The notes under the pieces: model-generated | The model's database searches: none | Seen by the model: only the letters and a program-made list of their open reading frames with translations | Told to the model about the DNA's origin: nothing | Source of the DNA: Nitrospira sp. | Lineage (GTDB): Bacteria > Nitrospirota > Nitrospiria > Nitrospirales > Nitrospiraceae | Assembly (NCBI GenBank): GCA_029865225.1 | Contig: JAOUHJ010000015.1 | Coordinates: 1-55,645 of the forward strand | Direction: 5' to 3' | Length of the DNA stretch: 55,645 nt | Translations under genes and position numbers: made by a program | Part shown: positions 1 to 55,645 of the stretch, one piece after another | Layout of the letters: every line of letters starts with the position of its first letter | How positions within the stretch are numbered: the stretch's first letter is position 1

Positions 1-285
1 AGGTTGCTCCGTGATTTCGTCTCGTGCGTTTCATCGCCTCGCTCCTTTGGTTCGCCACCGCTCAGTGGCCTTGGTGAAGCCAGGCTACCACTTATCACAC
101 TGTCCGAAATTCCGGAGCCCCCTCTGTGTCCTAGGCTAGGTCGGGAGGAACGATGAGTCAGGATGACGGATTTTTCGAAACGTGAATCGAGCTCCGTCCC
201 AGCTTCACGCGGAGTGTAATCGTGGTTGCTACCAATAGGCTTAGTCAGGTGTGGCGGAAGCCTGATGGCGGAAATCGTGAAATAA
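1..285. other. Non-coding stretch, no gene recognised
   Basis: I see no convincing gene on either strand. The only start with a good Shine-Dalgarno site (GGGAGGAACG before ATG at 153) opens a 10-codon frame ending at 185, too short to support. The region lies upstream of the conserved leader that begins at 286. Confidence 0.4.
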
Positions 286-379
286 GTTGTCGGAAGCCAT
301 CTCTCGCGATACCTCTAGACGGCGCGCTGGTTCACGGTACGAGAGTGGCTTCTCAACAACCATCAGGGAGGATGTAACC
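286..379 (+). promoter_or_regulatory. Conserved leader, copy A, upstream of the 22-aa membrane peptide gene
   Basis: This 94-base segment aligns with bases 3108-3201 almost end to end, each ending directly at an ATG. Shared blocks are GTTG at the start, GATACC then TAGACGG.GCGCTG in the middle, and the Shine-Dalgarno site AGGGAGGA or GGGGAGGA at the end. A possible promoter is TTGTCG, 17 bases, TACCTC; copy B has TTGCCA, 17 bases, TACCGG. The similarity and spacing are seen in the sequence. The promoter or 5'-UTR role is inferred. Confidence 0.55.
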
Positions 380-448
380 ATGCACATTGTCATCGTGGCA
401 GTTATCGCAGTCGGGCTGGTCTATTTGCTTTGGGAGATACGGCCGTAA
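380..448 (+). CDS. 22-residue hydrophobic membrane peptide
   Basis: ATG at 380 follows a strong Shine-Dalgarno site (AGGGAGGA) and encodes 22 residues before TAA. Residues 2-18 are almost entirely hydrophobic (HIVIVAVIAVGLVYLLW), ending with charged EIRP. It is probably a single-span inner-membrane peptide. It follows the conserved leader shared with the exported repeat protein at 3202, which suggests joint regulation. It converges with the transposase on the opposite strand, 16 bases away. The family is not recognised. It could be a type I toxin-like peptide or a stress peptide, but nothing here distinguishes them. Confidence 0.55.
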   Translation: MHIVIVAVIAVGLVYLLWEIRP

Positions 449-464
449 CCTGGCTCATGCGGCG

Positions 465-1319
465 TCATCTTCCCTGAGAACTGATCAGGCGGCTGATCGT
501 CGAATAGTGTAACCCAAGGGCATGGCCGATCTCGGACAAGGTATAGCCATATTCAAGGTGTGCTTGGCAGATGATTGCGTTGCGCCTAGCTTGGTCGAGA
601 CGAGGGCGAACACCAAACAGCTGGTGAAGAGCTGGTCGGGCTGCACACCGTTGTCGTCGAGGAATTTCCTTGAGCCCCCGTTTGTCCCGCAGCATGGGCG
701 CCATGCGTGCCACAAACCGGTCACTCCCGAGTAGCACCTGCCCCTGAAGCTGTTCCCAGGGCGAGCGCTGGCCAATCCCATCAGTAACAAAAGCGCGATA
801 CTTTCGCTGGGCGGCCGTCCGCTGCTTCCCGAATTGCGAGAGCAGCCAGTCCACTGTCAGAAAGGGCGGCGTCTTCGCGAACCCCGCCGTGGCTTGGTAG
901 CTTGACCATTGATAGGTGTCGGCTTTGCGGGTCGTTTTGGCACGCACTGGATTCAGCACCACGTAGCGGCAGAGTTCCAGCAAGTAACTGTCCCGGTCGA
1001 CAATGATCGCTTTGAAGCGGCCTTGCAAGACGTGGCCGACCCGTCCATGACGGCGGTTAAAGGCTTGCGTGTAGACACCGTTGAGATGGCGCATGGCCTT
1101 CGACAGGTTCGCCTCGGGTGTGTCCACCATCAGGTGAAAGTGGTTATTCATCAGACAGTAGGCGTGCAATCGAAGATGAAAGCGGGCGACGACGAGCCCG
1201 AGGACCGTGAGAAATCGGTGACGGTCCTCATGATCCAGAAAAATGTCCTGCTTGGCGTTGCCTCGGGTAGTGACATGGTAGAGGGCACCATGAAATTCCA
1301 TGCGCAGTGGACGGGCCAT
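465..1319 (-). CDS. REP-associated tyrosine transposase (RAYT, Y1_Tnp / IS200-like fold)
   Basis: A 284-aa protein that starts MARPLRMEFHGALYHVTTRGN-like, the usual RAYT opening, so I chose the ATG at 1319 over an upstream GTG at 1328. The HUH pair is visible as NHFHLMV near residue 60, and the YVVLNPVRA block near 120 is typical of the family. The C-terminus carries a helix-turn-helix resembling the DnaA C-terminal domain (YTLSEIGHALGLHYSTISRLI). RAYTs are single-copy domesticated transposases that mobilise REP palindromes. I see no clear REP hairpins beside it, though GATCTGACCCC at about 1355-1365, just upstream, is a motif often met near such genes. No terminal repeats suggest a complete insertion sequence. 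Confidence 0.9.
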   Translation of the reverse strand: MARPLRMEFHGALYHVTTRGNAKQDIFLDHEDRHRFLTVLGLVVARFHLRLHAYCLMNNHFHLMVDTPEANLSKAMRHLNGVYTQAFNRRHGRVGHVLQGRFKAIIVDRDSYLLELCRYVVLNPVRAKTTRKADTYQWSSYQATAGFAKTPPFLTVDWLLSQFGKQRTAAQRKYRAFVTDGIGQRSPWEQLQGQVLLGSDRFVARMAPMLRDKRGLKEIPRRQRCAARPALHQLFGVRPRLDQARRNAIICQAHLEYGYTLSEIGHALGLHYSTISRLISSQGR

Positions 1320-1560
1320 GAGGCGCACTCTAACTCAACGGAATACACAGAACAAGATCTGACCCCATCCATTTGTCTGGCCAAGACCGACAAAGCATTG
1401 ACGCAGCGCACTCGACGACACCGTCAAAGTTTTGGACGAGATCGATCCCCGGTTAACTACGTAACGCATAAATCTTTGAGATAGTGCACTCCGAGGAATT
1501 GGCGCAGGTCTTGCTTGAGTGCATTCGTAGCTGTGTACGTAATCACCCTGGGAGGGAGCG

Positions 1561-1734
1561 ATGGATTGTCCGAAGTGTAAGGGTATGATGATGTTGGAGC
1601 GGTTTTCGGATTTCTTTCTCGTGTTCTATGCTTGGAAATGCATCAATTGCGGCGCCATCATCGACCGCACCATTTCGAATAATCGCCGAAAGAGTTTAAC
1701 TTTCCGAGGCTCCCAGGCTGGGGTCACGCGGTAA
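1561..1734 (+). CDS. Small zinc-ribbon protein, 57 aa
   Basis: ATG at 1561 follows GGGAGGGAGCG. The product has CxxC at residues 3-6 (CPKC) and 27-30 (CINC), a classic zinc-ribbon pair, followed by a basic tail (NNRRKS). It is probably cytosolic and may bind nucleic acid or a protein partner. No larger family is recognised. Its last 11 bases overlap the end of the convergent 55-aa gene on the minus strand. Confidence 0.6.
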   Translation: MDCPKCKGMMMLERFSDFFLVFYAWKCINCGAIIDRTISNNRRKSLTFRGSQAGVTR

Positions 1735-1891
1735 GGAGCTCCCGCACATCGCGGAACCAGGCCCCGTGGGAGAGGTGGCCAAAAAGCAAGCCAGCTCTGC
1801 AGGTGTGCTCCGTCAAGTCCTTCCTGAACTGCTTCCGACGCTCCAAAGAGATGTGTTCCCACTGTTCGGTTTGCCGTGAGAGCGTCGTCAT
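1724..1891 (-). CDS. Hypothetical small protein, 55 aa
   Basis: A 55-aa frame starting MTTLSRQTEQWEHISLE. It is supported mainly by a perfect AGGAGGT Shine-Dalgarno site eight bases before the ATG at 1891. It is charged and probably helical in the first half (ERRKQFRKDLTEH) with one Cys. There is no recognised domain. Its 3' end overlaps the zinc-ribbon gene by 11 bases in convergent orientation. Confidence 0.5.
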   Translation of the reverse strand: MTTLSRQTEQWEHISLERRKQFRKDLTEHTCRAGLLFGHLSHGAWFRDVRELLTA

Positions 1892-2122
1892 GGGTATGCA
1901 CCTCCTGTAATAGGAGATGGAGGCGTATCCCGAAGGGACATCGTACATCCTTCCCTTGCTACGCGATCAACGGTATAGGTAAGCAGCTGCGGGCAGCTGG
2001 TTGCCTGCAGAAGCAATGGGCTTCTACAATGCGACTGGGGCCTTTGCTATGAGCAATCGGCCTATGATGTTGATTCAGGGAACAGATCTCATCGAAACGT
2101 TGTGTTGAGATAGGGGAAGCCG

Positions 2123-2950
2123 ATGTCACAATCCAAGAGATCATGGCTGTCAGCATTCATGATGATATCTGGCGTTCTTATCCTAGTCGGATGTGTGACT
2201 CATGGTGCAGATGATCGCAATCGAAAGAAGCCAGAAACGCAGAAACGCCTTCCTGTGTCACCAACTACGAAGGAGAAAGAGACTGTACTTGAAGATGTTG
2301 CACCCAGGAATGATGGAAGCCGGCCATCAACTCAGCGCGGCAAGATCCTCTTCAACGGGAAAGCCTTGTGTTTCGAGTGTCATGGCCAAAATGGTGACAT
2401 TCACACGATATCGAATGCAGATGTTGGGCGATTGGATCCCATGCCGACCGATCTGCGAATGCCGACGGATAAATCCATCCGGCAACTCTATTTGATTATC
2501 AAATATGGAATTCCAGCTACAGGCATGGCTCCGATCCAGGATACGGATCAGCTCCGCGATGCTGATGTCGTTGATATTATTTCCTATGTTCTTGCCCTTC
2601 AAGGAACTCGACTTTCGCCTGATACGATCTCGATTCAGCGGTTCCGTCGTCATACTGAGACCGACGTCGTCATTGAAAGAATGTGTGCGGAAGAATTCAT
2701 CGGGGGCTCTGATCTGGAAGGTGACTGTGAGAACCGATACGCCACACGCTATCGAGATCTCATTATCGGGCGCCCGCCGGATATTCCAACAAACCGATAT
2801 ATACAGATTGAGGCTCGTTGTAAACGGCAGGCGAAGCATGACTTAGATAGATTGGCGCTCTGTTACCGAACGGAATATTTGGCATTACGGCAAATCCGCA
2901 CAGACCGATCAGGAATCTCACCAGACAAGCGTGTTCTAGGGCAACGTTAG
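2123..2950 (+). CDS. Monohaem c-type cytochrome lipoprotein
   Basis: A 275-aa exported protein. The N-terminus has a hydrophobic segment and a lipobox ending LVGC (Cys24), predicting a membrane-anchored periplasmic lipoprotein. One haem-c site CFECH lies at residues 83-87, and GMAP near residue 134 supplies the likely distal Met. The spacing fits a single class I cytochrome c domain (Cytochrome_CBB3-like) covering about 70-165. The C-terminal roughly 110 residues are charged, contain Cys residues and match nothing I recognise. It probably carries electrons in the periplasm, but the partner is not evident from the neighbours. Confidence 0.85.
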   Translation: MSQSKRSWLSAFMMISGVLILVGCVTHGADDRNRKKPETQKRLPVSPTTKEKETVLEDVAPRNDGSRPSTQRGKILFNGKALCFECHGQNGDIHTISNADVGRLDPMPTDLRMPTDKSIRQLYLIIKYGIPATGMAPIQDTDQLRDADVVDIISYVLALQGTRLSPDTISIQRFRRHTETDVVIERMCAEEFIGGSDLEGDCENRYATRYRDLIIGRPPDIPTNRYIQIEARCKRQAKHDLDRLALCYRTEYLALRQIRTDRSGISPDKRVLGQR

Positions 2951-3107
2951 CGTCAAGAAGCGTCATCAGAGCATCACAGGCTGCAGTAGACTGTTATCCG
3001 AACGATCAGCGACTGAGGCCATGTACTCGTATTCTTGTGAAGGCCGAGGTGAACAATCTACATAGTTTTTAGGTAAGTTTGTGAGCTAGGCTGAAACCTT
3101 GAAATCT

Positions 3108-3201
3108 GTTGCCAGAAAAGCCGTCTCAGGATACCGGTAGACGGGGCGCTGATTCGTGGCGCCGGGTGCGGCGATACAACCTATTTCAGGGGAGGATCTT
3201 T
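3108..3201 (+). promoter_or_regulatory. Conserved leader, copy B, upstream of the repeat-rich exported protein
   Basis: Counterpart of bases 286-379. It has the same 94-base length from GTTG to the ATG, shares the GATACC and TAGACGGGGCGCTG blocks, and ends in GGGGAGGA. A possible promoter is TTGCCA (3109-3114), 17 bases, TACCGG. The homology is seen; function is inferred. Confidence 0.55.
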
Positions 3202-3636
3202 ATGCGATTTATTGTCGTCTCAGCCGTCGCAGGCTGGCTTATGTTTGGGACGGGGGCAATAGCGCAGGCGGATGAATTCAGCAGTTTCGGTTCGGAATTG
3301 ACAGACGAAGTGGGATCCATGGCCAGTGAAGCCAAGAGCGACATGCAGGCGACGCCGGAGCACATGGCGGAGGATTTCAAGGCACAGAAAGACGAGATGC
3401 AGTCCGAGATGAAGGACAAGCGGGAACAGATGAAGTCGGAGATGAAAGGTAAGCGCGAGCAGATGCGGTCGGAGATGAAGGGAAAGCGCGATAAGATGAA
3501 ATCGGAGATGAAGGGGAAGAAAAACGCGCTGAAAGCTAAAAAGCACGACATGAAAAAGGCCGCGAAGGCGAAGAAGGCCAAAGCTCGTAAACATGCCGAG
3601 GATGCGGTGGAGTCCCTGGAGCACGCCGAACACTAA
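3202..3636 (+). CDS. Exported Lys/Met/Glu-rich repeat protein
   Basis: A 144-aa protein. The start at 3202 is chosen because GGGGAGGA precedes it and the residues that follow form a clean signal peptide (MRFIVVSAVAGWLMFGTGAIAQA). The mature part has at least four tandem 11-residue repeats of the form (K/R/Q)SEMKGKREQM at about residues 67-110, followed by a Lys/Ala-rich tail. This predicts a long charged coiled coil in the periplasm or outside the cell. No enzyme domain is present. Regulation probably runs through the upstream leader it shares with the 22-aa membrane peptide. A strong terminator follows. Confidence 0.75.
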   Translation: MRFIVVSAVAGWLMFGTGAIAQADEFSSFGSELTDEVGSMASEAKSDMQATPEHMAEDFKAQKDEMQSEMKDKREQMKSEMKGKREQMRSEMKGKRDKMKSEMKGKKNALKAKKHDMKKAAKAKKAKARKHAEDAVESLEHAEH

Positions 3637-3682
3637 ATGAACGAGTGTTGAGCGGTGCGATAAGGATCGCGGTGTGCGATAT

Positions 3683-3720
3683 GGCCTCCAGAGGGTCTCC
3701 TCTGGAGGCCGTTCTGTTTT
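3683..3720 (+). terminator. Rho-independent terminator
   Basis: A perfect 12-bp stem (GGCCTCCAGAGG / CCTCTGGAGGCC) with a 4-base loop at 3683-3710, then GTTCTGTTTT. It ends transcription of the repeat-rich exported protein gene. Confidence 0.85.
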
Positions 3721-3793
3721 CAGCATCAAGACTGCATGACGACGGCTGGACTGTTGTCGGGCGGAATGTCGCTCGGCGTAGTGGGTAGTTCAG

Positions 3794-4099
3794 CTATACC
3801 ACTTGTTGGCAGGGTAAGACAAAGACGTGGAGTGGGAACATCAGATCACCTGTGGACGCTTCTTGTCCGAGGCGGAACCGCTTGAACCCGTCGATGAGAC
3901 GTTGAGCCGATTGTTCGGGAACCGCGACAAGGATCATCCGGTTCGTAGAGGGGGCCAAAAAGAACTGGCTGGTTAGTCCAGTCTCTCCTTTCCCGGTGAC
4001 GTTGTGCAACTCGCTGTAGGAAGTCACCTCATAGTCCTTCAATATGGCATGTACCTGTTCAACGAGCGATTCACGAAACACGATGACCAACATTTCCAT
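3794..4099 (-). CDS. Small PII-like (ferredoxin-fold) protein
   Basis: A 101-aa protein, start MEMLVIVFRESLVEQV. This ATG follows AAAGGA at about ten bases, and the longer upstream frame looks non-coding. The pattern is a beta strand, an amphipathic helix (LVEQVHAILKDYEV), then a loop TGKGETG followed by a second strand and helix. It resembles the PII/GlnB-like superfamily, including small DUF3240-type members. The uridylylated T-loop Tyr of true GlnB is not evident. It could sense a nucleotide or metal, but this is inferred from fold pattern only. Confidence 0.5.
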   Translation of the reverse strand: MEMLVIVFRESLVEQVHAILKDYEVTSYSELHNVTGKGETGLTSQFFLAPSTNRMILVAVPEQSAQRLIDGFKRFRLGQEASTGDLMFPLHVFVLPCQQVV

Positions 4100-4309
4100 A
4101 TGCGCCGTTCCTTTGTTCCGGTGGGTGCCGACTTTCGATCTATTATCATTAGCGCCAGGGGCAAATACAAGCTCAGGCAAGGACTTTTTCAGCTCGCAGG
4201 GCTGTGTGGCAGGTCTCAAGACCGGAGAGTCAGCTCGACAAGGGTGGAGGTGATACGTTATAAATTACGACCACAGTGGGCACGTGGTGGAATTAGCGAG
4301 GTCGGCTTT

Positions 4310-4621
4310 ATGCAGCAACAAGAATATGCGGTGTATTATGGGACAGCCTGTCTAGTCCTATCCGTCTATCTTCTCATCAAGGGATGTATTTCGGCTTCGC
4401 GGCAGCGAAGTGCTGATCGTTCCACAACGTTGGTGGCATCCTATGCCTACGCGGTTGTGGCGTCGGTTCTGTTGACTGTTGGGTTGGGGTTCTTTCGACC
4501 TACCTTACCGTGGTGGGGATACCGCTTGATTTTCCCTGGCACGACCATGCTCTTTCCCGCCATCATGTATCTCATTGGTCGTCGTCCGCCCAAGCCAAGC
4601 CTAGATCGCGCCGACGCATGA
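4310..4621 (+). CDS. Small multi-span membrane protein, 103 aa
   Basis: Start MQQQEYAVYY at 4310, preceded by GCGAGG. Three hydrophobic segments are visible at about residues 9-27, 41-61 and 73-90, with a basic Pro-rich tail (RRPPKPSLDR). It is probably an inner-membrane protein with no recognised family. It diverges from the PII-like gene, with about 210 bases between them. Confidence 0.55.
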   Translation: MQQQEYAVYYGTACLVLSVYLLIKGCISASRQRSADRSTTLVASYAYAVVASVLLTVGLGFFRPTLPWWGYRLIFPGTTMLFPAIMYLIGRRPPKPSLDRADA

Positions 4622-4659
4622 CCTCTTCTGACTGGTGGTGCAGCCGATAGCCATCGACG

Positions 4660-5859
4660 CTACTTTGCAATGGTAATGCTCGGCACTCCTGCCCGTGGGA
4701 CCTCCGTGACCGTCATCTGAAACAATTGCGATAAGAGTTTGAAGGCTTCTCTATTCCAGCGAGCTTGAGGGCCGTTCGTGTTGACCGCATAATACTGGCC
4801 ATGGGACTTCATGGCGAGATCCAGTCCGGACGGTGCCGATGATGACACGATGAGATCGATCGTCTTGATGGGATTTTCGGAAACGTCTGGAGTCCGCCCA
4901 TCCTTGTCGACGTGGTATTCCGGCTCTTCGTCGATGGAGAGTCCCAGGAAGTTCAACATCGCGTTGAAACTGCGCAGTCGAAAGTAACCATTGAGCGGCC
5001 AGTCGCCGCCATAGTGCCCCGGGCGAATATCGAACGTGACATCGTGCGAGAGTCCATGTTCGTTGTCGTTCTGTAACCGCGTCCGTTCTTCACGGGACAG
5101 TAAGTTCGGATCGTAGTTCGTGATCAGTGTGCCGCCTTCGACGAGTTTTCGTAACGTATAGGTCTTGTCTTCTCGGTTGTACGAGAGCTGGTAATCCTGC
5201 TCGAGCGTTTTGAATCCTTCAGCCGTGACAGAGTCGGCGGGAATGGTCCAGCTTCGTTCGATGCTCAACGGCTCAACATAGAGGCTGTTGTGATCCTGAA
5301 CGGCGGAGAGATGGAGTACCACCCGGCGGAACATCTCGTAGCCGACTGTGTCAGCGGGATCATTTCGATACGCGATGGCTCCGTCGCTATGATGCATGCG
5401 CAGCTCTTTCCCCATCAGTCGGAGGAGCAGATCGATATCGATTCCCTGTCGCAAGAGCAGCGTCAGCTTCGATTCGTGAAATGGTGTGAGGAGGCGCTGG
5501 GTGAACTCTTCTCCTTCGATCGGAGCGATGCTGATCGTTGGGTTTTCCGCCACACTTCCGCCGATGATGGGCAGGATCGCTCGACTGGCGTCGCCGGTGA
5601 AAGCGGGCGTCGCGCCGGCCGTGAACCGAAAATCGAAGGTCGCCGCGACATTGGACACGCCGGTAAAGTGAATCGGTTGATGATGTTGGGCCCTCGCGAT
5701 GTTCACGAGCAGTTGCTTCGATTGCGATTCGGTAATGGCGTCATCATAGGCGATGACGGCGCGAGTCAAGGTCACCGGTGACAGGCAGCCTGGTAGTGAC
5801 ATCAGGCAAAAGAGCGCGAAGAGAATGACGGGTGCGGAGGTGGAGAGCTTCTGTCTCAT
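4660..5859 (-). CDS. Lipoprotein of unknown function, about 400 aa
   Basis: A 399-aa exported protein. The N-terminus is a signal sequence with lipobox SLPGC, giving a lipid-modified Cys near residue 25. The rest is soluble with no repeat or metal motif. I do not recognise a family, although the conserved-looking stretch on use of neighbouring substrates (ESQSKQLLVNIARAQ) suggests a structured domain, not low complexity. It is transcribed away from the P450 gene's 3' end on the same strand, about 100 bases downstream of it. Confidence 0.65.
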   Translation of the reverse strand: MRQKLSTSAPVILFALFCLMSLPGCLSPVTLTRAVIAYDDAITESQSKQLLVNIARAQHHQPIHFTGVSNVAATFDFRFTAGATPAFTGDASRAILPIIGGSVAENPTISIAPIEGEEFTQRLLTPFHESKLTLLLRQGIDIDLLLRLMGKELRMHHSDGAIAYRNDPADTVGYEMFRRVVLHLSAVQDHNSLYVEPLSIERSWTIPADSVTAEGFKTLEQDYQLSYNREDKTYTLRKLVEGGTLITNYDPNLLSREERTRLQNDNEHGLSHDVTFDIRPGHYGGDWPLNGYFRLRSFNAMLNFLGLSIDEEPEYHVDKDGRTPDVSENPIKTIDLIVSSSAPSGLDLAMKSHGQYYAVNTNGPQARWNREAFKLLSQLFQMTVTEVPRAGVPSITIAK

Positions 5860-5962
5860 CTGTCGGTCGCTGCTGCGCGCGTGTCCTACTCAATCGGAGG
5901 CGAGTTCTACCATATAAACTCAGAGATGCCTAGCTGAGGAAAGGATGGGCACATGACCGCAT

Positions 5963-7378
5963 CTAGGCAACGGCGGGATTCGGTTCCTGCCCATCGATGC
6001 GCTGGAGGACCATTCGTATTGGGACATTCGGACGTAGGGTCATGACGGGCTCAGGTTGGATCGTCTGTCCGTCGACCAAGCGTAGTTGGAATCTCGACGC
6101 GACCGTGGCGAGGATCAACAGGCCTTCCAGCTCTGCGAAGGACTCCCCGAGACAGCGGCGTCCCCCGGCGCCGAAGGGGATGTAGCTATAGGGTGTGTGA
6201 GTCCGTTTCGCTTCGTCGGAAAAGCGCTCTGGGTCGAATCGGTTGGGATCCGGGAACCATCTCGCATTGCGATGCACACTCCAAGGACTGATGAAGACCC
6301 ATGCTCCAGGGGGGAGTACAGCCCCAGATGGAAGGTGGTCTTCGGCTTGGCCGACACGTGTATGGAGGCTCCAGGCGGGAGGATACAGCCGAAGCGATTC
6401 CTCCCAGACCATCTTCGTATAGCGCAAACGAGGCACATCGGCAGTGGTTGGTAGACGGTCGCCTAATACCTCGTGTACTTCTCGCGTGAGCTGCTCTCGG
6501 ACCAATCGAAATTGCGACAGCAAAAACCAGGTCCAGGTGAGTGCATTGGCAGTGGTCTCATGACCGGCGAGCAAGAAAGTCACTAGCTGGTCACGGATCT
6601 CTTTATGAGTCAGCGGGCGCCCATCGGTGTCTCTTGCGGCGAGCAACAGCCCGAGCAGGTCGTCGTGCCGCTCAGATGCGTTGCGCCTCTCCTCGATCCT
6701 TCTATGGATCATGGCCTCCATCGCATGGAGACCGCGGTTGAATGTTCGGTGGACCTTTGTTGGAACCCAGAGAGGAGTTATGCTCGCCAACAACGAATCG
6801 TACTGTGTCTTGATGAGCCCCTGACCGACGGCAATGGCGTCTCGCACGATGTCGGATTCCGACCCAATCTCTTGGCCAAAAAGCAGTCGCCAGATGATAG
6901 ATAGTGTGAGATGTGCCATCTCACGTTCGATATCGACCATCGTTCCATCTTGCCAGCCTCCAACCATGTCGTGAGCCTGTCTCGTGATCAGGTCGGTGTA
7001 GGCCATGACATGGTTTCCGTGAAAGAACGGCAGAAACAGCCGTCGCTGATGGTGATGCAGTTCCCCTTCAGTGTGCAGCACCCCTAGACCGAAGATTCGG
7101 GATTCAACAGGAGGAACCATTCCCTTCTGATAGTTGTCCTGATTCGTGACCAGCACATGTTTGATGTCGGCGGGATGGTTCAGGACATAGGTGGCTGCGT
7201 CCCGCTTCCGGAGGAGGAGTTCGATGACTAGCCCCATCGGAAGTTTGACCACATCGCCGTAGCTCTGGCAGCGTAAGAAAAATCCAAGAGTATCGCGGCG
7301 AAGCTCGGGAAACGGCCCCCACCAGCGTGAGACCGGCGGACCGGAGAGGGTTAGCGAAGAAGGTTTCTGATCCGGCAT
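5963..7378 (-). CDS. Cytochrome P450
   Basis: A 471-aa haem-thiolate monooxygenase. Diagnostic motifs are all present. The I-helix oxygen-binding motif AGHETT is at 271-276, the K-helix ExxR is ESLR at 327-330, and the haem-binding loop FGAGGRRCLG has the axial ligand Cys409. The length is standard for a class with separate redox partners, and no ferredoxin or reductase domain is fused. No N-terminal membrane anchor is seen, so it is probably soluble. No partner ferredoxin gene lies nearby, so the substrate cannot be deduced. No good Shine-Dalgarno site precedes the ATG at 7378. Confidence 0.93.
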   Translation of the reverse strand: MPDQKPSSLTLSGPPVSRWWGPFPELRRDTLGFFLRCQSYGDVVKLPMGLVIELLLRKRDAATYVLNHPADIKHVLVTNQDNYQKGMVPPVESRIFGLGVLHTEGELHHHQRRLFLPFFHGNHVMAYTDLITRQAHDMVGGWQDGTMVDIEREMAHLTLSIIWRLLFGQEIGSESDIVRDAIAVGQGLIKTQYDSLLASITPLWVPTKVHRTFNRGLHAMEAMIHRRIEERRNASERHDDLLGLLLAARDTDGRPLTHKEIRDQLVTFLLAGHETTANALTWTWFLLSQFRLVREQLTREVHEVLGDRLPTTADVPRLRYTKMVWEESLRLYPPAWSLHTRVGQAEDHLPSGAVLPPGAWVFISPWSVHRNARWFPDPNRFDPERFSDEAKRTHTPYSYIPFGAGGRRCLGESFAELEGLLILATVASRFQLRLVDGQTIQPEPVMTLRPNVPIRMVLQRIDGQEPNPAVA

Positions 7379-7431
7379 GTGTCGAGTACGTCGCTGGTGG
7401 TCGCTGTGTAGTTATGGAGCATCGAGTGTGG

Positions 7432-8364
7432 TTACTCTCGCTGAGGTTCGGCCCGAAGCTCTTCCGGCCCTTCTGTTCGTGCCTTCAGAAATGCAAACTG
7501 CCGTGTGAGCGTTTGGATTTTCCTGAGATAGGTGCGCACATCGTGGTCTCCGCATCGTTGGCGAACGGCCAACTGAAAATTGCGTGACACATAGGTGCGG
7601 CCAAAGCCGGCGCCGCACAGATGAATGATCGCGGCCAAATCCTGTTTCTGCTGGATCGTTGCTGGCCGATTCCCAACCAACCGAGTCACCTGTCGGTCAA
7701 GGAACGCGGCGGTGAGCTCCATGGCATGACCGGGAATCACCCGGGAGTACAGACTATTAAACCAACAGGAGTTGAGGTCGTGCCACGGCCCGTCTTCAAC
7801 AACTTGGTTGTTATGGATGCAGTACCGCTTCGCTTCTTGAAACGTGCCGTTAGTGATCTGAAACATCCCGACCGCGCTCGAGGCCGGTTGGTACCATTCC
7901 AATGGATTGCGAGAAGTGAGACGTAACCGCCAATAGGTTCGCGCGACGGGATTCCCAGACCCCTCTGCTTGCCCTAACGCGGCGAGCAGCTCGGGTGCCA
8001 CGATCGCGGTCGAATGGACTTCAAACAGGGCGCCATATTCCGCCCAGGTTTCCGATGGGCTCTTGTGAAGGGCTCGCTCCACCGGGAAAAACAATTCGGT
8101 CGGCTTATAATAAGCATGATAGCCCCAGTTGATGCCAATCGACAGAATGACGAGGATCGAGAGGTAGATGCCGACTTGGACCGTCGGCGGAGCTTTTCGC
8201 ACGGCCTGAAGGAACAGTTTTGCTTCAATCCACCGCCGTCGGAGAAATTGTACAGGGGGTGAAAATTGTTTGGGCGGATGGCTCACGCGTGAACGGGAAG
8301 AACGAGTACGGCGACGGCGAGACATGGTCTGTAGAGTAACAGAAAATGTCGATTCCTTCCTCAT
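7432..8364 (-). CDS. Membrane-anchored lytic transglycosylase (SLT fold)
   Basis: A 310-aa protein with a strongly basic cytoplasmic N-terminus, one membrane span at about residues 63-81, then a periplasmic goose-lysozyme-like domain. The catalytic Glu is E134 in GQAEGSGNP, and SSAVGMFQIT at about 162-171 is the family's second motif. It should cleave murein glycan strands, forming 1,6-anhydro ends. The start is uncertain: ATG at 8364 and an internal ATG at 8325 both lack a Shine-Dalgarno site. It lies about 50 bases upstream of the P450 gene on the same strand. Confidence 0.8.
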   Translation of the reverse strand: MRKESTFSVTLQTMSRRRRTRSSRSRVSHPPKQFSPPVQFLRRRWIEAKLFLQAVRKAPPTVQVGIYLSILVILSIGINWGYHAYYKPTELFFPVERALHKSPSETWAEYGALFEVHSTAIVAPELLAALGQAEGSGNPVARTYWRLRLTSRNPLEWYQPASSAVGMFQITNGTFQEAKRYCIHNNQVVEDGPWHDLNSCWFNSLYSRVIPGHAMELTAAFLDRQVTRLVGNRPATIQQKQDLAAIIHLCGAGFGRTYVSRNFQLAVRQRCGDHDVRTYLRKIQTLTRQFAFLKARTEGPEELRAEPQRE

Positions 8365-8513
8365 GTCCGTGCGGGTTGTCCGTCCGACTTTTGGTACTCG
8401 ATGCTAATATTTTTGAAATGATCTTGCATTGATCCCGAAACAGCGCCAAGATGACGGAGTGTGCGTAGGGTCATGCATTCCATGCTGATTGTTCGTCGAG
8501 GGAGGAGGGCCGT

Positions 8514-9026
8514 ATGCAACATTCTTTTCTACTGGGTGCTGTTCTCATGATGTTCACGATAGCCCCGAGTTCGGCGCTATCTTCGTCATTCATGGACAAA
8601 GCCAAAAAGGACAGCGCAGTCGAGATGAACGATGAGGAGCCGGCGATGCAGAAGGCCATGGAACGGGCCCGGACCGGTTTGGACGATTTTCTTCGAAAGG
8701 CGGGCTCTCCACCACCGGAGACCGATTATTATTCGGTCAAAGTCAGAGTGCGCGAAGGAGACAATTTGGAGTATTTATGGTTGTCCAACCTCAAAGCACA
8801 AGGGGAGCTCTGGTCAGGTCGGATCGATAATGCTCCCATGATTCGATCGGTCAAGAAGGGGCAATCGTATTCCTTTGCCAAGAGTGAAATTGTGGATTGG
8901 ACCTATATTGATCGGACCAAGAAAAAGATTGTCGGGAATTTCACGACCTGTGCTCTCCTCACGAAAGAGACACCTGACGTCGCGCAGAAGATTCAGAAAC
9001 AATATGGTCTGGACTGTGATCGATGA
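8514..9026 (+). CDS. Exported DUF2314-domain protein
   Basis: A 170-aa protein. GGAGGAGGG precedes the ATG. A signal peptide (residues 1-22) is followed by a DUF2314-like domain, recognised by LEYLWLSNL, the VKKGQSYSF block and SEIVDWTYI. DUF2314 proteins have no firmly established activity. The exported form with a Cys pair near the C-terminus is probably periplasmic. It stands alone between divergent and downstream genes, with nothing in the context giving a pathway. Confidence 0.7.
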   Translation: MQHSFLLGAVLMMFTIAPSSALSSSFMDKAKKDSAVEMNDEEPAMQKAMERARTGLDDFLRKAGSPPPETDYYSVKVRVREGDNLEYLWLSNLKAQGELWSGRIDNAPMIRSVKKGQSYSFAKSEIVDWTYIDRTKKKIVGNFTTCALLTKETPDVAQKIQKQYGLDCDR

Positions 9027-9182
9027 GGGAACCGGTCCTGCTATACGAACCATCCGCATGACTGATCGAGGCAGAGATCATATGGTTGCGGACTGAGTGA
9101 TCCTGCTGATTTCCATGCAGGCCGTGCTAAATCTCGATCCTGATGATACTGTGGTCCCACGGTATTTCTTGGACAGCTACAG

Positions 9183-10697
9183 ATGGAACCGGCACGACTG
9201 TACAGGCTGTTCTCTCCTTCTGACCTAGAGGACTTGGATCCGGCCGAGTGCCGCGATCCGTTTCATCTCGCTCGTCCCCCCAAGCTGGATGCCCGGAAAC
9301 AGGCGATTCGAGACCACTTCGATGCCTATGCCGGTCGGCGGGCTTACTGGGAACACAAAGCCGCTGCCTACTATGAGGATCAGGCCCGCTATCATCAATT
9401 TCTGATACCCGAAGGGTTGCGTGTGTTGGAGATTGGGTCCGGGCTCGGCAACCTCTTGGCTGCCGTGAAGCCGCGTCGTGGGGTTGGGATCGACCTGAGT
9501 CCCGAGATGGTGAAGGAAGCGGCTCAGCGACATCCTGACTTAGAATTTCGTGTCGGCGATGCGGAAATGCTGAGCCTCAATGAGAAATTCGATATCATCA
9601 TTCTGGCCGGCGTAGTCGGTCACTTGCTCGATATTGAAGCGACCTTGAGGGGCCTCCGTCACGTCTGTACGCCGCAGACCAGGATCATCGTATCGTACTA
9701 CAGCCATCTGTGGGAACCGATTCTTCGGCTCGCGGAAAAGCTGGGGATGAAAATGCCGCAGCCTGAGCAGAGCTGGCTCTCGCCGATGGATATAGCCAAT
9801 CTCCTGCACTTAGCTGATTTTAATGTGGTGAAGGTGGAACGGCGGCTGCTATTGCCGAAACGAATTCCTGCTCTCTCCAGTCTCTTCAACAACGTGCTCG
9901 CGCATCTCCCAGGTCTTCGAGCACTATGCCTCTCCCACTACGTCGTGGCACGACCACGGATGCGAAGGCCGGAACGTCCATACTCGACGACGATCGTGAT
10001 CCCATGCCGGAACGAACGAGGCAACATTGATGCGGCGCTGAGGAGAATTCCACGGTTCGGCGGTAGGCAAGAGATCATCTTTGTCGACGGGCATTCGAGC
10101 GACGGGACGCCGGACGAGATCCGACGTGTGATGGCCTTTTATCCTGGGAAGAACATCAAGCTGTTGGTCCAAGACGGAACAGGGAAAGGCGATGCGGTAC
10201 GTAAAGGTTTCGAAAAGGCAACAGGTGATGTACTCATGATCCTGGATGCGGACCTGACGGTACCACCGGAGGCGCTCCCAAAGTTTTATGAGGCCATCGC
10301 AGGTGGAAAAGGTGAGTTCATTAATGGCTGTCGCCTCGTTTACCCCATGGAAACCCAGGCGATGCGCCTGCTCAATCTGATGGGGAACAAATTCTTCGGT
10401 CTTGCCTTCTCCTGGTTGTTGAACCAACGCATCAAAGACACGCTCTGCGGGACCAAGGTGTTGTTTCGAAACGATTATGAGCGACTGGCTGCCAATCGAC
10501 AGTACTTTGGAGAGTTCGACCCCTTCGGCGATTTCGACCTACTCTTCGGGGCGTCAAAGTTGAATCTGCACATTCTCGAGATTCCCGTTCGGTATCACGC
10601 TCGATCCTACGGTACCACGAACATCCAGCGATTCGCCCACGGGTGGCTGTTGCTGAAAATGACGGTCTACGGATTTTTTCGTTTGAAGGCCGTGTGA
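9183..10697 (+). CDS. Methyltransferase-glycosyltransferase family 2 fusion protein
   Basis: A 504-aa bifunctional protein. Residues 75-180 are a class I SAM methyltransferase: motif I is VLEIGSGLG at 81-89 and the acidic end of strand 2 is GVGIDLS. Residues 267-490 are a GT-A glycosyltransferase 2 of the dolichyl-phosphate-mannose-synthase type: TIVIPCRNERGN, VDGHSSDGT and the DAD metal-binding motif at 355-357. It may transfer a sugar to a lipid or polysaccharide carrier and methylate the same product. There is no membrane span. The stop overlaps the start of the next methyltransferase (TGATG), so the two are translationally coupled. Confidence 0.88.
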   Translation: MEPARLYRLFSPSDLEDLDPAECRDPFHLARPPKLDARKQAIRDHFDAYAGRRAYWEHKAAAYYEDQARYHQFLIPEGLRVLEIGSGLGNLLAAVKPRRGVGIDLSPEMVKEAAQRHPDLEFRVGDAEMLSLNEKFDIIILAGVVGHLLDIEATLRGLRHVCTPQTRIIVSYYSHLWEPILRLAEKLGMKMPQPEQSWLSPMDIANLLHLADFNVVKVERRLLLPKRIPALSSLFNNVLAHLPGLRALCLSHYVVARPRMRRPERPYSTTIVIPCRNERGNIDAALRRIPRFGGRQEIIFVDGHSSDGTPDEIRRVMAFYPGKNIKLLVQDGTGKGDAVRKGFEKATGDVLMILDADLTVPPEALPKFYEAIAGGKGEFINGCRLVYPMETQAMRLLNLMGNKFFGLAFSWLLNQRIKDTLCGTKVLFRNDYERLAANRQYFGEFDPFGDFDLLFGASKLNLHILEIPVRYHARSYGTTNIQRFAHGWLLLKMTVYGFFRLKAV

Positions 10698-11431
10698 TGT
10701 CCGATGAGGTTTTGTATCGGCATCGCGCCGTGTGGCAGCAGAAGCCTGTGCTCCGTCATCTGTATGCGGATTGGTATCGGGCGATGGTCCCTTGGTTGGT
10801 GCCAGGTCCCACGGTAGAGCTTGGCGGTGGGACCGGCAATCTAAAGGAGCACGTACCTGAAGTCTATTGTACAGATGTGGTGGCCTTGCCGTGGTTGAAC
10901 CTCGTCGTGGATGCGCAGCGACTTCCGTTTCAATCTGAGTCGCTCGGGAATTTGGTGCTCTTCGACTGCTTGCATCACATCGAAAGCGTGGCTCGGTTCT
11001 TTGATGAGGCCCAGCGAACCCTCAGGGTAGGGGGCAGGATCATCATTATGGATCCCTACCTTTCGTGGCTCTCATGGCCGATCTATCGATGGCTACATCC
11101 GGAGCCAGTGGATGTTCGGGAAGATCTCCTGGCTCGGAAGACTCCTCGGGCCGGTCGCCGGCCATTCGATGCCAATCAGGCCGTCGCGACGATCCTATTT
11201 GAACGGGACCGATCTGGTTTCCACTCGCACTATCCGGGACTTTGCATCCAACATCTGCGGCGGATGGCCTGCGCGGCATACCTATTGAGCGGAGGGTTCG
11301 ATCATCCTTCACTGCTACCGCAGTGGCTGGTGACACCGATGCTCAGGTTGGAACATCACCTGGAGAAGCTTGGTCGATTTCTCGCATTCCGCCTGTTTGT
11401 CGTGATCGAGCGTCGAACGTCAGCTGAATAA
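10697..11431 (+). CDS. Class I SAM-dependent methyltransferase
   Basis: A 244-aa protein with start MSDEVLYRHR. Its ATG shares a base with the TGA of the upstream fusion gene. SAM-binding motif I is VELGGGTGNL. The acidic strand-2 residue follows in YCTDVV, and motif IV-like LFDCLHHIES and GGRIIIMDP follow in order. It probably methylates a glycan or glycolipid made with its partner. No membrane segment is convincing. The acceptor is unknown. Confidence 0.82.
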   Translation: MSDEVLYRHRAVWQQKPVLRHLYADWYRAMVPWLVPGPTVELGGGTGNLKEHVPEVYCTDVVALPWLNLVVDAQRLPFQSESLGNLVLFDCLHHIESVARFFDEAQRTLRVGGRIIIMDPYLSWLSWPIYRWLHPEPVDVREDLLARKTPRAGRRPFDANQAVATILFERDRSGFHSHYPGLCIQHLRRMACAAYLLSGGFDHPSLLPQWLVTPMLRLEHHLEKLGRFLAFRLFVVIERRTSAE

Positions 11432-11469
11432 GAACGGATGACGCGGTCGTCCGATGGGTTGTTCGGTGC

Positions 11470-11499
11470 TTGCAAGGCGGGAGAGGCCATCCCTATAAT
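11470..11499 (+). promoter_or_regulatory. Sigma-70-type promoter of ndk
   Basis: TTGCAA at 11470-11475, an 18-base spacer, then TATAAT at 11494-11499. It lies 52 bases before the ndk start. Confidence 0.6.
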
Positions 11500-11551
11500 G
11501 TGCGCCGATTATCAATCGCTACCTTAACTGTCTGGAGGAGTCGTAGACATC

Positions 11552-11971
11552 ATGAGCGAACGAACGTTGGCCATTGTTAAACCGGATGCCGTGAAGAAAC
11601 ACGTGATTGGCGATATCATTCATCGATATGAGCAGGCAGGGCTCAGACCTGTCGCCATGAAGATGATCCACATGTCGAAGTCGGTCGCTGAAGGGTTCTA
11701 TGCCGTCCACAAAGCCCGGCCGTTTTTCGGAAGCCTGTGCGACTTCATGTCTTCGGGTCCGGCGGTGGTCTTGGTGCTTCAGGGTGAGAATGCCATCAAG
11801 AAAAATAGGGAGTTGATGGGTGCGACTGATCCAGCGAAAGCCGATGCCGGAACTATTCGCAAAGCGCATGGCGCCAATATCGAATTCAATGCCGTACATG
11901 GCTCCGATTCGCCGGAAACCGCGCAATTCGAGATTGGTTATTTTTTCCCGGGCATGGAAATCTTTCATTGA
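11552..11971 (+). CDS. ndk: Nucleoside diphosphate kinase
   Basis: A 139-aa protein of typical family length. It transfers the gamma-phosphate of ATP to nucleoside diphosphates through a phospho-His intermediate. The opening [12 protein letters not shown] and the active-site NAVHGSDS (His116) are diagnostic. A GGAGG Shine-Dalgarno site precedes the ATG, and a good promoter lies upstream. It is cytosolic and single-gene, followed by about 250 non-coding bases before gcvH. Confidence 0.97.
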
Positions 11972-12222
11972 GATGGGTTTCTAGGGCACTCGAACTCAGG
12001 GTCGTTTCTGACCAACCTAGACGGCGGAGGAGGGAGATGGTGTTGGTTCGCTCACGTCTCTCTGTCTAAGGCTCTTCAGGGGGTGGAACGGGTTCGTACG
12101 AGAGTGGTCGATGATCGTCGCTTTCATCTCGACCGGATCGTTCCTTGACAAGGTCAGTCTGGCCAAACTACCATCCCGATAAATCAGCACTCAACCGCAG
12201 TGTTCTTCAAGAGGGAGCCGAC

Positions 12223-12612
12223 ATGATTCCGTCCGATTTAAAATTCCATACCGAGCATGAGTGGGTTCGCCTGGAAGGGAAACGAGCCACTGTGGGTATC
12301 AGTGATTTTGCGCAGGATGCCTTAGGCGACATCGTATTCGTGGACCTGCCGAAGGTGGGCACAGCGGTCAAGGTCGGGCAGCAGATCGGAGAAGTTGAAT
12401 CGACGAAAACGACCTCGACCATCTATACACCGGTGAGTGGAACCGTCATCGAGATCAATAACGAGCTGAAGGACCATCCTGAAGTCATGAATTCAGACCC
12501 CTACGGCAAAGGCTGGATTACTGTGATCGATCTCGCCGATCCGGGCGACGTCGATCGATTAATGACGGCCGCGCAGTACGAAGCCTTCCTTGCCAGCCAG
12601 AAAAAAGGGTGA
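12223..12612 (+). CDS. gcvH: Glycine cleavage system H protein
   Basis: A 129-aa lipoyl carrier protein. The start at 12223 (MIPSDLKFHTEHEW) follows GAGGGAGCC; an in-frame upstream extension lacks family similarity. The lipoylated Lys is K62 in ESTKTTS. It shuttles the aminomethyl group between the P, T and L proteins. No other gcv genes lie nearby, so it may also act as a stand-alone lipoyl relay. Confidence 0.95.
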   Translation: MIPSDLKFHTEHEWVRLEGKRATVGISDFAQDALGDIVFVDLPKVGTAVKVGQQIGEVESTKTTSTIYTPVSGTVIEINNELKDHPEVMNSDPYGKGWITVIDLADPGDVDRLMTAAQYEAFLASQKKG

Positions 12613-12730
12613 TGTCTCGGTCAACGTCGAGTTTCGCAGTTGCCTGCCTCCCGATTCATTCAGCGCAACCTGCGCATCAAGCGGCTCCAGCGGGGAGGAT
12701 GGTTCACATAGTCCGAAGAAAGAGCGGGCA

Positions 12731-13174
12731 ATGGTGAAATCGTTCCTCTTCAAGGTGGGTCTGCTCGTTGTCGCGATGGGAGTCAGTTTTTGGGCGATTG
12801 CGGATGATCGGCCCAAGGCTCCCATTGCTGCGGTTATGGATGAGCCGTTAGCAGAGAGGCCACCTCGCCTTCCTGATTCCTCTCAGCAGACTCCGAAGAT
12901 TCACGAAGTTGTGAGCGGGACACGAGGGATCCAGCAGGACCAGCACCTGGTCGATCTCAATCAGGCAAGTGCTGAGGAACTTGAAGCGTTACCCGGTATC
13001 GGAGCAGTATTGGCCCAGCGAGTGATCGCTTTGCGGACATCAACGGGAGGCTTTCGTGCAGTCGAAGATCTCCGTGAGGTGAAGGGAATCGGAGCAAAGA
13101 AATTCAACCGTATTAAGTCCTTAGTGATGGTCTCGATATCCGGACCCCAAGGGACGAAACAGCGTGAACTATGA
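12731..13174 (+). CDS. Exported ComEA-like helix-hairpin-helix protein
   Basis: A 147-aa protein. The ATG at 12731 begins a signal sequence or anchor ([20 protein letters not shown]). Residues from about 78 form two helix-hairpin-helix motifs: [18 protein letters not shown] and [17 protein letters not shown]. ComEA-like domains bind DNA without sequence specificity outside the inner membrane, often for uptake or envelope repair. The stop overlaps the tyrS start by four bases (ATGA). No other competence genes are in the window. Confidence 0.82.
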
Positions 13175-14379
13175 GAGACGTTCAAGCACAACTGGATCTC
13201 ATCCTCCGTGGTGCCGTCGAGGTGATTCAACAGGCGGAGCTGGAAGCGAAGCTCAAGCGGTCGCTTGCGGAGAAGCGGCCGTTACGCGTCAAGGCAGGGT
13301 TTGATCCGACTGCGCCTGATCTGCATCTCGGACATACGGTCCTGATCCATAAACTGAAGCATTTTCAGGATCTCGGCCATCAGGTCATTTTTCTGATCGG
13401 AGATTTTACCGGCATGATCGGCGACCCCACCGGCGTCTCCGAAACCAGGAAAGCTCTGACCAAGGAACAGGTGCAGGACAACGCCAAGACCTATCAACGC
13501 CAGATCTTCAAGATTCTCGATCCCGAGAAGACTACGATAGAATTCAACAGCCGGTGGATGGGACCCATGACTGCCGATGGGCTGATTGAATTGGCTGCGC
13601 ACTATCGAGTTGCGCGCATGATGGAACGGGACGATTTCCAGAAACGCTACCAAGAGCAGAAGCCCATCAGCGTGCACGAATTTCTGTATCCGCTCGTGCA
13701 AGGCTATGATTCGGTCGCCTTGAAGGCGGATGTCGAGCTAGGGGGAACCGACCAGAAATTTAATCTCCTGGTGGGGCGTGAGTTACAGCGAGACTATGGT
13801 CAGGAGCCGCAAGTCGTCATCACCATGCCGTTGCTGGAAGGAACCGACGGCGTCAAGAAGATGAGCAAGAGCGTCGGTAATTACATTGCGCTGGAAGACA
13901 AGCCTGGAGAGATGTTCGGGAAAGTCATGTCGATCAGCGACACGCTCATGTATCGGTACTATGAATTGCTGACGACGGAAGATCTTGGTCGTGTCAAAGC
14001 TCTCCATCCCATGGAGGCGAAACAGACTCTCGCCGAACTCATTGTGGCGCAATATCACGGAGCGGATGCTGGCAAACAGGCAAAAGCTGAGTTTCAGCAG
14101 AAATTTCAAGAACGAGAATTTCCAGATGAGCCGGATGTTCGATTGCGCCTGACCCAGCAAGATTTGCGGGACGGGCAGGCCATTGGTTTGGTGGATCTTG
14201 TCGCCAAAACGGGTTTGGTTCCCAGCAAGAGCGAAGCACGTCGACTGATCGTTCAGGGCGGGATCGAACTCGACGGACAAAAGCAGCAGGATGCCAATGC
14301 GCTACTCGCTCTTGTCGAGGGGAGGCAATACCGTCTCAAGATCGGTCGACGTAAGTTTGCGACCGTGGAGCGAGCCTGA
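13171..14379 (+). CDS. tyrS: Tyrosyl-tRNA synthetase
   Basis: A 402-aa class Ic aminoacyl-tRNA synthetase charging tRNA-Tyr. The HIGH-type motif is HLGH at 52-55, KMSKS is exact at 230-234, and the C-terminus is an S4-like RNA-binding domain ([20 protein letters not shown]). Length and motif order fit the TyrRZ-type subgroup common in environmental bacteria. It overlaps the ComEA-like gene by ATGA and is followed by tRNA-Gly. Confidence 0.97.
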
Positions 14380-14392
14380 AGGTGTCTGTTCC

Positions 14393-14422
14393 TTGACTTG
14401 TTCTCGATTTCACGCGTAGGAT
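14393..14422 (+). promoter_or_regulatory. Promoter of tRNA-Gly
   Basis: TTGACT at 14393-14398, an 18-base spacer, then TAGGAT at 14417-14422, 13 bases before the mature tRNA. It lies just after the tyrS stop. Confidence 0.55.
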
Positions 14423-14434
14423 GCATCCCTGTGA

Positions 14435-14509
14435 GCGGGCGTAGCTCAGTGGTAGAGTCCTAGCTTCCCAAGCTAGTTGTCGTGGGTTCAAATCCCATCG
14501 CCCGCTCCA
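14435..14509 (+). tRNA. tRNA-Gly (anticodon CCC)
   Basis: A full cloverleaf. The acceptor is GCGGGCG/CGCCCGC, the D arm is GCTCAGTGGTAGAGT, and the anticodon stem CTAGC/GCTAG encloses loop TTCCCAA (anticodon CCC). The T arm is GTGGG-TTCAAAT-CCCAT, and CCA is genomically encoded at 14507-14509. Its 3' part is the attachment site of the adjacent mobile element, and integration has left the tRNA intact. Confidence 0.97.
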
Positions 14510-14510
14510 A
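14463..14510 (+). repeat. attL: 48-bp direct repeat within tRNA-Gly
   Basis: Runs from the anticodon loop through the encoded CCA plus one base. It is identical to 28092-28139, and identity breaks on both sides. Confidence 0.92.
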
Positions 14511-15684
14511 TCTTTTCAGCCACTTCCGTAACGTTTCCCTTCCTCTCAGATTCCCCTATCACGGTTTTCGTCACGGTTCCGTTGGAAATCGGGGCTTCTT
14601 CCGCCTTGGCTTGGCGGGGCTCTGGACTGGTCGGAGCAGCCTTGCCAAAGCTGGCCACGGTTTCAACGGCGGCTTTCAGGTGGGTGGGGGAGAGATGCGC
14701 ATAGCGCCGGACGAGTCCGGTTGTGCTATGCCGCAGCAAGGCAGCAATGGTGCCTTCACCCTGGCCGCTCATGGCCAACCGAGAGGCAAAGGTATGCCGC
14801 AAGGTATGCCAGGTCACTCCCTCCAGCTTGAGGGCTTGCACTGCCGGAACAAAGACCCGCGTGTAGAAGTTCCGTTGATCCAGCTGCGTAGCCGGATTTT
14901 CGGAAGGAAAGACCCATGTCGACCGTTGCCACGAATCAAACTCTCTCAAGATCGCCTTCGCTTCTTCGTTCAGGTGGACATACTGCACATGACCGGCCTT
15001 CGTGTGGGGCAATGTCAGAATACCCCGTTCCAAATCCACATCAGCCCATTTCAGGTTGAATTGCTCGCCAAGACGCAACCCTGTAAGAACAGCCAAGCGC
15101 ATCCACGCCCCGTAGAGAGTTCCAAGTTTCTTAACCAAGGCGGCTTCTTCCTCTTGCGTCAAGAACCGGGTCTTTCCCGTGGCCACTCTTGGCAATTTGA
15201 CATGCGTGAAGGGGTTCTTCTCCATTTTTCCATCACGTACCGCCTTATTCATGATGTGCCGCAAGAACTTCATGTAATGCATTACGGTTTGAGGGGCCAG
15301 GCCTTCAGCCATCAATTCCCGTTGTGCTTGCTCCAAGAGGGGAGGTGTTACGGCGTTGAGCCGCTTGCCTCTGAGCCGGTCCTTCCACCACTGGCCATAG
15401 TGCTTTTCGGCAGACTGATTCTTGACCGTCGAAACATTCACATGGGCGGCAATCAGTTCTTCCACCAGCGAATAGCCGCCGTGCTGATAGCGTTCGGGAA
15501 AGAATCGACCTTCCTTCTGTTCCAGCTTGGCCTTCTCGTAAAATTCTCGTGCCTTCGTCTTGTTGGGGAAACTACCGAATCGCCGATCTCGGCCTTCGTG
15601 ATAGAGGCGGACATACCATACGGGTTTTCCGGTCGAGTCAGGCTTACTCAACAAGCCCCGATCTTTTCGCCCTGCTCGCGCCAT
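14488..15684 (-). CDS. Site-specific tyrosine recombinase (integrase)
   Basis: A 398-aa phage-type integrase. GGAGG precedes the ATG at 15684. The N-terminal arm-binding domain (about 20-75) and the core-binding SAM-like domain (about 80-180) precede the catalytic domain. Catalytic residues are Arg in LTGLRLGE, HTLRHTFAS (His-x-x-Arg), a further His in LLRHST, and the nucleophile Tyr in RRYAHLSP. The gene points into tRNA-Gly. Its last codons (about GAGDGI plus stop) are the antisense of the tRNA T-arm and acceptor inside the 48-bp att core. It should catalyse integration and, with the AlpA-like protein, excision. Confidence 0.95.
   Translation of the reverse strand: MARAGRKDRGLLSKPDSTGKPVWYVRLYHEGRDRRFGSFPNKTKAREFYEKAKLEQKEGRFFPERYQHGGYSLVEELIAAHVNVSTVKNQSAEKHYGQWWKDRLRGKRLNAVTPPLLEQAQRELMAEGLAPQTVMHYMKFLRHIMNKAVRDGKMEKNPFTHVKLPRVATGKTRFLTQEEEAALVKKLGTLYGAWMRLAVLTGLRLGEQFNLKWADVDLERGILTLPHTKAGHVQYVHLNEEAKAILREFDSWQRSTWVFPSENPATQLDQRNFYTRVFVPAVQALKLEGVTWHTLRHTFASRLAMSGQGEGTIAALLRHSTTGLVRRYAHLSPTHLKAAVETVASFGKAAPTSPEPRQAKAEEAPISNGTVTKTVIGESERKGNVTEVAEKIGAGDGI
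14559..14578 (+). repeat. Candidate integrase arm-type sites, left end
   Basis: Two direct copies of TCACGGTT at 14559-14566 and 14571-14578, inside the integrase 3' coding region. The same octamer occurs near the right end at 27946 and, as TCACGGTG, at 27969. Role as arm-binding sites is inferred from position. Confidence 0.4.
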
Positions 15685-15687
15685 CGC

Positions 15688-15843
15688 TCAGCCTCCTTTC
15701 CGACTCACTATCGGAGCCTGTTTGAAATGATCTTCCAGCAAATGCCGAATAAATCCGCTGGCCGTTGTGCCTTCCTGTCTCAAGGCATCCAGCCGCGCCT
15801 TGATCGGTTCCGGCACCTGAATCAACAACCGCACCATCTTCAT
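15688..15843 (-). CDS. Ribbon-helix-helix (CopG-like) small protein, 51 aa
   Basis: Start MKMVRLLIQVPEPIKARLDAL, preceded by GAGAGGGGG. The N-terminal strand followed by two helices (EPIKARLDALRQ and ASGFIRHLLEDHF) fits a ribbon-helix-helix DNA-binding dimer. It ends 3 bases before the integrase start, so both are probably one transcript. The upstream palindrome at 15876-15891 is a plausible autoregulatory operator. Confidence 0.7.
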   Translation of the reverse strand: MKMVRLLIQVPEPIKARLDALRQEGTTASGFIRHLLEDHFKQAPIVSRKGG

Positions 15844-15875
15844 AGAATCACCCCCTCTCAGCGTATTATAAGCTT

Positions 15876-15891
15876 ACTATCATCTGATAGT
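15876..15891. promoter_or_regulatory. 16-bp palindromic operator candidate
   Basis: ACTATCA-TC-TGATAGT is a perfect 7-bp inverted repeat in the promoter region of the RHH-integrase operon. On the minus strand it lies between TTCACT and TATAAT (15865-15870, 18-base spacer), so a bound repressor would block RNA polymerase. A second TTGACA lies at 15898-15903. The palindrome is seen; operator function is inferred. Confidence 0.5.
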
Positions 15892-15950
15892 GAACCATGT
15901 CAACTGCTATTTGACGCATTCTCAGGAAGAGTGCTAGGCTTCTGCCCTGT

Positions 15951-16136
15951 ATGGCACGAGACACACCAGAAGGCACCGGCGCGTGGAACTTCCGCGACAT
16001 TCCCCGTGATCTTATGCGGAAGGTCAAAATGGCGGCAGCACATGAAGGGAAGAGTGTGAAAGACTTCTTGATTGAACTGGCTGAGGTAAGAATTCAGGAA
16101 CTAGAGCGGAAGGGGATCTTGCCCAAGGGAAAGTGA
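15951..16136 (+). CDS. Arc/FitA-like ribbon-helix-helix protein, 61 aa
   Basis: A 61-aa protein whose DIPRDLMRKVKMAAAHEGKS segment fits the Arc/CopG strand-helix pattern (NFRDIP strand). It is a likely DNA-binding regulator or antitoxin-like protein, but no toxin gene follows. It is divergent from the other RHH gene, about 110 bases apart. TTGACG (15912-15917) then TAGGCT, 18 bases on, is a possible promoter. That would give a very short leader, and no Shine-Dalgarno site is seen. Confidence 0.6.
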   Translation: MARDTPEGTGAWNFRDIPRDLMRKVKMAAAHEGKSVKDFLIELAEVRIQELERKGILPKGK

Positions 16137-16288
16137 CCGTGCGAGAGGTGGTTCATGTGTGGTCATGGCCTTGTCAACGGCCTTCTATATGGATGGTTGA
16201 TAAAACGATCCGAGATCTACTCAGGAAGTACCCCAAAAAGTAGCCCGCCCTATGTCGACACCCTGTCCTCCGATAGCGATGTCGCTTC

Positions 16289-16675
16289 TTACACCGTGCC
16301 CCCGCAGGTTCTATCGATAATCACGGTAACTTTCTCGTCTTTCAGGTCGACGCGCTGCCGTTCAATATAGCCCCGGCAATGACCCTGGGTGACTAGATAG
16401 AATTTCACGGCCCAGCTCTCCCCGGCGTCGATGGCTTCCTGTAGTTTCAATTCAGCCACGTCCAGCATAAGTTCACGCTCACCGGCTACCACGTTCTCGA
16501 TTTCTGGATGTCGGTCTATAGCGTTGTAGATCGTTTGCCGGGTACAGCCAAGCAGGCGGGCGGCTGTCGCGATCATGCCCCGTGAGGCCCTGAGCGCCTT
16601 CATGATCTTATCCGGGGAGTACTTCTCGGTGGTGAAGGACTGTCTATTCTGTAAACTGCCGTTAGGGTCATTCAC
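16289..16675 (-). CDS. Fis-type helix-turn-helix element protein
   Basis: A 128-aa protein. I chose the GTG at 16675 because GAGGAG lies eight bases upstream; an ATG at 16765 would extend it through an inverted-repeat region. The helix-turn-helix is ATAARLLGCTRQTIYNAI, followed by a helical stretch (LMLDVAELKLQEAIDAG) and AVKFYLVTQGHCRGYIERQ. That last pattern resembles terminase-small-subunit-like and Fis-type phage proteins. It is downstream of the DUF3987 gene on the same strand. Function in packaging or replication control is possible but unproven. Confidence 0.65.
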   Translation of the reverse strand: MNDPNGSLQNRQSFTTEKYSPDKIMKALRASRGMIATAARLLGCTRQTIYNAIDRHPEIENVVAGERELMLDVAELKLQEAIDAGESWAVKFYLVTQGHCRGYIERQRVDLKDEKVTVIIDRTCGGTV

Positions 16676-16689
16676 GGGTTCTCTCCTCT

Positions 16690-16752
16690 GCGAAATAAGC
16701 GAGAAAAGCGAAATAAGGGCAGGCCTTTGTTCGCTTAATTCGCTTTTTTCGC
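16690..16752. repeat. Iteron-like 9-nt repeats in inverted arrangement
   Basis: Three tandem 9-mers close to GCGAAATAA (16690-16716) face three inverted copies (16726-16752). This gives an imperfect 23-bp inverted repeat (19/23) with a 17-base centre. It spans the DUF3987 stop codon and ends next to the Shine-Dalgarno site of the downstream gene. It could be a replication-protein binding site or an mRNA hairpin. Confidence 0.55.
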
Positions 16753-18114
16753 ACCTGCACGCCACACAATCCGTGGTCGTCCATCCGTCTCAATCGTTAC
16801 ACAATACGCAAGCCCTGCCTGCTCCAGGATGCCTTTGGCTCGCTCTAGCTCCGCTGCCGACTTGTGCCGTCTAAATAAGTCGGACAGTTCGCTGTCTGTT
16901 CGTTCGCCGTTCGACCGTATCGCCCTGAGTATGGTATCGGCGGTAGGATCGCCGAGCGAGTCTCCGAAAATCATGCGAGTCGAGGCTTCCGCATACTGCC
17001 AGAGGGCCAATGCCGCCTTGAGGTGAACAAGATCAATGACGCTCTCCGCATCCAGGACAGCATAGAGGCCAGAGAGTCGCATCACTTGGGCCTCTGCGCG
17101 TCCGAGTAGGGCGCCCGCCATACCAGGATGGTCAGACGAAAGATCGTGGTAGGACTCGGCCCACAATTCACGAGCAGCGGGTGAAAGGGTCAATTCACCA
17201 CAGGTACGAGCGATCGGCAGAACATATCCAACCTCTCTAGTTAGGGCTGCCAGCTCTGATTCAGCGGGCACACTTGAAAACGGTAATTCTTTCGACCGTC
17301 GCACGGCAAACCAGACAAACCGATTGCCGAAACCGTTGACAGTTTCCGTATCTGCCAGATTTCGCAAGAGTTCGTCTTGTGTCACATGCGCCACAATGCC
17401 GATATGCGGATCTGTAGCGCGTACCCGGTTCGCTTTCGTCATCGGAGCCAGCGTCAGACCGTCCCAGGCATCACGGAGGACACCGGAGAGGGAATTGCCT
17501 TCCCGCGCCATGATCTTCAGCACCGCTCCGAATTCACTTTGCACGAGAAAGAGCCGTTTATCTTCTACCCCGCTGTCCGTACAAATTGTCTGCATCTCTC
17601 CTGTTGGTTTCCCGCCCTGCTTCAGCGGCTCTTCTTTGAATTGGGCATCCCGTACCGCAAAGGCCAACCCTTCACCGCTTGAGAGCGTCCCCTTATATTC
17701 GCCACGCGTCCACGAGTCATCGGCCAGGCTCAAGAGTCTTTCAATACGTCGGCCCGCCGTGCCTTTTCGACTCTTGGAGGATTGCCCAACCAGCACTGGC
17801 CAAAAGAGCAGCGGATGATAACTGCCGTCTAAAATGAGGTGTGGTCCCCTATTCAGCATGGCACCAATCTCTGAGAGAAACGACAGGAGTAAGGCGATCG
17901 GGTCGGCTTCCGTATGGGGTTCGATCAGTCGGACGACTTCACCTGCCAGACCGTGAAGGGCAGCTCCCTGAAGTTTCGGCCAGGGGCTATCGATCTGAGG
18001 CGCAGGAGGAATGCCGCCCTCGCTATAAATCTTCAGAGAAACCTGCTTGGGGCGAGGGACATCACTGTAGCCCTGAGGATAAAGGGCGGCGAGAGTTTCT
18101 TCAGCGATTGACAT
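16735..18114 (-). CDS. DUF3987 (primase/helicase-like) protein
   Basis: A 459-aa protein. The start MSIAEETLAAL at 18114 follows GGGAGG; a longer frame from 18153 is less likely. The DUF3987 core includes a P-loop-like VGQSSKSRKGTAGRRIERLL region, and the C-terminus has a winged-helix-like tail. Such proteins occur in phages, satellites and integrative elements beside AlpA-like regulators and are thought to act in replication of the excised form. Enzymatic activity is inferred only. It overlaps the small upstream gene by 14 bases. Confidence 0.78.
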   Translation of the reverse strand: MSIAEETLAALYPQGYSDVPRPKQVSLKIYSEGGIPPAPQIDSPWPKLQGAALHGLAGEVVRLIEPHTEADPIALLLSFLSEIGAMLNRGPHLILDGSYHPLLFWPVLVGQSSKSRKGTAGRRIERLLSLADDSWTRGEYKGTLSSGEGLAFAVRDAQFKEEPLKQGGKPTGEMQTICTDSGVEDKRLFLVQSEFGAVLKIMAREGNSLSGVLRDAWDGLTLAPMTKANRVRATDPHIGIVAHVTQDELLRNLADTETVNGFGNRFVWFAVRRSKELPFSSVPAESELAALTREVGYVLPIARTCGELTLSPAARELWAESYHDLSSDHPGMAGALLGRAEAQVMRLSGLYAVLDAESVIDLVHLKAALALWQYAEASTRMIFGDSLGDPTADTILRAIRSNGERTDSELSDLFRRHKSAAELERAKGILEQAGLAYCVTIETDGRPRIVWRAGAKKAN

Positions 18115-18319
18115 GGTTGAGAGCCTCCCGTATGCAGCCGATTCGGTCCACAAGCCAATAGTGGGGCCGCTCTTCCATCAAGAGACGGTGGTGTGCACGC
18201 TCATATTCCCGTCGTAACTCCAATGCGCTCATCCTCTGAAGATCTTCATGGAAATATCTTTCATCGAATGGCCCATTGACCGGGATTGGATACATCGCAT
18301 CGAGAATGGTCACGGTCAT
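18101..18319 (-). CDS. Hypothetical element protein, 72 aa
   Basis: Start at 18319 overlaps the stop of the AlpA-like gene (ATGA), with AAGGTG six bases upstream. Its end overlaps the DUF3987 start. The protein is charged and helical (LRREYERAHHRLLMEE), with no recognised domain. The tight coupling on both sides is the main support. Confidence 0.6.
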   Translation of the reverse strand: MTVTILDAMYPIPVNGPFDERYFHEDLQRMSALELRREYERAHHRLLMEERPHYWLVDRIGCIREALNHVNR

Positions 18320-18516
18320 GGCTTCACCTTCGCTTGTGCCAATGCCTTGAGGGCGTCTCGAACTTCAGCGAGGTCAAACCGCCGCCCTCGTAACCGAGGA
18401 CCTGCCGCGTACGACGGGATGAGTCCGGCTTGAGCCAGACGGTAAATGCTTGATTTGGCCTGCCCGAGATATTTCGCGATGGTCACAGCATCGACGAGCT
18501 GTCCAACATTACCCAT
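18316..18516 (-). CDS. AlpA/Xis-like helix-turn-helix excisionase
   Basis: A 66-aa MerR-type winged-helix protein. GGAGG precedes the ATG. The pattern TIAKYLGQAKSSIYRLAQAGLIPS then GRRFDLAEVRDAL is typical of AlpA-like prophage regulators and excisionases. It probably bends DNA at the att sites or activates integrase and replication genes. It is the first gene of the replication operon. Confidence 0.78.
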   Translation of the reverse strand: MGNVGQLVDAVTIAKYLGQAKSSIYRLAQAGLIPSYAAGPRLRGRRFDLAEVRDALKALAQAKVKP

Positions 18517-18654
18517 GTAGAATCCTCCGGGTTGGTTTGGCGCCCCACAATGAAGCGCGTGGTGTCATGCCGAGAAATAGCACTACGCCGACACGAGGAA
18601 AATTCCCGGAATGGGATAACGGTAATTTAAAAAATTCAGAGGGAGAATGGAGAG

Positions 18655-19287
18655 CTATGAACTATGACGTGGTCGTCCCCGCCTTCTTAGCTCGGGGTGT
18701 GGATCAATTTCTTTAAGCCAGTCTCGTAACGTGTGCCGTCCTGTGTATCTTCTTTTGTAAATCCGCATCTCTGGTGCTCGCTCAATCGCTGCTATAGAAA
18801 GGGAAGAGTCTTTCCCCCAGAGCTCGCGTCCTATCGCTTGCACCTCGCGCTTCTCGGCGTAATCACCTCGGTTCCGGGATGCTACTCGAGATCTATACCC
18901 GCTTACTGCATCCTTCCCAGACAATTTCTCCACGCCTTGTTCTGGTCCCAGCTGAACTGCCTTGTAGATACGAACGAGAAAATCCAGGGCATCATCGTAG
19001 GGCTTGTTGTCCCTAAGAAGAGCCAAGCCTATCCTGGCATACTTACGTGCAATGAGGTAATCGAAGCGCTCGCGAATCTCCTCGTAGTGCCCCTGCTGTT
19101 TCTCAACGAGGAAGAAAAGGCTTATGCGTGCCCTATTAAACTCTCCCATAACTGGCTCAGAAATCCAGCTTGGTGGGCGTCCCTTAATGCCATCGTAAGG
19201 CGCTTGTTCCCATTCCAGCAGCTCTGGGAGCCACGGCGGTGCGTTTGTGGGCGGTAGAGCACGAGCTGGTGGTCGTTTCTTCGGCAT
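18655..19287 (-). CDS. Hypothetical element protein, 210 aa
   Basis: AGGAGGG precedes the ATG at 19287. The product begins with a basic Pro-rich segment, has a helical middle (EEIRERFDYLIARKYARIGLALL) and ends in a very basic tail (LRRRGRPRHSS). It may bind DNA or RNA. No family is recognised. It lies upstream of the AlpA-like gene on the same strand, with about 140 bases between. Confidence 0.6.
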   Translation of the reverse strand: MPKKRPPARALPPTNAPPWLPELLEWEQAPYDGIKGRPPSWISEPVMGEFNRARISLFFLVEKQQGHYEEIRERFDYLIARKYARIGLALLRDNKPYDDALDFLVRIYKAVQLGPEQGVEKLSGKDAVSGYRSRVASRNRGDYAEKREVQAIGRELWGKDSSLSIAAIERAPEMRIYKRRYTGRHTLRDWLKEIDPHPELRRRGRPRHSS

Positions 19288-19655
19288 GCGCCCTCCTGTG
19301 GGGTCCTGGAGAAGAGAGGCAGCACCCGCCCCAGGAAAAGCGGGCCGGTCGGTTCATGAGGCCGACCGTTGCTGCTGAAGTTCCTTAGCACAGCATCTAC
19401 GTCACGGCAATGCGTAACAGGTTAGGGACGCGAACCTGCTGAGATCTCCGCTTAGTCACTGCCGCCGGATTCGATACTACTAAGGCGCCAAGCATTGTAA
19501 CAATGAGCCATACGGGCGCATCGTTCCCTCCTGAAGGCTGGTGTTTTTTGCCGTGAACCCCTTATACTGCCCTCCCCGGTTTTCCAACGAACTAGTAACG
19601 ACGATCGCTCTATGGCTCTCATGTAATGCTGAAGTCCCAGTTAGAGGAGGGCGTT
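19288..19655. other. Divergent intergenic region before the protease operon
   Basis: No gene is seen. It holds a CGGTCGG/CCGACCG hairpin (19346-19368) in the leader of the minus-strand gene, and a CATTG-TAA-CAATG inverted repeat (19493-19505) 150 bases before the protease start. A weak -10-like TATACT lies at 19563-19568. These are candidate control sites for the protease pair, by position only. Confidence 0.4.
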
Positions 19656-20903
19656 ATGATGGCACAACTATTTTTCTATGCACTTCTCGTTCAACTCACG
19701 ATGCTTTTGCCATCCGCTTTGGTATTAGCTCAGGACCTGACGTCGGCCACATCGACCAGCGCAAGCGATGAAGGTTATGCCAATGGTCTGCGCCAGGTCC
19801 CCGACGCTTCGCTTCTTCGTAGGCTCTCCCCAGTTTTTCAGAATCTTGAAAAAGACTTAATCCTAAAGAGCACTCGAGGCGAGAAAGAGCAGAGGCTTTT
19901 CCGTGAATGCGCACCTGCAGTTGTCTTAGTTTTGACGAAAGACAGTTTGGGCAGTGGGGTCATTATCGATAAATCGGGGCACGTTATTACGAACCATCAT
20001 GTGGTTGGACCAAATTCGACCGTGGCAGTAGTCTTTAAGCCTCGCAATGGGGAGGACTTGACAAAGGATCTTGCCCGAAGAGCGACGGTAGAAAAGGTCG
20101 ATGAGATAGCAGATTTAGCCTTATTGAAGATTGACACCCCTCCGCAAGCACTTTCCAGCTTGCCGTTAGGCAACGCCGGTATCTTGGAAGTTGGCACAGA
20201 CGTTCACTCTATCGGGCACCCAGAAGGGGAAATCTGGACCTATACGCGAGGCACAATAAGCGCTATCAGAAAGAACTATGAGACAACAATTGAGGGTAAG
20301 GTATTTCGGGCCAATGTCATTCAACATCAAACCCCAACCAACCCGGGTAATTCAGGTGGACCGCTCTTAAGTGATTCCTGCGCCGTCGTGGGAATTAACA
20401 CATTCGTGAAGGGCCGAGAAGGACTCAACTTTGCTGTATCGGTTGACACGGTTCGTCGTTTTCTGGATGCGCCAAAGTCGAATCTGGCTCCAGCGCCGGT
20501 ACAACCTCAGCCGAATTGCCCCAAGAACGAACAATATGACTTAGTCCGATTTGGATGGGGCATGATCGCGGGGTGTTACGTTGAGAAGAGTGGAGCACCG
20601 CCAAATTGGTGGATAAGTCGGCCAAACCCAAATGATGAACCGTACAGCGCTGTCGACTTGGATCACAATGGGTGGCTTGAGACAGCCATGATCAAAAACG
20701 AAGATGGTGGCTACCTCTGGGCGTTTGATAATGACTGTGATGGATTTGTGGACGCAGTCGGCTACCAGTCAGAAGGGAGTGCTGATATTCAAAGCTATTC
20801 CCAACCACGACAGAGGATTTCTTTAAGAGAAGTGGTCTCACAGATTGACTACGCGCTGAAAGCAAAGGCTATTCCACATCCAACATTGCGCGTGTGCCAG
20901 TGA
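19656..20903 (+). CDS. Exported trypsin/HtrA-like serine protease with C-terminal Ca-binding-like motifs
   Basis: A 415-aa protein. GAGGAGGG precedes the ATG at 19656, which starts a signal peptide (about residues 1-26, ending VLAQ). The protease domain spans about 86-270. His115 lies in TNHHVV, Asp153 in IADLALLK and Ser233 in NPGNSGGP, a complete S1C-type triad. No PDZ domain follows, unlike DegP. Instead residues 325-375 carry two EF-hand-like loops (DLDHNGWLE and DNDCDGFVD). It should act in the periplasm or outside. The CHAT gene follows after 3 bases, so the two form an operon. It is cargo of the mobile element. Confidence 0.9.
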   Translation: MMAQLFFYALLVQLTMLLPSALVLAQDLTSATSTSASDEGYANGLRQVPDASLLRRLSPVFQNLEKDLILKSTRGEKEQRLFRECAPAVVLVLTKDSLGSGVIIDKSGHVITNHHVVGPNSTVAVVFKPRNGEDLTKDLARRATVEKVDEIADLALLKIDTPPQALSSLPLGNAGILEVGTDVHSIGHPEGEIWTYTRGTISAIRKNYETTIEGKVFRANVIQHQTPTNPGNSGGPLLSDSCAVVGINTFVKGREGLNFAVSVDTVRRFLDAPKSNLAPAPVQPQPNCPKNEQYDLVRFGWGMIAGCYVEKSGAPPNWWISRPNPNDEPYSAVDLDHNGWLETAMIKNEDGGYLWAFDNDCDGFVDAVGYQSEGSADIQSYSQPRQRISLREVVSQIDYALKAKAIPHPTLRVCQ

Positions 20904-20906
20904 ATT

Positions 20907-23900
20907 ATGCGGCGTGGAAGTAGATCGGTTTTCTGTCAGGGTTGCATCGATTTTTCTCATGTGGTGTTATTTACAGTCCTCGGCCTCCTCCCAGCAGGCT
21001 GTGCGTCTCCCCCAGACAGTCCCCCTCAAACTAATAGCTTGTCGTCGTTGCAGGCCTATCATGGCTATCTAGACGAAGGTGCCGCAGCCTTCCGACAACA
21101 AGACTATCAAAAAGCTAGAATCCTCTACGCCAAAGCCCTCGAAGAAGCACGTCGGGCAAATGATGCTGCTGCTATTGGAGGGGCTCTAGCTCGCCTTGGA
21201 GCAACATACGGTGCATTACAAGATCACACCAGGGCTCTAGATCTCATGCTTGAGGCCATACCGCACCTTCAGCGAATTAGGGATATCGGTTCGCAAGCAC
21301 AAGTCCACTGGGCGATTGGCGAAGTGTATTTAAGAACGGGCAAAGAGCGGGAGGCGCTTCCGCAATTTGAACAAAGTATACAGCTTGCAGATGTTCTATC
21401 TGAGAAAGCGACTCGTGCACAGGAACACGAGATTAAACGAAGCCTAGCTGCCATTTGGACTGAGAAAGGCCTGGCCCATGAGCGGATTGGCGAGTTTGCC
21501 AAATCGGTTGAGGCGCACTCAACAGCTTCGTCCTATTTCCAGCAGACTGAGCAGGAAAATGAAGCAGGTGAGGCGCTTTTACAAGCAGGGAGAGTGTCGG
21601 GTGTTGGTTTGAAAGACTATGTTGCAGCTACCGAGCTTTTTGCTCGTGCAGAAAGACTGTTAAATGAAGGGGGAGACAGGAACAGAGCAGCCCGTGCGGC
21701 CTTGTGGCGAGGCGAAGCATTGAGTTCCCTTGGTAGACACGATGAGGCCAAAAAGGCATTTGAGAGAACCGCATATTCGGACGTCCAAGGTCTACCTCCA
21801 GAAATTCCAGCTGAAGCAGGATGGAGATTAGGTCAGAATCTTGAAGGACGTGGTCAATTCAAAGAAGCGCTCGTAAGTTACCAAGCAGCCCTTAAACACG
21901 CAAAAGCGATTCCGCAAACCTCCCACCCTAGCTCCGGTGCCCACCTCAGACCAGCCATCCTCTTGTCTCGAGGCCTTCTACTCCTCCATCTCGCTCACTA
22001 CGACGATGCAACAAGTGATTTACTAGCTGCAGCTGCTATCTCCAAGTTCATGGGGAATCGGGAAGGGGAGGCTCTCGCTCTAGCGTCGCTGGGAGAAGTT
22101 GCCCGCTGGACCGCCGATTTTCAAGCCGGACACTCTTATTACGCAAAGGCTTTGGCGATTTATCGGGAACAGGGAGCAGTCCTCAAGCAGGTCAATGCCT
22201 TGTCCAATCTCATTGAATTCGGGTTTAGAGGCGGGGCTGCTTCACGCGATACAGAGGATTACATTCAACAGGGACTAGCCCTCCTCCAACAATACCAGAA
22301 TCCACTAGCATCGAAAGAAATCGGTGAGCAACTATATGCGACGAAGATCTCCTTTCTAGAGAACCAAGAGAACGTACAGAAGGTGAAGGACATTCTTGAA
22401 AGGGAGAGCGAATGGTTAGCGAAGTGGCCGTATCCGAGCGCAGAGTTTCTTAATGCGTTTGGTCAAAATGAACTGCTAGTGGAAGAAATTCAGTTTTCTG
22501 AGGCCGAATGGCGAAAGCAGTTTCCATCCTTGTCCGCCGAGTACTTTCACACCGCTGGGAATTTCTATCAGCGAATAGGAATTGCGGTTTTGGTTTCATT
22601 GAACGATATTGCCACGGCCAATTTCTGGCTCACAGCTGCTTCGGTTTACCATTCAAGCGTCTTTTCATACCGAGAGGGATTATTCGAGTTAGCAAAGGAC
22701 TTCTATTACCTTGGAGAAGTCTGCCGTCGCAACAAAGACATGGCTCGTGCGCTCAATTATTTCTATCGCGCCCTCCTTCTCGGCTCAACGCTGAAATCTC
22801 CTGAGATTCACTGGGTACATATAGGGCTTGGAAGAACTTTTGCTGACCAGAATAATTTACATGCCGCTATCGATTGGTACTCTACGGGGTTAGGTGAATT
22901 TGAAAGGGTTCTTCGCCAATCAACCATTGAAGCAACAAGGAACGATGTCATCACTGGGGCACTTTATGCCTATCGCCCCCTCGCATCCCTTCTTCAAGAT
23001 CAGTACCGCCATACCCAGCAGATACATTACCAGCACGAAGCTTTTCAGGTTAATGAAACATTACGAGCGAGAGGTTTCCTAGACCTCTTAGCGAGGTCTC
23101 ATGCTGCTGCATTGGGAGGCGAATCCGAAACAGCTGAGAAGTTGAGACTTGAGATTGTGGGTCTCCAATACAAGCTGAAAAGTGCGAAGCTCGGAAGTGC
23201 GGATCATAGCGTGTTGGTTGATCGCCTCCAAGATCTTCGGAGCCGGTGGCTGGAGCAACAAGATGCAACAGCACAGCGTCATCCACGGGGCACCCAATTG
23301 TGGTCGTCTCCTCCTGTCAGCCTGTTAGACGTTCAACACGCCCTCGACCACGACACCGCGTTGCTGGAGTATATGGTCCAGGAGGACAAGCTGGTTATGT
23401 GGACGATCACAAAAATTCAGTTTGAAGTTTACGAGCAACCACTTGGGGATGGTGAGGCCATCTTGAGAAAATTCATGGGCACCCTTGGGCGCCCCTTATT
23501 GACGAAGGATGAGGCTGCAGAACACCTTACACTAGCCACTAGCGTCTATAGCAGACTCATTCAACCGGCTGAGGGTTTGATTCGCGGGAAGAAACACCTG
23601 ATTATCGTTCCAGACGGTCTTCTGCATTATCTTCCGTTTGAGGCATTAGTGATACCGACCGTCGGCGACAAAAGCGAGAGATCACGTGGTGGCCTTTCCG
23701 GTGCGCAATATCTCCTCAAACAATATCAGATTAGCTACGCACCCTCGGCTTCCGTAGCGATGGCATTGCAGAAGAGTGTTCGGTCAACTGATGAGAAACC
23801 ACCCTTTCCACTTGTGGCATTTGGCGATCCCGCTTATGAAGAAGTTTCCAGTGAAGAACATAGGTCAGGTGTATGCCAGGGAAGTTGGAGTCGCCTCGAA

Positions 23901-24500
23901 TTCTCAGCTGAGGAGGTCAACCGGATCGCGGCTCTGTGGGGCATCGCCTCAGACTCACCGCATATTAATTTGCGGGAACAGGCATCCGAAAAGCGGTTAC
24001 GCGAGATCGATCTTTCTCAGTATCGGCTTCTGCACTTTGCCACGCACGCATGTGTCCCAGATAAGTTTAGCGGTTCAGAACAACCCGCTTTGGTTCTTTC
24101 TGAAACAACGAGCGAAGGGACAACGAAGGATGGGCTCCTAACCTTTCGAGAAATCCTAGAACTAAAACTCAAGGCTGACCTGGTCGTCTTATCTGCGTGC
24201 AAGACCAACCTGGGAGAGTTCAAGTGGGGAGAAGGCCTTGTGGGGCTCTCACGTGCGTTCTTCTACGCGGGAGCCTCATCCCTCATAGTCAGTTTCTGGG
24301 ATGTGCAAGACCAATCGACGAGCCTCCTGATGGAAGACCTGTACAAGCGAATCAACCAAGGGGAGCGGCCTGCCGAGGCGCTGCGGCAGGCAAAGCTTGC
24401 ACTGATGAATTCCCGCATTCAGCTAAAGGCTACAGGCAAGGAAATGAGCCTCGAATCCCCATTCTTTTGGGCACCCTTTGTTTATATCGGTCCACTATAG
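20907..24500 (+). CDS. TPR-CHAT protease (caspase-like) with N-terminal export/lipoprotein signal
   Basis: A 1197-aa protein. The N-terminus is basic, then hydrophobic, ending LPAGC (Cys32), a near-lipobox with Pro at -3. Residues 50-700 are helical repeats of TPR type (for example AAAFRQQDYQKARILYAKAL). Residues about 790-1195 are a CHAT domain, a clan CD Cys protease fold like caspase and separase. Catalytic His1047 lies in HFATHA and Cys1098 in LSACKT, and the SPFFWAPFVYIG ending is typical. It has no Shine-Dalgarno site and starts 3 bases after the trypsin-like gene, so translation is probably coupled. The TPR part would sense a partner, and the CHAT part would cleave a target, perhaps its neighbour. 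Confidence 0.93.
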   Translation: MRRGSRSVFCQGCIDFSHVVLFTVLGLLPAGCASPPDSPPQTNSLSSLQAYHGYLDEGAAAFRQQDYQKARILYAKALEEARRANDAAAIGGALARLGATYGALQDHTRALDLMLEAIPHLQRIRDIGSQAQVHWAIGEVYLRTGKEREALPQFEQSIQLADVLSEKATRAQEHEIKRSLAAIWTEKGLAHERIGEFAKSVEAHSTASSYFQQTEQENEAGEALLQAGRVSGVGLKDYVAATELFARAERLLNEGGDRNRAARAALWRGEALSSLGRHDEAKKAFERTAYSDVQGLPPEIPAEAGWRLGQNLEGRGQFKEALVSYQAALKHAKAIPQTSHPSSGAHLRPAILLSRGLLLLHLAHYDDATSDLLAAAAISKFMGNREGEALALASLGEVARWTADFQAGHSYYAKALAIYREQGAVLKQVNALSNLIEFGFRGGAASRDTEDYIQQGLALLQQYQNPLASKEIGEQLYATKISFLENQENVQKVKDILERESEWLAKWPYPSAEFLNAFGQNELLVEEIQFSEAEWRKQFPSLSAEYFHTAGNFYQRIGIAVLVSLNDIATANFWLTAASVYHSSVFSYREGLFELAKDFYYLGEVCRRNKDMARALNYFYRALLLGSTLKSPEIHWVHIGLGRTFADQNNLHAAIDWYSTGLGEFERVLRQSTIEATRNDVITGALYAYRPLASLLQDQYRHTQQIHYQHEAFQVNETLRARGFLDLLARSHAAALGGESETAEKLRLEIVGLQYKLKSAKLGSADHSVLVDRLQDLRSRWLEQQDATAQRHPRGTQLWSSPPVSLLDVQHALDHDTALLEYMVQEDKLVMWTITKIQFEVYEQPLGDGEAILRKFMGTLGRPLLTKDEAAEHLTLATSVYSRLIQPAEGLIRGKKHLIIVPDGLLHYLPFEALVIPTVGDKSERSRGGLSGAQYLLKQYQISYAPSASVAMALQKSVRSTDEKPPFPLVAFGDPAYEEVSSEEHRSGVCQGSWSRLEFSAEEVNRIAALWGIASDSPHINLREQASEKRLREIDLSQYRLLHFATHACVPDKFSGSEQPALVLSETTSEGTTKDGLLTFREILELKLKADLVVLSACKTNLGEFKWGEGLVGLSRAFFYAGASSLIVSFWDVQDQSTSLLMEDLYKRINQGERPAEALRQAKLALMNSRIQLKATGKEMSLESPFFWAPFVYIGPL

Positions 24501-24706
24501 GCCGCAGCACAGTCCAACATACCGCTCTTGACTCTCTCAATCATTGCACTTGGGATACTCCCCTACCATCCGGCTCTCCCTACCCCTTGGCAACCTTCAT
24601 AAGTCCATCTCGAGGTGCCAAATCGGACCAACGATGAAAGCGGCATAGAGTGGAGATTGTACAGAAAACCAGGAGCCAGTGAAATCTTGAGCCGGTGGGG
24701 TGAGGT

Positions 24707-25051
24707 TCAACGCCTTCGAGGTGGTACTAGCCGCATGTCTCGGATAAGCCCGCCGAATGGATAGATCCTGGCATCTAGCCGGGTCTCCGTTCGAGACCAG
24801 TGATTTTCCGCTGCGGTGATACAGTACATGATGGCCTGTTGTCTGGCCTCTGCTTCGGTCGCTGGGGGGTAGCTATACCGAGAGCCGTAGCGGTACTCGA
24901 TGACCGTGGATAGCGTTGGATGAATCCCGAGGTACCTACCTTCTCGGCGGCTTCGGCTGATGCCATGTTGTACGAAGAGAATGACTTGATAGCCCAGGGC
25001 GGACCGGTCGTAGAACTGCATGTCCTTGTCATCCCAACTGAGCATAACCAA
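24707..25051 (-). CDS. Hypothetical protein, 114 aa
   Basis: The frame starts TTG at 25051, seven bases after GGAGG; an ATG two codons later is an alternative. The product has no signal peptide, several Tyr residues and a basic end (PPRRR). The stretch ATEAEARQQAIMYCITAAENHW suggests a helix. No family is recognised. It is convergent with the TPR-CHAT gene and divergent from the PilZ gene. About 200 bases between it and the CHAT stop hold nothing recognisable. Confidence 0.5.
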   Translation of the reverse strand: MVMLSWDDKDMQFYDRSALGYQVILFVQHGISRSRREGRYLGIHPTLSTVIEYRYGSRYSYPPATEAEARQQAIMYCITAAENHWSRTETRLDARIYPFGGLIRDMRLVPPRRR

Positions 25052-25193
25052 TGGTTACCCTCCTAGATACTAGGGTCAATATAATAGGACAACGTAAGAA
25101 ATAACAGCACCTAGGCCCCCGGCCACGAAGCCATGCCAGAGTAGGGTTGTGGTGTTCTTGACCGCCCCCCTACAATGCGTCTCCGTGGGGGGA

Positions 25194-25511
25194 ATGATGT
25201 TTATTATTCGGCCATACCGACGGTTTCCTGTCGCTTGTCCAGTCGCCTATGAACATTGCTTCCAGGAGGGACAGGGCACAGTGTGGAATGTCTCTAGTAC
25301 CGGCTGGCGGATGTCAGGCGATGTGCCGCTACAATGTGGTGATGTGTGTTCATTGAACGTGATACTACCAACGAACAAGCCGGTATCAGTGGCGGCCGGG
25401 ATAGTGCGATGGGTTAAGGGTGAGGAGTTTGGGATTGAAATCCTGGTCATGGACGGGAAGGCACAGACACATCTCGGGAAATACATCCAAGAGCGCATGA
25501 AAGACTTATGA
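25194..25511 (+). CDS. PilZ-domain protein
   Basis: A 105-aa single-domain protein. The start is ATG at 25194 after GGGGGGA. Both c-di-GMP-binding signatures are present: RxxxR as RPYRR near the N-terminus and NxSxxG as NVSSTG. Family members bind c-di-GMP and change a partner's activity. It overlaps the next gene by ATGA. An HD-GYP-type protein lies elsewhere in the window but outside the element. The target is unknown. Confidence 0.78.
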   Translation: MMFIIRPYRRFPVACPVAYEHCFQEGQGTVWNVSSTGWRMSGDVPLQCGDVCSLNVILPTNKPVSVAAGIVRWVKGEEFGIEILVMDGKAQTHLGKYIQERMKDL

Positions 25512-25861
25512 GTAGCGATCGCCCCAAACGTGAAACCATGTCCCTAGAGGAAGCCACGATCTCGAACATGTGGGAGATTGCCGCGATTGTGGAAGTGTTG
25601 GAGAAGAAGGGCCTCTGTACCAAGCAAGATCTGTATGACATCATCGCGGAGTTGCGCAAAAAGTCTCCACGTGCTCGTCTCCCTGAGACGGTGTTTCCTT
25701 CACCGTATCTCATGACACAGACCGAAGAGAAGGTCATTGACGATATTCTCGCCGCGCTGAACCAGCATGGGATGGACTCCAAGCAATCGTTAGATTTGTT
25801 GGAGCAGGTAGGCAGAATTATCGAGATGGGGGCAAAGATCACACGAGGTACGACACACTAA
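25508..25861 (+). CDS. Hypothetical protein coupled to PilZ gene
   Basis: A 117-aa soluble helical protein. Its ATG overlaps the PilZ stop (ATGA), so it is probably translated with it and may be its partner. The middle (VEVLEKKGLCTKQDLYDIIAEL) looks like a small helix-turn-helix or adaptor fold. No domain is assigned with confidence. Confidence 0.6.
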   Translation: MSSDRPKRETMSLEEATISNMWEIAAIVEVLEKKGLCTKQDLYDIIAELRKKSPRARLPETVFPSPYLMTQTEEKVIDDILAALNQHGMDSKQSLDLLEQVGRIIEMGAKITRGTTH

Positions 25862-25886
25862 CCCTAGTGTCCGCTATAATGCCTGC

Positions 25887-26363
25887 GTGATCGTCGGAAG
25901 ATTCCTAGCCCTCCTGCTTCCCATCCTCTTCTTCACTCCTTGCGTAGAAGCCGCCTTCCCTTTCACGGGCAAAGTTGTTGCAGTCTTGGACGGCGATACC
26001 ATCGAAGTCTTACACAACGGCAAAGCTGAACGTATCCGCTTGAACGGAGTTGACTGCCCAGAGAAGAAACAAGCCTTCGGTCAGAAGGCAAAGCAATTTA
26101 CCTCTTCCCTGGTTTTTGGGAAGACCGTTGTTGTCGTGCCAATTGAGAAAGACCGATACAAGCGCATAGTCGGCGATGTGTTCCTACCCAACGGGGTGAA
26201 CGTGAGTTATGAACTGGTAAGAGCGGGCCTAGGGTGGTGGTATCGAAAATACTCAGAGGATGTCGTACTTGCTGTCTTGGAATTGGAGGCGCGATTAGAA
26301 AGGCGAGGATTATGGGTTGATCCCGCGCCAGTGCCACCGTGGGAGTGGAGAAAGCGCAAGTAA
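25887..26363 (+). CDS. Exported thermonuclease-like (SNase) nuclease
   Basis: A 158-aa protein starting GTG at 25887. A signal peptide (about 1-22) is followed by one staphylococcal-nuclease OB-fold. The motifs are VLDGDTIEV, RIRLNGVDCPE with the catalytic Arg and Glu, and KRIVGDV with the second Arg. It should cleave DNA and RNA outside the cytoplasm, with Ca. TATAAT lies only seven bases upstream of the start, so the transcript may be nearly leaderless or the promoter may drive something else. It lies in the same element as the protease pair. Confidence 0.88.
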   Translation: MIVGRFLALLLPILFFTPCVEAAFPFTGKVVAVLDGDTIEVLHNGKAERIRLNGVDCPEKKQAFGQKAKQFTSSLVFGKTVVVVPIEKDRYKRIVGDVFLPNGVNVSYELVRAGLGWWYRKYSEDVVLAVLELEARLERRGLWVDPAPVPPWEWRKRK

Positions 26364-26479
26364 TGGGTCGAGGTACTGCTGAGGAAGATTCGGGGGTCAG
26401 GTGCAAAGGTGTGGACTTGGACTGACAGACGCTGTAAGAGGTCGCACACATTGACCGGCAACTCTCGGCCAAGATCGGT

Positions 26480-26543
26480 CATTAACGGCCAAATTGAGGG
26501 GCGCGCCGCTTTTGGCGCGTCCCTCTCGAATGCAGAGTTAGGC
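26480..26543 (-). repeat. attC-like recombination site (integron cassette type)
   Basis: On the minus strand: GCCTAAC (R''), TCTGCATTCGAG, a GAGGGACGCGCC / GGCGCGCCCCTC stem, CAATTTGG, then GTTAATG (R'). The order and pairing match the aadA-type attC layout. R' deviates at one base from GTTRRRY. It lies 75 bases downstream of the lipoprotein gene in that gene's orientation, as in a gene cassette. Confidence 0.55.
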
Positions 26544-26617
26544 CAGAACTATAAGAAAGCCATGAACCGAATCCACCTGACCTATTCTTCTTAAAAAACA
26601 AGTCAAGCCCGGCGCCC

Positions 26618-27325
26618 TCAGTTTTTTGCCAGTTGGACGGCACACTTCTTCTGATGAGCATCGGCCAGCAGTCGCTTGCTAGAATCCGCTGCCGGTGTGC
26701 GCTCATCTTCCGTAGGTTGATCTATCGAGCTACTCACAACCAATAGCGCTCCCTTCGGCAGATAGATCATAAGCAGTGGCCTACCTCCCATCTCCGCTGA
26801 CACAACGCCAGCCGCTGCCTTGGCTTGATCCAAAGACCCGGGCGGTAGGCGAGAATAGAACAATCCAATTCGACCGATGTAAACACAATTTCCTTTAGGG
26901 ACGGTGAAACTCGGCCCACCAGTGGCCAGAAAAAACGGTTTATCCGAAAGGCTTGGAGCCCGTACGTCAAGTCCTTCCACAAGATAATCTCCAGCAGGCA
27001 GCACTAGCCTAAAGTTCTGAAAAGTTGCACCTACAACGGTCGGTCCTACAGTTAATAATTCCCAGACTGGGGTGCCGTCTGCGATGTGGTGTTTCACGTC
27101 GTGCCCACCTGCCAATGGCCTAATATGCAAAGTCAAGTCAATGGGCGGCTCTGGCAGCGAAGCGAGAACTGTGGGGCTAAACCCAATGATCATAGTACCA
27201 AGCACCTCCTGCGGTTGCGGTTCTTCAAGGTATTGTTGCCGTCGTTCTTGCGCCTGTTTCGTAGCAGTACATCCAATGATTGTTACCATAACAATCATCA
27301 AAATGACGGAAATATATCTTGTCAT
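26618..27325 (-). CDS. Lipoprotein of unknown function (putative cassette gene)
   Basis: A 235-aa protein with lipobox IIGC (Cys19) after a short signal. AGAGGG precedes the ATG. The body is beta-rich by appearance (VLPAGDYLVEGLDV, GNCVYIGRIGLFY), resembling small surface lipoproteins with an Ig-like fold. I do not recognise a family. It starts 28 bases after a GTTAGGC core on the minus strand and is followed by an attC-like hairpin, so it may be a single integron-type cassette. Confidence 0.65.
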   Translation of the reverse strand: MTRYISVILMIVMVTIIGCTATKQAQERRQQYLEEPQPQEVLGTMIIGFSPTVLASLPEPPIDLTLHIRPLAGGHDVKHHIADGTPVWELLTVGPTVVGATFQNFRLVLPAGDYLVEGLDVRAPSLSDKPFFLATGGPSFTVPKGNCVYIGRIGLFYSRLPPGSLDQAKAAAGVVSAEMGGRPLLMIYLPKGALLVVSSSIDQPTEDERTPAADSSKRLLADAHQKKCAVQLAKN

Positions 27326-27353
27326 CTCAAGAGCCCTCTGTTCGGCCTCGATC

Positions 27354-27519
27354 GCCTAACTATGTTTAGGCCGATCCGCATAGGAATCGGATCCGCCAAT
27401 TTCTGTCCGTGTAACGCGCTACGACTGTTCGCGAACAATACGCCATAACCGTTGCCGCTTCAATGAGTTGCGACTGGGCGACCATGCATCACGGATTCTT
27501 ATGCGGATCGGCGTAAGAC
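27354..27519 (-). repeat. Second attC-like structure with 25-bp inverted repeat
   Basis: On the minus strand, GTCTTAC and a 25-bp arm (27491-27515) pair with an arm at 27366-27390 (22/25), ending in GTTAGGC (27360-27354). The core GCCGATCCGCATA / TATGCGGATCGGC is a perfect 13-bp pair. It is about 166 bases long, beyond the usual attC range, so it is less certain than the site at 26480. Confidence 0.35.
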
Positions 27520-28091
27520 CCCTCCCTTGAGAAGGTCCCACTGCACACGCCTGCCAGTCTCCCCTGAACGTGCTTGGGTCGTACAGGAGAACCGCCTACC
27601 AGAGAACGGCCACGTTGAACGGCCGCTTTTCAATTCGGTGATCGACCGGTTTGGGTCGATACCTGCCGGTCATCGCGCATGTGTCCTGACACGACCTGCC
27701 TAATAAAACCCAAGTTCTTACAGCTGAAGCGCCGGAGTAGTTATCAGGTTTCCTTTTTCGAGGGGTTCCCTCTTCAAGCACGTTCGTTTTAGAAAGTCTC
27801 ACGTGGTTTACCGCCTGGCGCGATGCTTTCGATGCATCTATGGGACAGTAAGTGGAACGGGACTCCTGCCCACCCCCGCCAACCGAACAAAGCCCACCGG
27901 GGGTCTTCCTGCCATGATCAACAGAAAAAACATTTCCGGTTTCAGTCACGGTTCAGGTCCGAAAATGGTCACGGTGAGGGGATATCACAGGGGGATACAA
28001 GAAGCAACGGCAGGCCACAAACCCCTTGATAGGAGCGGGTCTGCCGTTGTATGGTGTGGCTTACTGTGAGCTGGCGTTTTTACCTAGATCC
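27520..28091. other. Non-coding right end of the element
   Basis: No gene is supported. It contains the ATCGACC/GGTCGAT inverted repeat near 27641-27660, candidate arm sites at 27946-27976, and a perfect 9-bp inverted repeat CAACGGCAG / CTGCCGTTG (28005-28013, 28041-28049) just before attR. Confidence 0.45.
27946..27976 (+). repeat. Candidate integrase arm-type sites, right end
   Basis: TCACGGTT at 27946-27953 and TCACGGTG at 27969-27976, in the same orientation as the pair at 14559-14578 near the left end. Function is inferred from this placement. Confidence 0.4.
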
Positions 28092-28139
28092 GCTTCCCAA
28101 GCTAGTTGTCGTGGGTTCAAATCCCATCGCCCGCTCCAA
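28092..28139 (+). repeat. attR: 48-bp copy of the tRNA-Gly 3' end
   Basis: Identical to 14463-14510 and includes the anticodon loop to CCA. It lacks the 5' half of a tRNA, so it is a displaced fragment, not a gene. Confidence 0.92.
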
Positions 28140-28235
28140 GAAATGTTCGGCTCGAGCCAGCCCCGTTTGAAGCTACCTCGCACACAATCTTCTGTACCAT
28201 TCCTGTCTTCAAGTGATTAGACGAAAGGATCGGTC

Positions 28236-28550
28236 ATGAACCGCAGACAAATGATCGTGCTCTGTGCCACTGCATTTATAGGCGGCGTATTTGGCGGTGT
28301 GCTCAGTACTCAATTCCTGTTTCCAAAGTTGGCTGATGCGCAGAAGTCGAACGGAGTGAATGCTGAGGAGTTTTTATTACTTGATAGGCAAGGGAACGCG
28401 CGAGCGGGGCTTGGGTTGGATGCGAACGGGGAGGTCGGGCTTGTACTCAGGAGCAAGGATGGTGAGCGCACTCTCACCCTTTCTCCAGACGAACCTTCGG
28501 TCATCAAGTTGGTGGACCGTGGAGGTCGGGTTCTCTGGGGAGCGCCGTAA
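28236..28550 (+). CDS. Exported or membrane-anchored hypothetical protein, 104 aa
   Basis: The N-terminal hydrophobic segment (IVLCATAFIGGVFGGVLSTQFLF, about residues 7-29) is a signal or anchor. The remainder reads like short beta strands around repeated DG turns (LLLDRQGNARAGLGLD; LVLRSKDGERTLTL). This pattern is common in small secreted proteins of unknown role. It is the first chromosomal gene after attR. Confidence 0.65.
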   Translation: MNRRQMIVLCATAFIGGVFGGVLSTQFLFPKLADAQKSNGVNAEEFLLLDRQGNARAGLGLDANGEVGLVLRSKDGERTLTLSPDEPSVIKLVDRGGRVLWGAP

Positions 28551-28576
28551 TCCTACTGTCGCAGAGGGAGAACGCG

Positions 28577-28768
28577 TCAGACTGCTTTCTTGACCAATCC
28601 GGACCGCAAACAACGAGTGCATACCCGGATGCGCTTGTGACTGCGTCCGATCAGGGCACGAACCGTTTGAATGTTCGGATTGAACACACGCCGGGTCTTA
28701 TTATTGGCATGGCTGACGTTATTGCCGGAGACCGGCTTCTTCTGACAAATCTCACACATAAGTGCCAC
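28577..28768 (-). CDS. rpmB: 50S ribosomal protein L28
   Basis: A 63-aa protein. I chose GTG at 28768 ([12 protein letters not shown]) because AAGGAG lies seven bases upstream; an ATG at 28759 would be 16 bases away. [17 protein letters not shown] is the diagnostic L28 block. Cys pairs CEIC and CTRC make it the zinc-binding (C+) form. It is convergent with the exported protein gene. Confidence 0.95.
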
Positions 28769-28929
28769 GATCGTACTCCTTGCCCTTGGTGAATTCACAC
28801 AGCTGCGAGGGGGGATACTATCACAGCGGAGCAAATCGCTACAAGCGTTCTATCGTTCTGTATGGATAGATCCAGGGACGGGATTCTGAATTTTGAGCGT
28901 GAAGAAATTCGAGCGTGCCTGAATGAGCT

Positions 28930-29135
28930 TGACAAGGTTTATTCCTCTCTCCTATTGTGCTCCCCATTGTGACTCCTGAGTAAGGGAAGAGGGTGGAAAG
29001 CCCTCGCGGTCCCGCCGCTGTAAATGGGGACGAAACCCGGCGAAGCCACTGTCTCGTAAGCCTGATTCGTTTGGGAATACACCGCGTGTTCTTTCACGTG
29101 GCGGTTCTGATCGAACGATTCAGGAGGAAGATGGG
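28930..29135 (+). ncRNA. Cobalamin riboswitch, upstream of btuF operon
   Basis: It contains AAGGGAAGAGGGTGGAAA, the CCCGCCGCTGTAA core, the B12 box GCCACTG (29045-29051), and AGGAGGAAGATGGGAAGGC. This is the usual adenosylcobalamin-element order. It should turn down the import operon when cobalamin is plentiful. Ends are approximate. Confidence 0.85.
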
Positions 29136-29224
29136 AAGGCTCGGGGAGTAGGGTGAACCATGAGCCAGAAGACCTGCTCAGAGAGAGTGATCATTGTTCC
29201 CTCGAGGCAGGGGAGCAGGTGGGG

Positions 29225-30280
29225 ATGAAGCAGCGGGTGCAATCCTCAGGGTCTATCGAGGCCTTGGGGATTTTTTATTGGAATCGATCGACGCGCTCTT
29301 TGCTCGTGAGTGCGCTGTGTCTTGTGGCTGTGCTGCTGACCCCCGGTTCGTCAGCAGATGGCTGTGGTGGAGATGGGTGTAGCGAGATGAAACGGCGAGG
29401 AATTTTGACCGGCATGCCGTTCATGGCGCATGTATCGACTAGGTCCTTTGTCGATGATGCGGGGCATCGGATCTATCTTGCCAAGGCTCCGACTCGTGTC
29501 GTCTCGCTCGCACCGAGCATTACGGAAATGCTGTTCTCCCTTGGGTTGGATGAACAGGTTGTTGGTGTGACCGAATTCTGCGACTATCCTCTGGCTGCGC
29601 AATCCAAACCGAAAGTAGGTTATGCGAACCCCAATATTGAAGTGGTCCTGGCACTGCGACCAGAATTGGTGTTCGCGCCGAAAGATTTTCTCCGTCCTGA
29701 CCTTCAGACCAAGCTTGAGCAGCTGAAGATTCCTCTGTTCGTGCTTGATGCGCAATCGATAGAGGATATTCCACTCCAGATTCATACCCTCGGCAAGATG
29801 TTTGAAAGAACATCCGCAGCCAATGACGTCACTCAGGCTATGCGTCAACGAATCGCGGAGATTCGACAGAAGGTCGAGACGCTGTCGGCCAAGCGTGTGC
29901 TCTATGTTCTGAATAGTCAGCCGTTGATCACGGTGGGGCCGGGAAGCTTCATTCACCAGATGATTGGTCTAGCCGGAGGCAGCAACATTGCCGCTCAAGC
30001 GGGTGTGGCCTATCCGAGATTAAGCATGGAGACCGTGCTCAAAGAAGATCCGGAGGTCCTGATCTTTCCAGTCGGTGCTGTCGAGACTGTGCCGAAAAGT
30101 GAGCAGCAGCAGTGGCTGCGCTGGAATTCCCTCTCGGCGGTGAAACTGCAACGTATCCATGAGATCTCGTCGAATCTTCTGAACCGTCCGGGGCCTCGCA
30201 TCGCGGAAGGACTTGCACAGCTGGCCAATGCCATTCATCCAGAAGCGTTCGGTACAGGTGAACAGACACGTCGCCCATGA
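29225..30280 (+). CDS. btuF: Vitamin B12 ABC transporter, substrate-binding protein
   Basis: A 351-aa periplasmic binding protein. The ATG at 29225 follows GGGGAG; GTG at 29153 is an alternative that adds 24 residues. A hydrophobic export segment lies at about 27-43. The Peripla_BP_2 fold is marked by RVVSLAPSITEMLFSLG, then PNIEVVLALRPELV and a C-terminal lobe with WNSLSAVKLQRIHEI. It captures corrinoids and hands them to BtuC. It overlaps btuC by ATGA. Confidence 0.9.
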   Translation: MKQRVQSSGSIEALGIFYWNRSTRSLLVSALCLVAVLLTPGSSADGCGGDGCSEMKRRGILTGMPFMAHVSTRSFVDDAGHRIYLAKAPTRVVSLAPSITEMLFSLGLDEQVVGVTEFCDYPLAAQSKPKVGYANPNIEVVLALRPELVFAPKDFLRPDLQTKLEQLKIPLFVLDAQSIEDIPLQIHTLGKMFERTSAANDVTQAMRQRIAEIRQKVETLSAKRVLYVLNSQPLITVGPGSFIHQMIGLAGGSNIAAQAGVAYPRLSMETVLKEDPEVLIFPVGAVETVPKSEQQQWLRWNSLSAVKLQRIHEISSNLLNRPGPRIAEGLAQLANAIHPEAFGTGEQTRRP

Positions 30281-31431
30281 CGACTCCGATGAAAGAACCG
30301 TCCGTATCGGTCCAGCTGCCCTCTTTTGCCACGACTGTCCCTGATGCATCCCAGCGCGCTGACGCTGCTGTGGGTGTCGGCTTGGCGGGAGCCCTCCTCA
30401 CAAAGTCACGTTGGATGACGACGCTGGGTGCGTTGGCGTTCGTGGCCATCGTGATTGGTATTGTGTCGCTTCACTACGGCGCACAGCCGATTGCCTTCAC
30501 GGAGATCCTCCGGCTGCTTGTTGCTGCGCTTGCGATGGAGTCGGGACCCGATGATGTTAACGATGTCACGAGGACGATTCTAGAGCAGGTGCGATTGCCA
30601 CGAGTCTTGCTGGGGTTTTTGGTTGGGTGTTCACTCGCATCGGTAGGGGTGGTCCTCCAGGCGCTGTTGCGGAATCCGTTAGCGGATCCCTATGTGTTGG
30701 GCGTCTCGAGTGGCGCCGCTCTGGGAGCTGCAATGGGAGTCCTGTTCGGAGCAGGAGCCACGGTCCTGGCCGACGCTGCCTTGCCGGCTTGTGGATTTGC
30801 CGGTGGTTTGATGGCGTTGGGTATCGTCTATCGAATGGCGGCTGATCATGAGCGGTTGTCTGTTCACAGCCTGCTGTTGGCGGGGGTGATCTTAAACGCG
30901 ATTTTTTCGGCGTTGATCATGTTTATCACGTCGATCATGGAACCGAATCGTGCATACGGAATGACGGCTTGGTTGATGGGAGCCATCACGGCACCAACCT
31001 ACGGCAGTTTACTCGGCCTTGCGGCCTACCTTGGCATTGGGCTCTTCCTGCTTCTCGGTCAGGTGCGAGTCCTCAATGTCTTGGCCTTAGGAGAAGATTC
31101 CGCTCGAGCGCTCGGCGTCGATACGGAACGTACGAAACGTTTGATGTTTGTCCTGGCCGCATTGGTGACGGGAGCCGTCGTGTCGGTCAGCGGGATGATC
31201 GGGTTTATCGGGATGGTAGTTCCCCATGCCGTTCGTTTGGTTGTCGGCGCCGATCATCGCGTGCTTCTACCGGCCTCGGCCTTGGTCGGCGGCACCTTTC
31301 TGATGGGCGCGGACACCATTGCGCGCACGTTGCTTGCGCCCACCGAAATTCCAGTGGGTATCATTACGGCGCTCACCGGTGGGCCGTTCTTTATCTATCT
31401 CTTGCTGCGGCGAAAGGATCGCTTGGCGTGA
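30277..31431 (+). CDS. btuC: Vitamin B12 ABC transporter, permease
   Basis: A 384-aa FecCD-family permease with about nine to ten membrane spans after an unusual hydrophilic N-terminus of about 45 residues. Family marks are RLPRVLLGFLVG, LRNPLADPYVLGVSSGAALG and GMIGFIGMVVPHAVRL. The start overlaps the btuF stop (ATGA) and its own stop overlaps the btuD GTG. It forms the corrinoid channel in the inner membrane. Confidence 0.94.
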   Translation: MTTPMKEPSVSVQLPSFATTVPDASQRADAAVGVGLAGALLTKSRWMTTLGALAFVAIVIGIVSLHYGAQPIAFTEILRLLVAALAMESGPDDVNDVTRTILEQVRLPRVLLGFLVGCSLASVGVVLQALLRNPLADPYVLGVSSGAALGAAMGVLFGAGATVLADAALPACGFAGGLMALGIVYRMAADHERLSVHSLLLAGVILNAIFSALIMFITSIMEPNRAYGMTAWLMGAITAPTYGSLLGLAAYLGIGLFLLLGQVRVLNVLALGEDSARALGVDTERTKRLMFVLAALVTGAVVSVSGMIGFIGMVVPHAVRLVVGADHRVLLPASALVGGTFLMGADTIARTLLAPTEIPVGIITALTGGPFFIYLLLRRKDRLA

Positions 31432-32330
31432 ACCAGTCCAGCCATAGTCGATCGGATGCTGCGACGATCGCCGACTCGATCGAGGTCATCACCCCACGCG
31501 AGGCGTTCCATGTGCAGGGCGTTCGCTTCCGTTATCCGGGGAGCGAATCACCTACCGGCCGTTGGATTCTCGATGGTGTTTCCTTCGATGTTCAAGCCGG
31601 TGAAGTGTTGGGTGTGGTCGGCCCGAACGGCTCAGGCAAAACATCGTTACTGAAAGTCTTAGCAAGGGTTCTGACTCCACAGGAAGGTGTCGTCAGCTTG
31701 TTCGGTCAGGATCTGGCTTCCATGAGTCAACACGATGTCGCCCGCGTTATCGGGGTCGTACCGCAAGACACTCAACAACTGTTCCCGTTCACTGTTGCGG
31801 AGACCGTTCTTATGGGACGTTTCCCCCATCGGCCCAAAGGGCAATGGACCATAGGCATGGGATGGGAGAGTTGCCAAGATATTGCGGTTGCGGAGCAGGC
31901 GATGGTGACGATGGACATCAGACATGTAGCCCATCGGGCGGTGACGGATCTCTCTGGGGGAGAGCGGCAACGGGCCTTGATTGCGCGGGCATTGGCTCAG
32001 ACGCCGCAAGGCTTGCTGCTCGACGAGCCGACGGCGTTTCTGGATCTTCAGCATCAAGTTGAGATCTGTTCGCTGCTTCGGCGGTTGAAGGACGAACGAG
32101 GTCTGACAGTTGTTCTCGTTTCCCATGATTTGAATCTCGTGGGGCAGTACTGTGACCGTATCATGCTCCTGGATCAGGGACGGGTGGTTCGGCTTGGTTG
32201 CCCGGAAGACGTGATCGAGCCGGATGTGTTGGAAGCCGTCTATCGATGCCGAGTTCTCGTCGATCGACATCCAGTGTCTGGATTGCCGCGAGTGACGCTT
32301 CCCGGTCGTCACGTATCTGGTGACAAGTGA
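31428..32330 (+). CDS. btuD: Vitamin B12 ABC transporter, ATP-binding protein
   Basis: A 300-aa ABC ATPase. GTG at 31428 overlaps the btuC stop (GTGA). The Walker A motif is GPNGSGKT, the signature is LSGGERQR, and the Walker B motif is LLLDEPT, followed by the switch His in VSHDLN. It has about 35 extra residues at the N-terminus and a C-terminal tail. It powers corrinoid import with BtuC. Confidence 0.93.
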   Translation: MNQSSHSRSDAATIADSIEVITPREAFHVQGVRFRYPGSESPTGRWILDGVSFDVQAGEVLGVVGPNGSGKTSLLKVLARVLTPQEGVVSLFGQDLASMSQHDVARVIGVVPQDTQQLFPFTVAETVLMGRFPHRPKGQWTIGMGWESCQDIAVAEQAMVTMDIRHVAHRAVTDLSGGERQRALIARALAQTPQGLLLDEPTAFLDLQHQVEICSLLRRLKDERGLTVVLVSHDLNLVGQYCDRIMLLDQGRVVRLGCPEDVIEPDVLEAVYRCRVLVDRHPVSGLPRVTLPGRHVSGDK

Positions 32331-32331
32331 C

Positions 32332-33102
32332 ATGAGTGTGAGCAAAGTTGCGTTGCTGCATCTTGAGACGGTTCCTGGAGCCGTGGAACAGAACCGATAC
32401 GTGATTGTTGAGGCCATCAAACATGCTGCGTCGGTGGGAGCCGAGTGGATCGTGACACCGGAGCTTGCGGTTTGTGGGCTGCAATTTGTGCAGCTCATCG
32501 GGACGGATTGGATAGAGCCACAGCCTGATCCTTGGATGCAACAGGTGTGCAGGTTGGTGAAGAGGTTAAAGCGAACGGTCTTTCTCTCGTGTCCTGAGCG
32601 GGATGGCCGCCGGCTCTACAATACGGTGTTTGTCATCGACTCAGCCGGTGAGGTCGTCGGGAAACATCGCAAGATCAACGTAGCGAGCGACTCTCTATCG
32701 TGGTCAAGCCCTGGAGATGTAGCCCTTCCGATCGAATGTAGCGGTATCAAAGTAGGTGTGCTTGTCTGCGCCGATGTCTATACCCAAAATATTGCTCGAG
32801 CCATGAAGTTTGAAGGTGCCCAGATGTTGTTGTCACCAGCATCGTGGGGGCCTGGCCTCCATGGTCCGAACGGGGAATGGGAGCAACGGACTTATGAAAC
32901 GGGACTTCCGTTGATTGTCTGTAATCGAACCGGTGCAGAAAAGACGTTGGATTTCTGGGACGCGCCGAGCCTTGTCGTGAAGGATGGGGTGCGGGTGCTT
33001 ACTCATACGTCTAAGAAATCCGCCGTGCTCACGTTCAACTGGGATTTCGATCGAATGGTTCTGCGCTCTTCAAGATACTTCATCGATTACATGAGGAATT
33101 GA
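32332..33102 (+). CDS. Carbon-nitrogen hydrolase (nitrilase superfamily)
   Basis: A 256-aa enzyme with the complete Glu-Lys-Cys triad: E44 in TPELAVCG, K114 in KHRKINV and C146 in LVCADVY. It lies one base after the btuD stop; GTG at 32320 would overlap btuD. Family members hydrolyse nitriles or amides. In this operon it may act on the amide side chains of corrinoids or simply be a passenger. That is inference. A second riboswitch follows, so it is the last gene of the first B12 operon. Confidence 0.85.
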   Translation: MSVSKVALLHLETVPGAVEQNRYVIVEAIKHAASVGAEWIVTPELAVCGLQFVQLIGTDWIEPQPDPWMQQVCRLVKRLKRTVFLSCPERDGRRLYNTVFVIDSAGEVVGKHRKINVASDSLSWSSPGDVALPIECSGIKVGVLVCADVYTQNIARAMKFEGAQMLLSPASWGPGLHGPNGEWEQRTYETGLPLIVCNRTGAEKTLDFWDAPSLVVKDGVRVLTHTSKKSAVLTFNWDFDRMVLRSSRYFIDYMRN

Positions 33103-33234
33103 TCCACAGCGTGAATATGCGGATTTTGTGATGTTTGATGAACGTATCGTGAGCAACAAGCTGACGAGGCCAAGGTGAGGCCAGGTGAGCAGGACGAGCT
33201 CGCACCGCTGTCTTGTTCGAGTTGTAAGGTGCAC

Positions 33235-33415
33235 AACCATCATTCTGGAGGGATTCGTTCGGTCATACCGTCAGCGTCGGGGAAGATGGTGCAAGTCCAT
33301 CACGGTGCCGCCACTGTAAGCGGGGAGTGACTCTGCCTGATGCCACTGTGTGCTTCGGCACATGGGAAGGCGCAGAGGAGCAATGAGCCGCAAGTCAGGA
33401 GACCCAACTGACGGG
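33235..33415 (+). ncRNA. Cobalamin riboswitch, upstream of btuB
   Basis: It carries GGGGAAGATGGTGCAAGTCC, GCCGCCACTGTAA, the B12 box GCCACTG (33342-33348), GGGAAGGC and AGCCGCAAGTCAGGAGACC in the canonical order. It is 37 bases upstream of btuB. Ends are approximate. Confidence 0.9.
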
Positions 33416-33451
33416 ACACATCCGTACCCTTCGAGCTAAAGGGAGGTTTCT

Positions 33452-35479
33452 ATGCGTCACGTTCGTCAGTGGTTTGTCTTAATCTGGATTCTGTTCCTAC
33501 CGAGTCTTTTTTTATACTCTCGCCCCGCATTCGGCCAAGAAATCGCAATGGCTGATCAGCAAGAAACCATCGAAGCACCCGATGTGGTCGTCAGCGCGAC
33601 AAAAACCGAGATTCCGGCCAGGCACGTGACGAGTGCCGTCGAGGTCATCACCGGCGAGGATTTGCAACAGCGGCATGTGAGAACCGTGTCCGAGGCGCTG
33701 CGTTGGGCACAGGGGCTATCGATCAACCAGAGCGGAGGCGCTGGCACTGTCGCGAACGTCCGAATGCGTGGGGGAACACCAGAACAGACGCTTGTGCTAA
33801 TCGACGGAGCGATCGTCAACAGTGCGACTGGTGGTGGATATGACTTTGCTAATCTGACGTCCGACAATATTGAACGAATTGAGATCTTGCGAGGAAGCCA
33901 AAGCATGCTCTGGGGGTCTGACGCCATGGGCGGTGTGATCAACATCACGACGAAACGTGGACGTGATAAACCCAATGTATCAGCGTTTGCCGAATACGGA
34001 TCATTCAACACGATTCGAGAAGGGGGTAGCCTGGCCGGCAAGAAAGGACCGATTGATTTTTCTGGATCAATCACGAGGCTTGATACGGCTGGCTTTTCAG
34101 CCATCAACTATCGACGTGGCGCAGCTGAGCGTGATAGACACCACAATTGGCAAGGGTCTGTTCGACTGGGTGCGGACCTGCCGAGGGATGGGCGGCTGGA
34201 GTTTAGTTTTCGATGGTTGGAAGGGATTGTCAATTTCGACGGGTTTGCATTCAATCCCGTCACCTTCGCCTCAGATCCGGCTGACGTGTTGGGTGCGAGA
34301 TCAAAAAGTTCCCAGTACATCTTTGCCGGAAACTATACCCAGCCGATGACTGACTGGTGGTCACAAAAGCTGACCCTCTCACGGGCAACGGAAAACCTGA
34401 CGAGTGACGGTGGTGTGGTGGAACGGAATCTTCTGACTGGAGCCACTGGACTGATTGGGTTCCCGTTCAGGTCTCAAATTGAAACAGCCAATAATCGCAT
34501 TGAGTGGCAGCACAATATTCAAGTCGGCAAGCCTCTCTTGTTAATGGTGGGTTATCAGTATCGAGAGCAGAAAGGGAGCAATACCGATCTGCTCACGCAG
34601 ACCGCTACCTTTACGGACAAGATCCTGAGTAGCCATGCAGGATTTGGGGAAGCCCAGTTGAACCTCTGGGACCGTGTGTTTGGAACCGCCGGTATTCGAC
34701 AGGACGATTATAATGTCGCTGGAAGCGCCACAACCTATCGGGTGACCGGAGGATACTTGCATCGAGAAACGGGCACAAAATTGCGCGGAAGTTATTCGAC
34801 GGGGTTTCGAGCACCGACAATCAATGAGCTGTTTTTCCCTGGATTTGGAAATCCAAACTTGCAGCCTGAGAAGAGCCAAGCGTTGGAGGCCGCGATCGAG
34901 CAAACGCTTCCCAATGACTGGGGTTCGATCGGGGTGGGCTATTTTTGGACGCGTTATCGAAATTTGATCTTGTCGGCCTTCGATCCGACCGAATGTACGG
35001 CTCCTGGTTCATTTGGGTTCTGCGCACAGAATGTCGGATTGGCTCGATCGGAAGGTGTGGAGGTCAGCACCAAGTTGAAGCTGCTGCGTGACAGGCAGTG
35101 GGCCAAGAGCTTGGATCTACAGATTCAATACACCTACGCGGCGACGAGGGATATCAGTAATGGTCCGGACACGCGCCTTCCCAGGTGGCCGCTCCATCAA
35201 ATCTCGACGATCATCAGCTATCAGCCTATTGAGGGGCTGCGAGGTAATTTGGAAGGGCGGTACGTTGGTGAGCGGTTCGGCAATGTTGGAAATAGCTTTG
35301 CGACTCCATCGTTTGTCGTCTGGAATCTTTCTGCAAGTTATGACATGACGAAGCAGGTCCAGGCATACCTTCGTTTGGACAACATCTTCAACGAAAAGTA
35401 TGAAGAGATCCTGTTCTTCGGCACGCCGATTCGTTCGATTTTTGGTGGCGTACGGATCAATTATGATCTGCCGCTCTAG
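33452..35479 (+). CDS. btuB: TonB-dependent cobalamin receptor
   Basis: A 675-aa outer-membrane receptor. A signal peptide (about 1-28) is followed by a TonB-box-like DVVVSATKTE. The plug domain (about 50-165) contains VRMRGGTPEQTLVLIDG and IERIEILRGSQSMLWGSDAMGGVINI. A beta barrel then runs to the C-terminus, with the conserved LRGSYSTGFRAPTINELFFPGFGNPNLQPEKS block. It imports corrinoids. The riboswitch upstream supports the substrate. Confidence 0.92.
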   Translation: MRHVRQWFVLIWILFLPSLFLYSRPAFGQEIAMADQQETIEAPDVVVSATKTEIPARHVTSAVEVITGEDLQQRHVRTVSEALRWAQGLSINQSGGAGTVANVRMRGGTPEQTLVLIDGAIVNSATGGGYDFANLTSDNIERIEILRGSQSMLWGSDAMGGVINITTKRGRDKPNVSAFAEYGSFNTIREGGSLAGKKGPIDFSGSITRLDTAGFSAINYRRGAAERDRHHNWQGSVRLGADLPRDGRLEFSFRWLEGIVNFDGFAFNPVTFASDPADVLGARSKSSQYIFAGNYTQPMTDWWSQKLTLSRATENLTSDGGVVERNLLTGATGLIGFPFRSQIETANNRIEWQHNIQVGKPLLLMVGYQYREQKGSNTDLLTQTATFTDKILSSHAGFGEAQLNLWDRVFGTAGIRQDDYNVAGSATTYRVTGGYLHRETGTKLRGSYSTGFRAPTINELFFPGFGNPNLQPEKSQALEAAIEQTLPNDWGSIGVGYFWTRYRNLILSAFDPTECTAPGSFGFCAQNVGLARSEGVEVSTKLKLLRDRQWAKSLDLQIQYTYAATRDISNGPDTRLPRWPLHQISTIISYQPIEGLRGNLEGRYVGERFGNVGNSFATPSFVVWNLSASYDMTKQVQAYLRLDNIFNEKYEEILFFGTPIRSIFGGVRINYDLPL

Positions 35480-35485
35480 AGGTAC

Positions 35486-36133
35486 ATGAAACCGTATCCA
35501 CGATTGGTCATTGCCGGGACACACAGCGGCGTTGGAAAACGACCGCGACACTTTCGATCCTAGCCGCGTTGCGTGAGCAAGGACGCACGGTTCAGCCGTT
35601 TAAGGCCGGCCCTGACTTTATCGATCCGAGTCATCATCGGGCGGCCACCGGCCGCCCGTCTCGCAACCTCGATGGGTGGATCATCGGGAAAGATCTCAAC
35701 CGCTCGATCTTTGCTCATGCTGCGGCTGATGTGGATATCTCTCCGTGATTGTGATGGGCAGTCGCATACAATGGTCGGGGTTTTTCCTGCTGAGACGGTC
35801 ATGCGAAAGACGGGCCTCACATTAGGATATCGAACTATTGAGAATGCTCGTCGCTGCATCCTTGGTGACGTCGGTGTTACAGTACGAGGCCATGAATTCC
35901 ATTATTCCACGCTGGTTGCGAGAGGACCCTTGCACTATGCCTGTGCGCTGAGCGACGCCGAAGGACGCTCTAAGGGACAGGATGGACTCATGAGCGGCAA
36001 TGTACTGGCCCTCTACACCCATTTGCACTTTGCCAGTCAGCCGACTGTAGCAGTCTCGTTGGTTGAATCGGCGGCTCGCACAGCCAGTCGTGCAGACAGT
36101 ATGGCTCGGCGGCGACGAGGAGGGAACTGTTGA
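35486..36133 (+). pseudogene. cbiA: Decayed cobyrinic acid a,c-diamide synthase (cbiA/cobB)
   Basis: ATG at 35486 begins KPYPRLVIAGTHSGVGK, then the reading frame is lost because one A is missing in the P-loop run (GGAAAACG in place of GGAAAAACG). The next frame continues TTATLSILAALREQ and KAGPDFIDPSHH to AADVDISP, where it hits TGA. About 230 codons of the middle are absent. A third frame then resumes at MVGVFPAETVMR and contains RGHEFHYS and HLHFASQP, the family's C-terminal domain with its His. Intact CbiA is about 460 aa. The lesions are seen in sequence; absence of another copy is not known. Confidence 0.88.
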
Positions 36134-36345
36134 GAGGGCCGGTTCAGAAGACCTGTGAAGGATGCGGGCAGGACTTCGAGTGCGGCGGATACCAATGTTG
36201 GTGTGGCAAAGTCGGTGTCACGGAGAAGCAGATAGATTGGATCTCCGCTCGATTCAAGGACTGTCTGTGTGCCGATTGTCTGAACAGGGCCATGCAACGA
36301 ACAGCGAATGAGCCGGATCTATCAATTTGTCCCAAGGAAGGGTAG
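36130..36345 (+). CDS. Cysteine-rich CWC family protein
   Basis: A 71-aa protein. TTG at 36130 follows AGGAGGG and overlaps the cbiA remnant's stop. The pattern CEGCGQDFEC then CWC, and later CLCADC, defines the small Cys-rich CWC family, probably a metal-binding fold. No function is known for the family. It is embedded in the cobalamin operon. Confidence 0.75.
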   Translation: MRGPVQKTCEGCGQDFECGGYQCWCGKVGVTEKQIDWISARFKDCLCADCLNRAMQRTANEPDLSICPKEG

Positions 36346-36349
36346 CGAG

Positions 36350-36946
36350 ATGCGTATCACCAAGGTGTACACAAGAACAGGAGACGCGGGCAAAACCAGA
36401 CTGGCCGGAGGACAACAGGTGTGGAAAGACAGTCTGCGGGTCGACGTCTACGGGACAATCGATGAACTCAACGCCGTGGTCGGTGTCGTGCGAGTCATGA
36501 ATGCTGAGGCGGCTGATCGTCAGAAACATGCACAACAGCTGGAAGAGGAATTGCGCTGGGTACAGAATAAACTCTTCGATGTCGGCAGTATTCTGGCAAC
36601 GGCACCTGGGCAAACATTCAAAAATATGCCGCAGGTCGCGGCGAAAGATGTGCTGCGTTTGGAACGGCTGATCGATCGCTGCCAAAAGAATTTGGAACCG
36701 CTGAAGGAATTCATCCTGCCGGGAGGCGGAAAAGTTTCAGGGTTTCTCCATCAAGCCCGAACCGTCTGCCGCAGAGCCGAGCGGCTGTGCGTGGCGCTCT
36801 CAAAAACGGAGCCGGTTGATCCGACGATCGTCAAGTTCGTCAATCGGCTCAGCGACACATTGTTTGTGTTGGCGCGGTGGGTCGCCAAGACGCAGGGTGA
36901 GCCGGAATTCCTATGGGAGCGCGATGTCGACAAGAAGACCAGGTAA
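36350..36946 (+). CDS. ATP:cob(I)alamin adenosyltransferase, PduO type
   Basis: A 198-aa enzyme. The start is ATG at 36350 (MRITKVYTRTGDAGKT), which also fits the upstream gene's stop. The opening TRTGDAGKT, the VDVYGTIDELNA block and RTVCRRAER...VNRLSD are diagnostic of PduO-like transferases. It attaches the adenosyl group to cobalamin or corrinoid precursors. It overlaps cobU by 23 bases. Confidence 0.92.
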   Translation: MRITKVYTRTGDAGKTRLAGGQQVWKDSLRVDVYGTIDELNAVVGVVRVMNAEAADRQKHAQQLEEELRWVQNKLFDVGSILATAPGQTFKNMPQVAAKDVLRLERLIDRCQKNLEPLKEFILPGGGKVSGFLHQARTVCRRAERLCVALSKTEPVDPTIVKFVNRLSDTLFVLARWVAKTQGEPEFLWERDVDKKTR

Positions 36947-37484
36947 ACGCGAAGCCGTGCGGCAAACAAAAGGCCGTATCATTCTCGTTCTCGGTGGGGC
37001 CTCGTCTGGAAAAAGTGAAGCCGCTCTTCGATTAGCCGGCTTGGGAGCGCCACGAGCATTCATTGCCACAGGACAGGGCTTGGATCAAGAAATGGCTTTG
37101 CGAATTGCTCGGCATCAGGCCACACGATCGGCGGATTGGGAAACGGTCGAAGAGCCCCTTGATGTGGAGGCATGGTTGTCGAAGCATGGGACACAGTATC
37201 GAACGATACTGTTCGATTGTGTCACATTGTGGCTGAGTAATCTCATAGGAACCGGTGTCACTGAAGAGGCCCTTCTTGCTAGAGCGGGAACGCTATTGGA
37301 ACACATGCGGGGTTCAGGAGCGCGCGTGGTGCTCGTCAGTAATGAGTTGGGGCTGGGACTAGTTCCGATTGAGCCATCGGCGCGGGCTTTTCGTGATCTT
37401 TCGGGACGGGTGAATCAGCGCATTGCCGCAGAGGTGGATGAGGCTTATCTGGTGGTCAGTGGAATACCGCTTCGCCTGAGGTGA
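36924..37484 (+). CDS. cobU: Adenosylcobinamide kinase / phosphate guanylyltransferase
   Basis: A 186-aa enzyme. ATG at 36924 follows GGGAG inside the end of the previous gene. The P-loop is GGASSGKS, the RIARHQATR segment carries the guanylylated His, and ILFDCVTLWLSN is the family Walker B region. It phosphorylates adenosylcobinamide and transfers GMP to give adenosylcobinamide-GDP for CobS. It is slightly short at the C-terminus but complete. Confidence 0.93.
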   Translation: MSTRRPGKREAVRQTKGRIILVLGGASSGKSEAALRLAGLGAPRAFIATGQGLDQEMALRIARHQATRSADWETVEEPLDVEAWLSKHGTQYRTILFDCVTLWLSNLIGTGVTEEALLARAGTLLEHMRGSGARVVLVSNELGLGLVPIEPSARAFRDLSGRVNQRIAAEVDEAYLVVSGIPLRLR

Positions 37485-37497
37485 GGAAAGGAGTCTT

Positions 37498-38550
37498 ATG
37501 CTGATCGAAGAGGTGTGCCGTCGAATTCAGCCGTTGGATCTGAGCCTGCAGGCGAAAGCACAAGCCCATTTGAGTCGTTTGACGAAGCCGCAGGGTAGCC
37601 TTGGCCGCATCGAGGAATTGGCTGCTTCTTACGTGACTGTGACGGGCGAGCTGAAACCCAATATTCCCCGCGGGATGGTGTTCACCTTTGCTGCCGACCA
37701 TGGCGTGACCGTGGAAGGGGTTAGTGCCTATCCACGTGAAGTGACTCCTCAAATGGTCTTGAACTTTCTTCGGGGTGGTGCCGGTGTGAATGTGTTTGCA
37801 CGGCATGCCGATGTGCGTGTCCGGGTGGTCGACATCGGAGTGGATTATGAGTTCGGATCTATCTCTGGGTTGATTCACCGAAAGATCATGAGGGGCACGC
37901 ATAATTTAGCTCGTGAGCCGGCGATGACCCGCGAACAGGCGGAACAAGCCGTAACTGTGGGGATTGAGTTGGCGATGGAAGCTGTACGGGAAGGTGTCGG
38001 CCTGATCGGTACGGGAGAGATGGGCATCGGCAACACGACGCCCAGCGCCGCGATTGCAGCAGTGATGACCGGACGGCCGGTGGCAGAGGTAACCGGACAT
38101 GGGACCGGTATTGAGGAAGCCCATCGCTTGCACAAGGTGAGGGTGATTGAGCGGGCGCTCGATCTTCATCGCCCGAGGTCGGCGTATCCACTCGCCGTAT
38201 TGGCAAAGGTAGGGGGCTTGGAAATCGGTGGGCTGGCGGGGCTCATACTCGGTGCGGCGGCGTCCCGTATTCCAGTGGTACTGGATGGGTTCATCGCCGG
38301 CGCTGCAGCGTTGATTGCGGTTGGGCTTCAGCCTTTGTGTCGTGAGTATCTCATCGCAGCACATCGGTCGGTCGAACCGGGACATCGTGCCATTCTGGAC
38401 CATTTGGGATTGACCCCGCTCCTGAACCTTGACTTTCGCCTTGGCGAGGGGACAGGAGCCTGTTTAGGAATGGATCTTGTCTGTGCCGCGATCAAGGTTT
38501 ACACGGAGATGGCGACATTCGAAGAAGCCGGTGTGGCGAACAAGGTGTGA
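37498..38550 (+). CDS. cobT: Nicotinate-nucleotide-dimethylbenzimidazole phosphoribosyltransferase
   Basis: A 350-aa enzyme of usual length. AAAGGAG precedes the ATG. Landmarks are LTKPQGSLGRIEELA, FAADHGV, GMGIGNTTPSAA and the catalytic Glu region GEGTGACLGMDL. It makes alpha-ribazole phosphate, the lower-ligand nucleotide. It is followed six bases later by cobS. Confidence 0.96.
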   Translation: MLIEEVCRRIQPLDLSLQAKAQAHLSRLTKPQGSLGRIEELAASYVTVTGELKPNIPRGMVFTFAADHGVTVEGVSAYPREVTPQMVLNFLRGGAGVNVFARHADVRVRVVDIGVDYEFGSISGLIHRKIMRGTHNLAREPAMTREQAEQAVTVGIELAMEAVREGVGLIGTGEMGIGNTTPSAAIAAVMTGRPVAEVTGHGTGIEEAHRLHKVRVIERALDLHRPRSAYPLAVLAKVGGLEIGGLAGLILGAAASRIPVVLDGFIAGAAALIAVGLQPLCREYLIAAHRSVEPGHRAILDHLGLTPLLNLDFRLGEGTGACLGMDLVCAAIKVYTEMATFEEAGVANKV

Positions 38551-38556
38551 CCTCTT

Positions 38557-39321
38557 ATGGGAGCTGTCGCTCGCCCATTCATCTTTGCGTGGCATTTCCT
38601 GACGACCATTCCGTTAAGCAAGGTTCATCATGACCCGACCGCGCCGGAACTGGCTGCATCGATGGCCTGGTATTCCACGGTTGGCCTCATGCTCGGTGGA
38701 ATCGTGGCGCTATCGGACAGCTGGTTGAGCCACATCTTTGCGCAGGAAGTCGTCAATATCTGTTTGATCGTGCTGCTGGTGTCGCTCACTCGAGGCCTTC
38801 ACCAGGACGGATTAGCCGACACACTTGATGGACTGGCAGGTGGTCGAACCGCGGCTGAGCGCCTGTCGATCATGCGCGACCCGAGAATTGGTGCGCTCGG
38901 CGCGACTGGCCTGTTCTTGTCATTGATTCTTCGTTATGCAGGGCTGATGGCACTTCCACAATCGCTCCGCATTCCGGTATTGGTCTGCATGCCGGCGCTT
39001 GGACGGTGCGCCATGGTGGCTCTGGCTTGGCTGGCTCCCTATGCAAGGGCAGATGGGGGGCTGGCATCCCCGTTTCTGGCTCATCTGTCGGTATGGCATG
39101 TGATCGGATCGACGGTGGTCCTAATTGCGGCTCTCGTGATCGGGCTAGGTGTCACGACGACAGTTGTGACAGTGATTGGAAGCTGCCTGATTATCATAGC
39201 GGTACAAGCCATGTGCCGCGCGTTCTTCAGTGGGATTACCGGGGATACGTTAGGTGCCACGAATGAGATTGTGGAAATTCTGTTCCTTCTTTTGGCTCCC
39301 CTCGCACTTGTTCTGTCATGA
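38557..39321 (+). CDS. cobS: Adenosylcobinamide-GDP ribazoletransferase (cobalamin synthase)
   Basis: A 254-aa polytopic membrane enzyme with about six spans. The motif DGLADTLDGLAGG and RLSIMRDPRIGALGATGLF are family signatures. It joins adenosylcobinamide-GDP with alpha-ribazole at the inner membrane. The stop overlaps cbiB (ATGA). Confidence 0.95.
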   Translation: MGAVARPFIFAWHFLTTIPLSKVHHDPTAPELAASMAWYSTVGLMLGGIVALSDSWLSHIFAQEVVNICLIVLLVSLTRGLHQDGLADTLDGLAGGRTAAERLSIMRDPRIGALGATGLFLSLILRYAGLMALPQSLRIPVLVCMPALGRCAMVALAWLAPYARADGGLASPFLAHLSVWHVIGSTVVLIAALVIGLGVTTTVVTVIGSCLIIIAVQAMCRAFFSGITGDTLGATNEIVEILFLLLAPLALVLS

Positions 39322-40274
39322 TGGGAGGGGAACTGTTAGCTGCAGCAACTCTCGATGCCGTAGCTGGAGATCCCCGTTGGTTCCCTCATCCTGTTCGTGG
39401 GATGGGCATCGTGATCAACTGGTGCGATAACAATATTAGAAAGATTTCTCGGCATCCCACCACCCTTCGAGGAGCAGGCGTTGCCCTGGCGCTGGCATTA
39501 CCGTTACTTATGTTCGTCCTCAGCCATGAAGCGATCGTCATGGCTGATCGCCTAACCTGGTGGTTTGGAAGTCTCGTGACCATAGGGCTGGCCTGGACGA
39601 CACTCGCGGCACGCGATTTGTGGAATCACGTCCATGCCGTGAGCGAACAGCTGGATCGAGGTAATCTTTCTGAGGCGCGAGGGGCGGTAGGGATGATCGT
39701 TGGTCGAGACACTGATCAACTGTCTCAGGAGGAAATTGCTCGGGCAACGATCGAGACCATTGCGGAAAGTACCAGTGACGGGATTATTGCACCATTGTTT
39801 TATCTTGCCCTAGGTGGAGCGCCCTTGGCGCTTGCCTACAAGGCGGTGAACACGCTGGATTCGATGGTTGGGCATAAGGATGAACGCCATATCGATTTTG
39901 GCTGGGCATCTGCACGACTGGACGATCTTGCGAACTGGATTCCTGCTCGGCTCTCCGCTGCACTCATCATCCTAACGGCTGCGGTGGTCATGAGGGAGCC
40001 TATTCGAGTCAGAACAGGGTGGCACGTCCTGTGGCGCGATGGGAGCAAACATCCCAGTCCCAATAGCGGGCGACCAGAGGCGGCCATGGCCGGTTCACTA
40101 GGAATCCAATTAGGGGGAATCAATTTTTATCAAGGAGTGCCCGATGATCGACCTCTTCTCGGACTGGGTGGGCGGCAGCCCGATTCATGTGATATTAGAG
40201 CGGCATCTCGTATCATGATCGGTGTGGGCGCAGTCGGCGTTACCCTCGCTGCGGGCATCGTGTGCCTCGTCTAG
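39318..40274 (+). CDS. cbiB: Adenosylcobinamide-phosphate synthase
   Basis: A 318-aa membrane protein. DPRWFPHPVRGMG, RATIETIAESTSDGIIAPLFY and YKAVNTLDSMVGHK are diagnostic. It attaches aminopropanol phosphate to adenosylcobyric acid. Four to five spans are visible. The end overlaps the next gene's GTG by 13 bases. Note the naming clash with CobD in other organisms. Confidence 0.95.
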   Translation: MMGGELLAAATLDAVAGDPRWFPHPVRGMGIVINWCDNNIRKISRHPTTLRGAGVALALALPLLMFVLSHEAIVMADRLTWWFGSLVTIGLAWTTLAARDLWNHVHAVSEQLDRGNLSEARGAVGMIVGRDTDQLSQEEIARATIETIAESTSDGIIAPLFYLALGGAPLALAYKAVNTLDSMVGHKDERHIDFGWASARLDDLANWIPARLSAALIILTAAVVMREPIRVRTGWHVLWRDGSKHPSPNSGRPEAAMAGSLGIQLGGINFYQGVPDDRPLLGLGGRQPDSCDIRAASRIMIGVGAVGVTLAAGIVCLV

Positions 40275-41389
40275 GCAATTCGATCCATGGTGGGAATGTG
40301 TATGCGGCCTCACGAGAGCTTGGTCGTGAAGTACGCCGTCTCATCGACTTCAGTGCCAGCATTAACCCGCTGGGTCCATCACCGCATGTTTGGCGGGCGA
40401 TCACCGAAGCACGCCGACTCATTACGCATTATCCGGATCCGGACTGTTGGGAGCTTCGTCAGGCGCTTGCACAATACTGGCAGAGACAGGCCGAAGAAAT
40501 TGTGGTTGGAAACGGCTCTACGGAATTGCTCGATGTTCTTCCTCGGGCGCTCAAGATTCGTCATCTTGTGATCGTGCACCCAACCTTCTCGGAGTACGCT
40601 GCCTCCATGGCACGGGCAGGTGGGCGTATCACCACTGTCTATGCGAAAGCGAGGGAGCAGTACGCGCAGCCGATTGAGCATCTCTGCCAGCTGTTGGAGA
40701 AACGACAGAGAAACTCTGATCCCATCGATGGAGTCCTCCTATGCAATCCCAATAGCCCGACGGGGCAAGCGTGCGCCGTTCATGATCTTCTGCGACTGGC
40801 AGACATCGCTCAACGGCGTAAGGCATGGCTCATCATCGATGAGGCATTTGCAGACTATTGCCCGGATAGATCGTTGCTTCTATCAGCTGCGTCGTGGTCA
40901 CGTCTTGTTGTCTTGCGGAGCTTGACCAAATTCTATGCATTACCTGGACTTCGAGTTGGGTACGCAGTCGCCGAACCTTCCGCGATTGAAGCGTTCCGTC
41001 GGCTGATGCCACCATGGTCGGTGAATGTCATGGGGCAGCTGGCGGCGCTGGCTGCCATGCGCGACGCGGCCCATGTGCGGAAGAGCGTGCGATTCATGGC
41101 CAGAGAACGAGAACGGTTCGGAAGGGTGCTGGCGGCTCTGCCCGGTTGTTCGGTGATGCCCACGTATGCCAATTATTTCTTTGTCGAATTGCCTCGTGGC
41201 TGCCAAGCGCGTGACATCACGACCCAATTGAGAGGTGAAGGGTTGCTGATCCGGGACTGTTCAACCGTTCCCGGGGCAAATTCTCGGTCCATTCGACTTG
41301 CGGTGCGTGCTCAAAACGAGAATGATCGTCTGATCCGAGCCTTGTCGAGAGTGCTCCGGCACCAGTACCGTGAAAACCAGAACTCGTAA
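40262..41389 (+). CDS. cobD: Threonine-phosphate decarboxylase-like PLP enzyme
   Basis: A 375-aa class I/II aminotransferase-fold enzyme, start GTG at 40262 inside the end of cbiB. HGGNVYAASRELG and FSASINPLGPS are typical for CobD/CobC. The PLP Lys is in RSLTKFYALPGLRVGY, and IDEAFADY precedes it. It should supply (R)-1-amino-2-propanol phosphate for CbiB. Histidinol-phosphate aminotransferase is the alternative, less likely here. Confidence 0.9.
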   Translation: MPRLGNSIHGGNVYAASRELGREVRRLIDFSASINPLGPSPHVWRAITEARRLITHYPDPDCWELRQALAQYWQRQAEEIVVGNGSTELLDVLPRALKIRHLVIVHPTFSEYAASMARAGGRITTVYAKAREQYAQPIEHLCQLLEKRQRNSDPIDGVLLCNPNSPTGQACAVHDLLRLADIAQRRKAWLIIDEAFADYCPDRSLLLSAASWSRLVVLRSLTKFYALPGLRVGYAVAEPSAIEAFRRLMPPWSVNVMGQLAALAAMRDAAHVRKSVRFMARERERFGRVLAALPGCSVMPTYANYFFVELPRGCQARDITTQLRGEGLLIRDCSTVPGANSRSIRLAVRAQNENDRLIRALSRVLRHQYRENQNS

Positions 41390-42089
41390 AGGGGTCCATA
41401 CTCCGTATCAGGTGATAGGACGCACGCTGGTGATCCGTCTGGGTGGCCGGAAGCGAGTGTTATCCTCGGCCTCGCATGGCGGCGGGCTGGGGTTCGCATC
41501 ACAAATTCTTAATCATCAGGTCGAAGCGAATGGTCAGCTCATGAAACGCTACCCTACGCCTTCGCACTACCTGCGAAACCTGGCTTCGCGACTAGGGATC
41601 TGTGGCGAAACCATCGGGCTCATGACGGCGGTGCCAATGACACAGCTGGTCACAGCGCAGACGACTGCGCAGGGACTCTGGGTGGAATGTTTTGCGACGG
41701 TCGGGGTGACCAATGCGGTCAAGGCGGGGGAGGGGCCGGTCCAATGCGCCCGATCCAAAAGAGGCACCAGGCCAGGAACGATTAATCTCGTTGTGATCAC
41801 CAACGGGAGTCTCTCAATCGCCGCCATGGTCGGTGCCGTACAGGTCGTGACGGAAGCCAAGACCGGTGTTTTACAAGATCATGGTGTCAGGAGTCGCAGA
41901 ACGCAGTCGTTGGCGACCGGGACAGGGACGGATGTGGTTGTCATTGCGTGTGCGTTGCGTGGAGAAGGACCGCCTCAACAATACAGCGGGACGCATACGG
42001 TTATCGGTTCACTCATTGGAAGAGCCGTAGCCAGATGCGTGTCTCAAGGTTTGGCCAAGGCTGAGCAGTGGCAGAGGGATTCCCGATGA
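41370..42089 (+). CDS. cbiZ: Adenosylcobinamide amidohydrolase
   Basis: A 239-aa protein from GTG at 41370, overlapping cobD by 20 bases. FATVGVTNAVKAGEG, PGTINLVVITN and YSGTHTVIGSLIGRAV are characteristic of CbiZ. It cleaves the aminopropanol amide of imported adenosylcobinamide or pseudocobalamin to adenosylcobyric acid, so corrinoids can be rebuilt with the preferred lower ligand. The gene agrees with a salvage role for the locus. Confidence 0.92.
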   Translation: MKTRTRKGVHTPYQVIGRTLVIRLGGRKRVLSSASHGGGLGFASQILNHQVEANGQLMKRYPTPSHYLRNLASRLGICGETIGLMTAVPMTQLVTAQTTAQGLWVECFATVGVTNAVKAGEGPVQCARSKRGTRPGTINLVVITNGSLSIAAMVGAVQVVTEAKTGVLQDHGVRSRRTQSLATGTGTDVVVIACALRGEGPPQQYSGTHTVIGSLIGRAVARCVSQGLAKAEQWQRDSR

Positions 42090-43606
42090 AGGCCGAGGCA
42101 CTTGCCATTCTTGGAACGGGTTCTGATGTAGGGAAGAGCGTCCTTGCTGCCGGAATGTGCCGATTACTGGTGCGTGGCGGTATCCGTGTGGCGCCGTTCA
42201 AAGCTCAGAACATGTCACTAAATTCGTTCGTGACTCCGGAAGGGGGAGAGATCGGGCGGGCTCAGGCCTTACAAGCAGCAGCCTGCCGAATTCCGCCACA
42301 TGTCGATATGAATCCCATTCTCCTTAAGCCGGAGTCCGACCAATGTGCTCAAGTGGTGGTGCATGGCCGAGTATTCGGGAAACAGGAGGCCTCGGCCTAT
42401 TTCGATGGAAGACGGACACTCTGGTCTGTGGTGACCGAGAGTTACCGCCGACTGGCGAGTCAGTACGAGATGATCGTCATAGAAGGCGCTGGCAGCGCAG
42501 CAGAGGTAAATCTTAGACGGCAGGACCTCGTCAACTGGCCGGTCGTGGAAGAGGCCGACGCGCACGTACTGCTCGTAGCCGATATCGACAGAGGCGGTGT
42601 CTTTGCCCAAATTCTTGGGACATTGGATTTACTGGAACCGCACGAGCGGGAGAGAATCTGCGGACTCGTGATTAATAGGTTTCGTGGCGATCCCCAATTA
42701 TTTGCCGACGGCGTGAGGTTTCTGGAATCGCGTGGGGGGATTCCCGTGCTGGGAGTGCTTCCATATTTGCGTGACCTCAGGCTCGATCAAGAAGACAGCC
42801 TTGATCAACTTCGAGGCCAGGAAAAACCATTCGCCTCAGACCGAGTGAATATTGCGGTTGTGTTGTTGCCTCATATGAGCAACTTCACTGATTTTAACGT
42901 CCTTTCGGGAGAAGAGGATGTGGCCTTAAGGTACGTACACACTCCGGCCATGGTTACCGATGCCGACGTCATCATTATTCCCGGAAGCAAGAGTACCGTG
43001 AGTGACCTCTCTTACTTACGGGAGCAGGGATTTGTGCCTCTGCTCGATACGCACCTCACCAATCAGCGAGAGTTAGTCGGGATCTGCGGCGGATATCAAA
43101 TGCTTGGCCTGAAGATTGCCGATCCTGACCATGTTGAGCAAGGCGGGGTCTGTCACGGATTAGGTTATTTAGAGGTTGAGACAACTCTGGAGGGAACCAA
43201 ACGGACGACCCTTGTCCAAGCTCGACCAACTGCTGAATTCATGCGGGAAGTCTGTCTGGTCCGTGGGTATGAGATCCATATGGGGGTGACACGACGGGTG
43301 AACGAAGCCCCATGCTTCGCTCTTCTCGCGACTCATGAGGAACGTTGTGATGGCACGATTCGGAAGGACGGGCTTGTGTGGGGAACATACATCCATGGCG
43401 TATTCGACGAATCAGGGTTTCGCCGCAGCTGGTTGAATCGGGCGCGCCAAAGGAAAAGACTGCCACGGCTTGAGAGCGATGTCTCGGAGATCGTCAGTGC
43501 GCGTTTCAATAATGAACTCGATCGCTGGGCCGATCACGTAGCCCATCATATAGACATTCCTCATCTCCTCAACACCCTTCGCACACGGCGGTCCTCCACG
43601 AGATAG
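42086..43606 (+). CDS. cobQ: Cobyric acid synthase
   Basis: A 506-aa amidotransferase. ATG at 42086 overlaps the cbiZ stop (ATGA), with AGAGGG upstream. The N-terminal ATPase part has GTGSDVGKS and FKAQNMSLNSFVTPEG, and the C-terminal glutaminase part has GICGGYQMLG with the catalytic Cys. It amidates four side chains of cobyrinic acid a,c-diamide. Its usual supplier, CbiA, is broken just upstream, so its substrate must come from elsewhere. Confidence 0.96.
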   Translation: MKAEALAILGTGSDVGKSVLAAGMCRLLVRGGIRVAPFKAQNMSLNSFVTPEGGEIGRAQALQAAACRIPPHVDMNPILLKPESDQCAQVVVHGRVFGKQEASAYFDGRRTLWSVVTESYRRLASQYEMIVIEGAGSAAEVNLRRQDLVNWPVVEEADAHVLLVADIDRGGVFAQILGTLDLLEPHERERICGLVINRFRGDPQLFADGVRFLESRGGIPVLGVLPYLRDLRLDQEDSLDQLRGQEKPFASDRVNIAVVLLPHMSNFTDFNVLSGEEDVALRYVHTPAMVTDADVIIIPGSKSTVSDLSYLREQGFVPLLDTHLTNQRELVGICGGYQMLGLKIADPDHVEQGGVCHGLGYLEVETTLEGTKRTTLVQARPTAEFMREVCLVRGYEIHMGVTRRVNEAPCFALLATHEERCDGTIRKDGLVWGTYIHGVFDESGFRRSWLNRARQRKRLPRLESDVSEIVSARFNNELDRWADHVAHHIDIPHLLNTLRTRRSSTR

Positions 43607-43992
43607 GAAGTTTGTCACATTTCCTGAGCACCCGATTCTTCCCATGTGGGACTTGGGCTCCAGCACGACGGGTGGCTCACGAGCTGCCGAGAATCACCGA
43701 TTGCTTGCCAACTGTGTACAAGTCGATACACTGCCTGTAAACAGCCTGAATCGGTGATTGAGGATCTCCTGTGATGTGACAATTGCTCATACGAATCGAG
43801 GAAAGTCGGCCGAGCAGTGGTGTCCGAGTATCAGTCGCTCCGTCATGATCTGTCTCAAGATGAGAAAGGTTTCACCGATAAGTTCCTAGTAAGCCGAGTT
43901 CCAGGCAAATCCTTGGCCAGGACGTGCGTAGACCCGTCTCACCAAGATAGGATTTCACGGGGTGAGGTCCTTCGGGAGAGGAGAGCTGTTTC
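43607..43992. other. Intergenic region between cobalamin and chemosensory operons
   Basis: No gene is seen. It contains a perfect 11-bp inverted repeat AATCACCGATT / AATCGGTGATT (43692-43702 and 43749-43759) with a 46-base centre. The promoter of the chemosensory operon probably lies after it, but no clear -35/-10 pair stands out. Confidence 0.45.
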
Positions 43993-44355
43993 ATGAGTAA
44001 GATAGTGGTGGTCGATGATTCACAGGCTGAGCTTCAACTGATTGAGTCATACCTCAAAGCAGCTCACCATACAGTCGTGACATGCTCCACCACGGACAAA
44101 CTCGAAGAGCAGATTATGGCAGAACAGCCCGATCTTATCATCATGGATGTCGTCATGCCCGGTCGAAACGGGTTTCAGGCTTGTCGGGATCTGAAGAATG
44201 ATGCGCGCTTTACGAGCATTCCCATTGTGCTCTGCACGTCAAAGGGACAAGAAAGCGACAAGTTTTGGGGGCAGCAACAGGGGGCAAACGGTCATGTGGT
44301 CAAGCCGTTTAAAGCCGAAGAACTTCTGCAAGCCATAAAGGTTGCCCTTCGGTGA
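43993..44355 (+). CDS. Single-domain response regulator (CheY/PilH-like)
   Basis: A 120-aa receiver. Acidic pocket DD at 8-9, phospho-acceptor Asp52 in IIMDVVMPG and Lys in HVVKPFK are all present. GGGAGAGGAGAG lies upstream of the start. No output domain is fused. It opens the chemosensory operon and should be phosphorylated by the CheA at 46903. Confidence 0.93.
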   Translation: MSKIVVVDDSQAELQLIESYLKAAHHTVVTCSTTDKLEEQIMAEQPDLIIMDVVMPGRNGFQACRDLKNDARFTSIPIVLCTSKGQESDKFWGQQQGANGHVVKPFKAEELLQAIKVALR

Positions 44356-44382
44356 AGTTCGTGGTGCAGGGACAGAACGACG

Positions 44383-44901
44383 ATGAACTTGCCCGGTGAT
44401 CTACCGTTGCTCACGTCCGATGCTGGACTAGAGCAAGCCAAACCAATAGAGCTTCGCAGAGTGTGCCTGGTTGTCTTAGGGGGCGAGTCATTTGCGATTG
44501 ATCTTCGCCAGGTCCGCGAAGTGTTCGAGCTAGAGTCAATGACTCCGGTGCCTGGAATGCCGGCCTCGCTGGTTGGCGTTGCGAACCTGCGCGGGACCAT
44601 TATCCCATTGGCGGATTTGCGGCAGTCCTTGGGCGTTTCGCTGTCTACGACTGCGAGATATGTGATCGTTGTACGTCACGATGCCCATCAGATCGGTCTC
44701 CTGATTGATGGGGTCCCTGAGATCCAGGAGATCGTGGCTGAAAACATGTTGAGTGATTCAGAGGCCAGTATCAAAGGTGGACATCGCTTTCTATCAGGTC
44801 TGGTCAGAGTGGAGAATCGTGTGAGTGGGATGCTGGCAATTCCCTCTCTGTTGGCGTCCGTAGAAGACGCCGTCATGGAACCGAGCATTTCTGAGAGCTG
44901 A
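44383..44901 (+). CDS. CheW-like coupling protein
   Basis: A 172-aa CheW-domain protein: SFAIDLRQVREVFE, LVGVANLRGTIIPLADLR and HQIGLLIDGVPEI follow in family order. It has about 25 extra N-terminal residues. It should link the MCP to CheA. It follows the receiver gene by 27 bases. Confidence 0.92.
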   Translation: MNLPGDLPLLTSDAGLEQAKPIELRRVCLVVLGGESFAIDLRQVREVFELESMTPVPGMPASLVGVANLRGTIIPLADLRQSLGVSLSTTARYVIVVRHDAHQIGLLIDGVPEIQEIVAENMLSDSEASIKGGHRFLSGLVRVENRVSGMLAIPSLLASVEDAVMEPSISES

Positions 44902-44965
44902 TAGATGAAGACGCGGATGCCCATACACCGAGGTGCGGTCGAGCGTGTTGAGGAGGAAGGATGTT

Positions 44966-46855
44966 ATGCCAAGGTCTAGCAAGGCGACGGTGAAGCCCAC
45001 GACATCATGGTTTCAAAACCTCAAGACCTTGCCAAAGTTGATCCTCGGATTTGCTGCCGTGAGTGTCATCATGGTCTCTGTGGGGTTGGTGGGTTTGATG
45101 GGGCTTCACAAGCTGAAAGGCGAGTTGCAATCGATTTACAACGGATCAACGCTGGCACTGTCGAACGTTGGGATTAGTAGTACCACTCTTGGGCTCTATC
45201 ATAGCGCCCTCTTGAATGTGGGCAGACAAACAAATAGAAGCAATTTTGAAGAGTCGCTGGTCCCACTCGCAGAACTTAAGCGCCAAACCCTTGCTCCGCT
45301 GGAAATTCTGCAGTCGTCGCAACTCCACGAATCATCGACCGGGCGCAGCGAACGCAAAGACCTTGCAGAGCTTCATCAGGCATTGCGAGAGTATTTTTCT
45401 GCAGCCGAAGGTGTTCTGCGCGCGTTTGCTGACAGTTTTGGGTCTTCGCTAGCCGATGAGCAGAAAGAGAGCATGCACAATCTCGCGCAGTCCACGTTAT
45501 CGGTCGAAGTCGCAAACAAATATGGGGCGGCCACATTGCGGGTTCGAGAACTCATGACGACCATTCAGGAAGTGGCGAAAGAGCTGAACGACAACGGACA
45601 GGCAGAGGCCTCGTACCGTACGAACATTGTGTTCATTGGAGCCGTGTTGGCTCTGATTCTCGCCGGCGCCATCGGATATTTTCTTGCGCGTACGATCGCT
45701 CGCAACATCGTTCACGTAGCCGATGTTGCTCAGCAAGCCGCCGCGGGTAATCTTCAAGCCAGAGCTCGACTGGAGAGTGATGATGAGGTTGGTCATATGG
45801 CCAAGGCGTTCAATTCGATGCTTGACAGAATTACCAGCCTCGTATCAACCGAAGAAGAGCGGGACACCATGCAAAAGCGTCTCGTTCAATTTTTGGTGCT
45901 CGTTTCTGATGTGGGGAAAGGAGATTTGACGAAGCGAGGAGAAGTCACCGCTGATATGTTCGGGAATCTTGCGGATGGTTTCAATCTAATGATTCAACGA
46001 TTCGCTCAGCTGATGAAACAAGTGCGAGAATCCGCCGAACGCGTAAACCGATCAGCCGGCGCGCTGCGGGAGAATGCGGGGCAGATGGCGGGGACGGCGA
46101 AGCATCAAGCCGATGAGTCGATGAAGACCCTCGGTGCAGTCGAACAGCTGGCGGCTTCGATGCGGCAGGTGGCTGAAACAGCCGAGGCGTCCTCGGAATC
46201 CGCTCGTCAGGTCTTGAAAGCGACGGAAGACGGTCGCGTCGCAGTGCAGGAAACCGTGCAGGATATGCAGCGGATCCGATCCGCAGTGCAGCGAATGTCG
46301 AAGCAGGTCAAAGCGCTAGGGGACCGATCGTTGGAGATCTCGCAGATCGTCTCGACCATTCGTGATATCGCCAATCAAACCAATCTTCTGGCATTAAATG
46401 CCGCGATCGAAGCCGCCGGTGCGGGCGAAGCCGGCGCACGATTTGCCGTTGTCGCGGATCAGGTGCGCAAGCTCGCAGAGAGCTCGACGCAAGCGACACG
46501 AGAGATCGCCGATCTGGTGAAAGTCATTCAGGGGGAAACGCAACACGCGGTGGTCGCGATGGAACATGAAACTCAGGCGGTCGAAGCTGGGTCGGCCTCA
46601 GCTCTCCGTACCGGTGATGTGTTTAAAGAGATTTCAACGATTGCAGAACGCTCCGCGGAGCTTGCCCAGAGCATTGCGGCGGCTGCCGTCAATCAGACTG
46701 CGTCGACGGATCAAGTGGGTCGTTCCATCAAAGATTTTACCGGTGGAGCCGTGGCGACACAGAAAGCGACGGACTCGGCTCGTGCGACGGTGGAGGATAT
46801 GGTCAAGCTGGCTGAAAGTCTCACGGCCTCCGTCGCCCAGTTCAAGTTAGCCTAA
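44966..46855 (+). CDS. Methyl-accepting chemotaxis protein
   Basis: A 629-aa receptor. ATG at 44966 follows GAGGAAGGA. TM1 is at about 22-46, a four-helix-bundle-type periplasmic sensor at about 47-210, and TM2 at about 215-240. A HAMP domain follows, then a second HAMP-like stretch and the signalling hairpin with [21 protein letters not shown] at its tip. No C-terminal CheR-tethering pentapeptide is present. The ligand is unknown. Confidence 0.93.
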
Positions 46856-46902
46856 TCGAGTCGGTTCTGCAAACACGTCTTCCTCAGCCCTAAGGCAATC
46901 TG

Positions 46903-49900
46903 ATGGGATCGGAATTCGATCGGAGCGATTTAGTTCGCGTCTTCGTTTCAGAAACGTCAGAAGGACTGACGACGTTGGCGGAAGCCCTGCGTCTCGCTGC
47001 CGACTCGAGTCCCGCCCCGCACACGCTCCAGGAACAGTACATCATTGCCCATCGGATTCGTGGTGCGGCCGCTTTGTACGGCTATGAAGGGGTTTCTCGC
47101 GTGGCCGAACAACTTGAAGGGATTCTCGAGCGAGCGGTCGAGCAACTTCCTCCCGATTGGCCAAGGGTTGTTGCAGTCATGAGAGAAACCATAGAGGACT
47201 TGAGTGCCCTTGTCGCATTAGTTGGCCAGGGAAACGAGGAGGATCATCGTCTGGTTCAGCAGTGTCTGACATCTCTAGACCGTTTAAAAGAATCGTCGAT
47301 CACCTTGTCGTTTGCCGCTGTGGACTATGTGAAGCCCTCACTTGACCAGGAAATTCTGTCGTATTTCATTCCCGAGGCGGAGGAGTATCTGGGTGTCATT
47401 GATGAGTTGCTGCGCATCCTTGACCACACCCCAAGCGATGAAGAGGCGATCTACCGACTCTTTCGTGCCACACATACACTCAAAGGCTCCGCGTATACGG
47501 TCGGTTTCCAAGTGATTGGGGATGTTTCACGACCCATGGAAGAGTGCATGATTGCAGTCAGGGAAAAGCGGCTGGGCGTTACTCCGACGCTTCGTGAAGT
47601 GATGACTGCGGCGGCCAGCCTGATCCGTCGCATTCTCCAAGAGGAGTCGGCGGAGGTGTCGAAACTGCAACAAGAGGTGCCGGTTCTTGTGCAGCGACTG
47701 ACTCAGGTATGTGAGAGTGCCACCGTGGTCTCTGCGGAAGGAGCTGTGCCGCCGAGTATGGAAACGGCCGACTCGGGTGTGGGGCAGAACGAGGCGGTTA
47801 TCAATGTCGAACTGCCCGTCACGGACGTATCCGACGACTATTTGATCCCGGATCTCGACCCAGAAGTCATGTCCTACTTCGTCCCTGAAGCCCAAGAGTA
47901 TCTTGAACTGTTGGAAGCCGATCTGTTGCGGTTGGAGAAGGATCCGCAAGACAGGGAATTGATTAACCAGCTCTTCCGCACCGCACATACCTTGAAAGGA
48001 TCTGCCTATACGGTAGGGTTTCGATCTATCGGTGATCTTGTGCATCATGTTGAGGATTTCATGGGGGCGGTACGGGACGGTCGTTTCAGCGTGTTACCCG
48101 GGCATACTGATTTGTTGCTGCGTACAATCGATGTCGTTCGGGTGCTGATGCGAAGAGATCTTGGCATGGTGATCGGCACGCGGGAACGGTTCAGCGCAGC
48201 CCGTTCGGAACTGAAGAGGTTGGATCAAGGCATGCCCGTTGAGTCGACGATGGCACAGCGTCCGGCTGATCTGTCCGCAGGCGCCGATCCTTCAGGTAGT
48301 CAACGAGAAGAGTTGCACGCTCACGAGAAACCTCAAAATGCAAGGACTGCTGAAGATCGTGAGGTGATTCGTGTCAGTTACGCTCGATTAGAGCGACTCA
48401 TGAATCTTGTCGGAGAATTGGTCACCGGACGAAGCCGATTAGAACAACGTTTACGGGTGTTGGAGCAACTGTCGCAGCAGGTCCTCGTGTTCAAGGCGCG
48501 CTTGGTGGACTCCGTCCAATCCTTTGGCGAGAAGCACACCTTTACGTATCGGGATGCACCCAGTAGCTCGATATCGGTTCCCGTGCAAGCGGTTCCAGCC
48601 TTCGGAGATTTTGGTAGTCTGGAGCTCGATAAGTACGACGACTTTAACATTCTTGCCCGACGCATCGGGGAAGTCACCGCCGATATTAGTGAGTCGATGT
48701 CACAGCTTGACGGGTCCATTCGACGGGCACATGAGGACATGAGCCATCTGCAACATCTGACGCTCCTCATGCGGGATGAAATTTCTCGAGCCCGTATGGT
48801 TCCGATCGGGACTCCGTTCACCAGGTTCCGGCGAGCGATCAGAGAAATCGCTCGTGCATCGAACAAAGAAGTGTCTCTCGTGACGTCGGGTGAGCAGACG
48901 GAAGTGGATACGGGCGTGGTAGAGCGGTTAGTGGATCCTTTGGTACATCTCGTTCGGAATGCGGTCTATCATGGTATCGAGCCGGCAGTCGATCGGGTGT
49001 CGAGGGGCAAATCAGCTGTCGGCGCGGTCTATTTGCATGCAGCCCATCGCGGTAACTCCATCATCATCGAGGTTGAAGATGATGGTGCAGGGTTGGATTT
49101 AGCCAAGATTCGGGCAAAAGCCGTCAAGATGGGATTGGCTGATTCACGTCAGCTTCGAGCGATGTCGGATGAGGATGCACTTCAATTGATCTTCTTGCCG
49201 GGATTTTCGACTGCCGAGAAGGTGGGAGGCCAGGCAGGGCGGGGTGTCGGATTAGATGTTGTTAAACGAGTCATCGAGGAGATGAACGGGCAGATCGAGG
49301 TCGAGTCCATGCCTGGACTTGGGACAAAGTTCACCTTAGCCCTTCCGCTCACCTTGCTGATCGCGACCGCATTGCTGGTGCGCGCAGGGACGGAGCGGTA
49401 TGCGATTCCGCTGCTGAATATCCACGAAGTGACGATGCCCACTGCGTCCTCGATGCGAGAGGTCGATGGGCGGACCTTCTTGCAGGTCGCAGAGGAAACC
49501 ATTGAGGTCCAATCGTTGTTCCATGTGCTCCGTCGGGAGTCCGGACCCGTCGAATGGACCATGCCGGTGGTGGTGGTTCGGACGGCAACCGGTCCGATGG
49601 GATTAGCCGTCGATACGCTGCTAGGGAGACAAGAGATCGTCATTAAGTCTCTTGGGCTGCTCAGGCCGCTTGAGCATTCATTGTTCGGTGGAGCGACGAT
49701 CGATCCTGAAGGGCGCGTCATTTTGGTCATCGATCCAGCTCGATTGACCCCACGAGAGACGAAGGATGGAGGATCACCCTCGGTCTTGACGAAGGCCGCT
49801 GATCGATACGAAGAAGTTGTGTCGGAAGGATTGGGTGCTCCTGAGTCTCAGGAGACACGCCTATTGCTGGTCGATGATTCGTTGAGTATTCGGAAGTTCG

Positions 49901-50235
49901 TTGGGAAAATGCTGGAATCTGCGGGATATCAGGTTGACACGGCGGTGGACGGGGAAGATGGACTACGGAAAGCGTCGGCGACGTCGTATCGAATGATTCT
50001 CACCGATCTCGAGATGCCAAAGCTGAACGGGTTTGAGGTGATTCAAGCGCTCAGGAGCCGCCCTGAAACAAAGCAGACCCCCATCGTGGTGATGACGACG
50101 CGCGCTGGGGACAAGCACCGACAAATGGCACTTTCTATCGGCGCGAATTCGTACATTGCCAAACCCGTGGAAGAGCGCATGTTACTGCAAGAAGTTGAAC
50201 GGTGGGCAGGACGGACGTCTGTTCCCGGAAGGTAA
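46903..50235 (+). CDS. Hybrid CheA/ChpA-like histidine kinase with three Hpt domains and a receiver
   Basis: A 1110-aa protein. Hpt1 has His50 (AHRIRGAA, degenerate). Hpt2 has His191 and Hpt3 has His362, both in HTLKGSAYTVGF. The dimerisation region starts at about 492 (ARLERLMNLVGELV). The ATPase has HLVRNAVYHGIE, DDGAGLDL and GRGVGLDVVKR. A CheW-like domain follows at about 830-960. A C-terminal receiver carries DD near 991 and Asp1035. The layout matches type IV pilus-type ChpA/PilL kinases more than classical CheA. Confidence 0.94.
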   Translation: MGSEFDRSDLVRVFVSETSEGLTTLAEALRLAADSSPAPHTLQEQYIIAHRIRGAAALYGYEGVSRVAEQLEGILERAVEQLPPDWPRVVAVMRETIEDLSALVALVGQGNEEDHRLVQQCLTSLDRLKESSITLSFAAVDYVKPSLDQEILSYFIPEAEEYLGVIDELLRILDHTPSDEEAIYRLFRATHTLKGSAYTVGFQVIGDVSRPMEECMIAVREKRLGVTPTLREVMTAAASLIRRILQEESAEVSKLQQEVPVLVQRLTQVCESATVVSAEGAVPPSMETADSGVGQNEAVINVELPVTDVSDDYLIPDLDPEVMSYFVPEAQEYLELLEADLLRLEKDPQDRELINQLFRTAHTLKGSAYTVGFRSIGDLVHHVEDFMGAVRDGRFSVLPGHTDLLLRTIDVVRVLMRRDLGMVIGTRERFSAARSELKRLDQGMPVESTMAQRPADLSAGADPSGSQREELHAHEKPQNARTAEDREVIRVSYARLERLMNLVGELVTGRSRLEQRLRVLEQLSQQVLVFKARLVDSVQSFGEKHTFTYRDAPSSSISVPVQAVPAFGDFGSLELDKYDDFNILARRIGEVTADISESMSQLDGSIRRAHEDMSHLQHLTLLMRDEISRARMVPIGTPFTRFRRAIREIARASNKEVSLVTSGEQTEVDTGVVERLVDPLVHLVRNAVYHGIEPAVDRVSRGKSAVGAVYLHAAHRGNSIIIEVEDDGAGLDLAKIRAKAVKMGLADSRQLRAMSDEDALQLIFLPGFSTAEKVGGQAGRGVGLDVVKRVIEEMNGQIEVESMPGLGTKFTLALPLTLLIATALLVRAGTERYAIPLLNIHEVTMPTASSMREVDGRTFLQVAEETIEVQSLFHVLRRESGPVEWTMPVVVVRTATGPMGLAVDTLLGRQEIVIKSLGLLRPLEHSLFGGATIDPEGRVILVIDPARLTPRETKDGGSPSVLTKAADRYEEVVSEGLGAPESQETRLLLVDDSLSIRKFVGKMLESAGYQVDTAVDGEDGLRKASATSYRMILTDLEMPKLNGFEVIQALRSRPETKQTPIVVMTTRAGDKHRQMALSIGANSYIAKPVEERMLLQEVERWAGRTSVPGR

Positions 50236-50305
50236 CCTTGCGGAAATATTCGTATTAATTGACGGAACGCGGGTAGTTGCAGAGAATGGCGATGAGAGTG
50301 CTGAT

Positions 50306-50833
50306 ATGAGTATCCAGGAACAGGGGGCATCGGCGCCGGCAACGTCGTCGTTACGGCACTTCATCATTGTCACGATCGGCAGGAGGTATCTGGCATTTGA
50401 GGCTGGATTCACAAAAGCGCTGCTGACCGTTCAAGAATTGGAACGTAGTGAAAATCCAGGGAGGAGAGGAGTAGTCGACAGAACGGTCGATCTTATTATG
50501 CAATTGAACCTTACCGATGTTCCCATCCGTCCAGAGACACCTGTTGTGATGCTTGCTGATCAAGGGATTCAATGCACTATTCGTGTCAGTCATATTCACG
50601 GGCGAGTAGAAGTTCAGCCATCGCAGATCCTGCCTCTGCCTGCTCAATTCAGCAATGTAGAACGACAGTGGTATCGAGGCATGATCCTATTCGAAAAAAG
50701 CATAGCTCTCATACTCAACCCAACATGGGTTCTCGGGGAACACGTCGGGTCCGATGTGGCCCATGATCAGAGAACCCCTCTGTCCTTTATGGATGTTCAG
50801 GACAGTGCTACGGGTGAGAGGCGAGCATGCTGA
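50306..50833 (+). CDS. CheW-like domain protein, divergent
   Basis: A 175-aa protein; ATG at 50306 is the first plausible start after the cheA stop, though without a good Shine-Dalgarno site. RHFIIVTIGRRYLAFEAGFTK and PVVMLADQGIQCTIRVSHIHG follow the CheW strand order, but the conserved NLRG loop is lost. It is probably a diverged coupling or scaffold protein. It overlaps the next gene by seven bases. Confidence 0.62.
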   Translation: MSIQEQGASAPATSSLRHFIIVTIGRRYLAFEAGFTKALLTVQELERSENPGRRGVVDRTVDLIMQLNLTDVPIRPETPVVMLADQGIQCTIRVSHIHGRVEVQPSQILPLPAQFSNVERQWYRGMILFEKSIALILNPTWVLGEHVGSDVAHDQRTPLSFMDVQDSATGERRAC

Positions 50834-51273
50834 GGATGGGGGGGGAACGGCAGAAACACGCCACACGATCATCCTGGATGCTCTTGGTCTTTTCAGTAGG
50901 TGGTAGGCGATTGGCAGTGAAGACATCGGAAGTCAGTGGCATTTCAGAATGGAATGCTTCCATCCCAGTTGGTGGTCACACCCCGTTTATCACGGCGGTA
51001 GTTCGTCAAGATCAGGCCGTTCTTCCGGTATTCGATCTGGCCTCGGTTCTGCGTCTTTGTGTGCAGGGAAGCAATCCCTTGTGTCTCAGGATAAAGCATC
51101 CTCTGGGAGATATGGTGATATGCATCGATGAAGAGATGCCGGTCCTTCAGACGCTCGAAGCAACGGCGGTCCAGGCCTATCGAAGCAAAGATGTACCGGC
51201 AGAAGGAAGTTATGCCAGTGGACTCGATGAGATCCCGATTCTGGCAATTGCACAACTCGGATCGAGCATGTAG
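50827..51273 (+). CDS. CheW-like domain protein, small
   Basis: A 148-aa protein. ATG at 50827 overlaps the upstream stop. LLVFSVGGRRLAVKTSEVSGISEW and FITAVVRQDQAVLPVFDLASVL match CheW N-terminal and core strands, with NLRG replaced. It may couple or insulate the CheA array. It follows the other CheW-like gene directly. Confidence 0.65.
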   Translation: MLRMGGERQKHATRSSWMLLVFSVGGRRLAVKTSEVSGISEWNASIPVGGHTPFITAVVRQDQAVLPVFDLASVLRLCVQGSNPLCLRIKHPLGDMVICIDEEMPVLQTLEATAVQAYRSKDVPAEGSYASGLDEIPILAIAQLGSSM

Positions 51274-51311
51274 CCACTCCTCAGAGATGGAGAAAGATGA
51301 AAGGTGCAGGT

Positions 51312-52514
51312 ATGCCGAAGATTCTCATAGCCGATGACAGTATCGCAGTTCGAAAAGTCGCTGAACGGCTGTTAACCGAGGCTGGACTCGGTGTCACGCT
51401 CGCGGCAAACGGCGAAGAAGCCTTGGCCTATCTCACAAAAGAGCGACCGGATGTTGTCGTTTCTGACGTGATCATGCCCGATAAGAGTGGCTATGAAGTC
51501 TGCGCGTTTGTCAGAGGGAATCCCACCCTCGCAACGACTCCCGTGCTCCTGATCTCCGGCATCGTCAATGATGAAGTGACCAAGCAGGCTGAATCCTGTC
51601 GAGCGGATGGGGTATTGAAAAAGCCGTTCCAGGGCACATCGTTGAAAGATCGTGTGCTCGAATTGATGGCAAAACGACAGGAAGCTCCGCCAGAATCCTC
51701 CTCGGTAAGCCAAGCAGTATCAGATCATGTAGCGGCAGCTGCTGAAAAAGTTCCCCCGATGGCGAAACACGAGCAAGTGAGCGTGCATCAGGACGTCGGC
51801 AAGCTCAGGGAGATGGAAGAGCATCTTCGGGCAGAACGGGCGCGATCGGAAGATTTGGCGAAACAACTGTCCGAAGCTGCAGAGCAGCTAGGGAGAGCCA
51901 AGGAAATCGAGGCGCAGTTGGCCACGGAGCGTCAGCGCGCCAGTGAGCTTGAAGCAAAACTCACAAAGCTCGAGCCTCTGGCCTCGAGAATTCCCGAGCT
52001 GGAAGCCGCCGTCAAAGCAGAGCAGGCCCAAGTAGCGATGCTCAAGGAGGAGACTCTTGGCGCGCAGAAGACGTCAGAACGCCTTACGGAACTGGAATCT
52101 GCACTGAATGCAGAGCGGGCAGCCGCCGAGCAACTGGTCCAACAACTTGCTGAGTTAGAGAAGGCCTCATCACAGGCTCAAGATGTAGAAGCACGACTGC
52201 TCGCTGAGCAAAAGCAAGTGGCTGAACTCCAACAGAGAGTCAAGACGCTCGAAACCGAACTCGCAACTGGACAGCAAGCACTCACCGAAACTGTAGGCCG
52301 GCTGCAGGACGTACAGAAGACAGAGACGAAAGTTCAGGAGTTGGAAGGGCTTCTGGTGGCTGAACGTGAGCGGAATGGAGTCCTCTCCCAACGGGTCGTG
52401 GAAACTGAACAGGCTGCCGAACATGCGACCAAACGGTTCGAAGAGATGGCCCGTAAGCTGGGTGAAATCGCAGGGTTGGCCTCTCAGCTCGGAAGTGGAA
52501 AAGGACAACCCTAA
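51312..52514 (+). CDS. Response regulator with long C-terminal coiled coil
   Basis: A 400-aa protein. The ATG at 51312 (MPKILIADDS) has AAGGTG six bases upstream; ATG at 51297 is an alternative. The receiver at about 1-120 has DD at 8-9, Asp52 and the LKKPF Lys. From about 155 to 395 heptads of the type LEAxLxAERxxxxEL run almost without break, predicting a 200-residue-plus coiled coil. There is no known output domain. It may act as a polar scaffold or spacer whose assembly is phosphorylation-controlled. Confidence 0.85.
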   Translation: MPKILIADDSIAVRKVAERLLTEAGLGVTLAANGEEALAYLTKERPDVVVSDVIMPDKSGYEVCAFVRGNPTLATTPVLLISGIVNDEVTKQAESCRADGVLKKPFQGTSLKDRVLELMAKRQEAPPESSSVSQAVSDHVAAAAEKVPPMAKHEQVSVHQDVGKLREMEEHLRAERARSEDLAKQLSEAAEQLGRAKEIEAQLATERQRASELEAKLTKLEPLASRIPELEAAVKAEQAQVAMLKEETLGAQKTSERLTELESALNAERAAAEQLVQQLAELEKASSQAQDVEARLLAEQKQVAELQQRVKTLETELATGQQALTETVGRLQDVQKTETKVQELEGLLVAERERNGVLSQRVVETEQAAEHATKRFEEMARKLGEIAGLASQLGSGKGQP

Positions 52515-52567
52515 TGTAACTTTCCGACCAGTGCGATGGCTATGGTTCTTGTGGTTGGCCGAAAACA

Positions 52568-53494
52568 ATGTCTGTTGAAACCGAAGATGCGTTCCAGAAA
52601 GAACTGATTGAACTGTTCGTTCAAGAAGCACAGGAATGGCTTCAGCAGATTCATGTGGCTCTCGATGAACTTCAACAGGCCCCCCCTGCCGAGCGTCATC
52701 GGTCCTTGGCTCAGACCATTAAGGTCGGCATTACCAATCTCGGTGGATCTGCAGCGACCATTCACCTGAGTGATGTCGAACGAGCGAGTTTTTCAGCCCT
52801 TCCCTTTGTTGAAGCTCTTCAAGAACCGGGTGCCTCGATCTCGGCAGATGATTTCCTCGCACTCTGTAAGCAATTAGGCCATATTCATGGAGCACTGACA
52901 CGGGCGACCGGTGTCACCTTTGAGACTGAGCCCGAGCAAACCGCTGTCGAGAGTGCTCCGGCCGTGATCGGAACACAAGAGCTCTTGGTCCGACTCCGTG
53001 CCATTCCCGAGCAAAGTGTGGCGCCAGGGACCTCCTCGCGGAATTTAGTCCAGACCGTGATGGCTCAGACAGAGGGGCTTATGAATCGAGGGATGGAACA
53101 GTGTAACCTTGCCTCGATCCAAGAGTTTCTCGACCGGTTAGAAGAAGCGGAGCAGGGTTTTCTGGACCTGGTCCGTCAGGACGTCCTCCATCTCTCCACC
53201 GTGTTTCAGGCACTCCAAAACGGCGGAGCAGCGTCAGCGCAACTGCAAAATGCCGTGGAGCGTGTTGCACAACTGTGGTCGGCCGCTCAGCAGGTTAACG
53301 CGTCCCATGCCATGACGTTTTTCATGGGGCTTCACAGCTTTTTGACACTTGTAGTGGAACAACGGATTGGTGTTGGCACCCATCGATATGAGGCCGTCCA
53401 TTCGCGTCTGGTTCAAACTGTCAACAGTCTGGAGGAATGGGTACAGGGCGGACGAACAGAGCGTGCGGCGATACAAGGGGTTTTGCCAAGATGA
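52568..53494 (+). CDS. Pseudo-Hpt protein of the chemosensory operon
   Basis: A 308-aa soluble helical protein. Its first 90 residues align with the Hpt2/Hpt3 helices of the neighbouring CheA (ELIELFVQEAQEWLQQIHVAL), but the phospho-acceptor motif is TNLGGSAATI. Thr56 replaces His and Gly59 replaces Lys, so it cannot be phosphorylated as an Hpt. The rest is helical with no recognised domain. It may dock on a receiver as a decoy or scaffold. Confidence 0.6.
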   Translation: MSVETEDAFQKELIELFVQEAQEWLQQIHVALDELQQAPPAERHRSLAQTIKVGITNLGGSAATIHLSDVERASFSALPFVEALQEPGASISADDFLALCKQLGHIHGALTRATGVTFETEPEQTAVESAPAVIGTQELLVRLRAIPEQSVAPGTSSRNLVQTVMAQTEGLMNRGMEQCNLASIQEFLDRLEEAEQGFLDLVRQDVLHLSTVFQALQNGGAASAQLQNAVERVAQLWSAAQQVNASHAMTFFMGLHSFLTLVVEQRIGVGTHRYEAVHSRLVQTVNSLEEWVQGGRTERAAIQGVLPR

Positions 53495-53548
53495 CTGGTG
53501 TGCCGACCCGTTCAAAAGTCGTCGGTGTGAAAAGAAGTAGGTGAAACG

Positions 53549-54427
53549 GTGTCTCTCGAGAACGCTGCGTGTGAGATGTCCGGTATTCAGAGTTCATCGT
53601 ATGAGCCATACTGGGGCTTCCGACGGCGTCCGTTTGAAAACGTGCCGGACCCAACCTTCTACGTGCCGTCCGTAAAACATGAAGCAGCCATGGCGTGCAT
53701 GCTGTATGGGATTCAGGCTCGTAAAGGAATCGTGATGTTGACCGGCGAGATCGGAAGCGGGAAGACCCTCATCAGTCGAGCGGTCATTTTGAAGCTTCCT
53801 CGAGCTCAGTATGAGGTCGGTCTTGTATCGAACCCGACCATCCCTGGGAACGAATTTCTGGGAGAGATTTTATTCCAGCTCGGCTTGGATCCAGGCGGAA
53901 CCAGAGGCGAGCAACTCCGCCGATTAAACGACCAGCTGCTTGCCAACTACCATCAAGGCATCGACACGGTTGTCGTGGTGGATGAAGCGCAAGCGATCGA
54001 GCATGACCGCTTATTTGAGGAATTGCGACTCCTCAGCAATTTCCAGTTGAACGACCGGTTTCTCATCACACTGGTGCTTGTCGGTCAACCAGAACTGCGG
54101 GATCGTATTGCGCAAATTCCCCAGCTCGCACAGCGCGTAGCCGTCTGCCACCATCTTGAACGCTTCGATCGTGCAGAAACCAAAGCGTACATCATGGCTC
54201 GACTGGCTGCCGTGGGTTGTACCTTGCCGATATTTTCGTCTCCCGCGATTTCCGGAGTTTTTCAACAAACCGGTGGAGTCTGCCGTTTGATTAACTCATT
54301 GTGCGATTTGTGTCTCTACCATGGAAGTGTCGCGGGCGTGCATCGAGTGAGTCGAACGCTGGTTGAACGGGTTGCAGGACGAATGGTTCGTGCATGTGCG
54401 ACCAGCAGAGTGGGAGCGTGCGCATGA
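53549..54427 (+). CDS. ExeA/MshM-like AAA ATPase
   Basis: A 292-aa protein from GTG at 53549 after AGGTGA. YWGFRRRPFENVPDPTFYV is the GspA/ExeA N-terminal signature. The Walker A motif is GEIGSGKT (66-73) and the Walker B motif is VVVVDEAQ (141-148). The transmembrane and peptidoglycan-binding parts of ExeA are absent, so it resembles MshM-type stand-alone ATPases that help pilus or secretin assembly. It overlaps the HD-GYP-type gene by ATGA. Confidence 0.82.
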   Translation: MSLENAACEMSGIQSSSYEPYWGFRRRPFENVPDPTFYVPSVKHEAAMACMLYGIQARKGIVMLTGEIGSGKTLISRAVILKLPRAQYEVGLVSNPTIPGNEFLGEILFQLGLDPGGTRGEQLRRLNDQLLANYHQGIDTVVVVDEAQAIEHDRLFEELRLLSNFQLNDRFLITLVLVGQPELRDRIAQIPQLAQRVAVCHHLERFDRAETKAYIMARLAAVGCTLPIFSSPAISGVFQQTGGVCRLINSLCDLCLYHGSVAGVHRVSRTLVERVAGRMVRACATSRVGACA

Positions 54428-55509
54428 ACGAATGGTATCATCAGGCAGAACTGGCTCTGAACGACACGGCGGCTGCCGTGCAAGGTGGCCAGTCGTTTGC
54501 CTTGTCTTCACTTGAACGGCTTGCAGCCGATTTGGTCGGATCGCTACAACGGAATGATGAACTGGTCGTCGAAGCCTTGTCCGGACGAGCAGGAGCACCC
54601 TTAATTACAAACTTGATCAATGTGGCGATCTTGGGAACCAAGGTCGGGATAGGACTTGGGTACTACGGTGAGGAGCTGCAGCGATTGGCATTCGCGGGGC
54701 TCGTCCATGATATCGGCTTGTTTGCTGTACCACATACGTTGATCACCAAGAATGGCCGATTGACCCAGGAAGAGCGCGCCGTGATCGAGCAACATCCCGA
54801 CTTCGGCGCTCGAGTGATCGAGCGATGCGGCTCCGACTATTACTGGCTGGCACGAGTGATCGGTCAGGTTCATGAACGGTTTAACGGGCAGGGATATCCC
54901 AAGCGACTTAAGGGTCGAGAGATCAGTGAAATGGCGCAGATCTGTGGAGTGGTGGACGTATTCGACGCGTTAGTCAGCGAGCGCCCCTATCGACGTCGCT
55001 TCCTCCCCCATGAAGCCGTGAAAGAGCTTTTGGTTACCGAACGAATGACGTTTCCACGCGAGATCCTCAAGGCGCTGGTCGAGCAATTGTCGGTTTACCC
55101 GCTTGGGACGATGGTCCGATTGACGACCGGCGATGTCGGCTTCGTGGCCAAGGTCAATAGTCGCTATCCGCTTCGTCCAGTCGTGAGAGTTGATCATGAG
55201 CAGGGGAACGAAGGTGCAGAAGGGCGTCAACTCGACCTCAGTCTGATTCCTCTGATCTCGGTGGTTGAGACGATGAATCCTCCTGCCGTCGGGCGTATCA
55301 CATTTCAGGCTCTCGCACCGCAGACTCAGAGCGCTGTATCACCGACAGTGGTCTCCGATCATTTTACGGCTCTTCTGGAAAGTCTTGATGCCATCGCATT
55401 GACGATGCAAGGTGCGGTGACAAGTCGCTGTGCCGTCATCAAGGAATCTGGAGCCGGCATCACCACCTCTGGTGCGCCCACCAAGCAACCACCCGACCCT
55501 CTAGAGTGA
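54424..55509 (+). CDS. HD-GYP-type phosphohydrolase domain protein
   Basis: A 361-aa protein. ATG at 54424 overlaps the ATPase stop. The HD-GYP motifs are LVHDIG (His95-Asp96), His124, and HERFNGQGYP (150-159), where the usual HHE and DG are VHE and NG. The fold and GxGYP remain, so c-di-GMP hydrolysis is possible. Residues about 220-280 are a small beta domain. It may link the chemosensory output to c-di-GMP. Confidence 0.82.
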   Translation: MNEWYHQAELALNDTAAAVQGGQSFALSSLERLAADLVGSLQRNDELVVEALSGRAGAPLITNLINVAILGTKVGIGLGYYGEELQRLAFAGLVHDIGLFAVPHTLITKNGRLTQEERAVIEQHPDFGARVIERCGSDYYWLARVIGQVHERFNGQGYPKRLKGREISEMAQICGVVDVFDALVSERPYRRRFLPHEAVKELLVTERMTFPREILKALVEQLSVYPLGTMVRLTTGDVGFVAKVNSRYPLRPVVRVDHEQGNEGAEGRQLDLSLIPLISVVETMNPPAVGRITFQALAPQTQSAVSPTVVSDHFTALLESLDAIALTMQGAVTSRCAVIKESGAGITTSGAPTKQPPDPLE

Positions 55510-55519
55510 GACTTCGTTT

Positions 55520-55645
55520 CTAGTGTAGTGCGTCCAACGCTTCTTTACATTTGGCGATCTTGGCCATAATACTCTCGACAGATGCGGTCCAGACAAACAC
55601 GCGCGGGTTCTGATTGTGGTTGTTCATGTAATCTTCGATGGCGGC
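55520..55645 (-). mobile_element. IS630-family transposase, C-terminal part (runs off the window)
   Basis: The minus-strand frame ends TAG at 55520 and encodes 41 residues with RVFVWTASVESIMAKIAKCKEAL, the usual C-terminus of IS630-type transposases. The rest lies beyond the window, so completeness cannot be judged. Confidence 0.75.

Follow-up and report, generated by a model that had tools for sequence, protein, structure and literature searches.

A trypsin-like and a TPR-CHAT protease gene, both with predicted export signals, adjoin on a tRNA-Gly-integrated element of Nitrospira sp.

Results and Discussion

Organization of the element

The window (the whole analyzed stretch of 55,645 nucleotides from Nitrospira sp., genome G000) contains an element of 13.6 kb. 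Its two ends carry identical 48-bp direct repeats that correspond to the 3' end of a tRNA-Gly(CCC) gene. The features of the element are as follows.

14435–14509, plus strand: tRNA-Gly(CCC), the integration target (ARAGORN; Rfam RF00005)
14463–14510, no strand: attL, 48 bp within the tRNA 3' end, repeated perfectly and in direct orientation at 28092–28139
14488–15684, minus strand: tyrosine integrase (Phage_integrase 4.6e-24; PHROG integrase 1e-61), overlapping the tRNA end
16289–16765, minus strand: Fis-type HTH protein (HTH_8 4e-7)
16735–18153, minus strand: primase/helicase-like (DUF3987-type) backbone protein (weak PHROG DNA primase matches; homologue in sibling element L105, 1.4e-205)
18316–18516, minus strand: AlpA/excisionase-type HTH protein, 66 aa (assigned by eye, no model score)
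18655–19287, minus strand: backbone protein of unknown function, 210 aa (weak homologue in sibling L101, 1.3e-4)
19656–20903, plus strand: predicted exported S1C trypsin-like protease (Trypsin_2 1.3e-27 and triad; C-terminal domain with DLDHNG and DNDCDG loops; no PDZ)
20907–24500, plus strand: predicted exported (probable lipoprotein) TPR-CHAT protease, 1197 aa (CHAT 2.3e-64, TPR_12 1.8e-24, His1047/Cys1098)
24707–25051, minus strand: 114-aa protein of unknown function (60% identical homologue beside the trypsin gene of sibling L099)
25149–25511, plus strand: PilZ-domain protein (1.5e-8)
25508–25861, plus strand: 117-aa protein (no Pfam or PHROG match)
25887–26363, plus strand: exported SNase-like thermonuclease (SNase 5.9e-24; homologues in L099 and in the remnant L050)
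26618–27325, minus strand: probable lipoprotein, 235 aa (N-terminus IIGCTATKQ; no family match)
27937–28139, no strand: conserved right end of the element family (74–82% identity), including attR at 28092–28139

An empty site was found in genome G067, where the TyrRS gene, the tRNA-Gly(CCC) gene and the gene lying downstream of the window's element are all contiguous; the same arrangement (TyrRS, tRNA and right-hand gene) is present in G084, G312 and G425. With tRNA 3'-end repeats, an integrase and an empty site in four relatives, the locus has every hallmark of a tRNA-targeting integrative element, as the original prediction had proposed. Neither terminase nor capsid genes (terS, capsid-modifying) were seen among the genes scanned in the element, and the host genome contains no HK97-type capsid gene.

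Two repeats in the window may be recorded here. An inverted repeat of about 150 bp (window 27353–27520; arms 27366–27388 and 27494–27516) is matched over 168 bp in L103 (84% identity) and is a possible MITE. At 3395–3519 a 33-bp unit is repeated in tandem (3.8 copies). A candidate integron attC near 26480–26545 was considered and dropped.

The trypsin-like protein

The gene most likely starts at the ATG at 19656, which follows a strong Shine-Dalgarno sequence (AGAGGAGGGCG). Its product comprises a chymotrypsin-fold protease domain with the His/Asp/Ser triad of S1C peptidases. The triad residues are His115, Asp153 and Ser233 when counted from this start, exactly as predicted, and His125, Asp163 and Ser243 when counted from an upstream ATG at 19626. 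The N-terminus, MMAQLFFYALLVQLTMLLPSALVLAQ, resembles a signal peptide as judged by eye.

The best NCBIfam matches of the protein are to Do/HtrA. Pfam gives no match to PDZ, the canonical C-terminal domain of HtrA, in contrast to the DegP at locus L146, which has two. The last ~125 residues form a C-terminal domain (CTD) that contains the two D-x-D loops and has no family assignment. An AlphaFold2 model calculated from a two-row alignment was unusable (pLDDT 43).

The TPR-CHAT protein and the protease pair

The CHAT domain occupies residues 876–1195 of the second protein, which also has matches to TPR repeats. Both residues of the catalytic dyad named in the prediction were located, His1047 in the motif HFATHA and Cys1098 in LSACKT; TPR array and dyad together make this a TPR-CHAT protease. 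The hydrophobic N-terminus ends in LPAGC, which makes a lipoprotein probable, with a proline at position -3 that is atypical for a lipobox. A single-sequence AlphaFold2 model was unusable here as well (pLDDT 38).

The trypsin gene lies upstream, and its stop codon is separated from the TPR-CHAT start by the predicted gap of 3 bp. Export of both proteins, likewise part of the prediction, was judged from the sequences by eye and with a hydrophobicity scan, the signal of the second protein being a probable lipoprotein signal. The two adjoining genes on this mobile element encode proteases with intact catalytic residues that are probably exported.

None of the PADLOC 2.0 models recognizes the pair as a defense system; partial matches to trypsin, TPR and SNase domains were the sole result. 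No MoxR or STAND NTPase, vWA, VMAP or effector-associated Pfam domain was detected among the larger genes of the element, in a search that short EADs lacking Pfam models may escape.

Sibling elements in Nitrospiraceae

Integrases of the same clade (60–83% identity) are found at tRNA genes for Gly, Arg, Pro and Thr in other Nitrospiraceae. Both ends could be located in seven siblings with lengths of 6.8–16.7 kb, and the right ends of L101, L105, L108, L111 and L050 are 74–82% identical to that of the window element. The shared backbone consists of the integrase, small HTH proteins and the primase-like protein. With an integrase, an AlpA-type HTH protein and a primase, and with capsid and small terminase genes in the sibling L106, the family looks satellite-like. 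L106 itself (G012:C1:2789000-2808900, 124–9534) encodes an HK97-type major capsid protein, a small terminase subunit and a primase and is likely a capsid-carrying phage satellite in Nitrospiraceae.

For a count of cargo genes we used eight siblings that had been chosen by their integrase alone (~91 kb in total). Two of them carry predicted exported trypsins of other types. In the tRNA-Pro element L108 (G425:C58:1300-21200, 1951–4056) an exported WG-repeat protein is fused to Trypsin_2. In the tRNA-Gly(CCC) element L099 (G368:C17:72900-92800, 7944–14350), the right end of which was not found, genes for a lipoprotein and an SNase come after that of an exported trypsin with a coiled coil and TPR; the candidate defense gene HEC-08/DUF3644 lies near the trypsin gene, and a DUF72 protein is encoded in this element as well. 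Neither trypsin has a CHAT partner within its element. About 0.2 S1C genes would be expected in a sample of this size (~2 S1C genes per Mb), so that the observed two of eight correspond to a Poisson p of ~0.016, a post hoc value from small numbers. The enrichment of trypsins among the siblings is suggestive.

The remaining cargo is diverse. L113 (G042:C16:66600-86500, 2358–16538) carries a restriction-like defense set of an Eco57I-type methylase, an HKD/SNF2 helicase, a SEC-C protein and an SLFN_AlbA protein, and L101 a multicopper oxidase. L050 (G099:C10:41501-57851, 5488–12614) is a decayed element between tRNA-Arg(CCT) repeats with remnants of SNase and trypsin genes; it retains the 5' part of the window's trypsin gene with 88% DNA identity, disrupted by insertion sequences. 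As a separate observation, the non-backbone cargo of L101, L108, L109, L111 and the window element is mostly exported or lipoprotein in appearance.

The proposal of a mobile defense system was borne out in part: the pair lies on a mobile element, and the siblings L099 and L113 carry candidate or known-type defense genes, whereas no defense model covers the pair itself.

A second pair in Nitrospira sp. UBA5699

The CTD was found in two of 396 Nitrospirota genomes, namely that of the window and that of Nitrospira sp. UBA5699 (G040). No further clear case was found among the 175 genomes of the family; a weak match in G434 (E 0.003) contains an internal stop and was not counted. The UBA5699 protein is a full-length homologue including the CTD (30% identity) and is encoded by the one other intact CTD-trypsin gene found. 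The next gene downstream, on the same strand, encodes an exported TPR-CHAT protein. The surrounding operon (L049, also L066; G040:C70:4501-23592, 2635–14651) encodes exported proteins, with a CHASE2 protein further upstream, then a C14 caspase, the trypsin-CTD protein and the TPR-CHAT protein.

This pair adjoins glnE, and no integrase was seen within 19 kb. Of the two intact CTD-trypsin/TPR-CHAT pairs known, the one in UBA5699 lies on no recognized element. A restriction of such pairs to fixed housekeeping loci, which would have spoken against the original prediction, was not observed: the UBA5699 pair sits beside glnE, yet it occurs in one of the 396 genomes.

The CHAT proteins of the two pairs belong to different lineages, and a tree grouping them was rejected (AU test, p = 1.5e-6, with long branches in the tree). 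The two trypsin domains group weakly (88/51). The combination of one trypsin subfamily with two different CHAT lineages favors a functional link over mere co-inheritance, on the basis of two cases, and the pairing of trypsin and TPR-CHAT therefore looks functional from these sequences.

Beyond Nitrospirota, the coverage consisted of plasmid and phage collections. The plasmids gave HtrA-type or unlinked CHAT matches only, with a trypsin neighbor at none of the four plasmid CHAT loci checked by annotation, and the phage records gave HtrA-type matches only. When viral contigs were scanned by sequence pattern, neither the CTD nor the full trypsin gave a match, and a broad scan of genome contigs by the same approach yielded UBA5699 as the sole match; this type of scan is insensitive.

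CHAT loci across Nitrospirota

We surveyed the neighborhoods (~9 kb) of a further 74 Nitrospirota CHAT loci (L049-L063, L118-L177). An S1C gene is present at two of them, UBA5699 and L146, which is about the number expected by chance. L146 was rejected as a pair, since its trypsin, 3.5 kb from the CHAT gene, is a divergently transcribed DegP of the housekeeping type. The expectation that the pair would recur in other genomes is thus confirmed by one homologous pair, whereas a general co-occurrence of the two genes is not seen. A C14 caspase gene lies within the same distance at 11 of the 74 loci as compared to ~1 by chance, if three caspase genes per genome are assumed as in the window's genome.

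Export had been regarded as the unusual property of the pair. However, a strong hydrophobic segment at the N-terminus is seen in 62 of the 72 Nitrospirota CHAT proteins that exceed 700 aa, so export is usual for CHAT proteins in this phylum. The unusual features are the trypsin-CTD partner, itself exported, and the mobile element.

Proposed role of the protease pair

Based on the genes, catalytic residues, adjacency, mobility and recurrence observed, we propose a mechanism of which the location, the order of activation, the target and the benefit are inferred steps. Once both proteases had been exported across the inner membrane, the TPR-CHAT lipoprotein would bind a client or signal via its TPR array and make limited cuts. 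The S1C protease with its DxD-loop CTD would act as the effector, either released or activated by the TPR-CHAT protein or cutting alongside it. Carriage of the pair would give the host and the element an advantage over phages or competitors.

The element family repeatedly joins an exported trypsin to a differing recognition-type module (CTD and TPR-CHAT in the window, fused TPR in L099, WG repeats in L108), which makes envelope surveillance the simplest role. The trypsin/TPR-CHAT pair accordingly looks, from its gene context, like exchangeable cargo with a function at the cell envelope, and a role in defense is plausible. Our preferred reading, held tentatively and at somewhat less than even chances, is that of a satellite-like, tRNA-targeting element whose cargo, an envelope protease operon of two genes, performs envelope surveillance and helps the host, probably against phages or competitors. 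A wider version, in which a whole family of such elements uses exported trypsins as periplasmic effectors with exchanged recognition modules (TPR-CHAT, fused TPR, WG) for envelope immunity or superinfection exclusion, appears doubtful to us.

A strong rival, albeit a somewhat unlikely one, is accessory quality control, where both proteases break down or trim damaged proteins of the envelope and are carried as fitness cargo with no role in conflict. DegP and DegS, both S1C proteases, are textbook examples of proteases for envelope stress, and the Do/HtrA family matches of the trypsin as well as exported non-defense cargo in siblings, e.g. the multicopper oxidase, are in line with such a function. 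The absence of PDZ speaks against it, and so does the presence of ordinary HtrA genes in the host genome; the TPR-CHAT partner, along with the caspase and CHASE2 proteins in UBA5699, rather suggests signaled, limited proteolysis. The two genes could also be independent cargo from separate pathways that adjoin by chance. The chance-level frequency of S1C genes near CHAT loci is compatible with this, as are the trypsins of L099 and L108 without a CHAT partner, but both intact CTD-trypsin genes lie directly upstream of a TPR-CHAT gene on the same strand in spite of differing CHAT lineages, and we regard a coincidence as improbable.

Lastly, the satellite itself might be the beneficiary: in the periplasm, the proteases would cleave phage proteins or receptor proteins and so cause superinfection exclusion, and the host would gain no general immunity. 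Satellites commonly encode phage interference (PMC6092414), and the small size and satellite-like backbone (integrase, AlpA-type HTH, primase) would fit, as would the major capsid and small terminase genes of L106. Against it, terminase and capsid genes were not seen in the window element, nor an HK97-type capsid gene in its host. We consider this interference with a helper phage quite improbable.

If envelope surveillance is the correct reading, the mobile exported pair and the chromosomal caspase-trypsin-CHAT operon would place a proteolytic relay of the caspase/trypsin type in the envelope, the site of phage entry and competitor attack. The trypsin-like and CHAT proteases of the conflict systems taken for comparison are cytoplasmic, and protease-based immunity or superinfection exclusion located in the envelope would be unlike the cytoplasmic systems of trypsin and CHAT described so far. 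The data also point to a satellite-like element family that has predicted exported proteases among its cargo and occurs in Nitrospiraceae, whose members are important in nitrification.

Comparison with known systems

Among the closest known systems is the UBA5699 operon, which shares the homologous CTD-trypsin just upstream of an exported TPR-CHAT protein on the same strand. It differs from the window in the extra proteins that it encodes, among them an exported C14 caspase and a CHASE2 protein, in its CHAT lineage and in its position beside glnE.

Csx29 of Craspase (type III-E) likewise combines TPR with a CHAT domain containing a His/Cys dyad. In Craspase the CHAT protease is allosterically controlled and makes a single cut (PMC10028731), which provides a mechanistic model for limited proteolysis. 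Csx29 acts on Csx30 in the cytoplasm, whereas the window protein is predicted to be exported and has an S1C partner. Identity with Craspase was rejected, as the window's genome has no RAMP protein (gRAMP/Cas7-11; PF03787 absent).

VMAP ternary, EAD-trypsin and iSTAND systems also tie a trypsin-like peptidase effector to variable recognition modules (PMC8195603, PMC10907252). They work with NTPase switches and with adaptor domains; no such component was found adjoining the window pair, and the pair is predicted to be exported. HtrA, DegP and DegS share the S1C protease domain, the triad and export with the window trypsin, which differs by the missing PDZ domain, by an unrelated CTD with DxD loops and by sharing an operon with a TPR-CHAT gene within a mobile element.

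The element as a whole resembles PICIs (PMC6092414), with an integrase at one end, a putative AlpA-type regulator, a primase-like protein, a size of ~15 kb, a specific att site and accessory genes near an end. Integrase and size fit, the primase matches are weak and the AlpA-type protein was assigned by eye. Unlike PICIs, the window element has no terS among the genes scanned, targets a tRNA gene and resides in Nitrospirota.
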